A stretch of DNA of 61,414 nt from Candidatus Endomicrobium embiratermitis (GCA_009781315.1 WQYI01000002.1:1-61414); one strand, 5' to 3'; positions 1-61,414 are shown, counted from the stretch's first letter. Notes: generated from the letters alone by a model not told the origin. A program made the numbers and translations.

Positions 1-2
1 TA

Positions 3-3000
3 ACCGGAGCGGCACGTGACAGATACAATCAGATAGCCAACACCGCAGGTTTTACGAACGTGCAGTTAAAAGAAAACCAAATCGGAATGTTTGTATCGTT
101 TACGTACAACGGAAAAACAGAAATAATATACTTGTACAAAGATGCCACAACGCTTTTCACGCAATCGGAAATAGAGTTTGCGATTGCGAAGATAAAAGGC
201 GAAGCGTGGGAAATAACGAACCCGACAGCGACAACGTTAGGAGACGCATGGGCAGGATATGATTATTTAAGTAAGAACGGATTCTCCGGACTAAAGGTAT
301 GGCTAGAGTATGACGAAGCTACCGGTAAAGAAGTTATATATTTCACGCATCCTAATTTTAAGACGTCTACCGGCAGAATATATCCGTTTGATAAAGACGG
401 AAATGCGATAGCATTGGACAGATTGTTAAAAATAGCGAAGGGAGAAGCGATAGAGTTGAGCGAGAGCGAGTTAACAGGGGATGCGTTAACGGCGTATAAT
501 CATTTAAAGAACAACGGATTTAGCGGTTTGAAAGTATGGGTAGAATTTGACGAAGCTACCGGTAAAGAAGTTATGTATTTCACGCATCCTAATTTTAAGA
601 CGCAGAACGGCAGAATATATCCGTTTGATAAAGACGGAAATCCGATAGCATTGGACAGATTGTTAAAAACAGCAAAGGGAGAAGCGATAGAGTTGAGCGA
701 AAGCGAATTAACGGGGAACGCGTTAGCTGCGTATAATCATTTAAAGAACAACGGATTTAGCGGATTGAAAGCGTGGGTAGAGTATGACGAAGCAATGCAG
801 AAAGAAGTGATGTATTTTACGCATCCTAATTTTAAGACTCCGAACGGCAGAGTGTATCCGTTTGATAAAGAAGGAAATCCGATAGCATTGGACAGATTGT
901 TAAAGACAGCAAAGGGAGAAGCGATAGAGTTGAGCGAGAGCGAGTTAACCGGGGACGCGTTAGTAGCGTACAATCATTTAAAAAACAATTTCCCCGGAAT
1001 AAAGGCGTATGTAAAGTATGACGAAGAGATCGGTAAAGATGTGATGTATTTCCTTATAGACGGAGTGTTTAAATTTTATCCGTTTGACAAGGACGGCAAA
1101 TTCATACTCGGCGATTATCTTGACAGGAATGGCCAATGGCTTAATAACGAAGTAAAAAGAATATTTTTTGAAAGACTTGACGGCCAAATAGCGGCTGTCA
1201 AATATAATCTTGAAAATCCCGGCTCGAATACAGGAGCATATATACATGTTACTCCGCAAGATGACGCTCGTTTAAAACCTTTAAGCGATCGGGTGAACGA
1301 AATATTGGATTCTTATAGAAACGGGACATTGACAGAGCAAAAATTAAATCAGTTATCGCAGCAGCGTACTGAAAAACAGAGTTACTGGAATGCGGCGAGA
1401 ATCGCTTTGTTGGTCGGTGGCGGTTTGCTTATAATCGGAGCGCTTGTTATAGGCGGATTTACTTTTGCAAAAGCCGCGTCAAGAGTTTTGCTGGCATTTC
1501 CTGCGGTATTAATGGCGCTTGGATTGACCGGAGCACTTTTTGCAATTTTCGGTAATTTTAATAAAGATGTTATTATTCCTGCCCAAACGTCGCTATCAGA
1601 TGAGTTAGTATCTTATGCTGCTATGGAAGCAAAGGTTAAAGATTTAGAACCGATAGTAGAGGATATCCTTGATAAAGACGGAAAAAAAGTTGGTACAAAA
1701 ATAACCAGAGTCGCAGGTCAATGGATGCCCGGACAGGGGATAAGGCAAATAACAAAAGAAGAAGAGGAACAAGGTTACGGAAAAGAAGGGGATTTTATAG
1801 TTCAGTATTATACTGAATATATTATGTATAACGGCGAATACAGCCAGTCGTGGTATGTTGAGTATGACAACGGCGGCGGCAGACAAATTTACGAGTCGTG
1901 GTTCCCGGAAGACATAGATAACTTAATTAAAAAATGGGATACATCTACAATTTCTATAAACGGTCTTTCAACGGATTCAGAAAACGCTGTTCGTAAAGCA
2001 TTGAGTAATGATTTTGGCGGATTGGAATTATACTATATTGCCGATATTATGAGAAATAACTATACAGCGTTCCAAATTGGCAATAATATGAATGTTGTCA
2101 TTGAAGGGACAGGCGCGGAGAGGACAATTTCCGTCTATGCGTCTGACGGCAAGGGCGGATGGACATTAAAAGAAAAAGGCAGATTTAAATTTAACGAAGA
2201 CGGCAGAGGTTATATAACGGGAGACGCTTTATATATAAATCAAAATACGGTAAAGACAAAAGACGGGCAATCGTTCATTTCAAATATAGCGTTTTCATAC
2301 GCCGGACATAAAGATGGATTCAAGCAAAATTTGAATGATCCTGACACAGGCAGATTCTTAAGCTATATATTCGATAATCCTGCGACAGGAAAAGAATACA
2401 AAACAACAATTTTATACGGACAATACGGAGAGCTCGCGTATATTTCAAAAACAATCGGGCTTATGGAAGCTTATAAAGAGGCAGGCAATATCAGAGGTTT
2501 AAGAGATTTACTCTCGGATCCGAATATTAGAAGCGGTATGTTGCTCAGAGAAATAGAAAGAGCGATACAAGACTTGACAGCCCAAGGTGTTACTGAAGGA
2601 GCAGATTCAACTTTTGAACAGATAACGGAATATGTTGACCGCGCGTCTCAACCCGGATATGTGCAGTCAATCCAGTCAGCAAGAGTTGTTGACGGTAGAT
2701 TGAAAGTTAAAAATCAAAACGGAATAGAAGATGACTATATATCAAAGGGTATAGTTTGGGGCGAACCGGCTGACGGTAATGGCGACGTATATACATATTA
2801 TCAGAATTACAAAGATGTAATAAAGAATGCAAAATTGTTGGGAGCAAACACCGTAAGGACGTACAGATTGCCTATTGCTTACGTCAACGGAAAAATTGAC
2901 TGGAATGCTACCGAAGAAATGCTGCGGGCGTTTAAAGACGCCGGCATTACAATTTCAGTGGGCGCAAACGACAGAGATTTGTCTTCGGGAAATCTTGAGG

Positions 3001-6000
3001 AATTTATTAAAAGATTTGATAATAAGAATGATTCTTCAAAAAGATTGGGAGTTGTTCTGCAATATTTAATAGGAAATGAATTTAATTACCATTATATCGA
3101 TCAGCCTGTAAGAGGGTTCGAGGGACAGGGGTGGTTTACTAAACAGCAGTGGTTTGATACTTTGAGCAAGGCGGTAGACGTTGTAAGGGCAAATTCAAAT
3201 ACGATAGTCGGTACTGTCAGCGGCGAAGTGCCTGATGCCGAGCATATACAAAAATATCTTGATTTAGGGCTGGATTCCGTCCAATTGAACGTATATAGAA
3301 GCGGCACCGATTATAATGCGATAACTGAAACCCGTTTGGCGTTTGAAAAGGCTATTTCCGATAACAAAAAAGGCAAAATGCCGTATTTAGGTTTTGCGGA
3401 AATAGGGGCAAATCAAACCGATGCTTACGGCGCTTCAATTATTGCCGAGACTTTATTAAAACATCCTGAGGTCGGGTTTTATTATTTTCAATTAAATGAT
3501 AAAACCGGCGATATTCTGGGAGATTTTGGTTTGCTCGATAAAAACGGAAAACAGTTTGCGCCTTTTGGAATATTGAGAAATGCGTTTAGACAGCTTCCTG
3601 ATTCCGGCAAAAATATATTAGGGAACGCGATCGGCGTGGTTTCTGCGCAGCCGTCAACATCTTTAGCCAATGTGCCAAACGATGCTTATAAGTTTTCGTC
3701 AATGTATTTAACCAATATGACAAGGAGCTCGCTTGGCGATATGGTTCCTTCGTCGGTAATGTACTTATCTAACGGAGCTGCAAAGTCTGAGGCTGAATTT
3801 TATCACGAAAGCGGAATGTCCGCTCCCGCACAACAGCAACAGCGGCAGCAATCTGAACCAGCTTATGTGTTTGAAAGCGCACCTCTGACGGGAGAATTGA
3901 GAGCTCAGGATATTTGGAGAGAAATATATAATGATGAAGAGGCATTAAGGGCTTTTGCCGATGTTTATTCCGAAATGTTGGGCGGCTATAGGTTCCAAGG
4001 GAATCTTAACAATATGAGTTTAGAAGAAGCTAATGTCATCCGCTCTATACTGGAATATGATATTACAAGATTTGCGGTAAAAGACGAAGAATTGTTTGGA
4101 AATTTAACCGAAAATCAAATTAAAGAGAAACTTATCGCCGAAGCGAGAGAAATAGCGCAAAATTATAAAGAACTTCATGAGATGGGGTATAAGATAACGA
4201 CAGAAACGGCTACATTGTCGCAAATTTTCCCTAACGGAAAATTGCCTCAAGAAGTCATAGATCAGCTGGAAGGCATAATGGTAAACGGCAGACCTATAAA
4301 TTTGAGCACAGTTCAGTTTGTAGGAGTCAGAAGAACGTCCGCAAAAATGGGCGATGACAATATAATTTATACTATAAGAGGCGATAGCGAACAGAGAAAT
4401 ATAATTGCCATCCAATACGGTTATAACGGAAGAATCGACAGTATAAAAATAAACTACGAGTTCTTGACAAAAGAAGCGAAAAAACAAAACCCCGTGCTGT
4501 ATAGATATTTGGACATAAATTCAAGCCTTAAAGGTTTTGACATTGTTTATGGCAAAAAATACGGATACGAAGTTTCAGGGGACTATGAGTTTGTTGAAAC
4601 CGTTACGGCGGTCGAAGCTTTAGATTCGAAAAATCTCGGAAGAAACGTTATCGAAGATTTTAAGAACAAATTCAGCGAACAGGTAATGGGCAGAGATATT
4701 TACGACGTTATGGGGTTAAACAGAGAAAGAGTTTTTGTCGAGGGAAGCGGCGAGTCTGCCATACTTATTAAGTCTTTAAGTACGCCCAGAATGCAAACAG
4801 GCGACGGCAGGTTTACCCAAAATTCCGGACACAGCAATGAAGTTTACGTATATCCCGACGGTTTTGTGAAAACAAAAGAAATAATCACAAAATACGCCGG
4901 AGTAAACGGAAGTATAGGCGATGTCGTAGTCGTATTGTGGGGATTAAACGTACATCCGCAGGCAGACGGTTCCGTAAAATATTTTACGGAATTAAAAGGC
5001 GAGAGCGGAAATATTGAAAAGAGAGACTCTCCTCTTGGCGTGGAACCGGGGTATTTTGTATTAAAAGACGACGATCACGGCAAATTAAAAGATCCGGAAG
5101 AACTTGTTGTGTTTAAACGATATGTAGGAGCAGACGGCGAATTTAAAGGCGAAATGGGCGTTGAATACGACGTTTATAGACAAAGATTGAAAAAGAATGT
5201 CATATATTCGACAAGCGGAAAATTGCTTGGAGAGCGTTATTTATACGTTCTGGCTCAGGTGATGTCGGGTATCGCAGGAAGCGCTTTGTTGGAAAATGAA
5301 GGCGAATCCGGAATGGAAACGATATATTTTAATCCTGCTAATATGTCGTTTGACCAAGCCGAAAAAGCCGTGTTAAGAGTTTCGCCGGAAGTTGCCGACA
5401 GACTGCTTCCCGGCTGGAATACCGACGAAATTAAAGCTAAATACCCGGAGCTTGACATAAAAACGGAAAACGGCCTTGTGCTTTTTACCACGAAAGACAA
5501 TTATGAATACACTTTTACGACAAGAAGCAGCGCAAAGGACGACGGCGTGGTGCTGCGGGCTTTAGAGAGGTTGAGAGTTCTTTTCGGCGCCGGTTTTATA
5601 GACGGGAAAGAACAGATTGTTAAAACAAAAATTACCGAAAGCGAAGGTATGGCTATCGGTATGAAAAACGAAACCGTAAAAATATACTCCAACGGCAGAA
5701 TGATAAATATTTACGGAGTTAATATTGAGAGTACTTGGTGGAATAGAACTGTTCCTTTCTTAAAATATATCGTGACGGCATTATTTGCGCTCATCGCCGG
5801 TTCTTGGATTGCGGGCAAAATAGCTACCTTCAGTCATAAGAAAAAGACGGACAAAAAAGATAAAAAGAAAAAAGGAGAAATTGGAGGATATAATGACTAC
5901 GAGCCCGGCACGGATAAAACTATAGTTAAAGAATTAATGCTGCAGTTCAGGGATAGTACGGGAAATCCTAAAGAAAGAAACATTAATGACGATTTGATAG

Positions 6001-9000
6001 ACGATATTTTTGTTATTTCAAAAGACGCAGCTTCAAAAAACGAAGCAAGCAGAGTAATAAGCATTATTGAAAGTATTGAAGCGGAGGTTTCTGATCTTGA
6101 ACAACAAAAAATAAACGCAGACAAACTGAAAGACAGAGCGCGCATTGAAAAAAGCATTACTCTTAAAAAAGAAGAATTGACAAATGCAAAACGTCAATTG
6201 CTTAATGTGAAATTAAATGCGGCGGAAAGGTATTTGTTGTCAATATACAAAGAAGACTCTCATATCAATGTCGGAAACTTAAAAGAAGCGCTTGTAAAAG
6301 AGTTTAAAAGCACAATAGGCGTTAGCGCTATTTCGGCTTGGCTTGATGAGAATAAAGAAATAAAAGACGGTCTTTATAAAGGCAAGACTAACGAGCAAAT
6401 AAAAGCCGATATTAACAAAATTATTAAAAATAACAATTTCCGCAATTCTCTGGATATAAAAGAATATCTTGTAAGAGAATATTTAATAAAGCTTGGAAAA
6501 TTCGGTTTTGAGGCAAATAACCCTGATACAATCGACTTGACAATAAACGAGTGGGTGCCTAAAATACGCACTGACTTGGCTCGCGGCTTAAGCATATCCG
6601 AAATTACCATGAAAGAAGTCGGCAGATATATGAACCCTTACCTTGAGCAAATGTACGGAGAAGGCAGAATAAGACATGAATATTCTCTTAAACAAATGTA
6701 TATAAAATACCTGATTGAAAAGAATGCTTTTATTTTTGCCGCCACAAACGGAAATATTAAACATTATATGCTTGAAAATATTTTCAGAGCTATCGAAGGC
6801 GACGAGAAAGCGCGCGAGCAGCTTGCAAACGTTGAAAACACTCTTGAATTAAAAAAATTCAAAAAAGAAGATATTGACGCTAAACTTAAAGATATTAGAG
6901 AAAATTTTTCTGAAAACAACATTTCTCTGTACATTGACAGCATAGTTGATACTTTTGCGCAAATCGTTAAGCTCAACGACGTGGCAGGATTTGGTCCTCT
7001 GAAAATGTCATTTTTGAAACAGCTGAGGAATATGGGCATAATCAGCAATATGCAGGACAGAATAATATATTATGACGTTGAAGACTGGTTTAGAACTCCC
7101 GAGTTTGTAGAAGCTTATGAAACCGGGGATTTAAAACAAAAGCTAAACGAATACATAACAAATCAAGGAAATATAAATAACCGCCTTGAGAGTCTTGCAA
7201 AAAGTGTTCAGGCAAGGGCGTCTGTTATTCAGGCGGCGTATCCCGGTTTCTTTTTATCAGGCAATCTTATTTTAAATGACGGCAGCATAGCCGGAACAAA
7301 TGAATTTTCAAAACGTTTGCTGTTCACACAGGGAAAAGAGCTTAAGCGTTTAGCGGAAGAAGAAAAAGGTAAGGAAGAACAGCATGTAACGGAATTAGTA
7401 AGAAGCATTGAAGATTTCCAAAAAGCATTAAAGGAATACAGCAGTCTTGACGGGAAAAGAGGAGTCAAGAAAACTTTTGCCGATTTGACGGGAGGAAAGG
7501 GCGGCTGGAGAGGGCTGGTTGTTTTTAGTTACATATATTTACCGCAGATTATGGCTCCTTTAAAAGTTGCAGGAATTGCGCTGTCTATAGTAGCTTTTTC
7601 AATTGCCGTCTTGGCTTCTTTCTCAATGCTTTGGCCGGCCATAATATTGGGCGCTACAATAGTGCTTTGGTTATCTGATAAGCCTTTGAATCAACTTTTT
7701 GAAACCTGGGTTGACAGTATACAAAATAAAGCCAACAAAGAGGGCGGGATATACAAGCCGTTGCTGCCTCAAGACAGTAAATTTGTAAAAGCGCAAAAAA
7801 ATCAGGAATATGAACAGCGTAAAATAAGAAACGCGAGAATTTTTGGTGTTGTAACGGCTGTTGTAAAACTTTTATGGAATGTGTTTTTATTCGGTTTTGT
7901 GGCAGTTCCGTTTTTAACCGGCACAACGGCTGTTTGGCCGGTAATAGGCGCTTTGGGCTTAATCATCGGACCTTTGGCAATACCGCTTATGATTATCGCT
8001 CCTATAATATTATTCTCTTTATTGGACGCTTTTGGAATAAAAGATATTCTTTTTTCCGTAATAGGATATGTAAAAGCAAAATCTATAGGCGTGTATAGCA
8101 TCAAGAAGTTTGGGCAGCTGTCGGATTTGCAAGAAGGTCCTGACGGCAAAAAGGATACGAAATTTCATTTAGCGCAAGAGAGAGTCAAACTGTATCTTAT
8201 TCCTCAGCTTACCACCGACGAATACGGCTTTAAACGTCCTTTAACTGAAGACGAAAAAAATATTGCCGCCATGAAAATGCATAATTTAATTTACTTAAGA
8301 TTGAGAATTGACGATAAAATAAGTATGGAAGAGTTAAGAGAATACTTGTATAAAGTTATTGATGAAAACGGACAAGAAAGATATATAGGCGTTGACGGGC
8401 TTAAGTCTTTTATTGATGATGCAAAAATTTGGAATAATTCCGCTAATTATCTTGAAATGCCTAAATATTCAAACGGAAATAATTTCACCATAATAGAACC
8501 GAATATTGCCGTCGCTCCCAGAAATGAAGAAGCGGCGGATAGATTAAACCATTTTTATTCAACGCTGTTTATGGATTTGGAAAACACGCAAGTTTGGGAA
8601 AATTTAGCGCAGTTTAGCGGCGCGAATCCGACAAATGAAGAAGTCGTGATATATCCTTGGTGGGATAAAGACGGTATAAAAGCATCCGACTACGACGGGC
8701 TTTTAACTTTGCAAAAAGACGGATACGTAAGACTTAATGAATTTATAAAAGATTATCCTGATGAATGGGAAAATTTTGTTGAAAGATTATATGCCGGCAA
8801 AATCAAAGATATTGAAGGAAATCCCATAGAAATAACCGCACAATTGAGAGATAGTTTGTTGAGTTTATTACAGCCTGCAAATAAAGGCGTAAATATTGCC
8901 AAAGGCGATAGTAAAAAAGGTATTGAAGGCATCGGCATGGAACTTACTCCGCTTGTCCAGCAAATAAGGCTTTGGGCGTCTTTCAGGTACCAGCCAGCGT

Positions 9001-12000
9001 CAAGAACTATCCGCGGCAATATGAATTACAGAAACACATATGACTTTTTTGCAAGAGTTAATTATCCTACTGCCCAAAGCTTGGATGTAGACCAAACCGG
9101 ATATGATAGGGAAATAGCTAGAAAAGTCGGCGATAAATTTGAATATACTATACAGCAGTCTCCGTTTTTTGATAATAAAACTGTCGCGGAAACTCTTGAG
9201 GAATATAAAAAATTTATTAGCGGGAATTTAAAAGACTCTGAGGCGCTAAAGTTAATCAAATCGATACAAGACCACCTTAAGTTTCCGTTTTTTCAAAATA
9301 AAACTTCCGTGGAAATTCTTGAGGTATATAAAAAATTTATTAGTGGGAATTTAAAAGACTCCGAGGTGCAAGAGTTAATCAAATTGATAAAAGATCACCT
9401 TAATGACGAAGTTAATCTTAAAAGAGCGCAGCAATATTACGATATGACTATGATGCCTGCTTTGTATCCCGGGTTGAAAATATTATATGACAAGAATGGA
9501 CCGTTTGGACCAGGTCAAGATGTCGGTTTAGTAGAATTAGATTTAGATGAAAACGGCAGGGTGCAATTTGATGAATACGGAGTAGTAAAATTAAAACAAA
9601 CTGCCGTAATTCATCCTACCGATGATTTACAGTCATTAATTGCTATGGGCAAAACTACCGCGCAAAATTCGATATTCAGACTTGTCCGCGGCGAAGTTGT
9701 GCAGATGATGGATATGAATCAGGATATAGATTTTGAAGAAACGTTCAAACAGCCGGGTCTGATGAATATGTTTTTCAGAGACCCTTCTCTTGTAATTTTA
9801 GGCTACCCCGAAAGGATTTTTACGGATAAATCAACCGTTGGAGCGGCTCATGCGTTCGGCGACCATACTTTCGCGGCGTTTACTCAAAGAGTTGCAGATG
9901 TTTTGGGTGTTAGATTTCATTACGGACATCCCGACTGGGTGCGCAAAACGGCGTTTACCACTATAGGTTTAGTAATGCCCGTAAATGTCAACGAAGACAT
10001 AGAAGGCGCGTATAAAGCAATTGTGAACGGCGGTCATGTTGAATTTGTGGAAAGTGTCCGCGCAGCCAAGGGAAGAGAAGGTGTATTGCAAGGTTTCTGG
10101 GGAATTAACAATAAATTTGGTTCCGGTGGTATGGAGCAAGCTATGACAAGACATGTCGCAAGGCTTAACGTTGCGGACAATTGGTTTTCAAGAGCCTCTA
10201 TTCACGCGCTGGCAGGCATTGGTTTTTATTTAAAGCAATTGATTGTGCCGCTTACCATAATGACGGTTTTACTTATAACAAATTTATTGGGACTCAGCGC
10301 TTTTGTTGCAGTTCCGTCCGTTATACTATTCGGCTTCCTGGCATTATTGCAAAGCCAGTCTATTACTTTGCCGGGTCTGGTCAATATGATAGTTGAGAAA
10401 GGTTTTGTCAAAGGCATGCTGGCTTTCTTGAAGACAATTATTTCAACGACAATAGCTTACGGAGCTATAGATACAAACGGAGTTTATCAAGGCGTAAAAG
10501 CAGGGCTTACCGGAAAAGCGTCTTATGTTGCCACCGGAAGAATTCTTTGGAAACATCTTGCTCTTTATGAAGCCGGTAAAGAAAACAGCGAGACTCCCGC
10601 GTCTGTTTATGCTTGGGGCGCTAAAGCAAGAAATATAATAACTATAATGAATTTCTTGATAATAGGCTCAATAGTCCTTTGGTTCAATGTGGGCATAATT
10701 TGGTCTCTGCCGATGTTTATTATTCCGATAATGTCTGTTGTAGGGCAAGCAATATTAAACCCTGCCGGCACTCCTTTTCAAACGAAAGTTGACGATTGGA
10801 ATAAAACGACTAAAGAAGATGTTAAAATATCAAACGATAAGTTTTTAAATTATAAAGTATTTGTGCCTATTGCCTGGATTGTCGGGGCTGTCGTGGCGAT
10901 AATTTTCTTCCCCGCGTTAACTGCCTTTATTGTTTTCGGTATGGCCGCTTTATATATTGGCGCAGGTAAAATAATTCCTTTCTTGTTCGGTAAAATATTT
11001 AGAGATACTGGCGCAAAAATTAAAGAAGATTATGAAAATTGGATAGGCATGCATCCATTCTGGAACGGCGTATTCAGCTTTATTACAATGCCTTTATTAG
11101 GATATTCGCATTTCAATGACTTTAAAAACGGCGTTAAAGGGAATGTTGACTTTAGAGAGTCGGTTAATTTGATGCTAAACATGGCACTTATGTGGTTTAC
11201 AATGTGGTTTATTTCGCCTTTAGCTTTTATTTTTACTGAAATTGCTTATTTCTGGAATGTTAAAATAAGGGGACGCAGCGCTTCTGATTTTGAACAAAAA
11301 CAGAAAGCAAAAGCAGATAAAACTGTAGAAGAAGCAGATAAAAGTAAACAAAAATCTGAGGATGAATATCAAAAATATTTAGAATTACAAGAAACTGATG
11401 AGAAGTCTGCTAATAAGTCATTGGCGGAATCTAAAAAAGCCGCTAAGAAAGCCGAAAGCCTTTACAAAAGGGCGGAAAAAGAAAGACTCAGCGCAAGCAG
11501 AACATTTTTCGGAGCTGTCAGAGAAAATGACCATAAGCCCGGATTTTGGGCTGCAATTGTTATAACGGTTTCAGTATTTCTTGCGGTTGGAATTGCGATC
11601 GGCGGGTTCGCCGCCGTTGCGATAATCGGCATTGTATCCTTTCCTGTTGCTACCGCTATATATTTGCTTCTGACTAATCTAAAAGAAGACATAGGAGAAG
11701 CAAAGAAAAAAGCTGAAGAAGCAGGGAAAAAATATGAAGAAGCAAAGAAAAAAGCTGAAGAAGCAAGGAAAAAATATGAAGAAGCAAAGGAAAAATCTGA
11801 CAAGGAAAAATTTGAGCTTGCAATATCGGATGTATTGAAAGCGGAAGTTGATGTATATAAATACGGCATGCCGTTAGCAAAGGGCAATGCAATTGTCCAA
11901 TTGCAGACGAATTTAGCTAAAGCTATATCCGATATTCAGATAAATGACGAAGATTCCGAAACAATTATTAAAGCAAAAATAGACGCTTTATCTAATGCGA

Positions 12001-15000
12001 TAAAAGAATTAAGCAAATTAAATAAAGACGCATATATCCGCGGGATACTTAAAACTCTCCGCGCAAAAGTAGAAGCGTTAAATAGAAAAGGTGACAAGGA
12101 AAAATTTGATCTTGCAATGGTGGATATATTTAAAGCGGAAGTTGACGTATATAAATACAGCAGACCGTTAGCAGAAGGCGACTCTGACGCCATTGCCCGA
12201 TTGCAGGCAAATTTAACTAAAGCTATATCCGATATTCAGATAAATGACAAAGATTCTAGAGAAGTTATTCAAGCAAAAATAAGCGCTATATCTAATGCGG
12301 CAAAAGAATTAAACAAATTAAATAAAGACGCATATATCCTGCAGATACTCGAAACTCTAACTTATATAGTAGCTTCTTATCAATTAGGTAAAGATGGCGT
12401 TGTAAATCTCAGAGTTACTGATACGGTAATGGAAGCGGTTGTAAACAGGCTTCAGGCTGAATTTGATGTTGTTGCTTCAGGCAATGCGAGCCAGGTTACT
12501 TTGACATTAGAAGCACCTGCCTTCGTAGAACAAGCTGAAGCCGCCGAAGATAAATCTGTTGCGGCTCTTAAAGAAGCCCTTACAACTTATGATAGCAGCG
12601 CGAAAACAATGGATGATGTTAGAAATCTGCAGCAAACAATGGCGGCTGTTAAAATTAACCCGAAAGACGATGTGAATATAGGCATCGCAAGAGTTAATGC
12701 TTTGGCAGACGCTATGTCAAGAATGAGATATGAAGTTGACGGAAGAGAGTACGGCTTTGACGAAATAGGCGTATTAACCTGGAAACTGCTGACTTTAAAC
12801 GGTTTGAGGTTAAGAAAACTTTCCGGTGTTTCGGATAAACTTGAATTAGGAAAAAATTGGCAGCCTATTGCCGAAGACGAAACTTTTCCGTTAGCTCAAA
12901 ATCTTATGATTTCTTATAATGAGTTAAAAGAGTATATTAAGGACAAAGAAGCTGTTAGTATGATTTATTTGTGGCTTAACGGCGGCATAGGCGCCTCCGT
13001 TAAAGGAAGAGAAGCTGTAATTTACGCCTTGAAATCTTGGAAAGACGCATTAGCCAAAGCTATTGAGAAAAAAGATAGAATCGCTGTAGAGAGATTATCT
13101 GCAATAGCCAAAGGAAATGATATTTTTGGACAGGGCTTGACTGACGGGGAAAATATATACGGCTTTGCAAAGATAAATCCATTTGATTTCTATGACAGAC
13201 AAGCGGACGGATCTTTAAAAGCTAAAGCAGCCGACGCAGAAGGAAAAATAGAAATAACAATAAACGGCACAATCGTGAAAATTAAAGCCCCGGTTCTTAC
13301 CGGAAAAGCCACGGATACTCCCTTAGTTGACGCAATAAACGGAGCATTTGAGTCTATAATAGCATTAAAAGCGCAAGAATTTATGTATCATGCTAACGCG
13401 GGAGTAGTCCAAATAGTAGGCGCCGGCGACGAAGCTAATGCAAAGGATATTCAGGATTCTACCGCAGGCGGAATAAATAATCCCGAATTGATAGGTCCTC
13501 GTCTTGGGCAAGATATTGCGAACGGAATAACAAATTCCGATAGGATATATCCTTGGAAGATAACAAAAAATGCAACCGGAGATAAAGAATATTCCTTGGA
13601 TTTTGACAGTAAAATGACACACGCAAGCCATGGTCCGGTATTTTTTACAATGGCAAGTCGTTTAATTGAAGCATACAAACAATATATGAAGGCAAACGGC
13701 TTATCTTTCAAAGATATGACTCCTGAACAAATGAAAGAGGCTATGAGATATTTCGGTGATATTGTTTTTGCAAACGGCGATGGTATAAATTCAGGTCCTA
13801 AAGGAAGAAAAGGCGCGATATCAATGTATGCGGTTCCGAGAAGAGCTATAGATGCAAAAGGCGGAGCATTTGTTTTGCTTCAAGAAGCTTTTATATATTT
13901 ATTGGAACTTGCTAATTTTACAGGTCCCATGACAAAAGTATTTGAAAAATTCGGACTAAAAGACGAATACGGTAAAAATCCGAATCCGTTCAATACAAAT
14001 ACTTCTCAATGGGGCGCTTTTGAAGTCGGGGCGTTATTTGCGGAATTAACAACCATTATAGGTTATGAGAAAACATTTGAACTTATGGCTCCTCCTGTAA
14101 TTTTTGTGGAATCTGCCGACGGGACAAAAGTTGATAAAAACGAATGGGCTATAGGGCAAGTTATACTCTGGACGAGTATGAATTTAGAAAAATTAAGAAA
14201 GGGAGAAAATCCGGAATTTACAAAAAAACAGGCAGAAGAAGTAAATAATTTAATGAATAATTTGCTTGGCGAAAACCAGCCTTTTGCGACGCTTGTTGTG
14301 GCAGATGATAACCAAAGAGAAGAAATAGGATTTACTCCGTATAAATTCGTAACGGATATCGATTTATTCTTGTTCGGCGGTGAAGTTAGAGAAGGTCAAT
14401 GGCTGCCATATGACAAAGTAAACCCATTGTCGTTTAGTTTTAGCGGCGATATGTCGAATTATTTGTTTGCTCCGTATTATTATTGGACTTATTTAAATAC
14501 TTCCGAATTAAACAATATAAATCAAGTTGGAGAATTTCAGATATCTAATTTAGCTCTGAAAGGTGATATAGAACTTATCAATAATAGCGGTGCGGCATTT
14601 GATTTGAATTCTCAATCTATTGAAGCAGCCGGTTATGGCAGTTACTTTGAAGCCGGAAATATAGTATTCGTGCAGCAACCGGTAGAGAAACCTGCCCCGT
14701 TTGATTTGAATCCTGAAGTCGGTTACGACGGTTACTTTAATCCCGGGAATATACTTACAAATGTTTCAATAACAATTAGCGTAGACGGAAGAGAAATTTC
14801 GGAAGTCAAAATTGACGGTAAGGTTGTAGATCCTATTGCTGCGTCTAAATCTATTGACGTGACACCTGAACAGCAGCCAGATGTTATATGGACAATGAAT
14901 ATAAACGATTTGACTGAAAAGGATAGGTCACGGCTTTCACGACTGTCGTCTAAAACCGAGATAAATGAAGGACACGATGCCATACAGTTTACCGTAAAGG

Positions 15001-17273
15001 CTGAAAACTATGATCTGTTTAAGACAGAACATGATAAGATTGTAAAAGCAGCAGAAAAGGCGAAAGTAAAAGCAGCTGAAAGAACAAGAATTGCGACGGA
15101 GAAAAAAGCGAATATAGAAGCGGAAAAAATTACTTTGCTTGTAGGTTACGTAAGTAGCGGTACAGAATACAGCAGCTTGCCGGAATTTATTCAGAGAATG
15201 CCTTTAAATACTCTTAAGGCAAGAATAAGCCGCTTAGAAAGAATCGGCTATACTGATAAAAATATAGATAATCTGACAGCTAAAGAATTTAACCGTATTA
15301 ATAAAGAGGATGCTTCAATAGCCCTCAGACGCGATGTCGCTATGAGCACAAAAGGCGCTATTACCGGAGAAGCCGCTCACAATACGTCGGTAGCTATTGT
15401 TAACAGTTTCGGCGGTCGCGAATATATTGTTTCCGAAGATACTTATAGAGGCAGTGAATCAAGATTGTTCTTGGGTACTGGAAAGAATTTACAAAAAGCT
15501 CGGGATTTAGCTGCCGCGCAAAGAAAAGCCGGTTATGCGGGCGTTGTTGTAACAAGAGCTGTTGTAAGACCCAAAACCGGCGCAATCAGAAATGAAGCAA
15601 CCGGGGAATTTGAATATAGAAACGTCAGAATTATGGCTAATACTACTTTCGAATACCAAGGCAAAACTTTTGTAGCCGAACATTATATTGTTGAAAATGA
15701 AGACGGAACTCACGAAATTCAATTATATTTAAGAGGAAAAGACAGCGCAGGCACAAAAGAGGCTGCGGCGATTACAAACGATAACTTTATTACAACCGCT
15801 TTCTACGCTTTAGCCGCCAATATAAACGGCAACCCTGTATTGCAGGGAAATCAAAAAGGTTTTGGCATCGGAAAAGTCGCGATGGTTGACACTATAAGTG
15901 AAAATAATATTGATGTCAATTCTATTGATGGTTTTAGCGGAATAGTTAATTTCAGAAAATATTTAGATACCAATGAACTGGGTATTACTGGTGAAAGCGA
16001 TATAAATGTAATTAATAACGCAATTGATACCGAAAGAATACATAATAACGCTAAACCGGAACAATGGAGTTCTTGCGTTATTCCCGCGAGATTTACTGAA
16101 AATAGCATGATAAAAAGGATGAACACTGTCGTGAATGCGAATGAAGCCACGGGGTTAATAGTTAATGCCGAAGGCAGAATTACCGTTAAAAACAATGTTG
16201 TAGAAGTGAATCCTGAATTTATAAATGCTGTCTTTAATCTCAAAGCCCAGGGTATTAAAGTCACGCTTGTTGTTGACGCTTCCGATACCAATTTTGAAGA
16301 TGTAATTCAAAAACTTTTTGAACTTGGTTTTGACGGAGTCAGCCTTGATGTTTCCAAACTGAATAATGCCGGTATAAAAGACGCTTTGGCAGCTTTATCT
16401 AAACTCTCAAAGAATAATAAGATACCTGCAAGGAATAACACTATAAAAACGAATGACAGACAAGCGGATTTCATTGAAACAGAGAAACTTGCAAACGGCG
16501 CGATGATTATAGGCGATTATAAGAGAGACGCAAAAATAGACCCGAAAGTAACCCGGCAGGATAAATCTTTCAGAAAGGGCCGCCGTACCGCAGTTGAAAG
16601 CAAACAGATAACGGCGTTTACTTTTGGCAGCTTAAATGCAAGCGACCTCAAGGCTATTCTTGATAATCCCGGAGTTTCCAGGCAGGATTTGAAAGCGTTT
16701 TTAGAAAATTCAAAAGCTAATCCTGTAATAATGAATTTGGTTCTTAAGAAGATATTTTCAGATTCTCTTGAGCCTTTGAGAGATGCCGGGCAAGAAGCAT
16801 TGATTATATCCGAAGCTAAAGGCTTTATAAAAGGCGCCGCGGCAAATTATATGGAAAAACTGTGGCTTAACGCTCTCGGAATGTCGTTAGAAAGATATGT
16901 TCAGGTTATGAATAATAAAGATAATGCTCAAAATGCCAGAGTCAGGGAGTATATAGGAGAAGCTTTATTAGACTGGCAGGGCGCTGCAAATCAAGAAAAT
17001 ATGAATCGTTTTGTTGAAGCTCTCAGAGACTCCTCAGACGCGGATTTCGCTAATCTTACTATAAACGATATAGCAAAATTAATGGATGATTCTTTTGACG
17101 AGGTTGTCAATAAAGGCGAATTTACGGTTGCCGGCGTAAAGAATAAAACAGCTATCGCGGCTGCGTCGACTCTTACGGCTGCGGCAATGAGTAAAGTTGA
17201 TTTTAAAGAATTTGCAAAACGTTCTACCATAACTTCGGCAAATGCAATAAGAAGCGTCTTGTCGGCGGCATAA
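3..17273 (+). CDS. Giant glucan synthase (GT48-like) fused to a glycosidase-like domain, 5' partial
   Basis: The frame is open to the left edge, so the N-terminus lies outside the window; residues are numbered from the GTG at nt 60. Order: 79-residue repeats (about 1-360), two membrane segments (443-505), a TIM-barrel glycosidase-like domain (about 887-1177, putative catalytic E1007 in GNE and E1114 in FAEIG), one membrane segment (about 1895-1925), a membrane cluster (2484-2668), a catalytic core (about 2807-3378), more membrane segments (3380-3737), coiled coils (3740-3815 and about 3875-3915), 98-residue repeats, and about 1,600 unassigned residues. The core and the following segments follow the family GT48 callose/FKS synthases motif by motif: LNEFIKDYPDEWENF, IRLWASFRYQ..SRTIRG.MNY (2969), RGEVVQMMDMNQD (3210), HYGHPDW (3287), SGGMEQAMTR (3356), YVATGR and NPAGTPFQTKVDDW (3567). 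I infer an inner-membrane enzyme polymerising UDP-glucose to a beta-1,3-glucan-like product. The substrate is unproven; other GT-A synthases such as cellulose synthase lack these motifs. Confidence 0.85.
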   Translation, partial: TGAARDRYNQIANTAGFTNVQLKENQIGMFVSFTYNGKTEIIYLYKDATTLFTQSEIEFAIAKIKGEAWEITNPTATTLGDAWAGYDYLSKNGFSGLKVWLEYDEATGKEVIYFTHPNFKTSTGRIYPFDKDGNAIALDRLLKIAKGEAIELSESELTGDALTAYNHLKNNGFSGLKVWVEFDEATGKEVMYFTHPNFKTQNGRIYPFDKDGNPIALDRLLKTAKGEAIELSESELTGNALAAYNHLKNNGFSGLKAWVEYDEAMQKEVMYFTHPNFKTPNGRVYPFDKEGNPIALDRLLKTAKGEAIELSESELTGDALVAYNHLKNNFPGIKAYVKYDEEIGKDVMYFLIDGVFKFYPFDKDGKFILGDYLDRNGQWLNNEVKRIFFERLDGQIAAVKYNLENPGSNTGAYIHVTPQDDARLKPLSDRVNEILDSYRNGTLTEQKLNQLSQQRTEKQSYWNAARIALLVGGGLLIIGALVIGGFTFAKAASRVLLAFPAVLMALGLTGALFAIFGNFNKDVIIPAQTSLSDELVSYAAMEAKVKDLEPIVEDILDKDGKKVGTKITRVAGQWMPGQGIRQITKEEEEQGYGKEGDFIVQYYTEYIMYNGEYSQSWYVEYDNGGGRQIYESWFPEDIDNLIKKWDTSTISINGLSTDSENAVRKALSNDFGGLELYYIADIMRNNYTAFQIGNNMNVVIEGTGAERTISVYASDGKGGWTLKEKGRFKFNEDGRGYITGDALYINQNTVKTKDGQSFISNIAFSYAGHKDGFKQNLNDPDTGRFLSYIFDNPATGKEYKTTILYGQYGELAYISKTIGLMEAYKEAGNIRGLRDLLSDPNIRSGMLLREIERAIQDLTAQGVTEGADSTFEQITEYVDRASQPGYVQSIQSARVVDGRLKVKNQNGIEDDYISKGIVWGEPADGNGDVYTYYQNYKDVIKNAKLLGANTVRTYRLPIAYVNGKIDWNATEEMLRAFKDAGITISVGANDRDLSSGNLEEFIKRFDNKNDSSKRLGVVLQYLIGNEFNYHYIDQPVRGFEGQGWFTKQQWFDTLSKAVDVVRANSNTIVGTVSGEVPDAEHIQKYLDLGLDSVQLNVYRSGTDYNAITETRLAFEKAISDNKKGKMPYLGFAEIGANQTDAYGASIIAETLLKHPEVGFYYFQLNDKTGDILGDFGLLDKNGKQFAPFGILRNAFRQLPDSGKNILGNAIGVVSAQPSTSLANVPNDAYKFSSMYLTNMTRSSLGDMVPSSVMYLSNGAAKSEAEFYHESGMSAPAQQQQRQQSEPAYVFESAPLTGELRAQDIWREIYNDEEALRAFADVYSEMLGGYRFQGNLNNMSLEEANVIRSILEYDITRFAVKDEELFGNLTENQIKEKLIAEAREIAQNYKELHEMGYKITTETATLSQIFPNGKLPQEVIDQLEGIMVNGRPINLSTVQFVGVRRTSAKMGDDNIIYTIRGDSEQRNIIAIQYGYNGRIDSIKINYEFLTKEAKKQNPVLYRYLDINSSLKGFDIVYGKKYGYEVSGDYEFVETVTAVEALDSKNLGRNVIEDFKNKFSEQVMGRDIYDVMGLNRERVFVEGSGESAILIKSLSTPRMQTGDGRFTQNSGHSNEVYVYPDGFVKTKEIITKYAGVNGSIGDVVVVLWGLNVHPQADGSVKYFTELKGESGNIEKRDSPLGVEPGYFVLKDDDHGKLKDPEELVVFKRYVGADGEFKGEMGVEYDVYRQRLKKNVIYSTSGKLLGERYLYVLAQVMSGIAGSALLENEGESGMETIYFNPANMSFDQAEKAVLRVSPEVADRLLPGWNTDEIKAKYPELDIKTENGLVLFTTKDNYEYTFTTRSSAKDDGVVLRALERLRVLFGAGFIDGKEQIVKTKITESEGMAIGMKNETVKIYSNGRMINIYGVNIESTWWNRTVPFLKYIVTALFALIAGSWIAGKIATFSHKKKTDKKDKKKKGEIGGYNDYEPGTDKTIVKELMLQFRDSTGNPKERNINDDLIDDIFVISKDAASKNEASRVISIIESIEAEVSDLEQQKINADKLKDRARIEKSITLKKEELTNAKRQLLNVKLNAAERYLLSIYKEDSHINVGNLKEALVKEFKSTIGVSAISAWLDENKEIKDGLYKGKTNEQIKADINKIIKNNNFRNSLDIKEYLVREYLIKLGKFGFEANNPDTIDLTINEWVPKIRTDLARGLSISEITMKEVGRYMNPYLEQMYGEGRIRHEYSLKQMYIKYLIEKNAFIFAATNGNIKHYMLENIFRAIEGDEKAREQLANVENTLELKKFKKEDIDAKLKDIRENFSENNISLYIDSIVDTFAQIVKLNDVAGFGPLKMSFLKQLRNMGIISNMQDRIIYYDVEDWFRTPEFVEAYETGDLKQKLNEYITNQGNINNRLESLAKSVQARASVIQAAYPGFFLSGNLILNDGSIAGTNEFSKRLLFTQGKELKRLAEEEKGKEEQHVTELVRSIEDFQKALKEYSSLDGKRGVKKTFADLTGGKGGWRGLVVFSYIYLPQIMAPLKVAGIALSIVAFSIAVLASFSMLWPAIILGATIVLWLSDKPLNQLFETWVDSIQNKANKEGGIYKPLLPQDSKFVKAQKNQEYEQRKIRNARIFGVVTAVVKLLWNVFLFGFVAVPFLTGTTAVWPVIGALGLIIGPLAIPLMIIAPIILFSLLDAFGIKDILFSVIGYVKAKSIGVYSIKKFGQLSDLQEGPDGKKDTKFHLAQERVKLYLIPQLTTDEYGFKRPLTEDEKNIAAMKMHNLIYLRLRIDDKISMEELREYLYKVIDENGQERYIGVDGLKSFIDDAKIWNNSANYLEMPKYSNGNNFTIIEPNIAVAPRNEEAADRLNHFYSTLFMDLENTQVWENLAQFSGANPTNEEVVIYPWWDKDGIKASDYDGLLTLQKDGYVRLNEFIKDYPDEWENFVERLYAGKIKDIEGNPIEITAQLRDSLLSLLQPANKGVNIAKGDSKKGIEGIGMELTPLVQQIRLWASFRYQPASRTIRGNMNYRNTYDFFARVNYPTAQSLDVDQTGYDREIARKVGDKFEYTIQQSPFFDNKTVAETLEEYKKFISGNLKDSEALKLIKSIQDHLKFPFFQNKTSVEILEVYKKFISGNLKDSEVQELIKLIKDHLNDEVNLKRAQQYYDMTMMPALYPGLKILYDKNGPFGPGQDVGLVELDLDENGRVQFDEYGVVKLKQTAVIHPTDDLQSLIAMGKTTAQNSIFRLVRGEVVQMMDMNQDIDFEETFKQPGLMNMFFRDPSLVILGYPERIFTDKSTVGAAHAFGDHTFAAFTQRVADVLGVRFHYGHPDWVRKTAFTTIGLVMPVNVNEDIEGAYKAIVNGGHVEFVESVRAAKGREGVLQGFWGINNKFGSGGMEQAMTRHVARLNVADNWFSRASIHALAGIGFYLKQLIVPLTIMTVLLITNLLGLSAFVAVPSVILFGFLALLQSQSITLPGLVNMIVEKGFVKGMLAFLKTIISTTIAYGAIDTNGVYQGVKAGLTGKASYVATGRILWKHLALYEAGKENSETPASVYAWGAKARNIITIMNFLIIGSIVLWFNVGIIWSLPMFIIPIMSVVGQAILNPAGTPFQTKVDDWNKTTKEDVKISNDKFLNYKVFVPIAWIVGAVVAIIFFPALTAFIVFGMAALYIGAGKIIPFLFGKIFRDTGAKIKEDYENWIGMHPFWNGVFSFITMPLLGYSHFNDFKNGVKGNVDFRESVNLMLNMALMWFTMWFISPLAFIFTEIAYFWNVKIRGRSASDFEQKQKAKADKTVEEADKSKQKSEDEYQKYLELQETDEKSANKSLAESKKAAKKAESLYKRAEKERLSASRTFFGAVRENDHKPGFWAAIVITVSVFLAVGIAIGGFAAVAIIGIVSFPVATAIYLLLTNLKEDIGEAKKKAEEAGKKYEEAKKKAEEARKKYEEAKEKSDKEKFELAISDVLKAEVDVYKYGMPLAKGNAIVQLQTNLAKAISDIQINDEDSETIIKAKIDALSNAIKELSKLNKDAYIRGILKTLRAKVEALNRKGDKEKFDLAMVDIFKAEVDVYKYSRPLAEGDSDAIARLQANLTKAISDIQINDKDSREVIQAKISAISNAAKELNKLNKDAYILQILETLTYIVASYQLGKDGVVNLRVTDTVMEAVVNRLQAEFDVVASGNASQVTLTLEAPAFVEQAEAAEDKSVAALKEALTTYDSSAKTMDDVRNLQQTMAAVKINPKDDVNIGIARVNALADAMSRMRYEVDGREYGFDEIGVLTWKLLTLNGLRLRKLSGVSDKLELGKNWQPIAEDETFPLAQNLMISYNELKEYIKDKEAVSMIYLWLNGGIGASVKGREAVIYALKSWKDALAKAIEKKDRIAVERLSAIAKGNDIFGQGLTDGENIYGFAKINPFDFYDRQADGSLKAKAADAEGKIEITINGTIVKIKAPVLTGKATDTPLVDAINGAFESIIALKAQEFMYHANAGVVQIVGAGDEANAKDIQDSTAGGINNPELIGPRLGQDIANGITNSDRIYPWKITKNATGDKEYSLDFDSKMTHASHGPVFFTMASRLIEAYKQYMKANGLSFKDMTPEQMKEAMRYFGDIVFANGDGINSGPKGRKGAISMYAVPRRAIDAKGGAFVLLQEAFIYLLELANFTGPMTKVFEKFGLKDEYGKNPNPFNTNTSQWGAFEVGALFAELTTIIGYEKTFELMAPPVIFVESADGTKVDKNEWAIGQVILWTSMNLEKLRKGENPEFTKKQAEEVNNLMNNLLGENQPFATLVVADDNQREEIGFTPYKFVTDIDLFLFGGEVREGQWLPYDKVNPLSFSFSGDMSNYLFAPYYYWTYLNTSELNNINQVGEFQISNLALKGDIELINNSGAAFDLNSQSIEAAGYGSYFEAGNIVFVQQPVEKPAPFDLNPEVGYDGYFNPGNILTNVSITISVDGREISEVKIDGKVVDPIAASKSIDVTPEQQPDVIWTMNINDLTEKDRSRLSRLSSKTEINEGHDAIQFTVKAENYDLFKTEHDKIVKAAEKAKVKAAERTRIATEKKANIEAEKITLLVGYVSSGTEYSSLPEFIQRMPLNTLKARISRLERIGYTDKNIDNLTAKEFNRINKEDASIALRRDVAMSTKGAITGEAAHNTSVAIVNSFGGREYIVSEDTYRGSESRLFLGTGKNLQKARDLAAAQRKAGYAGVVVTRAVVRPKTGAIRNEATGEFEYRNVRIMANTTFEYQGKTFVAEHYIVENEDGTHEIQLYLRGKDSAGTKEAAAITNDNFITTAFYALAANINGNPVLQGNQKGFGIGKVAMVDTISENNIDVNSIDGFSGIVNFRKYLDTNELGITGESDINVINNAIDTERIHNNAKPEQWSSCVIPARFTENSMIKRMNTVVNANEATGLIVNAEGRITVKNNVVEVNPEFINAVFNLKAQGIKVTLVVDASDTNFEDVIQKLFELGFDGVSLDVSKLNNAGIKDALAALSKLSKNNKIPARNNTIKTNDRQADFIETEKLANGAMIIGDYKRDAKIDPKVTRQDKSFRKGRRTAVESKQITAFTFGSLNASDLKAILDNPGVSRQDLKAFLENSKANPVIMNLVLKKIFSDSLEPLRDAGQEALIISEAKGFIKGAAANYMEKLWLNALGMSLERYVQVMNNKDNAQNARVREYIGEALLDWQGAANQENMNRFVEALRDSSDADFANLTINDIAKLMDDSFDEVVNKGEFTVAGVKNKTAIAAASTLTAAAMSKVDFKEFAKRSTITSANAIRSVLSAA
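258..1131 (+). repeat. 79-residue (237 bp) coding tandem repeats
   Basis: Unit starts (YDYL/YNHL) fall at 258, 495, 732 and 969, exactly 237 bp apart. Landmarks in each unit are GFSGLK, KEVMYFTHPNFKT, YPFDKDGN, LDRLLK and ELSESELTG. Copies 1-3 are nearly identical in DNA; copy 4 drifts (FPGIKAYVKY, no THPNFK). A diverged copy precedes 258, so the array continues beyond the left edge. The fold is unknown to me; an extracytoplasmic spacer or binding module is a guess. Confidence 0.9.
9162..9407 (+). repeat. 41-residue in-frame duplication inside the glucan synthase core
   Basis: Two 123 bp copies begin PFF at 9162 and 9285 and share NKT, EYKKFISGNLKDSE (VYKKF in copy 2) and an LIK..DHL ending. 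They lie between the SRTIRG/MNY motif and the YPGLKILYD segment of the GT48-like core, where family members have a variable linker. The frame is kept. Confidence 0.88.
11698..11798 (+). repeat. 14-residue coiled-coil repeats
   Basis: Alanine/lysine/glutamate-rich heptads (KKAEEA, KKYEEA) recur every 42 bp directly after a membrane segment pair in the giant protein. They predict a rigid helix leading out of the membrane into the next domain. Confidence 0.8.
11799..12386 (+). repeat. 98-residue tandem duplication
   Basis: Two copies of a helical segment begin DKEKFE/DKEKFD at about 11799 and 12093 (294 bp apart). They share KAEVDVYKY, KAISDIQIND, AKI.A.SNA and ELNKLNKDAYI. A recent duplication in the soluble part after the coiled coil. 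Confidence 0.85.
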
Positions 17274-17336
17274 TTTGAAAAGAAGTATTTCACATGCAAA
17301 CAGTTTTCACGCTGTACATAGTTTGAGGTGAAAATT

Positions 17337-20300
17337 ATGTTTATAAGTAAAAAAATTCTAAAAGCATTGTCGGTAGTTATTACAGTGTGTTTTTGTAATG
17401 CTTTTATATTTACAGACTTCGCCAGAGCTTTGTCGGATCCGGCGAAGTCTGTATCTTTTAATATAGATTTTTTAGACGGCATTCACCCTGATTTTTATGT
17501 AGGTTCTGACGGTAAAAACAGTAAAGTCTTTATAGTACAGGATCTTCACGGCGATAAACACGTACAAAAAAATATCAGCGATATAATAGAATATTTAAGC
17601 GAAAATAATAATATTAACGAAATATTGCTTGAAGGCGCGGCGGGACGCATAAACTACAATTGGCTTACAGGGTTAAACGATAAGCACAAAAACGCCGTTT
17701 TAAACGATTTATTGTCCGCTTCGCTTCTTTCCGGAGCGGAATACTACGCTTTATCTAACGCTAAAGAAAACAAATTAAAAGGTTTGGAAAACGAATACCT
17801 GCATTCTTCAAATATAAAACGGCTGCAGGATATACAAAATATTCAACCCCAGATTAAACAAGAACTTTCTTTAATGAAGTCGGCGATTAACGCAAGGCAG
17901 AAAAAAGTTTATTCTTCTGAAAATAAAAAATTGCTGAATTTTGAAGAAAAGTATTTAAACGGCAAACGCGGCGCTAAGGATTTTTACGGCTATATTATCG
18001 CAAGAGCAAGTAAAATAAACGATGAAAAAATCGCAGAAGACTTAAAAGTTTTAAATAAAGCGCTAAAAACATTTGAAATTCCCGCCAAATTGCAAACAGA
18101 TTTGGTTAATAAAGAAATTGAAAGCCTTATAAAAAAGTTAAAAAACGAATTGCCTTATAAAGCTTACGTCAAAATAACAGATAAAACAAAGAATTTTTCC
18201 GATGAGCATATTACGTATACGGTATTAAATGAAATACTTAAAGAAAATTATATTAATGAGTATAATAATTTAAGGCGATATTTATCTTATTATACCGAGC
18301 AGCGCAATATAGATAAAACGGAACTGATAAAAGCCGAGGAATATATAATTAAGGAGTTGTATAATTATAATTCATCGGGCAATTCCGAAAGAGCTTTGGT
18401 CGCGTTCAGCCGAGCGTTTAAACATTTTGAAAAATATTTTCTTGCCGAGGCGACGAATTTTGATTACGATTACATAAACCAATTCGGCGTGGACGCGTTT
18501 ATCGGGTTATACTCTGAAAAATTTAATACGAATATAGCAGCCATAAAATCAAATAAAGACATTTATGAAAAATATCATACCGTAAATATTATAAGGAATA
18601 TCTTTTTTGCGGAAAAAATTGAAGAAAGTTTAAATAACCATAATGGAAAAGTTGTCGCGGTTATGGGCGGGTTTCACAGCGACGGCGTAGGGAAAATTCT
18701 AAAAAGTAAAAATATTACTTACGAAGTAGTTACTCCTAGTTTATTTCAAACATCGTCAAATGCCAAAGACGTTTACTTAAAACATTTAAAAAACAGCGTA
18801 GACAGCCAAACGTTAGCGTTACGAATATATCTGGAGCGTAACGATACGGAGCAGATGAAAGAACTTTTTCAGGTTAAATACGCGGAACTTCTTGCCAGTC
18901 ACGGATTAAACAGAGCTTTATCCGAATTAAACAGCTGGCTGAATATTATAAGCAATGTTACTGAAGACGATATAGCCGAGGCAACAGGAAACAGACCCGA
19001 AAATTTTGCAAAAATCCAAGACACGTCGGTATCATTAAATTCCGACGGAAGCGTAAAAATAGAATTTACTTCAATTTTAAACGGCAAACAGGAGAAAGTT
19101 AATTTTAATATTAACGACGGAACACCGCGAGGCGGTTATGCCTCTTTAGCAGGCTGGGCAACGCAAAAAATTACGAAGTTTGCGGCTTTTTGGGAATGGA
19201 TATATATGCTGCCGTTTTCAAGTTTTGCATTCGGTTCCAAAACTTTAAACAAAGTATTAAGCTCAAAATTAGATTCTGATATTACCGTAGAAAAGAGTTC
19301 CGCGTTTGACAAAATATTAGACATTACTTCCGTATTCTTTTTGTTCGGCATATTTATTTTTAGCCCGCCTATGGCCGTCGCGGCTTACGTTTTAATGAGG
19401 GCGGCATTATTTTCAAGCTTGCATAAGGTTTATTACGGTGATATAAAGCAGCATGTAAAGCTTTTCTTTTTAGGCATAGTGTTTGCAGTGCCGCTTATCG
19501 GCAACGGGGCTCACTATGCTTATAATGAGTCTGCAAGACAACCCGCAAGTATAATAACGCCAAGCGCGATGTCGCGCGGAAGTTTTAGCGTAGATATTCT
19601 TATAGAGCTTATAGACAAATTTCAAAACGAAAGCCCTAAAGAGGTTAGAGAAAGCGATGTTTTGAATGATGAATTTTCAACTATAGTGCTGGAAACAGTA
19701 AAGCATGCAATCCCAAAAATAAAGACAGAAGACGACTTAATGCTGGCTTTTGAAATGCTGGCATTTTTAGTACAGTCAAAAACATGGCTGTCGGCGTCTA
19801 CGGATTCGTTAAGCACAATAGGGCCGTACCAATTGAAAGACCGAAACACTTCCAGTTACGAACGTTCATGGCTTAATACGGAAGACGCAGAAACGGCAAT
19901 TGCCGAAAAATTAAATTTTCTGATAGAAGATGAGAGCAGTAAACAATTCGGAAATAAAAACAAAAAAAGCAATATATATTTGTTTAAGAATATAGAAGCG
20001 TTGTATTTCCTTTATTTCGCAAGAAAAAAAGAAAAATTAAAAATCTATATTCCGGAAGGCAAAGATATCGGGTATATCAGCGGATATCAAAACAGTAATA
20101 ACAGAAACAGCGTTGTAGAGCGTACAGACTTGCTAAACGCGGACAAAATATTTTTTAAAACAGACGGTATTGACGATGTTTTTAGAGAAATGGACTTTGT
20201 TTTAGAACAATATAATGCAAATAATATGTCTTTAGAAGGAAAAGAAGTGTTTTTTGAGCTTAACAGTATAGAAAGGCTTACCGACGGGCAAAGGGATAAA

Positions 20301-22916
20301 CTTCAACGGTATTTTGAATCGCAAGGCATTAAAATTTATTTGCTTTTTCCTGTTGTTTCGGCTTTTAGTCCAGGTTCTTTTTTAAAGCAGATGTTGCCCA
20401 GCCAACCTTTTGTGGTGCTTAGTAATTACAGTATGCCGAATGAATTAGATAAAGAAAAAGTTTTTTTGGAAAGAAATGCCGGCGGGCGCGTCAGCAATTA
20501 TGTAAGAAACATCATTTTTATGCTTCTTAATGCCGAGCAAAGCGGTTCTTATTTACAAAATGAAAAATATTATACGCCGGGTACTGAAATACTTAAAGAG
20601 GGGTATGAAACATTCAGGCGTTTATTGTCTTTCAGGGCCCGGAAGGCATTTGACATCATGTCCGGTAAAGAAAATCTGTTTACAAACGAAGGCGAACAGG
20701 TTATAAACGAAGACGAACAGAATCTAAATATTAAAATAAAAAATCTTTTTAATAAAGCTCTTGACAAATTACTCAAAAGCGACAGCTCTCGGCCGGAGCT
20801 TATACTAGATGTGATGAAAATGATAAGGAATTTATTTGTATTTAACGCTTTAAGAGCGTCAAATTTTCATAACGCGCTTGATACTTCGGAAAAACTTAAA
20901 ACGGTTGAAAAAGCATATATGGATTTAGCTTTAACGGATATTTATGAATACAGCAGCGAAGTCAATATCGATACAAAAGGAAATGAAGTTTCGTCAATGT
21001 TGTGCACAAGCGGTATGGGCGTGTTTATTACTTTGGTTGAATATATTTTGCGCACCGGCGGTCTTGATTCTTCAAACATAATACTTAATACAAGCTCTTC
21101 TTACTACGAATATATGCCGTACTTGAATAATATCGGCTTGGGAAACTGGGAAGGGGCGGCTGATATAATACGCGGTTACGACGGAGACGGCAAAAAACTT
21201 GATGATGTTGAGATTGATTACGGCAAAACAAATCTCGTGCTTTTAGAGCCTGTGTATAACAGATATGATATGAACGTAGATGATATTGAAGGGTTTTTCC
21301 GTAAAGTTTTAATTGATCCCTCTAGCGGAGAGCGAAGAGTTTTTGATAAGCCTTTTTATGTTTGCATAGACAGGACGGCTGTTCCTTTGTGGAATATTTT
21401 TGATATAATCGACGAATTGCCTGATAATTTTCATGTGGTTGTTTACAACAGTCTGCAGAAGCTTCATGAAAATTCTTGGGAACTTGCAACAGGCGGCGGA
21501 GCCTTATTAATTTCAGGCAATAATTTAGAATTGCATAAAAAATTCGCAGATGGTATGGATGTAACCAGGCAAGCATGCGGACAAGTGCCTGACGTTTATG
21601 CCGTTAATGCTTTTGAAAGGCTTTTTTCTTTAGGAAAAAGGATGCTATTACAAAGGATAAAAAGAATAACCTCTAATACGGAAACTGTGGCAAAAGCAAT
21701 GGCTGAAGCTGCCGCAATAAATCCGTATATTAACAAAATAGTATCACATGTGAGTATTAACGGGCAGGCAGATGATATGCCGAATTTAGCAATGCCGTTT
21801 ATTGCAATAGATCCTAAAAATAAATATTCATTTAGCAATCCTAATCAGAAACCGGCTGCTGCCGAAAACGACGCTATTGCGGATTTGCTTGCGCTTTTAA
21901 GGGCTGCGGGCATATACGATGCCGTGGACAGGAACAGTTACGGTTTTGATTCGCTTACTTTAGCGCGTTACGATAAAGGTATCAGAGTAGCAACCGGCGA
22001 TTATCCGGCTTTCATTGCAAATCAAGTAGCTTCAATATTGTCCGGATATACTTCACAAGTGCTTGCGTTAAGCAAATTTTCCGATAATGAAGACAATATG
22101 GATGCCGGTGCGGCTGCCGAACAAATTACGCAAATACTTGCCGGCGGCCAATATATGGATACGATTATGTTTAAAAATCACGTATTAAAGCTTTTGAATA
22201 TATCTCATCAAAAAGTCAAAGACGGCGATGAAAAATATCATAAATTGTTTATTGTAGCGAGCATAGCTGTCAGCATGATAAGCTTTGACGAAAAAAGAGA
22301 TGAGAATTATTACAATAAAAATAAGCCTTCGTATAAAAAAGAGATTAAAAATATAATGGAAAATACTAATGACGATGTTTTTGAGTTTTTTATGAAAAAT
22401 TTGAGAATTGCTAAAGAAATACACCCGTATAAAACAAGAAGCTTTATGAAAGATTTCGGCATAGATACGCTTTTAATAGACAAAATCTTAAAAAATTACG
22501 TTGCCGAGGAAAATGCTCAGAGTTTGGCAACATTACGTAACATAATAGTTAAAATTTTAGAAGAACTCAATATTGATATTACCGAATCGGATAAGGTGCG
22601 AATCATAGCAGAGAGAATTATAAAAGAACTCGAAATTGATCCTGCTCTGAATATAATGCGCGATATAAGAACTGCAATTTCTGAAAAATTTGGTATTGAT
22701 ATTTCTAAAAACAGGGATATGGATAAAGCAAATATAGGCAGAATTTTACAAGAATTTAATGTTAATATTAAAAGACTGATTGCTGCAAACGATATAAGGA
22801 CGACGGATGCGTCAACGGATTTGATGTTTATCACAAAAGATTCTCAAGGTAATGAAACGGAAGACGGCCGTATAATCAATACCCGATTCTTTAGTGAAAT
22901 GTTAAGAGCGGCCTAG
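17337..22916 (+). CDS. Exported giant protein: TraB/ChaN-like domain, membrane segments, PLP-transferase-like domain
   Basis: ATG 17337 is preferred over GTG 17328 because GAGGTG sits 6 nt before it; this gives about 1,859 residues. A signal peptide (residues 1-30) leads into an N-terminal domain with DLHG (about 69), LLEGAAG and MGGFHSD (about 443), a layout like the TraB/Tiki/ChaN superfamily. Hydrophobic segments span about 618-728. The C-terminal half resembles fold-type I PLP enzymes of Cys/Met metabolism: TSGMG (1225), LLEPVYN, CIDRT..PLW (1343) and SLQKLHE with candidate Schiff-base K1375, then GGGALL. A weaker, possibly degenerate PLP-like domain seems to precede it (from GPYQ, 829). 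No catalytic role is established. It lies 63 bp after the glucan synthase and overlaps its paralogue by 1 nt, so co-expression is likely. Confidence 0.7.
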   Translation: MFISKKILKALSVVITVCFCNAFIFTDFARALSDPAKSVSFNIDFLDGIHPDFYVGSDGKNSKVFIVQDLHGDKHVQKNISDIIEYLSENNNINEILLEGAAGRINYNWLTGLNDKHKNAVLNDLLSASLLSGAEYYALSNAKENKLKGLENEYLHSSNIKRLQDIQNIQPQIKQELSLMKSAINARQKKVYSSENKKLLNFEEKYLNGKRGAKDFYGYIIARASKINDEKIAEDLKVLNKALKTFEIPAKLQTDLVNKEIESLIKKLKNELPYKAYVKITDKTKNFSDEHITYTVLNEILKENYINEYNNLRRYLSYYTEQRNIDKTELIKAEEYIIKELYNYNSSGNSERALVAFSRAFKHFEKYFLAEATNFDYDYINQFGVDAFIGLYSEKFNTNIAAIKSNKDIYEKYHTVNIIRNIFFAEKIEESLNNHNGKVVAVMGGFHSDGVGKILKSKNITYEVVTPSLFQTSSNAKDVYLKHLKNSVDSQTLALRIYLERNDTEQMKELFQVKYAELLASHGLNRALSELNSWLNIISNVTEDDIAEATGNRPENFAKIQDTSVSLNSDGSVKIEFTSILNGKQEKVNFNINDGTPRGGYASLAGWATQKITKFAAFWEWIYMLPFSSFAFGSKTLNKVLSSKLDSDITVEKSSAFDKILDITSVFFLFGIFIFSPPMAVAAYVLMRAALFSSLHKVYYGDIKQHVKLFFLGIVFAVPLIGNGAHYAYNESARQPASIITPSAMSRGSFSVDILIELIDKFQNESPKEVRESDVLNDEFSTIVLETVKHAIPKIKTEDDLMLAFEMLAFLVQSKTWLSASTDSLSTIGPYQLKDRNTSSYERSWLNTEDAETAIAEKLNFLIEDESSKQFGNKNKKSNIYLFKNIEALYFLYFARKKEKLKIYIPEGKDIGYISGYQNSNNRNSVVERTDLLNADKIFFKTDGIDDVFREMDFVLEQYNANNMSLEGKEVFFELNSIERLTDGQRDKLQRYFESQGIKIYLLFPVVSAFSPGSFLKQMLPSQPFVVLSNYSMPNELDKEKVFLERNAGGRVSNYVRNIIFMLLNAEQSGSYLQNEKYYTPGTEILKEGYETFRRLLSFRARKAFDIMSGKENLFTNEGEQVINEDEQNLNIKIKNLFNKALDKLLKSDSSRPELILDVMKMIRNLFVFNALRASNFHNALDTSEKLKTVEKAYMDLALTDIYEYSSEVNIDTKGNEVSSMLCTSGMGVFITLVEYILRTGGLDSSNIILNTSSSYYEYMPYLNNIGLGNWEGAADIIRGYDGDGKKLDDVEIDYGKTNLVLLEPVYNRYDMNVDDIEGFFRKVLIDPSSGERRVFDKPFYVCIDRTAVPLWNIFDIIDELPDNFHVVVYNSLQKLHENSWELATGGGALLISGNNLELHKKFADGMDVTRQACGQVPDVYAVNAFERLFSLGKRMLLQRIKRITSNTETVAKAMAEAAAINPYINKIVSHVSINGQADDMPNLAMPFIAIDPKNKYSFSNPNQKPAAAENDAIADLLALLRAAGIYDAVDRNSYGFDSLTLARYDKGIRVATGDYPAFIANQVASILSGYTSQVLALSKFSDNEDNMDAGAAAEQITQILAGGQYMDTIMFKNHVLKLLNISHQKVKDGDEKYHKLFIVASIAVSMISFDEKRDENYYNKNKPSYKKEIKNIMENTNDDVFEFFMKNLRIAKEIHPYKTRSFMKDFGIDTLLIDKILKNYVAEENAQSLATLRNIIVKILEELNIDITESDKVRIIAERIIKELEIDPALNIMRDIRTAISEKFGIDISKNRDMDKANIGRILQEFNVNIKRLIAANDIRTTDASTDLMFITKDSQGNETEDGRIINTRFFSEMLRAA

Positions 22917-25900
22917 TGAAAAAAATATCATTTATAATATTGTTGTCATTTTTACTAAATAACATACCGCCTGCGCTGGCAGAGATAAGCGTTATCGGTT
23001 CGGATTATGATATTGCGCCCGTTTATTACGCTAAACAAAACTATAACGGCAAAAAAACCATAGACGTTTACCTTATAGAGGATTTACACGCAAATTTAAG
23101 CGCCCAAAAAAGCATAACTGAAATTATAGAATCCGTAGATAAAAACAATAATATAAAAGAAATTCTTATTGAAGGCGCCTCGGAAACAATAAAACCCTCA
23201 ATACTTTCCGGAAAAATACAAAATAAAAATAAATTTTTAGATTTACTTTTCGAATCTTCGCGTATTAACGGCGTTGAATATTACGCTTTAAAGAATAATA
23301 AAGAATACAAACTTTCAGGCCTTGAAAATAAGGCTTTGTATAACGAAAATATAAACAAACTTAAGCTTATAATCGATTCTCAGGAAGAAGTTAATAAAAT
23401 TCTGTCGGATATGGGGAAAGATTTATCGCGTATTCAAAGAAGTTTGTACTCCGTAAAAAATAAAGAAAATTTAAAAATGCTGCAAAAGCACGAATCTTCG
23501 GATATTTCAACCCTTAAATACTTTGCCTTTCTTATAAATAAAATCAAACATATAAAAGCGGATAAACCGTTATATATTGAAGAAGATATCACTGCTTTAA
23601 ACGGCTATATAGACACGCAAAAAGGCATTAGCAGTATAAATTACAAAAAACTAAACGAAGAAATTAACAGTTTTTTGATTGCCGCAAAAAAAGATTTTCC
23701 TTACAAGGTATATAAAGAGCTGACAGATACGTTTAATAAATATGACGATAAACTAATTTTTTGCTCGGTAATATCAAATATAATAAACGAGAATAATCTT
23801 CAAGGTTATAAGGAAATAAAAAAAGTAAGCGATATTTATTCGATGAAGTCGGCGACGGATTATAAAACTTTGCTGAAAGCTCAGAAAAGAATAGAAAAGT
23901 TTATTTTCTTGTCGTATGCCTTAGGCCAAAAAGAAAAACAGCTCTTAGTATTAAGCGATATGTTTGATAAGTATAAAAATTATTACGGCGGTTTCATTAC
24001 CGAATACGAGTACGAGTTTACAAAAGGATTCGGGGTTGACGCTTTTGAAGAAAATTGGCGAAAAATAGTAAACAAACAAAGTATTTTTGTTGACGATAAG
24101 CTGGCATATTTATATAAAAGTTATTATGATAACAATATTTCACGAAATGACGTTTTCATGAAAAATATACGAAAAGCTTTAAACCGCGTGTCCGGAGACG
24201 GCGCTATTGCCGTGCTTTGCGGCGGGTTTCACAGCAACGCTTTAGAGATTCTTTTTAAAGAAAACGGCATATCGTATTCTATAATAACGCCTGACGTAAA
24301 GCAGCATTCGGCTGAAGACAGAAAAATTTATGAGGAATTAATTTCCGAAAGCGGCGGAGTATCAAGAGCGTCAATTCCGCCGGAACCTTTTATTGACAAA
24401 GAAAACTCTTTACAGGCAGTAGACATTTTAAATGTTGTTTATACTAACGAACTGAATGAGCAAAAAGCTTTAGAATCAGTTAAAAATACCGCAAAAGAGC
24501 TGGGATATATTAATTCCGAGCCATTTGCCGATAGTTTTAAAACGCCGTATATATCCTTTGAGAACGCGGACGGTCAAAGTATTGTTTTTAATATTTCAAA
24601 CAAGAAAGCCGTAAATTTTGCCGATTTAAATCTTAATAAGACAAATCGCATTGTTGCAGAAAAGCTTAGATTAAAAAGAATTAAAAAAATAATCGAAAAT
24701 TTAAAGGTCAATCCTTATTTCCAACATGAATATTATCAAAATTCATTAAGCAGCCTGATAGACAATATTAATTCTAATAAACCTGTCGGACATATGGCTT
24801 ATGATATGTTTAAAATGATTTTATTTATGGTGCAATCTTCCACATATATTTCTCCTACAAAGTTTGACAGCGTAAGAGGTCCTTATCAAAACGCAAGAAG
24901 TTCTTATGAAAGATCGTACATCGATTATACTATGGAAGAGGCTTTTATAGGCACAAAATTAGATTATCTGCTTATAGGCGGAAATAGTAATTTTCATTAT
25001 TACAATATATCGTTATTTAAAAATAAAACGGGAATGTACGCTTCGCTTCTTTTTAAATCCGATACAACCGGTTCCAGAATTAAAGTGTTTAGCGACGCAA
25101 GTTATGATATTTTTTCTAAAGTTTACGGTATTGATGCGGCAGAAGACTATAATAACGCGGATATTATTATAAAATCCGCTTCGCCAAGTCAGATGGATAT
25201 TGCGGCAGAGCTGGAATTATACAGGGATTCTGCGGCGCAAGTTATATTTATAAACGTAACTTCAGGCAATATAGGGACATTCGGCAATAAATTTAAAGAA
25301 TTTTTATCTTCATATGACAAGCAGGTATTTATAGTTTTGGGCTTAGATAACATTAATGACATTTTTGATAATATAAACGAGCTTCTGCCGGACGCTCCGT
25401 GTATTGTCGTTTCAAATAAACTTATTGTTAAAAGCAGCAAAGGTTTTTTTATAGACCAAAGATACGGGTTTAAAATAAGTTATTTTGTAAAAAATGCAAT
25501 TACTATGCTGTTTAATATGTTTGATAATATAATTACCGATGCGGCATTCAAAATTACCGATCTAAAACCAAACAAAGCGCATATAAGCGGCGACATAATA
25601 CAAAATATAAATAATCTTATTAGAAGTTTTGAAGATATTGTTAACAACATTGACGATAAAAACAAACTGATAAAAGAAATGTTAAATAATGATATACTGC
25701 CGTATTTACGCGATATGCTTGTAAAGATGCATAAAGAAACCTTAAGCACAACGGAATTTTTATCTTTTCAGGAAGATTACAGGATTTTGGCAAATTTTAA
25801 AAATATAATTATTGCAGATCTGTTTTTTGACGATGTCGACTATGACACAAGGTTAAAAAATACGGAACGGCAATATTTGGATTTAGGCATACTTGATACC

Positions 25901-27625
25901 GCGGGTTTAGACGCCAAAGCGCTTATTTTCCCGAGCGCTACAAGCGCGTCTAATACATTTTTAATGTATATTGCCGGTTTACAAAAAACGGTAAATATTT
26001 ATGTTCCGCAAAAAGCTTATTATGAGTTTAGCGTCATTTCAAAATTTAATAATGTTGTAAACAAAAACGGTTTTGAAAAAACTATAACGATATTTTCCGA
26101 CAGACCCGGACTTTTAAACCATGGGGCGGTAAACGCCGTATTTTTTGAGCCTATAGAAAACCGCCCGGATATGGGTATGGAAGACATAAGAGGTTTTTTC
26201 AGGGAAAATATCAATAACAAGCGTTTTAAGGAAGATGTTTATATTTTTGTAGATAATACTTTAAGCCCGTTTATGTCTATAGAGGATTTTACGGAAGGCG
26301 CCAAGCTTGACGAAAACGTGCGCGTTGTTTTTTATTGCAGCCTGCATAAACTGCATCAAAGCGGTTTAGATCTTGCGTCGTCCGGAGGCGTTATTTTATT
26401 ATCGGAAAACGCGGATAAAAATTTACGGTTTTACAATGACATATCATTTTTAAGAAAAAATCTGGGTTATATGCCCGACAAATACGCCATTACGGCTGTT
26501 AAAAGCGTTTTAAGCGATAGTAATATGCCGGCATTAATAAAAACAAAACTTTCAAATACCGCAAAACTTGTTACGGGAATAACAAATATTCTTGAAAATT
26601 TTGGCATACATTCAGGAGAAATAATAAGTTCTCCGGCGAATATAAGACACCCTAATTATCAAATGTTTGCGAATGAAACGCTGTTAAACCCGTTATTCGG
26701 AGCGCCGTTCTTTTTTATAAAAGGAAATAAGTATCATGCCGGATCTATGGAAAATGATTTAAAAACATTACTTAAATCCGCGGGGGTTTATAGTTTTATA
26801 CGTAATAGTTTCGGATTTAATGATTTATCAATGATTCGGTACGAGGATTCCGTAAGAGTTTCCGTAGGTTTGCATGACGAGTTAACATTGTATTGCATAC
26901 AAAATGCTTTTGCGGTGTATGCGGAACTTTTACATATTGCAAGCGCTGAAAGAATGTATAACAGCGACTATAATATAATAAAAAGGTTAACGTCTTTGGT
27001 TGTAAATAATGATGTTATAAATTTAGATATTATATGTAATATTCTTGTGGAAAATGTTAATAATTCGGAAAAAGCATTGGCCGGCTACGGTTTATCTGAA
27101 AAAGAAAGGGCATATTACAGGGCATTGTTTGCCGTAAGTTACGCTATGTTATACACGCAGGATAACGTGTCGTTCGGCGGGGTAACAAATCTTTCTTTAG
27201 AAAAAATAAAAGATTCAAAAAAAGCATTGTTCCATAAAATTTTAAAAGATATATTAAAAAATAACGAAACGGATACTTTAGAAATGTTTCTTTCCGTTAT
27301 TAAAAAATTTAAAGAAAAAAGCACTGTGAAAAAATTTGTAACAAATGAAATAGGATACGTATTAATAAGTTTTTTAATGTTTGCCGAAGTTAACGGTAAT
27401 GAGGATATTTTGAACCTGATATCCGAGTTTCTGGAAAAAGATAGTATGCGTTTTACGGACGCCGTAAAAAAATATACGGCTGTGTGGGTTGAAAATGAAA
27501 ATACTGAAAGCGGCAATGCGGCTTGTGAATTGGTGAGCCTGACCGAACCGGGCGTACAGCCGGATATAACGGCAAATACTGTTTTCGAAAATAAGCAGAT
27601 TAGCGATATATTAAAAGCTTCATAA
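22916..27625 (+). CDS. Paralogous exported giant protein: TraB/ChaN-like plus PLP-transferase-like domain
   Basis: The GTG start overlaps the upstream TAG by 1 nt, which implies translational coupling. The N-terminus (residues 1-22, ending ALA-E) is a signal peptide. The protein repeats the architecture of the gene before it: EDLHA (about 56), ILIEGAS, CGGFHSN (about 435), GPYQ and SSYERS (about 659), then a PLP-enzyme-like segment with FPSATSASNTF, VDNTLSPF (about 1112), SLHKLHQ with candidate lysine K1145, and SGGVILLS. It is about 290 residues shorter, chiefly because the middle membrane block of its partner is missing, so the whole mature chain may be periplasmic. PLP enzymes are normally cytoplasmic, which makes the exported location odd. 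Function unknown; a structural or binding role for a dead PLP fold is possible. Confidence 0.7.
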   Translation: MKKISFIILLSFLLNNIPPALAEISVIGSDYDIAPVYYAKQNYNGKKTIDVYLIEDLHANLSAQKSITEIIESVDKNNNIKEILIEGASETIKPSILSGKIQNKNKFLDLLFESSRINGVEYYALKNNKEYKLSGLENKALYNENINKLKLIIDSQEEVNKILSDMGKDLSRIQRSLYSVKNKENLKMLQKHESSDISTLKYFAFLINKIKHIKADKPLYIEEDITALNGYIDTQKGISSINYKKLNEEINSFLIAAKKDFPYKVYKELTDTFNKYDDKLIFCSVISNIINENNLQGYKEIKKVSDIYSMKSATDYKTLLKAQKRIEKFIFLSYALGQKEKQLLVLSDMFDKYKNYYGGFITEYEYEFTKGFGVDAFEENWRKIVNKQSIFVDDKLAYLYKSYYDNNISRNDVFMKNIRKALNRVSGDGAIAVLCGGFHSNALEILFKENGISYSIITPDVKQHSAEDRKIYEELISESGGVSRASIPPEPFIDKENSLQAVDILNVVYTNELNEQKALESVKNTAKELGYINSEPFADSFKTPYISFENADGQSIVFNISNKKAVNFADLNLNKTNRIVAEKLRLKRIKKIIENLKVNPYFQHEYYQNSLSSLIDNINSNKPVGHMAYDMFKMILFMVQSSTYISPTKFDSVRGPYQNARSSYERSYIDYTMEEAFIGTKLDYLLIGGNSNFHYYNISLFKNKTGMYASLLFKSDTTGSRIKVFSDASYDIFSKVYGIDAAEDYNNADIIIKSASPSQMDIAAELELYRDSAAQVIFINVTSGNIGTFGNKFKEFLSSYDKQVFIVLGLDNINDIFDNINELLPDAPCIVVSNKLIVKSSKGFFIDQRYGFKISYFVKNAITMLFNMFDNIITDAAFKITDLKPNKAHISGDIIQNINNLIRSFEDIVNNIDDKNKLIKEMLNNDILPYLRDMLVKMHKETLSTTEFLSFQEDYRILANFKNIIIADLFFDDVDYDTRLKNTERQYLDLGILDTAGLDAKALIFPSATSASNTFLMYIAGLQKTVNIYVPQKAYYEFSVISKFNNVVNKNGFEKTITIFSDRPGLLNHGAVNAVFFEPIENRPDMGMEDIRGFFRENINNKRFKEDVYIFVDNTLSPFMSIEDFTEGAKLDENVRVVFYCSLHKLHQSGLDLASSGGVILLSENADKNLRFYNDISFLRKNLGYMPDKYAITAVKSVLSDSNMPALIKTKLSNTAKLVTGITNILENFGIHSGEIISSPANIRHPNYQMFANETLLNPLFGAPFFFIKGNKYHAGSMENDLKTLLKSAGVYSFIRNSFGFNDLSMIRYEDSVRVSVGLHDELTLYCIQNAFAVYAELLHIASAERMYNSDYNIIKRLTSLVVNNDVINLDIICNILVENVNNSEKALAGYGLSEKERAYYRALFAVSYAMLYTQDNVSFGGVTNLSLEKIKDSKKALFHKILKDILKNNETDTLEMFLSVIKKFKEKSTVKKFVTNEIGYVLISFLMFAEVNGNEDILNLISEFLEKDSMRFTDAVKKYTAVWVENENTESGNAACELVSLTEPGVQPDITANTVFENKQISDILKAS

Positions 27626-28390
27626 ATGCGGGTTTGTGTTTAAGCTGGTACTGTTATCTTTTAGGTTGATTATTCGGAAGGTTTTAAAATCGACATTGTA
27701 TTTTTCGGAATATTTTTTTACTTCTTCGGCAACCATACCTTTTATCAGACTTTCCGTTTTATCGTCAATTTCAGCCGCAGTCGACAAAATCAGCGCGGAA
27801 TCTTCATATCCTTCGTATCTTAAGCGGATCATGGATATCAGCGCGCCGAAAAACGGATTAGATCTTGAAGCCATGTCTATCTGTGAAACTATCATTCTGC
27901 CGACATATTCTTCCAGAGTTATGTCATGCTTGTCTTCTATCATGGCTTTTGCGTATTCCGGACCTTCTATTTCCATAAGGCTGCGCGACTCGTAATCGCC
28001 TTTTGAAATACGCATATAAAAATACGCTTTTATATCTTCAATATTTTGAATAATCCTGAAAAGAACGTTTTTATTTTTATCGAAAACGCTCACGACCATA
28101 AACTGTATTTCGGAATCGCTGCTTAAAACAACCCTTGTAATGGATATTACGGCATTTTGCATCTTTTTTACGGCTTCAACGGCTTGATCCTGATTTTTTG
28201 AAGTAAGCGCGTCAAGCTCCATATCCAGATACAAAGTTTTACCGAATATGGAAGCTTTAGAATCGCTGTCGCATTCTTTTTTTACAAGTGCCTCAAGCTG
28301 TTCGATAAGTTTTTCTTTATTATAACTTACGCCGCAGGAAATAAAGCAGGATAAAAATATTGATAAGATGAAAAGTTTTAATAAACGCAT
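27620..28390 (-). CDS. Putative outer-membrane or periplasmic lipoprotein, unknown function
   Basis: A 256-residue protein with a lipoprotein signal peptide: positive start MRLLK, hydrophobic run, and lipobox SCFISC followed by G, so the cysteine at about residue 19 would be lipidated. The rest is soluble and mixed alpha/beta; I recognise no family. Its 3' end overlaps the end of the convergent giant gene by 6 bp. It lies downstream of the FtsH-like gene on the same strand, separated by a palindromic repeat, so co-transcription is possible. It could be a substrate or partner of that protease, but only proximity supports this. Confidence 0.65.
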   Translation of the reverse strand: MRLLKLFILSIFLSCFISCGVSYNKEKLIEQLEALVKKECDSDSKASIFGKTLYLDMELDALTSKNQDQAVEAVKKMQNAVISITRVVLSSDSEIQFMVVSVFDKNKNVLFRIIQNIEDIKAYFYMRISKGDYESRSLMEIEGPEYAKAMIEDKHDITLEEYVGRMIVSQIDMASRSNPFFGALISMIRLRYEGYEDSALILSTAAEIDDKTESLIKGMVAEEVKKYSEKYNVDFKTFRIINLKDNSTSLNTNPHL

Positions 28391-28404
28391 AATTGGTTGT
28401 CTTT

Positions 28405-28489
28405 GTCATTCCGGGCTTGACCCGGAATCCATTTTTTCTAAAAATTCTATTTTTTCTTAAACGTGGATTCCGTTTTTCAACGGAATGAC
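28405..28489. repeat. Dispersed palindromic repeat (GTCATTCC type)
   Basis: Two hairpins: GTCATTCCGGG pairs near CCCGGAATCC, and GGATTCCG pairs with CGGAATGAC. It fills most of the gap between the FtsH-like gene and the lipoprotein gene and could act as a terminator or mRNA 3' stabiliser. Related elements recur across the window. Confidence 0.8.
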
Positions 28490-28496
28490 AACCACG

Positions 28497-30155
28497 TCAA
28501 TTTTGTCCCTCTACAGAAGGAGCGGATTTTTGAGTTTCGGCATCAGGCACATGCAGCTTTTTCTTTCCGATTTTATCTAAAGTTTCTTCCAAATCGTCAA
28601 AATCCATTTCTTTATCAACCAACAGTCTTTTTGCTACAGCGTCAACCGCGTCCCAGTTTGCTTTTAAAAGTCTTTCCGCTTTAGTATAACAGGAATTTAA
28701 TACGTCTATAGTTTCGTTATTGAGCTTTTCTTTTAAACTCTCAGACATCAGCTCTTTTGGTATCGCGGAAAAGTCGCCTACATAACCGCTGTTTCCCATG
28801 CCGACGCGCCAAACCATAAGGTTTGCTATTTGCATGGCGTTTTTAAAATCTCCGGACACTCCGCTTGAAGTAGTGCCGTATTTAAGTTTTTCCGCGACAT
28901 GGCTTGCAAGAGAAACTATAATATCCGCTATATATTTTTCTTTATTGGCGGTATGAAATTCCTCTTTCGGATAATGCGAGACCAGGCCCAAAGCGTTGCC
29001 GTGCGATTTTATCGTAATTTTAAAAACATCGTCCGTAGGATGAGCCATATACAGAGCTATCGCATGGCCTGCTTCGTGGTAAGCGGTCATCTCAAGTTCC
29101 TGAGGAGTCATTTCAAGATGCGTTTCCAAGCCCAAATCTATTCTGTCCATAGCTTCGGAAAGATCCTGCATATCAACGGTTTCTTTTCCCTTGCGCGTGG
29201 CGATTAAAGCCGCTTCTTTTGCTATATTTTCTATATCGGCCGGAGATTTGTAAACCGCTTTTTTTGCAAGCCTATTTATATTTAAATCTGCGGAAATTTT
29301 AACTTTTTTAAGATAGAATTCAAAAAGCTGCTCTCTTTCTTTTAAATTAGGAAGCGTAATATTTATTTTTCTGTCAAATCTGCCCGGCCTTAAAAGGGCT
29401 TTATCCAAAACGCTTACATCCGCGTTTGTGGCGGCAATCACTACTATATTGCTTCCTTTGCTTTCCAAACCGTCCATTTCGATAAGAAGCTGGTTTTGGG
29501 TGCTGTTTGTTTCCTCGCCTCCGCCAAACGACGTAAACGTTCTGCCTCTGCCGATAACTTCTATTTCGTCTATAAAGATTATGCACGCGCCGTCCGTATA
29601 AGCGTAATCTCTGGCTTGTTTAAAGAGGTTTCGTACCCTGCCCGCGCCGACGCCCACAAAAACTTCCACAAACTCGCTGCCCGCCATGGATATAAACGGA
29701 ATGCCGCTCTCGGTAGCAATGGCCTTTGCAAGCAAAGTTTTTCCTGTTCCGGGAGGCCCCATAAGAAGAAGGCCTTTAATTATTTTTCCGCCCATTTTCT
29801 GAAGCTGTTTTCTGTCTTTTATAAGCTGGACAACTTCCATAGCTTCTTTTTTAGCGCCTTCAAGGCCTATAACTTCTTTGAAAGATACTTTTATATTGTC
29901 GCTTTTAATTCTGCTTTTTTTTACTTTGCCGAAACCGCCGCCGCGAAAAAATGTAACGTACATAAACACAAAAGCAGCAGCGCTTGCCATAGCAAGAATA
30001 AGCTGCATAGGCATCTGCGCCAAAGTCATCGTACGGTAAAACGATTCAAGCTTGCTCATACCGTAAATAGAAAGGGCAATTAGAACAAAAACTATAGAAC
30101 CTATTATTACCCATATCTTATTATTTTGAATAAACATCTTAAGTTTACGAAACAT
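28497..30155 (-). CDS. FtsH-like membrane AAA+ zinc metalloprotease without periplasmic domain
   Basis: 552 residues. Two membrane segments (about 14-32 and 50-70) are separated by only about 17 residues, so the usual 70-residue periplasmic domain of FtsH is missing. Then come Walker A GPPGTGKT (133-140), the pore motif in FVGVGAGR, Walker B with DEIE (about 196-199), an arginine-rich second region of homology near RPGRFDR, and the M41 zinc motif HEAGH (360-364) with the third ligand probably D436. All catalytic elements are intact, so it should be an ATP-driven protease at the inner membrane. Length and divergence suggest a paralogue rather than the housekeeping FtsH (about 610-650 residues). 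A GAGG ribosome site and a strong promoter precede it. Confidence 0.87.
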   Translation of the reverse strand: MFRKLKMFIQNNKIWVIIGSIVFVLIALSIYGMSKLESFYRTMTLAQMPMQLILAMASAAAFVFMYVTFFRGGGFGKVKKSRIKSDNIKVSFKEVIGLEGAKKEAMEVVQLIKDRKQLQKMGGKIIKGLLLMGPPGTGKTLLAKAIATESGIPFISMAGSEFVEVFVGVGAGRVRNLFKQARDYAYTDGACIIFIDEIEVIGRGRTFTSFGGGEETNSTQNQLLIEMDGLESKGSNIVVIAATNADVSVLDKALLRPGRFDRKINITLPNLKEREQLFEFYLKKVKISADLNINRLAKKAVYKSPADIENIAKEAALIATRKGKETVDMQDLSEAMDRIDLGLETHLEMTPQELEMTAYHEAGHAIALYMAHPTDDVFKITIKSHGNALGLVSHYPKEEFHTANKEKYIADIIVSLASHVAEKLKYGTTSSGVSGDFKNAMQIANLMVWRVGMGNSGYVGDFSAIPKELMSESLKEKLNNETIDVLNSCYTKAERLLKANWDAVDAVAKRLLVDKEMDFDDLEETLDKIGKKKLHVPDAETQKSAPSVEGQN

Positions 30156-30187
30156 TTTTAACCTCTTTTTGTTATTTATTTCTGACT

Positions 30188-30216
30188 ATTATAGCTATAA
30201 TAAATATATCTTGCAA
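30188..30216 (-). promoter_or_regulatory. Sigma70-type promoter of the FtsH-like gene
   Basis: On the minus strand, TTGCAA (30211-30216), 17 nt spacer, and a consensus TATAAT (30188-30193). The start codon lies about 33 nt downstream of the -10 box, leaving a short leader with the GAGG ribosome site. Confidence 0.75.
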
Positions 30217-30271
30217 TACAAAAAAAGAAAAAGCAGATTAGATTTTTCCAATCCGCAGTCGATCCTTGTCT

Positions 30272-30336
30272 GTCATTCCCGCGAAAGCGGGAATCCAAGT
30301 TTAACATGGATCCCCGATTAAGGCGCTCGTGGACGA
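30272..30336. repeat. Dispersed palindromic repeat
   Basis: GTCATTCCCGC and GCGGGAATCC form a perfect hairpin with an AAA loop; a second, decayed arm (GGATCCCCGATT onward) follows. It is the main content of the roughly 295 bp space between the FtsH-like gene and tRNA-Leu, along with the two divergent promoters. Confidence 0.75.
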
Positions 30337-30370
30337 CAAAAGAGAGGAATAACAGCTTTCTTTTGTCGAT

Positions 30371-30399
30371 TTGACTAAAAATCTCTTTTATTATAAAAT
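30371..30399 (+). promoter_or_regulatory. tRNA-Leu promoter
   Basis: TTGACT (30371-30376), 17 nt, TAAAAT (30394-30399). The same two boxes and spacing occur before tRNA-Lys in this window, which supports both calls. Confidence 0.7.
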
Positions 30400-30411
30400 A
30401 CATTTCTGTTT

Positions 30412-30437
30412 GAAACAAAGTTTCGAAACTTTGTTTC
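30412..30437. repeat. Perfect 26 bp palindrome upstream of tRNA-Leu
   Basis: GAAACAAAGTTTC is followed directly by its exact reverse complement. It lies between the promoter -10 box and the mature tRNA 5' end, 13 bp from the tRNA. It could be an operator or a leader hairpin removed by processing; nothing here tells which. Confidence 0.8.
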
Positions 30438-30450
30438 TGAAGTTCTTTAA

Positions 30451-30535
30451 GCCGAGGTGGTGGAATGGCAGACACGTGAGACTCAAAATCTCAAGTTGCT
30501 TAGGCGGCGTGCGGGTTCAAGTCCCGCCCTCGGCA
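30451..30535 (+). tRNA. tRNA-Leu (anticodon CAA)
   Basis: An 85 nt class II tRNA. The acceptor stem GCCGAGG pairs with CCTCGGC, the anticodon loop CTCAAAA gives CAA, the variable arm is long, and the T arm holds GGTTCAAGTCC. Discriminator base is A (30535); CCA is not encoded. Confidence 0.97.
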
Positions 30536-30570
30536 TTATCCTCTTTTAACGACTATTAAGACGGCTTGCC

Positions 30571-30660
30571 TTTTGAGTTTATGCTTTGCTATGCCGCTCC
30601 TCATTTATGTTTCACAACTGTGTAAACTTCGTCGCGGCAATGCCTCGCCTAAACTCAAAA
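30571..30660. other. Long nested stem-loop, candidate structured RNA or mobile palindrome
   Basis: The 333 bp between tRNA-Leu and gpmA contain no credible gene. Within it, TTTTGAGTTTA (30571-30581) pairs with TAAACTCAAAA (30650-30660), TGCCGC (30592-30597) pairs with GCGGCA (30634-30639), and an inner GTTT/AAAC stem caps the structure. The spacers between stems are 10 nt on both sides and contain further GC pairs. Such symmetry suggests a folded RNA or a REP-like element. The remaining sequence up to 30810 shows nothing I can name. Confidence 0.55.
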
Positions 30661-30812
30661 TACTTTGCCTTTAAAAACAAATTGTCTTCGCAAGCGCCGC
30701 AAGAATCCAAAACCGTTTGCAAAAAAATTCAAAACAACCAATTTTATCCACAAACTTTTAAGCCTTTAACGACATGCATACTTGATAAAACCTGCTTTAA
30801 TGCAAAATAAAA

Positions 30813-30844
30813 AACCTGCGTTTAATTAAAAACACAGGTTTTTT
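30813..30844. terminator. Rho-independent terminator, probably bidirectional
   Basis: AACCTG (30813-30818) pairs with CAGGTT (30835-30840), extended by an inner 4 bp stem, with a T run after it on the plus strand and an A run before it. It would end gpmA transcription on the minus strand and any read-through from tRNA-Leu. Confidence 0.8.
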
Positions 30845-30868
30845 CATTTGTTAACTATTACGATGTCG

Positions 30869-31615
30869 TTATTTTGCTTTTCCTTGGTTAGCAACGGCTT
30901 CCATTGCTTTTTTTACGGCTTCGGGATCTCCGAGATAATAGTTCTTTATAGGTTTTAAATTTTCATCAAGCTCATACACAAGCGGCATTGCCGTAGGTAT
31001 ATTTAAGTTTACTATATCCGCGTCGCTTATATTGTCTAAATATTTTACCAGCGCCCTAAGGCTGTTTCCGTGAGCGGCAATTATAATTTTTTTGCCCGCT
31101 TTAATCTGCGGCGCTATTTCTTTTTCCCAGTAAGGGATAACTCTTGCGACCGTATCTTTCAAACATTCCGTAAAAGGAATTTCCGATTTTGCGAGACCCG
31201 CGTATCTGGGGTCGTTGCCCGGATATCTCTCGTCGTTTTCCGTAAGCGCCATAGGGGGAATGTCGTAACTCCTTCTCCAGATTTTCACCTGATCTTCTCC
31301 GTATTTTGCCGCGGTTTCAGCTTTATTTAATCCCTGCAGCGCGCCGTAATGCCTTTCATTAAGTTTCCAACTGCGTATAACAGGCACCCAAAGCAAATCC
31401 ATAACTTCCGTAACAGTCCAAAGAGTTTTTATTGCTCTTTTAAGGACTGAAGTATATGCCAAATCAAAAGTAAAGCCGTCTTTTTTAAGCTGCTCTCCGG
31501 CTTTTAACGCTTCTTCTTTTCCTTTTTCCGACAAATCCACGTCGGCCCAGCCCGTGAATCTGTTTTCTTTATTCCAAATGCTCTCGCCGTGCCTTATCAA
31601 AACTATTTTGTACAT
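30869..31615 (-). CDS. gpmA: 2,3-bisphosphoglycerate-dependent phosphoglycerate mutase
   Basis: 248 residues from the ATG at 31615, chosen because a perfect GGAGG lies 7 nt before it and because the family starts right at this point; a longer open frame upstream has no ribosome site. It interconverts 3- and 2-phosphoglycerate in glycolysis and gluconeogenesis in the cytoplasm. The phosphohistidine motif [10 protein letters not shown] (about 5-14), [13 protein letters not shown], the [12 protein letters not shown] segment and the second catalytic histidine in AAHGNSLRA are all present. Length is usual for the family. It stands alone between a bidirectional terminator and a promoter/repeat region. 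Confidence 0.97.
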
Positions 31616-31643
31616 TTTTACTCCTCCGAATAAAATTTTATTT

Positions 31644-31672
31644 AAAATACTATATTTGGAAATGTTTTGCAA
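31644..31672 (-). promoter_or_regulatory. Possible gpmA promoter
   Basis: Minus-strand TTGCAA (31667-31672), 17 nt, TATTTT (31644-31649), about 28 nt before the gpmA start. The -10 box is weak. Confidence 0.45.
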
Positions 31673-31724
31673 ATAGACGGTGTTTTGATAAAATAAAACG
31701 AAAGTATCCATTGAAGCACACAGA

Positions 31725-31796
31725 TGTCATTCTGCGTTGCGAAGCAATCGCAGAATCTATAAATTTCATAGACCCTGCGACTTCGCGCAGGGTGAC
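31725..31796. repeat. Dispersed palindromic repeat between gpmA and the first porin
   Basis: GTCATTCTGCG pairs toward CGCAGAATC, and GACCCTGCG pairs with CGCAGGGTGAC. It occupies the middle of the 380 bp divergent region; the rest holds the promoters of the two flanking genes and the porin leader. Confidence 0.8.
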
Positions 31797-31854
31797 AACA
31801 TAGGGCACATGCGTTTAAAGTAATAATTCCCAAATAAAAAGCTTTAAAAAAATT

Positions 31855-31883
31855 TTGACAAAAAGCCAAAAAAAATGTTTAAT
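31855..31883 (+). promoter_or_regulatory. Promoter of the first porin-like gene
   Basis: Consensus TTGACA (31855-31860), 17 nt, TTTAAT (31878-31883). This predicts a leader of about 105 nt, with AGGGG before the ATG at 31996. The long leader suggests post-transcriptional control, but I see no known riboswitch fold. Confidence 0.65.
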
Positions 31884-31995
31884 TAATGATGTTAATAATG
31901 TGTTAATATTTTGTTAAATAAAAAACAGGGGGGTGAAAATCGCCGGTTTTGTATTTTGCAAGTCTTAATAAAAAAAATAAAAGGGGTAATTGTAA

Positions 31996-33243
31996 ATGAA
32001 AAAAGTATTGGCATTATTCGCAGCTTTGGTATTGTTTACATCATCATCTTTCGCAGGGGATTTGTCTTTGCCGAAGGTAAAGCTTTACGGTGAAGGTTCG
32101 ATACAGTCGTTCAGAATTGATAATATGGACGGCGACTGGAATTTAGGCGGCACGGTAGGCGTTTTTACTTTAGGCGCGGCGATTTCATTAGCTGAAAACG
32201 TAACGGCTTCGCTGGCATTGGGTTATTACAATTATTGGGGAGAAAGTTACGGAACAGAAGGAAAGCATATATCCGGCGGCGGTGACGGTTATTTGAACCT
32301 TATAAGAGTCGTCGAAGCAAATATAGCTTTGAAAAATCTTTTTGACGTGGAAGGACTCAGCGCTAAAGTCGGACGCCAGTTTTACGGCGACGAAGACAGC
32401 ATGGTGATGTTTCTTGGTGTAAGAAACAATACCGCGACTAATTTTTTCAACATGCATGGTTGGTCACCCGCAAATATGATAGCGCCCATAACTTCCATAG
32501 AGGCGATGACCCTTTATTATGAAAAAGAAAACATAAAAGCAAACGCCATTTACGGAATGTTTAGCAATCAGAGTACCGGCGAATATAATCAGACTCTTAA
32601 AGGGGCGGATTTTAAATATTTTAATATTGCCGATATGTTTGACGCGCAGGCGTATTTATATTCTTTTGAACACACAGGGTATCAATATTATACGATCTTC
32701 GGGTTGAAGCCGACTTTTAAATATAACGATTTCAAAGCCTCTATTGAATTCGCGAAAAATTTCGGCGGCAATGAAATTTTCAGCAACGAGTATGCCAATA
32801 CGAATTTTATAAAACTTGACGCTTCTTACGACGTTAAGGACATAAATCTTACTCCCAGGCTGAGCTATTTCGTCGGCGGCGGCGAATACGGTAAAGGTTT
32901 TTACGCTCCTTTCGGAAACGCGACTCCCCGCGGATTGGTAGCGACTGCTCTTTTTAATAATTGGGGAGACCAGCTCTTTTCCTTTTATGATGAGGCGATT
33001 TTTAATATCGGAGCAGATTATAAATATGAAAAATACAGCTTCGCTCTTGATATTTTCAACTACAACGGAAGAGACAACGGTGATAACTTTAATTTAGGAA
33101 ACGAAGTTGATTTTACGGTGAAATATGCGTACACGGACAATGTCAGCATTAATTTTATAATCGGACATCTTTTCATGAACGACGACTGGTATAATGGTAC
33201 CGACGTGTCAACAACGCAGCTTGGCGTATCGTATAAGTTTTAA
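31996..33243 (+). CDS. Porin-like outer-membrane beta-barrel protein (copy 1)
   Basis: 415 residues with a clear signal peptide (MKKVLALFAALVLFTSSSFAG). The mature part is built of alternating amphipathic strands rich in aromatic residues and glycine, ends in YKF as outer-membrane barrels do, and has short turns with DN/GD. I infer a channel in the outer membrane; no specific porin family is recognised and the substrate is unknown. It and the next gene are tandem paralogues sharing segments such as KGADFKYFNIADM and FYGDEDSMV/YYGDEDSMV. A strong promoter and long leader precede it, which suits an abundant envelope protein. Confidence 0.75.
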   Translation: MKKVLALFAALVLFTSSSFAGDLSLPKVKLYGEGSIQSFRIDNMDGDWNLGGTVGVFTLGAAISLAENVTASLALGYYNYWGESYGTEGKHISGGGDGYLNLIRVVEANIALKNLFDVEGLSAKVGRQFYGDEDSMVMFLGVRNNTATNFFNMHGWSPANMIAPITSIEAMTLYYEKENIKANAIYGMFSNQSTGEYNQTLKGADFKYFNIADMFDAQAYLYSFEHTGYQYYTIFGLKPTFKYNDFKASIEFAKNFGGNEIFSNEYANTNFIKLDASYDVKDINLTPRLSYFVGGGEYGKGFYAPFGNATPRGLVATALFNNWGDQLFSFYDEAIFNIGADYKYEKYSFALDIFNYNGRDNGDNFNLGNEVDFTVKYAYTDNVSINFIIGHLFMNDDWYNGTDVSTTQLGVSYKF

Positions 33244-33277
33244 TAATTGGCAAAAGCAGATTTTAAACCATTCTTTT

Positions 33278-33353
33278 GTCATTCCCGAGGTTTGTAATCG
33301 GGAATCCAAGTTTGTATCGTCATTGCGAATAACCTTCGGTTATTCGCAATGAC
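33278..33353. repeat. Two adjacent palindromic repeats between the porin genes
   Basis: GTCATTCCCGA/TCGGGAATCC (33278-33306), then a near-perfect hairpin from GTCATTGCGAATAACC to GGTTATTCGCAATGAC (33319-33353). The bases leading into the first hairpin are repeated almost exactly after the second porin gene. Confidence 0.85.
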
Positions 33354-33384
33354 GAGAAATGAAAAAAACAAAAAGGATATGTTA

Positions 33385-34617
33385 ATGAAAAAAATATTTG
33401 CATTAGCGGCGATTTTAGCTTTGTTTTCGTCGTTGTCTTTTGCGGTAGATTTGAGTCTTCCGGATGTAAAATTTTACGGAGAAGGCTCGGCTCAAGGTTT
33501 TATCCTTAATGGCGAAAGCGAGAGTATCGGCGCGACGTCCGGTTATTTTACTTTAGGCGCGGCGATTTCCTTTGAAAACATAACGGCAACGCTTGCGTTG
33601 GGTTATCAAAACTATTGGGGAAGCTATGGAATAGAAGGAAGGCATATATCCGGCGGCGGCGACGGGTATTTGAACCTTATAAGAGTCGTAGAAGCAAACG
33701 TAAACATTGATAAGCTTTTTAACGTAGACGGGCTTAGCGCGAAAGTCGGGCGCCAGTATTACGGCGACGAAGACAGCATGGTGGTGTATTTAGGCATAAG
33801 AAGAGGAAATCCTCTCTTAATGTTTATAACCTCAGCAGCGCCCGGTATGATCAGCGGACCTGCGGGTTCTGTCATAAGTTCCATAGAAGGCGCGTCCGTT
33901 TACTATGAAGAAGGAAATATAAAAGCAAACGCTGTTTACGCTATAGGCAGCAGCAATAATACCGGTGAAGACAATATGACCATCAAAGGCGCGGATTTTA
34001 AATATTTTAATATTGCCGATATGAATATGTTTGACTTTCAGGCATATTTGTATAATTTTGAAAATATAGACATGGGTAGCGGCTTGAAGTATTATACGAT
34101 ACTTGGCGTAAAACCTGTTTTCAAAATGGACAATTTGAAAGCATCTCTTGAATTCGCGAAAAATTTCGGCGGCGATTTAATTTTCAGCAATGAGTATTTC
34201 AATACGAATTTTGTAAAATTCGACGTTTCTTACGATTTTAAGGACTTAAACCTCACTCCCAGGCTGAGCTATTTTGCCGGCGGCAGCGATAATGGTGACC
34301 CCTTCATTGCTTTCGGGAATTATGTCCCCAGTATGATATTTGGAGCTGAGTTAAGCGCTTTCATGGGATATCCGGGTATTCAACTTTGGAATATCGGAGC
34401 TGATTACGTGTATAGTAAATATACGTTCGGCTTAGACTTTTTTAGGTTTAACCAAAGAGACCAAGCTGATGAATCTATGTACGAAATCGATTTTATTGTG
34501 AAATACGCGTATGCGGAAAATATCACCATTAATTTCGGAATCGGGAATGCTTTTGACGATTTTGACGACAATCTTAATCTGACTATGGTTACAACCGGCA
34601 TAACGTATAAGTTTTAA
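33385..34617 (+). CDS. Porin-like outer-membrane beta-barrel protein (copy 2)
   Basis: 410 residues from the ATG at 33385, chosen because AAGGA lies 7 nt upstream and the signal peptide (MKKIFALAAILALFSSLSFA) begins there; an earlier in-frame ATG lies inside a palindromic repeat. It is a paralogue of the preceding protein: same strand pattern, same FGGDLIFSNEY/FGGNEIFSNEY and LTPRLSYF blocks, and a C-terminal YKF. Differences cluster in segments likely to be surface loops (about residues 150-170 and 305-325). A terminator follows. The role as a porin is inferred from architecture only. Confidence 0.75.
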   Translation: MKKIFALAAILALFSSLSFAVDLSLPDVKFYGEGSAQGFILNGESESIGATSGYFTLGAAISFENITATLALGYQNYWGSYGIEGRHISGGGDGYLNLIRVVEANVNIDKLFNVDGLSAKVGRQYYGDEDSMVVYLGIRRGNPLLMFITSAAPGMISGPAGSVISSIEGASVYYEEGNIKANAVYAIGSSNNTGEDNMTIKGADFKYFNIADMNMFDFQAYLYNFENIDMGSGLKYYTILGVKPVFKMDNLKASLEFAKNFGGDLIFSNEYFNTNFVKFDVSYDFKDLNLTPRLSYFAGGSDNGDPFIAFGNYVPSMIFGAELSAFMGYPGIQLWNIGADYVYSKYTFGLDFFRFNQRDQADESMYEIDFIVKYAYAENITINFGIGNAFDDFDDNLNLTMVTTGITYKF

Positions 34618-34651
34618 TAATTGACAAAAGCAGATTTTAAACCATTCTTTT

Positions 34652-34676
34652 GTCATTCCCTCGAAAGCGGGAATCC
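34652..34676. repeat. Palindromic repeat after the second porin gene
   Basis: GTCATTCCCTC and its partner GCGGGAATCC. It and about 35 bp before it duplicate the 3' flank of the first porin gene. Confidence 0.75.
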
Positions 34677-34695
34677 AAGTTTGTAAACAATAAAA

Positions 34696-34727
34696 AACAG
34701 GCGGAATAAACCCCGCCTGTTTTTTTA
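34696..34727. terminator. Rho-independent terminator of the porin genes
   Basis: AACAGGCGG (34696-34704) pairs with CCGCCTGTT (34713-34721) around an 8 nt loop and is followed by a T run. An A run on the other side could make it act on both strands. Confidence 0.9.
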
Positions 34728-34749
34728 TTTTTATATGTTGCCTTTGTCT

Positions 34750-34822
34750 GTCATACTGAACGAAGTGAAGTATCCAGCCGTTAAAGGTATGGATTCTTCA
34801 TCCCTTCGGGATTCAGAATGAC
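34750..34822. repeat. Palindromic repeat downstream of the U32-family gene
   Basis: GTCATACTGAACG and GAAGTATCC form one arm pair; GGATTCTTCATCCC and GGGATTCAGAATGAC form another. Same GTCAT-ATGAC framing as the other repeats. Confidence 0.75.
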
Positions 34823-34836
34823 ACATTCCAATCTTT

Positions 34837-36918
34837 TTACTTCAACCCTCTTTCAAAATTAAACTCGCAGCCGTTTTGCAGCGGAATTTTACCGTAATAT
34901 GCGTTTAAAACCGTTTCAAGATATGTTTTGTTCGGAACTATAAAAGAAAGGTCTATAATAAATTTATTGATTCCGAGTTTTTCAAGACGTTTCTTTTTAT
35001 TGAAAAGCATTACGGGATACTGAGGGATAATAGTTACCTTGTTGTTTCTGTGTATAACCTGAAAAGTATCTTTTAATGATTCTATATTTTTATTTTTTGA
35101 CAATTCGCAATGCTGCGTCATTGCCGACGCGGCAAGTGCGGGAAATCCGGACAGATAAAATATCGCGCGTCCCGCTAGACCGTTGCCGGCAAGCTCCGAT
35201 ATGTTTTTGAAATCATCCTCAATTGAGGGTACAAAATCCACGATTTTGTTTTTTAATAAAAAGTCCGCCGAGAAAGAATTTAAAACGTATAAAAAATTGC
35301 CCGCGTGAAGCGAAGCTTCTTTTTTAAAAAATTTAAAATGCTCGAGATTGTTTAAGAAAAATTCTTTGCTTTTAAGTTTATTTATGGTTTCTTCAAAAAC
35401 AGCCAGGTCTTGTTCGTCAATGTAAGGCGGTAATTCAAAATATTTAATTTCAGACGCTTTTTGAACGTGTTTGATATTTTCTTTATCAAGAGTAAAAATT
35501 ATTGACGTGTCATGCTGAACTTGTTTCAGCATCGCGCCGTTAAAACTACGAGACCCTGAAACGAGTTCAGGGTGACGTGTCCCGCCAACGAGTTCAGGGT
35601 GGCACAGAGATGGAGATCCTTTAATAAAAGGCAGCCAGTTTAAATCATTAATTTTTATAAATAAATTTCCCTGCGACTCGGTTTTTTTAAATCTCGGAAA
35701 AGCAATGCTTTTTCCCGTGACTTTAAATTCTTTCTTTTCTATTTCCGTGTTTTTAACGATATTTTGTAAAAATTCTTCAAAATTGCCGTCGGCTGTTTTA
35801 AAAACCTGCATTCCGGTTTTTAATCCGGCTGTATCGGTTTCAATTTCACAAGCTTCGCTTGTTTTATTAATATCCAATATATTTATTTTGAAGTAAATGT
35901 CGGCTTTTGAATCGGCTGCTTTTAAAATGTCGGTTTTGTTTAACCGCGTTTGCGTTTTTAAAGTTATTATATTGTCTTTTATTGAAATAATTTCGCTGAG
36001 AAATTCGCCCATTTGTTTTGGCATATCCGGGGTAAAAATATCTTTTGATTTTTGTATGAAATTAAAAGTAGTTTTAGAACGCGCATAATCCGAGGATAAA
36101 AGCTTTTTTGCTTCTTTAATTGTCGTTTCATCGGTTGAATTTACAAGCATTTTATAGGCTTTTACGGTTTTATAAACGTACTGCGGATTTTTCATTCTTC
36201 CTTCGATTTTTAAAGAAGTTATTCCGGAGTTCTCTATTTCTTTTATATGCGCGGATAAATCCAAATCTTTTGGCGAAATGAAAAAACCGTCTTTAGCGGT
36301 TTTAGTGTCGGAAACGCGCCAGCGCCTTCTGCACGGCTGCGCGCACATTCCTCGGTTTCCGCTTAGTCCTCCTATAAAGCTGGATATTAAACAAAGTCCG
36401 GAAACGCCGAAACACAGAGCTCCGTGACAAAATATTTCAAGTTCCGCTTTTGTTTTTGCTTTTATATTTTTTATTTCTTGAAGCGAAAGTTCCCTTGCCA
36501 AAACTATTCTTTTAAATCCTGCTTTTTCCGCTTCCGAGACTCCGTAACTGTTGTGTATTGATAACTGCGTGCTAGCGTGAAGTTTAAGCTGTGGAAAATA
36601 ATTTTTTACTATATTTGCGATGCCTAAATCCTGTATTATTATAGCGTCGGCGTTTGCCTGAGCTATAGAGGTTATCTGTTTTACGGCGTCTTTTATTTCG
36701 TTTTGTTTTATAAGAGTATTAAATGTCGCGTAAACTTTAACATTTTTACCGTGGGCGTAATTTACGTAATTATTAAATTCGGCGGCTGTAAAGTTTTGAG
36801 CTTTGCTTCGCGCGCTGAAATTTTTTAATCCGCAATATATGGCGTCGGCTCCGGCTTCCACTGCCGCTATAAAAGCCTCTTTTGAACCTGCCGGAGCAAG
36901 AATCTCTATGTTTTTCAT
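34837..36918 (-). CDS. rlhA: U32-family protein, RlhA-like (23S rRNA C2501 hydroxylase type)
   Basis: 693 residues. The N-terminus (EILAPAGSKEA, GADAIYCG) and the U32 signature with FCHGALC, SGLC, SGNRGMCAQPCRRRW supply the conserved cysteines that bind the iron-sulfur cluster in this family. The extended C-terminal part matches the long RlhA/YdcP type, which hydroxylates a cytidine in the ribosomal peptidyl-transferase region; older annotations call these collagenase-like peptidases. About 33 residues (roughly 436-470, with HPELVSGS and MLKQVQHD) come from a palindromic repeat inserted in frame. The start has no ribosome site; a -10 box lies only 6 nt upstream. The gene is divergent from tRNA-Lys. 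Confidence 0.85.
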   Translation of the reverse strand: MKNIEILAPAGSKEAFIAAVEAGADAIYCGLKNFSARSKAQNFTAAEFNNYVNYAHGKNVKVYATFNTLIKQNEIKDAVKQITSIAQANADAIIIQDLGIANIVKNYFPQLKLHASTQLSIHNSYGVSEAEKAGFKRIVLARELSLQEIKNIKAKTKAELEIFCHGALCFGVSGLCLISSFIGGLSGNRGMCAQPCRRRWRVSDTKTAKDGFFISPKDLDLSAHIKEIENSGITSLKIEGRMKNPQYVYKTVKAYKMLVNSTDETTIKEAKKLLSSDYARSKTTFNFIQKSKDIFTPDMPKQMGEFLSEIISIKDNIITLKTQTRLNKTDILKAADSKADIYFKINILDINKTSEACEIETDTAGLKTGMQVFKTADGNFEEFLQNIVKNTEIEKKEFKVTGKSIAFPRFKKTESQGNLFIKINDLNWLPFIKGSPSLCHPELVGGTRHPELVSGSRSFNGAMLKQVQHDTSIIFTLDKENIKHVQKASEIKYFELPPYIDEQDLAVFEETINKLKSKEFFLNNLEHFKFFKKEASLHAGNFLYVLNSFSADFLLKNKIVDFVPSIEDDFKNISELAGNGLAGRAIFYLSGFPALAASAMTQHCELSKNKNIESLKDTFQVIHRNNKVTIIPQYPVMLFNKKKRLEKLGINKFIIDLSFIVPNKTYLETVLNAYYGKIPLQNGCEFNFERGLK
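35509..35605. repeat. Palindromic repeat inserted in the U32-family coding region
   Basis: GTCATGCTGAAC pairs with GTTTCAGCATC, and ACCCTGAAACG/GTTCAGGGTGAC make the second arm, with a duplicated arm (GTTCAGGGTGGCAC) after it. Same family as the intergenic repeats, yet here it is read in frame as protein. Confidence 0.88.
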
Positions 36919-36930
36919 AGAGATATTATA
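36902..36930 (-). promoter_or_regulatory. Near-leaderless promoter and start-codon inverted repeat of the U32-family gene
   Basis: Minus-strand TATAAT (36925-36930) ends 6 nt before the ATG at 36918, so transcription should begin at or next to the start codon. No good -35 box is visible. ATCTCTATG and CATAGAGAT (36902-36924) form a 9 bp inverted repeat with the ATG at the end of one arm. Confidence 0.55.
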
Positions 36931-36937
36931 CTAAAAA

Positions 36938-36966
36938 TTGACTTTTCAGCTTCAGTTTGTTAAAAT
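36938..36966 (+). promoter_or_regulatory. tRNA-Lys promoter
   Basis: TTGACT (36938-36943), 17 nt, TAAAAT (36961-36966): the same boxes and spacing as the tRNA-Leu promoter. The tRNA starts 15 nt after the -10 box. Confidence 0.75.
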
Positions 36967-36981
36967 TTTTCCGTTAATAAA

Positions 36982-37054
36982 GCGCTGCTAGCTCAATTGG
37001 TAGAGCAAACGACTCTTAATCGTTAGGTTATAGGTTCAATTCCTATGCAGCGCA
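36982..37054 (+). tRNA. tRNA-Lys (anticodon CTT)
   Basis: 73 nt. The acceptor stem GCGCTGC pairs with GCAGCGC, the D arm holds AGCTCAATTGGTAGAGC, the anticodon loop CTCTTAA gives CTT, and the T arm holds GGTTCAATTCC. Discriminator A; CCA not encoded. Confidence 0.97.
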
Positions 37055-37076
37055 AATTATAATTTTTTTTAAACCG

Positions 37077-37100
37077 GAACGCTTTTAAAGCGTTCTTTTT
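37077..37100 (+). terminator. Rho-independent terminator of tRNA-Lys
   Basis: GAACGCTT and AAGCGTTC form a stem (37077-37095) followed by five T, 23 nt after the tRNA. Confidence 0.85.
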
Positions 37101-37145
37101 GTTTTATACAGCGGATGTATCCATAAGTTTGTCTTGAGTGAAATT

Positions 37146-37194
37146 GCGGATTCTTCAAGGCTTGCGGCAAAGCCGCTTTGCCTTTCAGAATGAC
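37146..37194. repeat. Partial palindromic repeat before the Nudix gene
   Basis: GCGGATTCTTCAAGGC through GCCTTTCAGAATGAC, with a GCGGC/GCCGC hairpin in the middle. Only one arm pair of the family is visible. Confidence 0.6.
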
Positions 37195-37227
37195 AATGCG
37201 GTAAAAATATTGTAAAATATACGATAT

Positions 37228-37755
37228 ATGATTGAAAAACTGATAAAAAAGAACAAAATATATCAGGGTAAAGCCGTAGATTTTTACTGTGATGAAGTAC
37301 AGCTTCCAAACGGTCAAACCGCAACTAGGGAATATCTGGGGCATCCCGGAGCAGCCGCGGTTCTTCCTTTTTTGGACAAAAACAATATCGTTTTGGTAAA
37401 ACAGTACAGATATCCCATTGGAAAAGTCACTTATGAGATTCCTGCGGGCAAGTTGGACAAAGGCGAAACGCCTGTTGAGTGTATTACGAGAGAACTTGAA
37501 GAAGAAACCGGTTTTAGGGCAAAAAAAATAGAAAAACTTATCTCTTTTTATCCCACAACAGCCTTTTCCGATGAAATTTTGCATGTATTTGCGGCATTCG
37601 GTCTTAAGAAAGGGAAAACAAACCCCGATAGCGATGAGTTTGTTTCCGTTGAAATAGTCAATTTTAAAGAAGCGCTTGATATGGTAAAAAGAGGCGAAAT
37701 AATGGATTCTAAAACCGTTATCGCGCTTTTATATTTTGAAAATATTTTAAAATAG
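37228..37755 (+). CDS. Nudix hydrolase, ADP-ribose pyrophosphatase type
   Basis: 175 residues. A full Nudix box G-x5-E-x7-RELEEETGF lies at about residues 74-96 (GKLDKGE to RELEEETGF), preceded by YEIPAG, the combination typical of ADP-ribose pyrophosphatases that split ADP-ribose into AMP and ribose 5-phosphate with magnesium. Length is usual for NudF-like enzymes. It is the first of a plus-strand housekeeping run and is separated from aspS by an imperfect palindrome. Confidence 0.88.
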   Translation: MIEKLIKKNKIYQGKAVDFYCDEVQLPNGQTATREYLGHPGAAAVLPFLDKNNIVLVKQYRYPIGKVTYEIPAGKLDKGETPVECITRELEEETGFRAKKIEKLISFYPTTAFSDEILHVFAAFGLKKGKTNPDSDEFVSVEIVNFKEALDMVKRGEIMDSKTVIALLYFENILK

Positions 37756-37850
37756 AGGCTGAGAAGATGAGAGGATGGGAAGTTGAGAAACGACAAAGAA
37801 TTAGTGCCGTTGCTCAACATCTCACCTTCTCAACATCTCATCATCTTATT
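37756..37850. repeat. Purine-rich imperfect inverted repeat
   Basis: The left arm is built of GAGAAGATGAGAGGATGGG-type steps, the right arm of CTCAACATCTCACC/TCTCATCATCT steps; together they can fold over most of the Nudix-aspS gap. Unlike the GTCAT-type repeats, it looks like a simple-sequence palindrome. Confidence 0.6.
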
Positions 37851-37867
37851 CTGGGAAGAGGAAAATC

Positions 37868-39634
37868 ATGAAAAGAAGTTGTTATTGCGGCGACGTAAGG
37901 GAAGACAGTATAGGCAAAGAAATCGCGGTTTGCGGATGGGTACATTCCAGAAGAGACCACGGCGGGGTAATTTTTATAGATTTAAGGGACAGGGAAGGCA
38001 TTTTACAGATAGTTTTCCAGCCTGAAAATAAAGAAATTTTTTCCGTAGCGGAACATATACGCAGCGAGTACGTTTTGTCCGTAAAAGGACTTATAAGGCA
38101 CCGCCCGGAAGGAACCGTAAATCCTAATATGCCTACGGGAAAGGTAGAGCTTGTAGTTTCCAGTCTTGAAGTATTAAACGCTTCTCCGGTTCTCCCTTTT
38201 GAAATATCCGATTATACCGACACTTCGGAGGAATTAAGGCTTAAATACCGTTATTTGGATTTGCGCCGCCCGGTTTTTCAGAAAAATTTTATAATGAGGC
38301 ATAAAGTTTCCAAAGAAATAAGAAATTTTTTAAACGATGAAGGGTTTTTTGAAATAGAAACTCCGTTTTTAACAAAATCCACGCCCGAAGGGGCAAGGGA
38401 TTTTTTGGTTCCGTCAAGAATTAACCACGGATGTTTTTACGCTTTGCCCCAGTCGCCCCAGATTTTTAAACAGATTTTGATGATCGCGGGGTTTGATAAA
38501 TATTATCAGATAGCCAGATGTTTCAGAGACGAAGATTTAAGAGCCGACAGACAGCTTGAGTTTACGCAGGTTGACCTTGAAATGTCTTTTGTCGAAGAAA
38601 GCGATGTTATCGGCGTTATAGAAAGAATGCTCGCTAGAGTATTTAAAGCGGCGTTAAATATTGAAATTAAAACGCCTTTTGTCAGAATGTCTTACTCTGA
38701 AGCCATGCTGAGTTACGGCTCGGACAAGCCTGACACCAGATTTGAAATGCTGATAAAAGATTTTTGCGAAGAGCTTAAAAACAGCGGTTTCAGCGTTTTT
38801 GCCAATGTTTTGTCTAAAGGCAACATAGTAAGAGGTTTGTGCATACCTAAAGGAGCGAGCCTTTCGCGTTCGGAAATAGACGGGCTTACGAAATTTGTCG
38901 GCGAATACGGAGCCAAAGGCCTTGCGTGGATGAAAATTACCGAAGCAGGCGCTGAATCAAATATTGTCAAATATTTTAAAGACGAAGAAATAAAAGCGAT
39001 TATTTCAAAACTTGACGCCAAACCCGGAGATCTTGTCGTATTTTTGGCAGATGAGGAAAAAATAGTGGCACAGGGGCTTGGAGCGCTCAGGCTTAAAATG
39101 GGCAAAGAGCTCGGGCTTATAGACAAAAACAAATTTAATTTCCTATGGGTAGTGGATTTTCCGATGTTTGAGTGGGATCACGATGAAAAGAGATGGTCTG
39201 CGCTTCATCATCCTTTTACGTCGCCTAAAGACGGCGAAGCGCTTACTTCCGAAAACGCGGGAAAAGCCAAAGCAAAGGCTTACGACGTGGTTTTAAACGG
39301 CGTGGAACTCGGCGGAGGTTCTATAAGAATACACAGAAGCGAAACACAGAAACAGGTCTTCGACCTGTTAAATATTTCGGAAGACTCGGCTAAAGAGAAG
39401 TTCGGGTTTTTGCTTGACGCTTTGACTTACGGCGCTCCTCCGCACGGCGGCGTGGCTTTAGGATTTGACAGGCTTTGCGCTTTGCTTGCCGGAGAAGAGT
39501 CTATAAGGGAAGTCATTGCTTTTCCTAAAACGCAAAAAGCTTTAGACCCGATGTCTAACGCTCCGTCCGAGGTAAGCGAGAAGCAGTTAAAAGAACTCGG
39601 AATAAGAATTGTAGTTAAACAGGCTAAGAACTGA
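37868..39634 (+). CDS. aspS: Aspartyl-tRNA synthetase
   Basis: 588 residues, the bacterial length. An N-terminal OB-fold anticodon domain (VCGWVHSRRDHGGVIFIDLRD) is followed by the class II catalytic core: YRYLDLRR, motif 2 with CFRDEDLRADRQ, EFTQVDLEMSF, the bacterial insertion domain, and motif 3 in GGVALGFDRL. It charges tRNA-Asp (possibly also tRNA-Asn; the sequence alone does not settle this). GGAAGAGG lies close before the ATG. Confidence 0.98.
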   Translation: MKRSCYCGDVREDSIGKEIAVCGWVHSRRDHGGVIFIDLRDREGILQIVFQPENKEIFSVAEHIRSEYVLSVKGLIRHRPEGTVNPNMPTGKVELVVSSLEVLNASPVLPFEISDYTDTSEELRLKYRYLDLRRPVFQKNFIMRHKVSKEIRNFLNDEGFFEIETPFLTKSTPEGARDFLVPSRINHGCFYALPQSPQIFKQILMIAGFDKYYQIARCFRDEDLRADRQLEFTQVDLEMSFVEESDVIGVIERMLARVFKAALNIEIKTPFVRMSYSEAMLSYGSDKPDTRFEMLIKDFCEELKNSGFSVFANVLSKGNIVRGLCIPKGASLSRSEIDGLTKFVGEYGAKGLAWMKITEAGAESNIVKYFKDEEIKAIISKLDAKPGDLVVFLADEEKIVAQGLGALRLKMGKELGLIDKNKFNFLWVVDFPMFEWDHDEKRWSALHHPFTSPKDGEALTSENAGKAKAKAYDVVLNGVELGGGSIRIHRSETQKQVFDLLNISEDSAKEKFGFLLDALTYGAPPHGGVALGFDRLCALLAGEESIREVIAFPKTQKALDPMSNAPSEVSEKQLKELGIRIVVKQAKN

Positions 39635-39639
39635 AGAAG

Positions 39640-39735
39640 ATTAGATGCGTAGAGGCATAGACGCATAGTAAAAGCACAACTATCAAAAAGTAAAAGTAGT
39701 TGCTGTGCATCCGTGCGTCCATACATCTATGCATC
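39640..39735. repeat. Imperfect inverted repeat between aspS and the HD phosphodiesterase gene
   Basis: GATGCGTAGAGGCATAGACG and the reverse complement of CGTCCATACATCTATGCATC form arms of about 37 bp around a central CAACTATC..GTAGTTG. The arms are themselves made of short repeats (GCATAGA, GCATCC). Confidence 0.65.
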
Positions 39736-39751
39736 ATAATTTGGAGAAATA

Positions 39752-41257
39752 ATGAATTTTTATAAAAAGATAAAAGCATCGTTAAGAAGATTATTTCTTA
39801 TGGCGGCAAGAGAATTGGGTTCTGAAAAATATGTCGCGCCGGCCATAAGAAACACCAAAAATATATTTTTAAATGAAATCAGAATTCCGGTTTTCATTTC
39901 CATAGGAATTACGATAATCATAATTTATTTTATGTTTGTCATGGGTTTGGGGGCCAATTATAGGACTTTGCTTTCCGTGGCTATTTTTACAGCGGCAATA
40001 ATAGTTTTTTTCGCGCTCAATACCCATAAAGAAGAAAAAGATATTTTGTCGGATAATAACGCGGTTGTGCTTATGTGCCTTATTTTTATAATTAGTGTTT
40101 TGACGCTTCAATTATCGGTTTACGAAAAATCGCTGTCTCCGTTTATTTTTCCGGCGTCGGCATTTGCGCTGATGGCGTCTATGCTTTTGTCTCCGAGAAT
40201 AGGATTGTTGTATGCGCTGATATTAAGCATTTACGCCGGACTTTTGAGCAATATGAGATTTGATGTTTTCCTTACCATGCTTTGCAGCAGCGTGGTTTGT
40301 ATTGCAGACGCAGATATAATAAGAAGCAGGACAGGGTTTTTAATAACGGGTTTAAAAACCGCTCTTGTAAACGTTTCAATAATAACGATGTTTTTTCTTT
40401 TGAAACAATACGGTTTTGCGCAGTATTTTGCCAATTTGAAATTCGGCGTTTTAAACGGGCTTGTAACAGTGGTAATATTATTGGCTTTAATGCCCGTTTT
40501 TGAGAAACTGTTTTCAAGGACAACAAATATTAAGCTTATAGAGCTTGCGGATTTTAATAACCTGCTTTTAAAAAGGCTTATGCTTGAAGCTCCCGGCACT
40601 TATCATCATTCTTTATGGACTGCCGCCGTAGCCGAGCAGGCCGCAAACGCCATCGGAGCAAACGCCATTCTCGCCAGAGTGTGTTCATATTATCACGATA
40701 TAGGCAAATTAAAAAACCCGGAATATTTTATAGAAAACCAAAGTACCGGAATAAATCCTCATGATTCGATTACTCCGGCTATGTCCGGGTTGGTTTTGAT
40801 GTCTCACGTAAAAGACGGAGTTTCTCTGGCTAAAAAATATAATCTTGACAAAGAAATCATAAACAATATAGAGCAGCATCACGGCACAACGATGATGAAT
40901 TATTTTTATCATAAAGCTTTGGAAAAAAACAGCGAAACGGACGGGACGGCTTTCAGATATCAGGGTCCTAAACCGCAGACAAAAGTCGCGGCGATAATTA
41001 TGATTGCCGATTCCGCCGAAGCCGCATGCAGGGCTCTTGAGGAACCTACGGCGGTAAGAGTAAAGGAAACCGTAGAAAAAATTATAAATAATAAATTTAC
41101 GGACGGACAGTTTTCCGACTGTCCCATTACTTTAAAAGATTTGGAAGACATAAGAAACAGCGTAACTTCGACTCTTGTGGGAATATATCATGCAAGAATC
41201 GAATATAAAGAAGCGGCGGAACAGCGGGTAAAAAGTAAAATACAAAATGTAAAATGA
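39752..41257 (+). CDS. Membrane HD-domain phosphodiesterase, PgpH/YqfF type
   Basis: 501 residues. A cytoplasmic N-terminal stretch, about seven membrane segments (roughly 48-245), then an HD domain with PGTYHHSL, SYYHDIGK and NPEYFIENQ, the signature of 7TMR-HD phosphodiesterases that degrade cyclic di-AMP. The HD metal ligands are intact. Typical PgpH proteins also carry a large extracytoplasmic domain between the first and second segments; here the protein starts directly with the membrane bundle and lacks it, so the sensing input is missing or different. It overlaps ybeY by 4 bp, a common neighbourhood for this gene. Confidence 0.87.
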   Translation: MNFYKKIKASLRRLFLMAARELGSEKYVAPAIRNTKNIFLNEIRIPVFISIGITIIIIYFMFVMGLGANYRTLLSVAIFTAAIIVFFALNTHKEEKDILSDNNAVVLMCLIFIISVLTLQLSVYEKSLSPFIFPASAFALMASMLLSPRIGLLYALILSIYAGLLSNMRFDVFLTMLCSSVVCIADADIIRSRTGFLITGLKTALVNVSIITMFFLLKQYGFAQYFANLKFGVLNGLVTVVILLALMPVFEKLFSRTTNIKLIELADFNNLLLKRLMLEAPGTYHHSLWTAAVAEQAANAIGANAILARVCSYYHDIGKLKNPEYFIENQSTGINPHDSITPAMSGLVLMSHVKDGVSLAKKYNLDKEIINNIEQHHGTTMMNYFYHKALEKNSETDGTAFRYQGPKPQTKVAAIIMIADSAEAACRALEEPTAVRVKETVEKIINNKFTDGQFSDCPITLKDLEDIRNSVTSTLVGIYHARIEYKEAAEQRVKSKIQNVK

Positions 41258-41661
41258 AAAAAATAAATTTTATTGAGTTTCCTAAAAATTACGAGCCTGT
41301 TTTAAAAAAAGCCGTTTTACGGACGCTAGAATCCGAAAAAATAAAAAAATGCGAAATTAATTTTATTATGGTTTCGGACGCGCAAATAAAAAAACTCAAT
41401 ATCAAATACAGACAAACGCGCCGTATTACCGACGTTATTTCTTTTATGGTCGTTCCCGAATTTTTCGCCGGCGACATATACATTTCAAAAAGGCGTTCTC
41501 AAAAACAGGCAAAAAAGTACGGAAACACCTGGCTTGAGGAGCTTGCATATCTTGTCATTCACGGAACGCTTCATCTTTGCGGATATACGGATTACGACCC
41601 GGAAAACAAAGCCGAAATGTTTGCAAAACAGGATAAAATATTTAAATGCTTAACTTTTTAG
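41254..41661 (+). CDS. ybeY: Endoribonuclease YbeY (rRNA maturation factor)
   Basis: 135 residues. The family core is present: RQTRRITDVISF and the zinc motif HGTLHLCGYTDYD. In the usual motif the third zinc-binding histidine follows GYD; here that place is aspartate (GYTD), so one ligand is changed. Aspartate can bind zinc, so activity may be kept. The protein acts in 16S rRNA 3' maturation and ribosome quality control. It overlaps the HD phosphodiesterase gene by 4 bp and the next gene by 16 bp. Confidence 0.9.
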   Translation: MKKINFIEFPKNYEPVLKKAVLRTLESEKIKKCEINFIMVSDAQIKKLNIKYRQTRRITDVISFMVVPEFFAGDIYISKRRSQKQAKKYGNTWLEELAYLVIHGTLHLCGYTDYDPENKAEMFAKQDKIFKCLTF

Positions 41662-42647
41662 AGTTAATCTGCCTTGTCATTCTTGTAGTAGTAGCGGCAT
41701 GGACATCGGCCGCTGAAATCGGCATAACAAGCCTTTCAAAATACAGAGTTAAAAAACTTATCGCACAGACTCCTAAACTTTCCGCTCCGTTGTCTTCATG
41801 GCTTAAATCTCCATATTATCTTTTAACGGTAATATTAACCGTCAGCGTTATAACCGATATGCTTATAAGTTTTTTATCCGCGACGGTTATGACTGACGTT
41901 TTTTTTATGATAAACAGGCACATTGTAGAAATCGTTACATGGGCAATGACTTCTTTTGTTTTGCTTATCATAGGCGAAATAGTGCCGAAATTTTACGCAA
42001 GGGCTAATTCCGAAAAAATGACGGTTTTTTCCGTGCCTGTCCTGGACAAAGTCGCAAAAATATCAAAACCTTTTTTGTATCCTATAATAAAGATTACCGA
42101 GATTTTATCTCCTAAAACTTCTTCCGGTTTGTCAAACGAGCTTAGCAAAGAAGAAATCGAAGGCTTGCTTTCCGAGGGCGGACATACGGGCGCCATAGAT
42201 AAAGAAACGGGATATATGCTTGAAAGGACTTTGCATTTCGGAGACCTTTCGGTTAAAAGAATAATGACGCGTTTTGAAGATATAGATTCCGTGGATTTAT
42301 CGCTTGACGAAGAGATTTTTCTCGACAAAGCGGTCGAAACTTCAAGAAGCCGCATACCGGTTTATATAAAAAACAAGGAAAACATAATAGGTTACATTCA
42401 TATAAAAGACATTTTATGGGGATGGAAAGAAAATAAAGGGCATTTTATAAGGTCGTTTCTTAAACCGCCTTATTACGTGAGCGAAGACAAAAAAATAAAA
42501 GATTTGCTTAAAGAATTCCAAAGCGGTAAAACCCATATAGCTTTTGTCAAAGACAAAAACAACAATATAACCGGCATGGTTACGCTTGAGGATATTTTGG
42601 AAGAGGTCGTAGGCGAAATTATCGACGAGTACGAGTTTAACGAATGA
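41646..42647 (+). CDS. CNNM/CorC-type membrane protein with CBS pair (copy 1)
   Basis: 333 residues. An N-terminal DUF21/CNNM membrane domain (about 1-140, with TSAAEIGITSLS) is followed by a CBS pair (MTRFEDIDSVD; HIAFVKDKNNNITGMVTLED). It stops after the CBS pair and lacks the C-terminal CorC/HlyC domain that its neighbour has. Such proteins are linked to magnesium efflux and are often annotated as hemolysin-like. It overlaps ybeY by 16 bp and the next paralogue by an ATGA junction. Confidence 0.9.
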   Translation: MLNFLELICLVILVVVAAWTSAAEIGITSLSKYRVKKLIAQTPKLSAPLSSWLKSPYYLLTVILTVSVITDMLISFLSATVMTDVFFMINRHIVEIVTWAMTSFVLLIIGEIVPKFYARANSEKMTVFSVPVLDKVAKISKPFLYPIIKITEILSPKTSSGLSNELSKEEIEGLLSEGGHTGAIDKETGYMLERTLHFGDLSVKRIMTRFEDIDSVDLSLDEEIFLDKAVETSRSRIPVYIKNKENIIGYIHIKDILWGWKENKGHFIRSFLKPPYYVSEDKKIKDLLKEFQSGKTHIAFVKDKNNNITGMVTLEDILEEVVGEIIDEYEFNE

Positions 42648-43918
42648 TTACGGCAATAATAATTAAAATCATTATATTTTTTGTTCTTATGGGATTTCAC
42701 GCTTTTTTTAACGGGGCGGAAACCGCGGTTACGAGTTTGTCCGTGTCTTATTTAAGAAGATATAAAGAAACGGGAGGTAAAAAAACGCGGGCCGTAATTT
42801 ATTGGGAAACGCATACGGACGAAATAATGACTACCATGGTTATAGGGATGAATTTGTCGATCGTCGGCATGGGCGTGACGGCTTCTTCCCTTGCGACCGG
42901 TATCAGCGAAGCATATGCGATTAGAAACGGCGTTGTAATCGTTCTTTTACCGGTTACCGCGATATTTTTAGCTTTGGTTTTCGGAAATATTTTTCCGAAA
43001 ACTTTTGCGCGTTATAACGCGGAAAGAATCGGAATTGCGGTTTTGCCGTCTATAATAATGTTTTCTAAATTTTTTAAACAGATCGTGGGTTTTTTATCCG
43101 GCGTGTCTAATAAAATCATAAAAATATTTTCAAAGAAAAAAGAAACTCAGTCCGTAAAAGCCGACGAAATAGATTTTTTGCTTTCAAACGAGACTACTTC
43201 GCCGCTTTCCGAGGAAGGAAGAGAACTTGTAAGCAATATAATGGATTTTTCCGAAAAGAGAGCGTCGCAGGTTATGGTTCCGCGGCAGGAAATATTCGCC
43301 GTTAACATTGAAGATAAAAAAGAAGATATAATAAATAAAATAATAGAAACCAAATTTTCGCGGGTTCCCGTTTATAAGGGTACGCTAAATCATATTATCG
43401 GCATTATATACAGCAAAGATTTGGCTATTGCGTGGCGGAATTCGGATATAATCGTAGTAGAGGATTTGATAAGGCCGGCTCATTATGTTCCGGACAGCGC
43501 CAGAGTCGATAAAGTGCTTAAAGAATTTAAAACCGGACATCACCATGTGTCTATAGTCGTTGATGAATTCGGTTCTACGGTTGGCATTCTTTCCATTGAG
43601 GATTTGCTTGAGGAAATCGTCGGCGAAGTTTGGGACGAGTACGATATGAAAGAAAAAACTATAGTCCCTTACGGGGATAACTCGTACCTGGTGCAAACCC
43701 AGGAATCCGTACTGAATTTGAATAAAGAGCTGAATATAAATATTCCGGAAGACGAAGATTATTCTACCGTAAACGGCTGGATTTTAAAGCTTTTTGACAA
43801 AATACCCGATGCGGGCGAGAAAATTAAATGGCAAAACTTTGAAATAGAAATTCAGGACGCGGACGATAAAAAAGTGAACAGAATCATATTACGGCAGGTA
43901 GGAAGTAGAAAGGAGTAG
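42644..43918 (+). CDS. CNNM/CorC-type magnesium transporter-like protein (copy 2)
   Basis: 424 residues with the full architecture: DUF21/CNNM membrane domain (FFNGAETAVTSLS near the start), CBS pair (VMVPRQEIFAVN; HHVSIVVDEFGSTVGILSIEDLLEEIVGE, quoted in part), and a C-terminal CorC/HlyC domain (DNSYLVQ to DKKVNRIILRQ). Tandem placement with a shorter paralogue suggests a heteromeric partner. The end of the gene lies inside an inverted repeat, so the last residues (GSRKE) are encoded by the palindrome. Confidence 0.92.
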   Translation: MITAIIIKIIIFFVLMGFHAFFNGAETAVTSLSVSYLRRYKETGGKKTRAVIYWETHTDEIMTTMVIGMNLSIVGMGVTASSLATGISEAYAIRNGVVIVLLPVTAIFLALVFGNIFPKTFARYNAERIGIAVLPSIIMFSKFFKQIVGFLSGVSNKIIKIFSKKKETQSVKADEIDFLLSNETTSPLSEEGRELVSNIMDFSEKRASQVMVPRQEIFAVNIEDKKEDIINKIIETKFSRVPVYKGTLNHIIGIIYSKDLAIAWRNSDIIVVEDLIRPAHYVPDSARVDKVLKEFKTGHHHVSIVVDEFGSTVGILSIEDLLEEIVGEVWDEYDMKEKTIVPYGDNSYLVQTQESVLNLNKELNINIPEDEDYSTVNGWILKLFDKIPDAGEKIKWQNFEIEIQDADDKKVNRIILRQVGSRKE

Positions 43919-43962
43919 GTAGGAGGCAAAACCTCCTACTTCCTACTTTATCCCTCCTCCTT
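43897..43962. repeat. Inverted repeat overlapping the end of the second CNNM gene
   Basis: AGTAGGTAGGAGG and CCTCCTACTTCCTACT face each other across CAAAA; outer steps GGAAGTAGAAAGGAG and CTTTATCCCTCCTCC extend it. The stop codon at 43916-43918 is within the left arm. It may end transcription, but no T run follows. The same simple-sequence style is seen at 37756 and 39640. Confidence 0.75.
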
Positions 43963-43972
43963 TTGAGGTAAA

Positions 43973-44623
43973 ATGTATTACCAAATAAAAGGTCTTGTTT
44001 TAAATTCCAATACTTACGGCGAAACCGATAAAATTGCCGTGATTTATTCTTACGAGTGGGGGAAAATTCAGGCTGTTGTTCCCAGCGCGAAAAAAATCAA
44101 CGCGAAACTCGCGTCCGCGACCGAACCTCTGACCGAAAGCGAATTTATGGTTTTTCAAAGCCATACGTCAATGCGCCCTAAAATCACGGGAGCGCTAATA
44201 ATAAAAAATAATTCGGCGCTTAAAACGGATTTTAACAAAAACCTTTACGCTCTTTACGCGGCTGAAATCGCAGATAAGTTTACGCCTTTCAATATGGAAA
44301 ACGCCGAAAAATACGAGCTTATATCAAGAGTCTGGGAGTTGTTTGCCGATTGTAAATATCCTAAAAGAGTTTTAACGGCTTTTACTTTAAGATTTCTTAA
44401 ACTTTCAGGATATTCTTTAAGCGATTATATTAAAAATAATATTTCTGCCGCCGACAAACAAATTGAAAATGCCGTGGTAAAGCTTTCGCGCTGTTCCGGC
44501 AGCGACGCGGATAATCTATCTGATTTTGACGATAATAAAACGTGGAATTATGTCGAAGGCTATTTGACAAATTACATAAAACGCCCATCGGTGAGCGTGT
44601 TTATGAGGAAAGTTAATCTTTAA
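43973..44623 (+). CDS. recO: DNA repair protein RecO
   Basis: 216 residues, slightly short for the family (about 240). The N-terminal OB-fold (KGLVLNSNTYGETDKIAVIYS, in part; GKIQAVVPSAKK) and helical domain with LRFLKLSGY are typical; the zinc cysteine cluster of many RecO proteins is absent, as in a number of homologues. It loads RecA on single-stranded DNA with RecR in gap repair and recombination. GAGG precedes the ATG. Confidence 0.88.
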   Translation: MYYQIKGLVLNSNTYGETDKIAVIYSYEWGKIQAVVPSAKKINAKLASATEPLTESEFMVFQSHTSMRPKITGALIIKNNSALKTDFNKNLYALYAAEIADKFTPFNMENAEKYELISRVWELFADCKYPKRVLTAFTLRFLKLSGYSLSDYIKNNISAADKQIENAVVKLSRCSGSDADNLSDFDDNKTWNYVEGYLTNYIKRPSVSVFMRKVNL

Positions 44624-44674
44624 TTTGATAAAATAAATAAATTCGCAGACATTAATGATTGCTCTGTCGTTGCC

Positions 44675-44772
44675 GTCATTCTGAACGAAGTGAAGAATCC
44701 AGAAGCCTGTCCTGAGCGAAGCCGAAGGATTAAAGTAATGGATACGTTCGGGACTTTGTCCCTCAGTATGAC
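44675..44772. repeat. Dispersed palindromic repeat upstream of glyQ
   Basis: GTCATTCTGAACG with TGAAGAATCC, CCTGTCCTGAGC with GCCGAAGG, and CGGGACTTTGTCCC leading to AGTATGAC. It nearly fills the recO-glyQ gap; a ribosome site TGGAG follows. Confidence 0.78.
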
Positions 44773-44803
44773 AGGCAAAGATAACTAATTTTCTGGAGAA
44801 TAT

Positions 44804-45646
44804 ATGAATTTTCAAGACATTATTATGGCGCTTCATAAGTTTTGGGCGAAAAAAGGCTGTTTAATATGGCAGCCGTATGATTTGGAAAAAGGCGCGGGAA
44901 CTTTTAACCCTGCTACGTTTTTAAAAGCTTTAGGGCCAAAACCCTGGAATGTCGCATATGTCGAGCCTTCAAGGAGGCCTACCGACGGCAGATACGGCGA
45001 AAATCCTAACAGATTGCAGCATTATTACCAATATCAGGTTATCATGAAACCAGCTCCAAAAGATATACAGCAGATCTACCTTGAGAGTTTAAAAGCAATA
45101 GGACTTGATCCGAAAAAACACGATATAAGATTTGTGGAAGACGACTGGGAATCTCCGACGCTGGGCGCGTGGGGGCTTGGCTGGGAAGTCTGGATTGACG
45201 GTATGGAAGCCACGCAGTTTACGTATTTCCAGCAGGCCGGCGGCATAAATCTTAATCCTATTTCGGTTGAAATAACTTACGGGACGGAAAGGCTTGCCAT
45301 GTACGTTCAAAAGAAAAATAACGTTTACGATTTAGAGTGGACTGACGGCGTGACTTACGGAGACGTTCATCTTGAAGACGAAAAAGAATGGTCTTGCTAC
45401 AATTTTGAAAAAGCCGATACCGAGATGCTTAAAAGGCATTTTAACGATTGGGAAAAAGAAGCCCAAAAACTTGTTGCGGACAACCTGCCTCTTCCGGCTT
45501 ATGACGCGGTAATGAAATGTTCCCATTTGTTTAATTTGCTTCAGGCAAGAGGCGCGATATCGGTTTCGGAACGCGTCGCTTACGTTTTAAGGGTAAGAAC
45601 CATAGCAAAGGCTGTAGCTGAAGGATACCTGAAACTTCAGAGTTAA
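44804..45646 (+). CDS. glyQ: Glycyl-tRNA synthetase alpha subunit
   Basis: 280 residues of the class II catalytic subunit: [40 protein letters not shown] (in part), [19 protein letters not shown] and [10 protein letters not shown] are all intact. It works as an alpha2beta2 enzyme with the glyS product encoded next, charging tRNA-Gly. Presence of the two-subunit type is usual for Gram-negative bacteria. A palindrome of about 107 bp separates it from glyS. Confidence 0.98.
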
Positions 45647-45656
45647 ATCCTTGTCT

Positions 45657-45763
45657 GTCATCCCCGAGTGTTTTTATCGGGGATCCACGTTTGTCGTTAA
45701 AAGACATAAGGAATAACGTATTATTTTTAGCAACAATGGATTCCGGGTCAAGCCCGGAATGAC
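45657..45763. repeat. Dispersed palindromic repeat between glyQ and glyS
   Basis: GTCATCCCCGA/TCGGGGATCC and GGATTCCGGG/CCCGGAATGAC, with CGTTAAAAGACATAAGG in the middle. Full-length member of the GTCAT family within an operon, so it does not block read-through, or glyS has its own promoter. Confidence 0.82.
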
Positions 45764-45805
45764 AAAAAGAGTGAGGCAATGACACATAAAAAGGAAATAA
45801 TCAAA

Positions 45806-47914
45806 ATGACTGAAAACATCAATAACGCTTTACTTGAAATAGGAACTGAAGAAATTCCGGCGTCTTATATAGAGCCGGCTTTAAAACAAATTGAGGAACT
45901 TGCGGTCAAATCTTTTAATGCCGCGGGTCTTAAATACGGCGTTATAAAAACTTACGCTACGCCCAGACGCCTTGTTTTGTTTGTCGAAAACCTTGATTCT
46001 AAAAGTCCGGATAAAACCGAGGAAATTTTGGGACCTTCCGTTCAGGCTGCAAAAGACGCAAACGGTAATTTCACTCAGGCGGCTCTTGGTTTTGCTTCAA
46101 AAAACGGGACTGTTGCGGAAAAACTTGATATAAAAAATACCGAAAAAGGCGAACGTCTTTGTTTTGTCAAAAAAACTAAAGGCGAGAAAACGGAAAAACT
46201 TCTTTTAAATATCTTTCCGGAGATAATAAAAAATATTTATTTCCCGAAAACCATGGTCTGGGAAGAAAGTGGATTTAAGTTCGCGAGGCCAGTCAGAACA
46301 ATAATAGCTTTGTATGGTAAAAAGGTTATTAAGTTTAAAATTGCGGACGTTAAGTCCGACAATTGGACAATCGGGCTGCATACTGCCGATAAAAGCAAAA
46401 TAAAAATAGATTTGCCTGAAAATTATCTTATTAAGATGAAAAACAAATGCGTTATCGCGGATCAGAATGAAAGAAAAGAAGCGATAAAAAAATCAGTTAA
46501 CGAAACCGTTAAATCCGTCGGAAGCGTTATAGAAGACGAATCTCTTGTTGACGAAATAAATTATCTTGTAGAGTATCCGACGGCGGTTTTGTGCGAATTC
46601 GATAAAAAATACCTTGATCTTCCGCCCGAAGCCCTTACCGTGTGCATTAAAAAAAGCCAGAAATGTTTTGCCGTCATAGATAAGAGCGGGAAATTTTCGA
46701 ATTATTTTATAGACGTTAAAAACGGTATTTCAAAATATCAGGAAATCGCGCGAGAGGGGTATGAAAAAGTCGTGGGCGCAAGGCTTTCCGACGCGGAATT
46801 CTTTTATAAAAATGACCTTAAAAAAGGGCTTGACGGCAATATAGAAAAATTAAAAGGAGTCGTATTTCATAAAGAAATCGGAACAATTTACGAAAAAATC
46901 GAGCGTGTGAGGGCTTTGTCTTCCTTTATAAATAAAGAGTTCGGCGTAAACATCGATGAAAAATTGCTGGACAGAGCGGTTTTGTTGTCTAAAGCGGATT
47001 TGGTAAGCGAAATGGTTTTTGAATACGGCGAACTTCAGGGCGTTATGGGAAAAATATACGCCCAGAAACTCGGAGAAAACCCGGACGTTGCAGTTTCCAT
47101 ACAGGAACATTATTACCCGTTAAGCGCCGGCGGAATTCTTCCTGAAAATAAAATCGCAGCGGTTATTTCAATCGCGGACAGGATAGATACTCTTGCCGCG
47201 AACTTCGCAATAGGCCTCGAGCCTTCCGGTTCGGCCGACCCTTACGGTTTGAGAAGAGCCGCCATAGGTTTGGTGAGAATTATAATTGAAAAATTCCCGA
47301 ATGCCGATTTAAATAAATCTTTAGAGCAGTCTTTTTTGTTAATGCCTGAAAAAGTGAAAAATAATCCTAAGTTCGGGCAGGCTAGGCAAAGGCTGGAATC
47401 TTTCCTGACACAAAGGATTGAAAGCCTTTATGAAGCGCAGAATTTTTCTTCAGACGAAGTAAAATCCGTTTCCAGTATTTTGAAAATCTTAGGACTGAAG
47501 AATATTGGCGATATTTTGCCTAAGCTTAACGCTTTAAAAACAGCGAAAACAAAAGGAGACTTTGCCGCGATATCGGAAGTTTTTAAGAGAATAAACAATA
47601 TATTGGCTCAGGCTAAAAAACAAAATATTGAAATTTCGGCGATTGTTGATGAAAACTTGCTTTCCGACGAAGCTGAAAAATCTTTATATAACGAATCAAA
47701 ATCCGTCAAGTCCGGCGTTGAAAAATATATTTCACAAAGCGAATATAACATAGTTTTTGATAAAGTTCTTGAAATAAAACCTCATATAGACGCTTTCTTT
47801 GAAAAAGTTATGGTTATGGCAGAAGACGAAAATGTTAAGAAAAACAGAATCGCGCTTTTAAATTCCGTAAAAAATATATTCGGCGGGTTTATAGATTTTT
47901 CTTTGCTGCAGTAA
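45806..47914 (+). CDS. glyS: Glycyl-tRNA synthetase beta subunit
   Basis: About 702 residues from the ATG at 45806, where an AAGGA lies about 10 nt upstream and the family N-terminus (ALLEIGTEEIPASYI) follows closely; an ATG at 45779 would add 9 residues. Typical blocks include FARPVRTIIALYG, EYPTAVLCEF, CIKKSQKCFAV, KADLVSEMVFEYGELQGVMG (one run) and SADPYGLRRAAIGLVRI. The C-terminal helical domain recognises the anticodon side of tRNA-Gly. Essential partner of GlyQ. Confidence 0.97.
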   Translation: MTENINNALLEIGTEEIPASYIEPALKQIEELAVKSFNAAGLKYGVIKTYATPRRLVLFVENLDSKSPDKTEEILGPSVQAAKDANGNFTQAALGFASKNGTVAEKLDIKNTEKGERLCFVKKTKGEKTEKLLLNIFPEIIKNIYFPKTMVWEESGFKFARPVRTIIALYGKKVIKFKIADVKSDNWTIGLHTADKSKIKIDLPENYLIKMKNKCVIADQNERKEAIKKSVNETVKSVGSVIEDESLVDEINYLVEYPTAVLCEFDKKYLDLPPEALTVCIKKSQKCFAVIDKSGKFSNYFIDVKNGISKYQEIAREGYEKVVGARLSDAEFFYKNDLKKGLDGNIEKLKGVVFHKEIGTIYEKIERVRALSSFINKEFGVNIDEKLLDRAVLLSKADLVSEMVFEYGELQGVMGKIYAQKLGENPDVAVSIQEHYYPLSAGGILPENKIAAVISIADRIDTLAANFAIGLEPSGSADPYGLRRAAIGLVRIIIEKFPNADLNKSLEQSFLLMPEKVKNNPKFGQARQRLESFLTQRIESLYEAQNFSSDEVKSVSSILKILGLKNIGDILPKLNALKTAKTKGDFAAISEVFKRINNILAQAKKQNIEISAIVDENLLSDEAEKSLYNESKSVKSGVEKYISQSEYNIVFDKVLEIKPHIDAFFEKVMVMAEDENVKKNRIALLNSVKNIFGGFIDFSLLQ

Positions 47915-47923
47915 ATCGGACTA

Positions 47924-48787
47924 TTAGTTGTGTTTTTTGCCGTAATTGTTAAAAATTCCGTCTTTGAATCCCGAAAATATGTGTTTGTATTTTCGGGATT
48001 TTTCTTTTTCAAAAAAAGTTATTTTGAAAAGTCCGCCGAGTATAGAGCCGATGAAAATTCTCAAGACGCTTAACGGATCAAAAAACAAATGTTTTTTTAG
48101 AATATAAACGCAATTGCGGGAAAGATAATATCTGCGAAGCGGGGAATAATTTCTTATCGTAAATCCGAACTTTTTTTGCGATTGTCCTATTTCGTGAATA
48201 ATATAGTTGTTTTTAGATTCTAGAATAGTAAATCCGTTTTTTCTTAACCTGAAATTAAAATCGTTGTCAACCTGGTCTATAAACAGTTTTTCTTCAAAAC
48301 CGCCTGTTTTTTGCGAGGCTGATAATTTAATAAAATTACCCGAAGTCATTGCGTGTTTTATTTTCTTAAACGGTCTTATGTTGTCATTCCTGTGAAAATT
48401 GTTGATATTTCTTTCAACATATTTTAAAGCTATAACAGCGCATTTATCTTTCTCTGTTTGTGCAAGTTTGCCGTAATCCGCAAAAAGTTCCGACACGGAG
48501 TTTTCAGGCAATTCACTGTCATGGTCTAATGTTAAAAGCCAATCTCTTTTTATATCTGCGGCATAATCTAGACCCTGATTTAACGCTTTTGCAATGCCGA
48601 AATTTTCCGGATTATAAATGATTTTCAGTTTATCATCGGTAATTTCAAGCCGTTTTAATTCGGATATTATATTTGCGTCTTCCGTGCAGTTGTCAATAAT
48701 CAATATATTATCAACCTGATTTTTTATCGAATTGTAGCATCTGAAAACTTTGTTAGAGTTGAAAGAAACTATAATAGCGCAAATCAT
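47924..48787 (-). CDS. GT2 glycosyltransferase, rhamnosyltransferase-like
   Basis: 287 residues. A GT-A fold of family GT2: AIIVSFNS at the start, IDNCTED, PENFGIAKALNQGL and the metal-binding LTLDHDSELP. The layout is that of rhamnosyltransferase-type enzymes acting in O-antigen assembly at the cytoplasmic face. Sugar and acceptor cannot be read from sequence. It overlaps the upstream FkbM gene by 4 bp and is the last gene of the minus-strand polysaccharide cluster, facing glyS tail to tail. Confidence 0.85.
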   Translation of the reverse strand: MICAIIVSFNSNKVFRCYNSIKNQVDNILIIDNCTEDANIISELKRLEITDDKLKIIYNPENFGIAKALNQGLDYAADIKRDWLLTLDHDSELPENSVSELFADYGKLAQTEKDKCAVIALKYVERNINNFHRNDNIRPFKKIKHAMTSGNFIKLSASQKTGGFEEKLFIDQVDNDFNFRLRKNGFTILESKNNYIIHEIGQSQKKFGFTIRNYSPLRRYYLSRNCVYILKKHLFFDPLSVLRIFIGSILGGLFKITFFEKEKSRKYKHIFSGFKDGIFNNYGKKHN

Positions 48788-49638
48788 ATCGTCTTCTCCG
48801 CTCTTATCAGGCCTCTTCTTAAAGAAGGCACCATCATGTAGCCTTTTGAATATTCGGTTTTGAATCCGTTGTTTTCAAAAATACGTTTTAAATCTTTTGC
48901 GTGGTTATTTCTGTGATACGCGCATACAGCTGCTTTAAATTTGTTTCTTTTAAGTATTTCCGCCGCGCCTTTTAACATCAGAACTTCCGCGCCTTCAATA
49001 TCGGCTTTTATAAAATCTAAATTTTTGTCTTTAAAGAAATCGTCAAGCGATACCGTATTTGTTCCGGTCAAGTCCGATACGTATTTTTTGACTATGAAAA
49101 CTTTTTCTTTCCACGGTTCAAAAGTCTTTTGCAAAGCTTCTATCCAGGACTCTTCGCATTCAAAAATGTAAGCTTCTTTTACTTTTTCAATATTGGATAA
49201 TGTCCAAAATGCTTCTGCAGCGCCGATTTCGGCTATGACGTCTCCCTGAGATACTTTAAACTGCCCTGTTTCGTATCTGTGAGGCGAATGCTCATCCTGT
49301 TCGATAAGTATCGAGTTATAATAGTCTGCGGATTTTTGTTTTGAAAAATTTTTAGGAAAGTATAGTTTATTGGCGCCCGCATATACGAAATACATATGAG
49401 ATTTTTCGTCAAAATGCGCGTCTATATTTTCCGATTTATAGTGTTTTATCCATTCGTACGGAAAGAGCTGAACGGGATTGTTTTTTAAAAAATCCGATAT
49501 TTCTTCAATTTCTTTGTCTTTTGAAGTTTCGGCTAAATTTTTTACGTATCGCTTCATCTGAGCGCGTATAAAATTCAGACGGGCGTCAAGTATAAATCGC
49601 GGAATGTATTTTTGCACACAGTTTTTTAATTTTTCCAA
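48784..49638 (-). CDS. FkbM-family methyltransferase
   Basis: 284 residues. The SAM-binding region (GDVIAEIGAAEAFWTL, about residues 132-147) and the family motif NLDFIKADIEGAEVLMLKGA mark an FkbM-type O-methyltransferase, common in surface-sugar clusters. The glycine motif is slightly unusual (EIGAAEA in place of the common DVGANxG). A 4 bp overlap with the glycosyltransferase downstream suggests they act on the same glycan. Confidence 0.85.
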   Translation of the reverse strand: MEKLKNCVQKYIPRFILDARLNFIRAQMKRYVKNLAETSKDKEIEEISDFLKNNPVQLFPYEWIKHYKSENIDAHFDEKSHMYFVYAGANKLYFPKNFSKQKSADYYNSILIEQDEHSPHRYETGQFKVSQGDVIAEIGAAEAFWTLSNIEKVKEAYIFECEESWIEALQKTFEPWKEKVFIVKKYVSDLTGTNTVSLDDFFKDKNLDFIKADIEGAEVLMLKGAAEILKRNKFKAAVCAYHRNNHAKDLKRIFENNGFKTEYSKGYMMVPSLRRGLIRAEKTI

Positions 49639-49653
49639 GATTTGTCTCCGCTT

Positions 49654-50586
49654 TTACGCTGTTTTTTCAAAAAAATCTTTTACTTTCGTATCTTTTTCAA
49701 GGATGTTATATTTTTTTATTTCGTCTTTACAAAATTTTCCGACGGCTTTATCATACTCTGTGTCCAAATCCAAAGTATTATTTATATAACCGGTATAAAA
49801 ATAACGCCAATGACAGGCTATTTCTTTTCCGAGTTTTAAGTTTTTCTCCACAGCTTTTGCTCCGTCGATCATTTTTCGTTTAAAATGTTGTCTGTTTCTG
49901 ATATTAAAATGGCATATGGAAATATCCTTTGAAATATGACGAAAAGAAAAACCTTTCATAAGAACATCATGATTTCCTTCTAAAATCATTGTATAATCTT
50001 TTGCTCTGTGTATTACTTTTGGTATGGTTTTTAAAAATTGACTGTATTTTGAGAGTTTGCTTTGCCTTTCCAGCAAAGCTTCTGTTTTTTTAGGGAATGT
50101 TTTAATTATTTTATTTGAAAAATTTATATAATCGGAATCATCTTCGGGCAGCATGTTATAACTTGGTATAAAAATTTTATTTCTTGCGGTTATTGACAGT
50201 TCGTTTTTTAAATTTCCGCTTTTAGCATACCAAAACTCGTCGGCGTCGGCGTTTATAATCCAGTCGGCATTATATTTTTCTTTAGCAAGAATAATCATTC
50301 TGTGCACCCATGCCGACTGATCGTGATTTTCGCCTTTTTCTTCGATTATATCTAAAATCCAGCCTTTATCTTTATATTTTCTGAAAATCTCTAAAGTTTT
50401 ATCCGACGAGTTATTATCCGTGACTATAAAAGCGTCCACTCCCTGCGCTTTATTAAACAATATTTGCCGCTCAATTATGTCCTCTTCATTTTTTGCAAGT
50501 ATTGTCATAATAAGCCTGGGATTTGCTATAGGGGCATAATGTTTATAATGTAATATTTGTTTGAATTTTGAATATAATTTTGTCAT
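49654..50586 (-). CDS. GT2-like glycosyltransferase (Glyco_tranf_2_4 type)
   Basis: 310 residues. The start LIMTILAKNEEDIIERQI and the DxD-like INADADEFW (about 120) fit the group of GT2-related transferases usually labelled Glyco_tranf_2_4. C-terminal HFNIRNRQHFKRK is also typical. Acceptor unknown. It is divergently transcribed from the next GT2 gene, sharing an 86 bp upstream region. Confidence 0.83.
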   Translation of the reverse strand: MTKLYSKFKQILHYKHYAPIANPRLIMTILAKNEEDIIERQILFNKAQGVDAFIVTDNNSSDKTLEIFRKYKDKGWILDIIEEKGENHDQSAWVHRMIILAKEKYNADWIINADADEFWYAKSGNLKNELSITARNKIFIPSYNMLPEDDSDYINFSNKIIKTFPKKTEALLERQSKLSKYSQFLKTIPKVIHRAKDYTMILEGNHDVLMKGFSFRHISKDISICHFNIRNRQHFKRKMIDGAKAVEKNLKLGKEIACHWRYFYTGYINNTLDLDTEYDKAVGKFCKDEIKKYNILEKDTKVKDFFEKTA

Positions 50587-50672
50587 AGTTAATTCCGTTC
50601 TTTTGTGTTGATTTTATCAATTTAGTAGAATTTAGACAATAAAATCAGACTGTTGAAAGAAAGGAAAGTATT

Positions 50673-51650
50673 ATGATTTCTATAATAATACCGGTTCATA
50701 ATTCGGAAAAATATTTAAGATATTGCCTTGACAGCGTTGCAGGGCAGACGTTTCGGGATTTTGAATGCATCTGCGTTATAGACAGCGAAGGGGATAATTC
50801 CCTGGAAATACTCAAAGAATACGCCTCCAAAGATTTTCGCTTTATAATTATTAAAAAAACCGCGGGAACAATAAATGACAACCGTAATGCCGGTCTGGAA
50901 AACGCTAAAGGCGAATATGTTTATTTTCTTGACAGCGATGATTATATCTCTCCCGATTACATTGAAGGGTTTTATAAGGTTGCTGCGGAAACAAACGCTT
51001 CGGTTGTGATTAACCCTAACATTACGCTTTTATATACGAATGTTCGTAAACAAATGCCTCAAAACTTATATAAAGAAAAAGAATATTTTGTTACTCCTCA
51101 AAATATATCCGAAGTGTTAAAAAATGTTTATCTTTGGAATAAACTTTTCAAATCGGAATTATTAAAAAAGATAAATGTTAAGTTCCCTGATATTATAATT
51201 TCAGAAGACTTATATTTTTGCTGGTGCGTTATGCCGTTTGCAGGTAAAATCGCGGTTAATTATGAAGGACAATATTTTTACAGACAGTCGTCCTCTCAGG
51301 TTAGTAGAGGTTTAACCGGTAAAACTCCGGAATTTTTTATAAATGCATACAATTTGGTTAAGGATTTTTACAGGGAAAATAAATTGGAAGACAATTGGCA
51401 AGTGCCGGTTTACTGTCTTTATTATCAGTTACGCTATAATTTTAACGCTAAAACTTTCTTATCGGATTATGAAAAAATTAAAGTTGCGATAGACGATACC
51501 GTAATGCATAACGCGCTTTTGTCTAAACCGGAAAAAATTTTTATAAAAAGAGTAAACAAAGGAATTTTGTATTGCTTTTTAACGGTATGCGTGAAAATAG
51601 TCGTAATAAAGCTTATAAAATCCGTTGCGCGGCCGTTTTTATTAAGGTAA
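50673..51650 (+). CDS. GT2 family glycosyltransferase
   Basis: 325 residues, starting ISIIIPVHNSEKYLRYCLDS with AAGGAAA upstream. Canonical GT2 features follow: VIDSEGD, NAGLENAKGEYVYFLDSDDYI (in part) and an ED motif in IISEDLYFCW. C-terminal basic/hydrophobic helix probably binds the membrane. It is the only plus-strand gene of the polysaccharide cluster and overlaps the flippase tail to tail by 9 bp, which suggests separate regulation or a later insertion. Confidence 0.9.
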   Translation: MISIIIPVHNSEKYLRYCLDSVAGQTFRDFECICVIDSEGDNSLEILKEYASKDFRFIIIKKTAGTINDNRNAGLENAKGEYVYFLDSDDYISPDYIEGFYKVAAETNASVVINPNITLLYTNVRKQMPQNLYKEKEYFVTPQNISEVLKNVYLWNKLFKSELLKKINVKFPDIIISEDLYFCWCVMPFAGKIAVNYEGQYFYRQSSSQVSRGLTGKTPEFFINAYNLVKDFYRENKLEDNWQVPVYCLYYQLRYNFNAKTFLSDYEKIKVAIDDTVMHNALLSKPEKIFIKRVNKGILYCFLTVCVKIVVIKLIKSVARPFLLR

Positions 51651-52967
51651 CTCTGTTTTTAAAACCGCTTTTGTTTTTAACGGCAGTATCCAAAAAGCGG
51701 TAAGTACCAATGAAATAATTAATCCCGCCAGGATTCCTTTTACCCCGTAATTTTTTGAGAGGAAATATTGAGCCGATGCGTTTAGCGCTATTTGAAAAGG
51801 CATATATATAAAAAGCGTCCGCAGCGCGTTTATACTTTGAAGAAAAGTCAGAAAAGTATCGCAATAACATCTCAGCAATATAAAAATCCCGAACATCAAA
51901 ATCAGCAAAGGAGATGCGTCTATTTGCGTTCCGGGAGCGAGAATTTTAATAATTACCGGCGAAAAAATATATATGAAGGCTGTTCCTGCAATTGATAAAA
52001 TTAAAACCAGCAGATTATATTTTTTTATCATAGATTTGATTTGATTGAATTCTTTTCTCACATACATTTCGCTAAATACGGGCCATACGGCCGCAAGAAC
52101 GGCGATATAAATAAATACGATAAACATAAATACTTTCATAAAAATACTATATGTTACTATATCTGCCGGTTTTAGAGTTTGCGACATTACAAGATAATCG
52201 GTTTGTAAAAAGATAAGAGTAAAGATTGTGATAGAATGAAATTTAACGGCTCGTATAAATATGTTTTTGATTGTTTTTATATCAAATTCAAAAATACGCG
52301 GCAGGTACGAGGCAAATATTTTTATAAAAAGAGGCGCCGCGCAAAGAAAAAGAGGCAGAGTAAAGATTATTAACGCCGTCGTAATACTATGCCCTTCGGG
52401 ATAATGTCTTTTAAATATAACTATGGCAGCCATAGATATTATCGCGGAAAGAGCCTGAAGAAAGTTTGAAACATACCCTTTATGCAAAGCATAATAAACT
52501 TTATAAACCGGGAATGTCAATGCGTAGGCAAGATATATCATAGCCCCTGTCAGGATAATATGAGTTGTTTGTATTTCGGAAATATTAGTGAATTTTCTAA
52601 ATATTATATTTTGTACGGGATTTGAAATAAATATTATAACTATGGAAAAAATAACAAATAATATTATTATAATCTGAAGGCAGGCTTTTAAATATTTATC
52701 GTAATTTTCGTTTTTCGCTCTGCTTTCGGATATAAAGTTTTGCAGTGATGTTCCGATACTTAATTCCGTGAGAGCAGACCATGATACGATGGAAAAAGCG
52801 ATGGCATATACGGCGTATCTGTCTTCTCCTAAGTAAGACAACAGCGCCCGAATGCTTATTATTTGCACGGACGCGATTATTATTTTGCTTATCCAGCCGC
52901 TAATAGCCACAAATAAGTGGGGCGGGATTTTATTAAATGGTGTAGTAATTGCGCTTTTTATATCCAT
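51642..52967 (-). CDS. Polysaccharide flippase, Wzx-like (MATE/PST superfamily)
   Basis: About 441 residues from ATG 52967; an ATG at 52997 would extend it over the radical SAM gene and neither has a clear ribosome site. Roughly 12 to 14 hydrophobic helices and the N-terminal WISKIIIASVQIISI are typical of PST-family exporters that move undecaprenyl-linked oligosaccharides across the inner membrane. No Wzy polymerase or ligase is visible nearby. Confidence 0.83.
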   Translation of the reverse strand: MDIKSAITTPFNKIPPHLFVAISGWISKIIIASVQIISIRALLSYLGEDRYAVYAIAFSIVSWSALTELSIGTSLQNFISESRAKNENYDKYLKACLQIIIILFVIFSIVIIFISNPVQNIIFRKFTNISEIQTTHIILTGAMIYLAYALTFPVYKVYYALHKGYVSNFLQALSAIISMAAIVIFKRHYPEGHSITTALIIFTLPLFLCAAPLFIKIFASYLPRIFEFDIKTIKNIFIRAVKFHSITIFTLIFLQTDYLVMSQTLKPADIVTYSIFMKVFMFIVFIYIAVLAAVWPVFSEMYVRKEFNQIKSMIKKYNLLVLILSIAGTAFIYIFSPVIIKILAPGTQIDASPLLILMFGIFILLRCYCDTFLTFLQSINALRTLFIYMPFQIALNASAQYFLSKNYGVKGILAGLIISLVLTAFWILPLKTKAVLKTELP

Positions 52968-53866
52968 TCGCTTATTTCTTTTTTTGAGACGCCCCATAAG
53001 CTGTTATAGGTTCTTTTCTTTACCGCGCAATAACGGCAGGCGTCAATAGGCTTTGAAATATAATCCAGAATTTCTTTTATATCGGAAGCTTTGTATATAT
53101 CTATAAAACTGCTTTCCATTACGGGAATATTTTTATTAAAATACTCGTTGAATATATTTACGGTAACGGGTATCGAACATATTGAAAATTTTCCGTTTTT
53201 TAAATAATAACATCCGTTGCATTTTCCATTCTCGTAATTGTATTTTCCGTCTTGCCCGCCTTCTGTGTCAAGGGGGAAATGATGCGAAGTTTTCTTCCCG
53301 ATTTCCAGTCCCTGATAGTCGATGTCTATTTTGTAATCGTCGCTTTTTTTGTTAATGGTTTTCCAGTTTAATTTTATCGGATATCTTGTTATAATTAAAG
53401 ATATTTTTTCACGCTGCAGCGTTTCCCAAAATTCGTCGGTTTGATTCGGAAGCAAAATTCCGTTTGTGCCGATTCTTATTTGTATGTTCGGGAAAATATT
53501 CCTTGCTTTGCTAAGCATTTTTAATAAATCCGGATGCAGTAAAGGTTCTCCGCCGGTAAGATTTAATCTTTTGATTTTTCCGCCTGTAAGCTCTGCCAGC
53601 CTTTTTAAATCTTTTGTAAATGTATTAATGTCCGTGACGTTGTCTTTGGCTATAGGGGAGAAGGATGAACAGTTTTTGCAATTTAAGTTGCATCTGTCTA
53701 TTATATGATAATGTATGTCTTCTATAAAGTAATCAGAGGCGGCAATTTTTTTGTTAAATTTCAGCGTTTTCTCAAAAAAATTTTTAATTTGTTTTATGCG
53801 AAGAATAACGGAAATCTTATATGCCGTCTCATTCGTTATTATAAATCGTTTTATTTTTTTTAACAT
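52958..53866 (-). CDS. Radical SAM protein with extra C-terminal cysteines (SPASM-like)
   Basis: 302 residues. The radical SAM cluster motif C-x3-C-x2-C is in DRCNLNCKNCSSFSP (about 58-66), followed by NLTGGEPLLHP. C-terminal cysteines (CNGCYYLKNG, FSICSIP, CRYCAVKK) suggest an auxiliary iron-sulfur cluster. Members next to glycosyltransferases are often annotated only as radical SAM proteins; sugar or lipid modification is plausible but unproven. Lies 3 bp after the GT9 gene and overlaps the flippase. Confidence 0.85.
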   Translation of the reverse strand: MLKKIKRFIITNETAYKISVILRIKQIKNFFEKTLKFNKKIAASDYFIEDIHYHIIDRCNLNCKNCSSFSPIAKDNVTDINTFTKDLKRLAELTGGKIKRLNLTGGEPLLHPDLLKMLSKARNIFPNIQIRIGTNGILLPNQTDEFWETLQREKISLIITRYPIKLNWKTINKKSDDYKIDIDYQGLEIGKKTSHHFPLDTEGGQDGKYNYENGKCNGCYYLKNGKFSICSIPVTVNIFNEYFNKNIPVMESSFIDIYKASDIKEILDYISKPIDACRYCAVKKRTYNSLWGVSKKEISEWI

Positions 53867-53869
53867 AAT

Positions 53870-54928
53870 TTATTCGCTTTTTTCGTTTAATAAAATTTTT
53901 GCGGTTTCGCATATTTCTTTAACGCTTATATTATATAAACATTTCAATCCGTTTGGACATTCTGCGTATGAACACGGCGAACATTTTTCATAAGAGCATA
54001 ATGCTGCGGCTTTGTGCGTAACAGGCATGGATTCGTCCGGAAGGGTTTGACCGTGAAGCGATATCACTTTTATTCCCGCGGCCGCGGCTAAATGAACGGT
54101 TCCCGTGTCAACGGAGATTAATAAGTCGGATTGTTCCAACACGGCTTTTAAAACCAAAATATCCGTTTTACCGCATAGGTTTTTTATACTTACGTCTTTT
54201 AGTGAATTTACGATTTTTTTGGAATTATCAAAAATTGATTTATCTCCCAATAAACAAAAATTAGACGGTATTTGCGAACTCAAAGCTTTTATTATTTCTA
54301 TTATTCTTTCGTCGGGCAATGTTTTTTGTCCTCGGTAATTTATGCATACCGTAAATCCCGTTTTTTCGCCGATTAAATTCAAAGCTTTATCCGATAGATT
54401 TTTAGTATCGGTAAGCACGGGTTTCGCCAGATTATAGCTTTCTAAAAATTGTCTGGCTATATTTTGATATCTTTGCGACATATGAAAATGCTTTACATCA
54501 GGATTCAGACGAGCCGTGAACGTGAAATATTTTCTTGACGGTTCGGCGGCGTTTTTGATTCCCGCTCTTATATCGGGTCCTGCTATAACTTTGATCCCTG
54601 CCATTTTAACTATAAGCGTAAGCAGGGTCGAATTGTCAAAAAAAATACATGCTTCATATCCGCCGAAAACAAGTTTTAAAAAATATCTTAAAAACCACAG
54701 GGATTTTTTTAGTCTGTCTTTTATATAAGAGTCGTTTCTGGAATGATAGTAGAAAAAATATTTATCTATTACCGGATTGTTTTTTGCGAGCTGTTCAAAT
54801 TCTTTGAGCAGTAATACCGTAAGTTCCGATTTTGGAAAAGTTTTTTTTATGATTGCAAAAGCGGACGTAGCCCATATAAAATCTCCGAGCCCCCAGTATG
54901 TTATAGCCAATATTTTTTTATAAGACAT
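53870..54928 (-). CDS. GT9 glycosyltransferase, ADP-heptose:LPS heptosyltransferase-like
   Basis: 352 residues of GT-B fold. WGLGDFIWATSAFAIIK at the N-terminus and SVDTGTVHLAAAAGIKVISL near the C-terminus are the family GT9 signatures. A short cysteine-rich stretch near the end (CSPCSYAECPNGLKC) is common in one GT9 subgroup. It would add heptose or a related sugar to a lipid-linked core at the cytoplasmic membrane face, supporting an LPS-like outer membrane. Confidence 0.88.
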   Translation of the reverse strand: MSYKKILAITYWGLGDFIWATSAFAIIKKTFPKSELTVLLLKEFEQLAKNNPVIDKYFFYYHSRNDSYIKDRLKKSLWFLRYFLKLVFGGYEACIFFDNSTLLTLIVKMAGIKVIAGPDIRAGIKNAAEPSRKYFTFTARLNPDVKHFHMSQRYQNIARQFLESYNLAKPVLTDTKNLSDKALNLIGEKTGFTVCINYRGQKTLPDERIIEIIKALSSQIPSNFCLLGDKSIFDNSKKIVNSLKDVSIKNLCGKTDILVLKAVLEQSDLLISVDTGTVHLAAAAGIKVISLHGQTLPDESMPVTHKAAALCSYEKCSPCSYAECPNGLKCLYNISVKEICETAKILLNEKSE

Positions 54929-54950
54929 AGTGTTTTCCGCTTTTGAGGAG

Positions 54951-55820
54951 CTATAAGTTTTTTACGTTTACAGCCTTAATAAAACCTAAAATAACATGCA
55001 GTTTTCTTGAAAAAGAAACAAATCCGTTTTTAAGAAGGGTTTCAATCAAAATATTCTCGCCTTTAAAATGCCATTCTAGAAGTATATAGCTTATTTTAGG
55101 AAATAATCCGGCTTTATCAAGGCAGTCAAAGATCTTATATTCGCTGCCTTCGCAGTCCATTTTTACAATAATTTTTTCTTTTGAAGCGGAATTTATAATT
55201 TCGGAAAAGATTTTATCGGCAGCCGCGAGTTTTACGGTTTGCTTTGTCGTATTTCCTACATTCGGAGTCAGATTTTTTAAATTTACGTCGGTTACGGTAT
55301 TTAAACCCTGATCTTTTGACGAATAATTAACGGATATATCGGCGTCATTGTCCGAAATTCCGAAATTGTGGGGATAAATTTTTTCTTTTAACTCTTTATT
55401 AAGTTCAAAATTGCGGATAGCTGATTCGTAAGTTTCTTTAAAAGGTTCGTAAGAGAAGACTTTTTTTATGTTCGGCTGAGATGCGAAATAAAGCGATGCT
55501 GCGCCTTTATTCATTCCCACGTCAATTACAACACATTCGTCTTTTGTGTTTATTTTGTAGTTTAACTCATAGAAAATTTCAAGTATGATTTTAATATCCG
55601 AAATGTTTTTAACGAGAAATTTTATTTTACGGTTTTCGTCGCCGTCAATTGTTACAATTAAATCATTATTAAAGGTTTGAAATGCTGCATTTAATCTTAT
55701 TACAAACCGCCTGACAATTACAGGATGCGTTAGAAAAAGAAGCCAGACTTTAAAATTAAGATTATTTATAAATAATCTTATATTTTTTAAATCTTTCCAA
55801 AGCAGTTTGAAATAAAACAC
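54951..55820 (-). CDS. FkbM-family methyltransferase (second copy in cluster)
   Basis: 289 residues. DVGMNKGAASLYFA (about 101-114) is the SAM-binding motif and VKMDCEGSEYKIFDCL the conserved C-terminal FkbM motif. It shares only the fold with the other FkbM protein of the cluster, so they probably methylate different positions. Co-directional with the epimerase upstream and the GT9 gene downstream, with gaps of about 20 bp. Confidence 0.87.
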   Translation of the reverse strand: MFYFKLLWKDLKNIRLFINNLNFKVWLLFLTHPVIVRRFVIRLNAAFQTFNNDLIVTIDGDENRKIKFLVKNISDIKIILEIFYELNYKINTKDECVVIDVGMNKGAASLYFASQPNIKKVFSYEPFKETYESAIRNFELNKELKEKIYPHNFGISDNDADISVNYSSKDQGLNTVTDVNLKNLTPNVGNTTKQTVKLAAADKIFSEIINSASKEKIIVKMDCEGSEYKIFDCLDKAGLFPKISYILLEWHFKGENILIETLLKNGFVSFSRKLHVILGFIKAVNVKNL

Positions 55821-55844
55821 TGTTATTTTTCCTTCTTTGCATTT

Positions 55845-56747
55845 TTACATGGAAATTAATATATTGTCAATCGCTTGGTCTAAAGAGTATTGTATATGAT
55901 ATCCGACTTCGTTTGTAAGGCGCGAGTTATCGCCGACTATAACCGGCGGCTGGTTTGTAGGTTCATTTAAAATTTTAATTAAGTCCGGGCGTCCGAGTTT
56001 GTTTGCTATGGCCAAAGCGTAATCCGCAAGAGTTACTCCTTTGCCGGTGCAAATATTTACTATGCCTTCGGCATCGCCGTCTAAAAATTTTACAAAACCG
56101 TTCGCGATATCTTTTGAATATATGTAATCTTTAATTAAACTGCCGTTTGTTATCGTGACTGCTTTGTTTTCTTTAATGCTTTTTATTATGTGCGCCGTAA
56201 GCCTTTTTTCATTTTCACCGTGGCCGTAAACGTAAAAAATTCTGCCCCAGCCGAAATTTACGCCGTTTTGGGCGCAGTAAAGCTCTGAAAGTTCTCTTAA
56301 ATAATTTTTACATTTGGCGTACACGGTTTGCGGACGGACTTCGTCCGTTTCTTTGAGAGGCGTGTCTTTAAATTTATATTCAAAACAAGTTCCCGCAAAA
56401 ACGGCCCTTTTCCCGCCGTTTTCGGTAAAATATTTTAACAGATTAAGCCCTGCTTTCAAAAAATCGAAATTTATATCGGACGTTAAATAATCTTCCGTTG
56501 TCGCCCATGCGAAGTTTAAAAGGTGCGACGGCTTTATACTTTCAAATGCTTTTCTGGCGCTGTCCGCATCAAAAATATTGCAATTTATCCAATTGACGCC
56601 GTTGTCCGGATTTTCTTTGTCTATGGTTAACGCATAAATATCAAACCCGGAGTTTTTAAGAGGTTCTATCGCTTCTTTGCCTATAAGTCCCGAACCGCCT
56701 GTTAAAATTAATTTTTTATAGAAGTTCATGGTTTTTATCTTTTTCAT
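55845..56747 (-). CDS. NAD-dependent sugar epimerase/reductase (extended SDR)
   Basis: 300 residues, or 294 from ATG 56729. Rossmann motif TGGSGLIGKE at the N-terminus and the YAKCK (YxxxK) catalytic pair at about 145 mark an extended short-chain dehydrogenase. Next to the dehydratase, 3-dehydrase and 3,5-epimerase-like genes, it most likely reduces the C4 keto group of a CDP-3,6-dideoxy-hexulose or epimerises it. It overlaps the 3,5-epimerase-like gene by 32 bp (14 with the later start). Confidence 0.83.
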   Translation of the reverse strand: MKKIKTMNFYKKLILTGGSGLIGKEAIEPLKNSGFDIYALTIDKENPDNGVNWINCNIFDADSARKAFESIKPSHLLNFAWATTEDYLTSDINFDFLKAGLNLLKYFTENGGKRAVFAGTCFEYKFKDTPLKETDEVRPQTVYAKCKNYLRELSELYCAQNGVNFGWGRIFYVYGHGENEKRLTAHIIKSIKENKAVTITNGSLIKDYIYSKDIANGFVKFLDGDAEGIVNICTGKGVTLADYALAIANKLGRPDLIKILNEPTNQPPVIVGDNSRLTNEVGYHIQYSLDQAIDNILISM

Positions 56748-57243
56748 TTATTATTACGTTTTTGCGATCCGGCCATTTAATGCCTATTTTCGGGTCATTC
56801 CATCTTATTCCCGCGTAATAATCGGGCATAAAGAATTCGCTGAGTATATAAAATAAAACGGTATCGTCTTCAAGCGTCTGAAAACCGTGCGCGCACATAG
56901 GGGGAATGTATATACTTGCTTCGTTTTTTTCCGATAAAACGACATGGGTCCATTTTAAATAAGTCGGCGAATCTTTTCTGATGTCGACTATTACGTTATA
57001 ACTTGAACCTTTCATGCATGAAACTATTTTTTGTTCTGTAAACGGTTCTTTTTGATAGTGCAGTCCGCGTAAAACGCCGGCGCTGTTATTTTTTGACATG
57101 TTGCATTGTTTGACGTTAAAACTTATGTCATGGAGCGTGAGGTCTCTTTTGCAAAAAAATCTGAAAAAAGAACCTCTGTGGTCTTTATACTTGTCTGGTT
57201 CTATCACGAAAGCCCCTTTTATGGGGAGTTCTTTAAAAACCAT
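56716..57243 (-). CDS. dTDP-4-dehydrorhamnose 3,5-epimerase-like protein
   Basis: 175 residues of the RmlC cupin family. VLRGLHYQ with the catalytic histidine, DIRKDSPTYLKW, IPPMCAHGFQTLEDD and IRWNDPKIGIKWP are intact. Because no dTDP-sugar genes accompany it while CDP-sugar genes do, a role as a CDP-sugar 5-epimerase (as AscE in ascarylose synthesis) is more likely than rhamnose synthesis. This is inference from context. Confidence 0.87.
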   Translation of the reverse strand: MVFKELPIKGAFVIEPDKYKDHRGSFFRFFCKRDLTLHDISFNVKQCNMSKNNSAGVLRGLHYQKEPFTEQKIVSCMKGSSYNVIVDIRKDSPTYLKWTHVVLSEKNEASIYIPPMCAHGFQTLEDDTVLFYILSEFFMPDYYAGIRWNDPKIGIKWPDRKNVIINEKDKNHELL

Positions 57244-57245
57244 TT

Positions 57246-58577
57246 TTATTTCCTTGCCAGATTCTTTATTTTGCCTACCATGAATTGTAGCATTTTTTTA
57301 GTTATTGCGGGATATACCCCTATCCATAAAGAATTATTCATAACTGTTTCGGTGTTTTTTAAATTTTCCGATATTCTGTGCGATTTTTTATCTTTTCTAA
57401 AATAGTCAAAGCAGGGTTGTTTTGTTATGTTTCCCGCGAATAACATTCTTGCCTGAATATTATTTTTTTCAAGATATTGTACTAAAGCGTTTCTTGTAAT
57501 TTTTGAATTTTCCTTTACTGTTATTAAAAAGCCAAACCAGCCGGGCTTTGAGTTTTTTTCGGGTTCCGGCAGTATCAATACGTCGGAAAATTCGTTGAGA
57601 GATTTACGCAGATACTGCCAATTTTCATTACGTTTTTTTATAAATGACGGAAGTTTTTTTAACTGGGCGCAGCCTATGGCCGCCTGCATTTCCGTGGCTT
57701 TAAGATTATATCCGAAATGAGAGTAAACGTATTTATGGTCGTATCCTTCGGGCAATAAACCGTATTTAGAATCAAACCTGCGTCCGCATGAATTATCTTT
57801 TCCCAAAGGGCATGAGCAGTCTCTTCCCCAGTCCCTCAGCGAAAGCATAATTTTGTGAAGCAGAGGATTATTAGTATATACCGCGCCGCCTTCGCCTGTA
57901 GTAATGTGATGGGCGGGGTAAAAACTCGATGTCCCTATATCGCCGACTGTACCTGTATAACGGAGTTTCCCGTTGATTTTATACTTTGCTCCTAGCGCGT
58001 CGCAATTGTCTTCTATAAGCCAAAGATTATTTTTTTTACAAAAAGAGCTTACGGCTTTTAAATCAAACGGATTTCCAAGCGTGTGGGCAATCATAACCGC
58101 TTTTGTTTTTTTTGTGAGAACTTTTTTTAAAACATTAACGTCTATGTTATATTGCGGAATCGTTATATCCGTAAAAACAGGCACGGCTCCGAATTGCAAT
58201 ATCGGAGCGACGGTTGTCGGAAAACAGGCCGCGACGGTTATTATTTCATCGCCCCTTTTTATGGCTCTGTTTTTTAAGAGAGGAGAGGTCAAAGCCGTAA
58301 AGGCGAGTAAATTTGCCGACGAGCCCGAATTTACAAACAGGCAATGCCTGATATTTAAAAACTTTGCCAGAGATGTTTCGAATTTATCGGTATATTTTCC
58401 CGATGTAAGCCAAAAATCCAAAGAAGCGTCTATTAAATTTTTTACTTCTTCGCGGTCAAACACTCTGCCCGCGTAATTTATTTTCGAACCTTTCTTGTAT
58501 TTTTCAGGTTTAAGAAATTCTTTCGCGTATTTGTCCGCAAGATTTAGGATCTGTTTACGGGCTGTTTTTTCATTCAT
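57246..58577 (-). CDS. rfbH: CDP-4-dehydro-6-deoxyglucose 3-dehydrase (RfbH/E1 type)
   Basis: 443 residues of the DegT/DnrJ/EryC1 fold. The usual Schiff-base lysine is replaced by histidine in SFYPAHHITTGEGGAVY (about 215-231), the hallmark of the PMP-dependent E1 dehydrase, and CSCPLGKDNSC provides cysteines for its [2Fe-2S] cluster. It removes the C3 hydroxyl of CDP-4-keto-6-deoxyglucose, the first 3,6-dideoxysugar step, and needs a reductase partner (E3), which is not in the window. It overlaps the dehydratase gene by 8 bp. Confidence 0.93.
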   Translation of the reverse strand: MNEKTARKQILNLADKYAKEFLKPEKYKKGSKINYAGRVFDREEVKNLIDASLDFWLTSGKYTDKFETSLAKFLNIRHCLFVNSGSSANLLAFTALTSPLLKNRAIKRGDEIITVAACFPTTVAPILQFGAVPVFTDITIPQYNIDVNVLKKVLTKKTKAVMIAHTLGNPFDLKAVSSFCKKNNLWLIEDNCDALGAKYKINGKLRYTGTVGDIGTSSFYPAHHITTGEGGAVYTNNPLLHKIMLSLRDWGRDCSCPLGKDNSCGRRFDSKYGLLPEGYDHKYVYSHFGYNLKATEMQAAIGCAQLKKLPSFIKKRNENWQYLRKSLNEFSDVLILPEPEKNSKPGWFGFLITVKENSKITRNALVQYLEKNNIQARMLFAGNITKQPCFDYFRKDKKSHRISENLKNTETVMNNSLWIGVYPAITKKMLQFMVGKIKNLARK

Positions 58578-59637
58578 AAATATCCTTAATTAATCCGTAA
58601 TATTCTTTTATCTGACTGTCCATAATCTCGTTAAAATTTTTTTTGTCCATATACGCTTTGGTCCATTCGGCGGTCATATCAACGGCTTTGTTTAGAGTTA
58701 TTGACGGTTTCCAGCCTAATATCGTTTTTATTTTTTCAGTATTGAGCATAAGTAAATCCGTTTCAAAAGGCTGCTGTTCATTATGGTTTTGTAAAATCCG
58801 GGGCGGTTCTTTAAAATGCGAATAAAACATATTTGCCAGTTGTTCGATTTTTACATATTCTGACATTTCGGGGCCTATATTATAATTGCCTTCGTACTTT
58901 TTATGTTCATATTGTTTTTTTACTATGAGCAGATAAGCGAAAATAGTTTCCGTAACATGCTGGTAAGGTCTTACGAAACCGGGATTTCTCAAGATAAGAG
59001 GTTTATTTTCAGACAAAGCTTTTACGGCGTCCGGAATCAATCTGTGATCTGAAAAATCTCCGCCGCCTATTACGTTTCCCGAACGTACGGTAGATATCGC
59101 GGTCCGGGTATTTTTAAAAAAAGATTTTTTGTAACTTTCCGTTATAAGTTCCGAACAGGATTTTGAATTTGAATAAGGATCTTGTCCGTTTAATTCGTCC
59201 GATTCTTTATAAACTTGTCCGGACTTGTTGTTTTTATAGACTTTATCTGTCGTGACGTTTAAAAACGATTTTACCGTTTTACATTCTCTTGAGGCTTCAA
59301 GAATATTTACCGTTCCCATAACGTTTGTTTCATAAGTGTAGGCGGGATTTTTGTAAGATTCTCTGACAAGAGGCTGCGCCGCCATATGAATTATTATTTC
59401 GGGTTTAACGGCTGACACGGTTTTTTTAAGAGCGACGAGATCTCTTATGTCGGCAAAAACAGAATCTATGTCTTTAGAAATTTCAGCAAGATTAAACAGA
59501 TTGGGGGTTTCAGAAGGCAAAAGGGCATAGCCTGTTACATGCGCGCCCGCAAAATTTAAAATTTTACAAAGCCACGAACCTTTAAAACCGGTATGGCCTG
59601 TGATAAGTATTTTTTTATTTTTAAAGAAATTCAGCAT
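58570..59637 (-). CDS. rfbG: CDP-glucose 4,6-dehydratase
   Basis: 355 residues from ATG 59637. A TTG start at 59673 would add 12 residues and run into the neighbouring gene without a ribosome site. KILITGHTGFKGSWL is the NAD-binding motif peculiar to this subgroup; PLVRESYKNP, VTTDKVYKN, DPYSNSKSCSE with the catalytic YSxSK and RSGNVIGGGDFSDHRLIPD (one run) are typical. It converts CDP-glucose to CDP-4-keto-6-deoxyglucose, the substrate of the RfbH-type enzyme encoded next. The cytidylyltransferase (RfbF) that makes CDP-glucose is not in this window. Confidence 0.93.
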   Translation of the reverse strand: MLNFFKNKKILITGHTGFKGSWLCKILNFAGAHVTGYALLPSETPNLFNLAEISKDIDSVFADIRDLVALKKTVSAVKPEIIIHMAAQPLVRESYKNPAYTYETNVMGTVNILEASRECKTVKSFLNVTTDKVYKNNKSGQVYKESDELNGQDPYSNSKSCSELITESYKKSFFKNTRTAISTVRSGNVIGGGDFSDHRLIPDAVKALSENKPLILRNPGFVRPYQHVTETIFAYLLIVKKQYEHKKYEGNYNIGPEMSEYVKIEQLANMFYSHFKEPPRILQNHNEQQPFETDLLMLNTEKIKTILGWKPSITLNKAVDMTAEWTKAYMDKKNFNEIMDSQIKEYYGLIKDIYE

Positions 59638-59653
59638 AAACGGATTTACCGCT

Positions 59654-60124
59654 TTACGCGTTATTTTTATCAAGAGAAATTAAAAGAGGAACTTCGCCGC
59701 AGTCAGGAAATAAATGACAGTTTATGCACTCGCTCCATATTTTATGCGGAAGCATTTCTTTTGGAATAATATTGTATCCGAGCTTTTGAAAAAAATCCGG
59801 TTTGAAACTCAATGCAAAAACTTTGTCTACGCCCAAATCTTTCGCGTTTTGCTGAAGCTGCAAAACTATTTGTTTTCCGATCCCTTGTTTTGTATATTTT
59901 TCGGCAACGGCCAAAGCCTTTACTTCCGCCAAATCTTCCCACGCCACATGCAGCGCTCCGCAGCCTATAATTGAGCCGTTGTCATCCTCGACTACCACAT
60001 ATTCCTGAATATTTTCATATATTGAATTGAGCGACCTGTGCAGCATTTCTTTGTTGTCTGCATAATGTTCGACAAGTTTATGTATTTCTTTTACGTCTGT
60101 GACCTTTGCCGGACGAATTTTCAT
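59654..60124 (-). CDS. GNAT acetyltransferase, ArgA-like (short N-acetylglutamate synthase type)
   Basis: 156 residues from ATG 60124, selected because AAGGA lies 6 nt before it. Acetyl-CoA-binding motif EKYTKQGIGKQIV and the terminal PHKIWSECINCHLFPDCGE, with its three cysteines, match the short GNAT proteins often annotated as amino-acid N-acetyltransferases that stand in for ArgA in arginine synthesis. Substrate not proven. Same strand as the oxidoreductase genes, 39 bp downstream of them. Confidence 0.82.
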   Translation of the reverse strand: MKIRPAKVTDVKEIHKLVEHYADNKEMLHRSLNSIYENIQEYVVVEDDNGSIIGCGALHVAWEDLAEVKALAVAEKYTKQGIGKQIVLQLQQNAKDLGVDKVFALSFKPDFFQKLGYNIIPKEMLPHKIWSECINCHLFPDCGEVPLLISLDKNNA

Positions 60125-60163
60125 GATTTTTCCTTTTTGAGGCACTGCTTATTGTAACGAATG

Positions 60164-60769
60164 TTACTTTACGAAATTATATCCTGCCTGAATTGCTTTT
60201 TTATTTATTTCGACAAATTCGGGCTTTGAAGAAAAGGCTTTTTCGCATGCCGATAACGCGCTTTGCAAAGTGAGAACTTTTGCGTCTTCAAGTTCGCAAA
60301 TATCTCCCTCTTTCCCGGCGCTTCGTCTTCGCGGATTTGCGCAATTAATTTCAAGGGCTTTTATCAAAGCTCCTACGGCGACAAGATTTGCGGTTTTAAC
60401 ATTTTTTATTTCTTTATCCGCGATGTCGGTTACCGGAACAAAATAAAGTTTTATCCTGTATTCTTTGTTCTGCGGAATTATCGAAGAATTGGCTATTATA
60501 ACCGAGCTTTCAGTCATTCTCGGCATAAATTTATTTAAAGACGGTTCGTTTAAAGCTATAAGCGCGTTAGGGTTAAAAGCAATGGGGGAACCGATTTCGT
60601 CATCTGAAACTATTACGGTGGAATTTGCCGTTCCGCCACGCATTTCCGCTCCGTAAGACGGAAACCATGTAGTATGTAATCCTTGTTCGATCGCCGCCTG
60701 TGCTATTAAAGTTCCCGCAAGCAAAACGCCCTGTCCGCCGAATCCCGCGATTATTATTTCATCATACAT
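60164..60769 (-). CDS. 2-oxoacid:ferredoxin oxidoreductase, gamma subunit
   Basis: 201 residues: EIIIAGFGGQGVLLAGTLIA at the start, TTWFPSYGAEMRGGTAN and the C-terminal AYEKAF-like ACEKAFSSKP are family features. With the beta subunit, overlapping by 8 bp upstream, and an alpha subunit presumably beyond the edge, it oxidises a 2-oxoacid (2-oxoglutarate or a branched-chain one) with CoA to acyl-CoA and CO2, reducing ferredoxin. A good marker of anaerobic metabolism. Substrate not decidable from this subunit. Confidence 0.93.
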   Translation of the reverse strand: MYDEIIIAGFGGQGVLLAGTLIAQAAIEQGLHTTWFPSYGAEMRGGTANSTVIVSDDEIGSPIAFNPNALIALNEPSLNKFMPRMTESSVIIANSSIIPQNKEYRIKLYFVPVTDIADKEIKNVKTANLVAVGALIKALEINCANPRRRSAGKEGDICELEDAKVLTLQSALSACEKAFSSKPEFVEINKKAIQAGYNFVK

Positions 60770-61414
60770 TTGTTTTATCCTTTATAACTCCGAGAGGAAA
60801 AGTTTTTATAAACGTTTCTTCCGTCCATTTGATTGAATCAAGCGGCGTCATACCCCAGTCAACCGGACAGTTAGAAATTACTTCAACAAGCGAAAAACCT
60901 TTGCCATCTAACTGGCATTGAAAGGCTTTTTTTATGGCTTTTTTCGCCTTAATTATATTTTGCGGATTGTATATCGATACTCTTTCAAGATATGTTGTTC
61001 CTTCAAGAGTCGCAAGAAGTTCGCAAAGATGTATAGGATATCCTTCTCTTTTAGGGTCTCTGCCGAAAGGCGTTGTTTCGGTTACTTGTCCGATTAAAGT
61101 CGTAGGCGCCATTTGTCCGCCTGTCATTCCGTAGTTGGCGTTATTTACGAATATTATCGTTATGTTTTCTCCGCGGTTTGCCGCGTGTATGGTTTCGGCC
61201 ATGCCTATTGCCGCTATATCTCCGTCGCCCTGATAAGTGAATACGAATTTGTCGGGATTTGTCCTTTTTATTCCTGTTGCCACGGCCGGAGGCCTGCCGT
61301 GCGGAGCCTCGGTGGTGTCAAAGTTAAAATAATCGTAGGCAAAAACCGCACAGCCTACCGGAGCCACGGCTATTGTTTTTTCTCTTAAATTTAACTCGTC
61401 TACACATTCCGCTA
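60762..61414 (-). CDS. 2-oxoacid:ferredoxin oxidoreductase, beta subunit, 5' partial
   Basis: The frame stays open past the GTG at 61367 to the window edge, reading AECVDELNLREKTIAVAPVGC, in line with family sequences, so the true start lies outside. Thiamine-diphosphate site: HGRPPAVATGIKRTNP, YQGDGDIAAIG and NNANYGMTGGQ. The sequence fits KorB/VorA-type beta subunits, which hold ThDP and a [4Fe-4S] cluster. It is the first gene seen of the minus-strand unit and leads into the gamma subunit gene. Confidence 0.93.
   Translation of the reverse strand, partial: AECVDELNLREKTIAVAPVGCAVFAYDYFNFDTTEAPHGRPPAVATGIKRTNPDKFVFTYQGDGDIAAIGMAETIHAANRGENITIIFVNNANYGMTGGQMAPTTLIGQVTETTPFGRDPKREGYPIHLCELLATLEGTTYLERVSIYNPQNIIKAKKAIKKAFQCQLDGKGFSLVEVISNCPVDWGMTPLDSIKWTEETFIKTFPLGVIKDKTNV

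Follow-up and report, generated by a model that had tools for sequence, protein, structure and literature searches.

The window, by which we mean the whole 61,414-base stretch of DNA analyzed, is the first part of a 212,061-base contig (G000:C2:1-61414) from a 1.9-Mb MAG that is 99.97% complete and that we place in the phylum Omnitrophota from two named relatives (L004 and L005). It carries a giant open reading frame (ORF) on the + strand, nucleotides (nts) 3 to 17273, which encodes a multidomain membrane protein of at least 5756 amino acids and has zero internal stops. Because the contig begins there, the ORF is truncated and open at its 5' end, so the GTG at nt 60 is not necessarily the start codon. 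The true start may thus differ from the position at which an earlier note on this DNA had begun its residue numbering.

All features described below are on the same strand. Reading the translation directly, we found repeats of ~80 amino acids (..GEAIELSESELTG.ALAAYNHLKNNGFSGLKAW..) at nts 60 to 1080; weak Pfam matches in these N-terminal repeats (LHH, pYEATS, and similar families) were disregarded, as none had a stretch that passed independently. Next come a putative GH2-like TIM barrel, clan A-like (nts 2700 to 3647), and hydrophobic clusters that hydropathy resolves into about five to six transmembrane segments (nts 7539 to 8066). The core of a GT48 (1,3-beta-glucan synthase family) domain occupies nts 8541 to 10799, further hydrophobic clusters with about nine segments span nts 10206 to 11681, and a predicted UDP-glucose-pyrophosphorylase-like (UDPGP, PF01704) domain lies at nts 12759 to 14582. 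The GT48 core is one part of a multidomain giant protein. The earlier note had described membrane clusters around the core and no break in base composition; both descriptions hold, the G+C content being flat at 0.37 to 0.39 throughout the region. The pyrophosphorylase-like and GH2-like domains of the same chain were absent from that note.

Membership of the GT48 family

The earlier note had staked its reading of the core as a bacterial GT48 on a profile match and on a predicted structure with the FKS GT-A core, and both checks came out in its favor. The Pfam-A model Glucan_synthase (PF02364) matched the ORF at an E value of 4.6e-45 and 154.6 bits, far over the curated cutoff of 37.2 bits. Searched with phmmer, yeast FKS1 and the window ORF matched at 9.6e-22, and FKS1/GSC2 were the sole matches in the PDB. 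The relatives L019 and L005 matched PF02364 more strongly still (1e-67 and 1.6e-63), the best relative reaching 229.5 bits. We built one profile from the four closest sequences (A1) and another from ten Omnitrophota relatives (A2). A1 aligned without a gap in coverage across residues 818 to 1316 of FKS1. A2 matched the window's GT48 core at 1.5e-269 and FKS1 at 1.4e-56 over ~500 residues, but the cellulose synthase BcsA at just 0.04. A profile made without the window recovered the window at 6e-166 and FKS1 at 9e-61, and none of 200 shuffled regions matched the family profile at an E value of ≤10.

FKS1 outscores BcsA by over 50 orders of magnitude in this profile search, which rules out a GT2 cellulose or curdlan synthase. 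The QRIRW of BcsA aligns to a K-[FI]-x-x-G segment common to FKS1 and the bacterial proteins, and the GT2-type QRxRW is absent. All of the motifs that had been quoted as an FKS/CalS-type series were found in the frame of the ORF, in order, and once each: LNEFIKDYPDEWENF (nts 8733 to 8777), IRLWASFRYQ (8964 to 8993), SRTIRG (9000 to 9017), RGEVVQMMDMNQD (9687 to 9725), FHYGHPDW (9915 to 9938), NEDI (9990 to 10001), KGREGVLQ (10068 to 10091), GGMEQAMTR (10125 to 10151), YVATGR (10524 to 10541; similar to the YISTGR of FKS1 and within the second set of hydrophobic clusters), and NPAGTPFQTKVDDW (10758 to 10799). To judge from these sequence comparisons, the region encodes a true bacterial member of GT48 and a homolog of FKS1 and callose synthase. 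The module had also been called complete; this stands for the catalytic and translocation core, whereas the N-terminal accessory domain of FKS1 (FKS1_dom1) gave no Pfam match anywhere in the ORF.

An AlphaFold2 model of the GT48 region, made from bacterial sequences alone, had a mean pLDDT of 51 and a pTM of 0.54. With this model, Foldseek returned 13 significant PDB matches, all of them FKS1 or FKS2 (E values of 2e-12 to 8e-9; probability 1.00 over about 700 to 1190 columns), and the cellulose and hyaluronan synthases that ranked next fell short of significance. In FKS1, 6 transmembrane segments precede the GT domain and 11 follow it (PMC12715860). Because the confidence of the model is low, we take the fold match as corroboration, not proof, of a predicted FKS-like fold, with a GT-A core between transmembrane bundles.

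The bacterial protein thus resembles fungal FKS1/FKS2 and plant callose synthases in PF02364, catalytic residues, a GT domain between two membrane blocks, and predicted fold, and also in having D-x-N in place of DxD, an ED motif, and K-x-x-x-G in place of QxxRW. It differs in its identity to FKS1 (~30% for the bacterial sequences), in the missing match to FKS1_dom1, and in its length of 5756 or more amino acids, over which GT48 is fused with a GH2-like and a UGPase-like domain. To our knowledge, no Rho1 is known in bacteria, which is a further difference.

Domains fused to the GT48 core

The putative pyrophosphorylase domain contains the motifs LNGGIG (nts 12975 to 13007), HG (13623 to 13637), NGDGINSG (13767 to 13796), IDAKGG (13848 to 13865), and FNTNT (13989 to 14003). 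By itself the window's domain fell below Pfam recognition, and a direct PF01704 search of its own genome gave no match, as was also the case for the control genomes. Its relatives exceeded the PF01704 cutoff, with E values of 1.5e-6 to 3.9e-9, among them the one in G307 (L023). Stand-alone relatives of 479 to 508 amino acids matched at 3.9e-9 to 7.3e-7 and, in three genomes (L075, L076, and L078), adjoin a phosphoglucomutase/phosphomannomutase gene. A pooled 13-row profile reached UGPases in the PDB at 2.5e-15 and UDP-GlcNAc pyrophosphorylase at just 0.004. The top four PDB matches of the predicted structure (pLDDT of 69) were UGPases, with the human, yeast, and Arabidopsis enzymes leading (E values of 2.8e-6 to 2e-5; probability 1.00), and the fifth was AGX1, a UDP-GlcNAc pyrophosphorylase. 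Relatives and profiles therefore point to a UDP-glucose-pyrophosphorylase-like domain of the eukaryotic type. Like the eukaryotic enzyme, it has the motif order LNGGxG, GHG, N-D, KGG, and FNTN, and nearly all profile and fold matches of window-type domains in the PDB are UGPases; unlike it, the window-type domain is only weakly similar, has an altered version of the classical GTxMGxxGPK, and is fused to a glucan synthase.

The order GT48 and then UGPase-like within one ORF occurs in G000 (the genome of the window), G307 (two copies), G313 (two copies), and G314; within the stretches examined, most GT48-bearing giant ORFs show no UGPase-like domain. Since FKS1 uses UDP-glucose as its substrate (PMC12715860), a fused UGPase makes chemical sense. 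Ordinary NTP-transferase-family proteins are also present in the genome, and therefore the fused domain would supply UDP-glucose locally without necessarily being its sole source.

The putative identity of the N-terminal barrel comes from a relative. The barrel of L020 matches PF02836 (GH2 TIM barrel) at 2.6e-8, and the window's stretch, 31% identical to it, is by itself below Pfam recognition. The window's translation contains a GNE motif (nts 3069 to 3095) and FAEIG (3393 to 3419), the latter holding the candidate nucleophile of a GH2-like barrel. The barrel is N-terminal to GT48 in the window and follows GT48 in L020. No GH17 partner was found in the source genome.

In pseudomonads, GH17-GT2 fusions, which are NdvB-like cyclic beta-glucan synthases, also join a processive beta-glucan synthase to a glycoside hydrolase barrel in one bacterial chain, but they have GT2 and not GT48, GH17 and not a GH2-like barrel, and no pyrophosphorylase, and they are far smaller (PMC10237404). 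We regard this likeness as one of analogy, not homology.

Catalytic residues and proposed working

We mapped onto the bacterial sequences the catalytic and donor-binding residues reported for FKS1 (PMC12715860), namely, Y849, E851, K1082, N1085, D1102-x-N1104, E1221, and D1222 (FKS1 numbering), and, in addition to these, K1261. In the family alignment, E851, K1082, D1102, E1221, and D1222 are conserved in every row having residues there, N1104 is conserved except in two distant rows, and K1261 is conserved in 18 of 20 rows. In the window, alignment with FKS1 places the donor site at nts 9642 to 9725, with a GK that corresponds to K1082, an alanine at N1085, and D-M-N at the D1102-x-N1104 site; NEDI supplies the catalytic ED motif (E1221-D1222), which is invariant among all relatives examined. 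Apart from the alanine at N1085 and an asparagine at Y849, the mapped residues are intact in the window copy.

We consider it probable that this GT48 is a membrane-embedded, inverting, processive glucan synthase in a giant membrane protein, the fused domains of which supply UDP-glucose and process the glucan. The synthase activity, direction of export, in-chain substrate supply, and role of the GH domain that we infer would be as follows. The C-terminal UDPGP-like domain would convert UTP and glucose-1-phosphate into UDP-glucose on the cytoplasmic side. The GT48 domain would take the UDP-glucose at its K1082/D-x-N/ED-type site and add glucose to the growing chain, which would exit, as it does in FKS1, through the bundle of flanking transmembrane segments. 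Outside, the N-terminally located GH2-like TIM barrel would trim, transfer, or anchor the glucan. The product would be a surface or holdfast polymer and is most likely beta-1,3-glucan, as we infer for the linkage.

A processive synthase of the GT48 fold could instead make another linkage or use another sugar, giving a mixed-linkage, 1,4-, or 1,6-glucan or a polymer from a non-glucose UDP-sugar. In diverged Omnitrophota sequences, N1085 is replaced by H or G and Y849 by N, A, or F, two of them also match the GT2 Pfam model Glyco_trans_2_3, and the UDPGP fold includes UDP-GlcNAc pyrophosphorylase, as the AGX1 match illustrates. However, the set closest to the window (L004, L005, and L019) retains all nine mapped residues, including every donor-site residue of FKS1, and UGPases are far ahead of UDP-GlcNAc pyrophosphorylase in sequence. 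We think a different product unlikely.

The two substitutions in the window copy could also mean that its GT48 lacks synthase activity, being either degenerate or reused as a structural element of a giant protein for adhesion or the cell surface; an earlier paper interpreted giant ORFs of Omnitrophota as adhesins or predation factors (PMC10066038). Against this, the window copy has kept its acidic residues along with K1082, K1261, and the ED motif, the ORF is free of stops, and the invariant columns of the family coincide with the catalytic residues, so that loss of activity appears quite improbable.

Distribution, origin, and significance

The search for relatives of this GT48 covered the same phylum. 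PF02364 matched in 11 of 341 Omnitrophota genomes, five of which exceeded the cutoff, and the A2 profile found GT48 domains, strong or diverged, in 21 of the 341 genomes, which belong to 12 of the 100 genera. Relatives are also carried by two other named MAGs of the phylum (L004 and L005). These domains are always within large ORFs, mostly of thousands of residues, the short ones being cut by contig ends. A scan of the genome collection with short exact peptides, which is insensitive to distant GT48 elsewhere, found just these two named MAGs as close relatives, both Omnitrophota. No relatives were found in plasmids, phages, or IMG/VR, and we rejected mobile spread on that basis. Because GT48 occurs in 21 of 341 genomes, all within large, mostly giant ORFs, it is part of the biology of the Omnitrophota lineage, neither contamination nor a stray transfer. 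The many relatives in the phylum, together with the retained FKS1 catalytic residues, support the bacterial GT48 that the earlier note had proposed. GT48 has been described almost only from eukaryotes, but recent acquisition from one, or eukaryotic DNA contaminating the MAG, is extremely improbable and was rejected given the spread of the domain across the phylum, its location in bacterial ORFs that lack introns, run to thousands of residues, and are uniform in G+C, and the divergence of the bacterial sequences, which form several deep clades and are only ~30% identical to FKS1.

Maximum-likelihood trees of GT48 included one eukaryotic sequence (yeast FKS1) and had long branches and open forks. 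In the unrooted tree, FKS1 is sister to the group of the window, L019, L004, and L005 (support of 91/93), apart from other Omnitrophota. When BcsA was used as the root, the group of G228, G161, and G162 split off first, and FKS1 fell within the Omnitrophota diversity (forks of 91/85 and 90/87). With moderate support and one eukaryote sampled, this apparent placement of FKS1 among Omnitrophota sequences is a lead only. The tree argues against recent transfer from eukaryotes and is compatible with a bacterial origin or an ancient transfer. Possible, if doubtful, is a larger scenario in which GT48 arose or radiated within the Omnitrophota line of bacteria, eukaryotic FKS and callose synthases would descend from such a bacterial enzyme, and Omnitrophota would retain it in single-chain factories that produce UDP-glucose, polymerize it, export the glucan, and remodel it outside.

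Fungi build their cell walls with GT48 enzymes, which echinocandins target, and plants make callose with them. We know of no explanation for the origin of the family. An algal survey treats it in plants, fungi, and green algae only. We found no earlier report of a bacterial GT48 in the open-access literature; databases such as CAZy and InterPro may already hold unremarked bacterial entries. The giant ORFs of Omnitrophota are reported to have few annotated domains and poorly understood functions; those described share with ours the phylum, the size class, and transmembrane segments, and differ in that the paper makes no mention of glucan or GT48 (PMC10066038).

What our results support as new is a subfamily of GT48 in bacteria that is built into giant proteins along with a pyrophosphorylase-like domain. 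With several deep clades, the bacterial sequences are the first outgroups inside the family and make the origin of GT48 testable. They also open to study in prokaryotes a mechanism for which large eukaryotic complexes have so far been the only system. For the Omnitrophota, giant proteins of obscure role gain a proposed biochemical function, which would be the synthesis of a surface glucan with a built-in supply of substrate.

Large ORFs downstream of the glucan synthase gene

The glucan synthase gene is followed on the + strand of the window by two consecutive, secreted-looking large ORFs, of 1862 aa (17328-22916) and 1569 aa (22916-27625), for which a Pfam search returned no matches. Compared by eye, the two resemble each other over their full lengths, with likeness at the N terminus in a DLH...EGA...GGFH region and at the C terminus in a PLP-enzyme-like region (NSLQKLH/CSLHKLH). 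They are probably paralogues.

GT48 ORFs at related loci

At relative locus L004 (JAKQPK010000029.1), the GT48 ORF (11012-22105) continues in the same frame through a DUF218 domain and a long TPR array. In a distant Omnitrophota family, the ORF carrying GT48 (L022, G228:C17, 5225-18346) has a borderline GH76-like match at its N terminus. Upstream of it lies an ORF of 1307 aa that contains an outer-membrane efflux (OEP/TolC) domain and is a possible export partner.

Additional UGPase-like domains

The window's genome has a second UGPase-like domain (L084, G000:C18:22379-24190), within another giant ORF (5387 aa) that has no GT48 match. At relative locus L023, two UGPase-like domains (11745-13439 and 13761-15617) lie in tandem C-terminal of GT48, and genome G313 also has such a pair. 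This duplication suggests either a dosage effect or a regulatory role for one copy.
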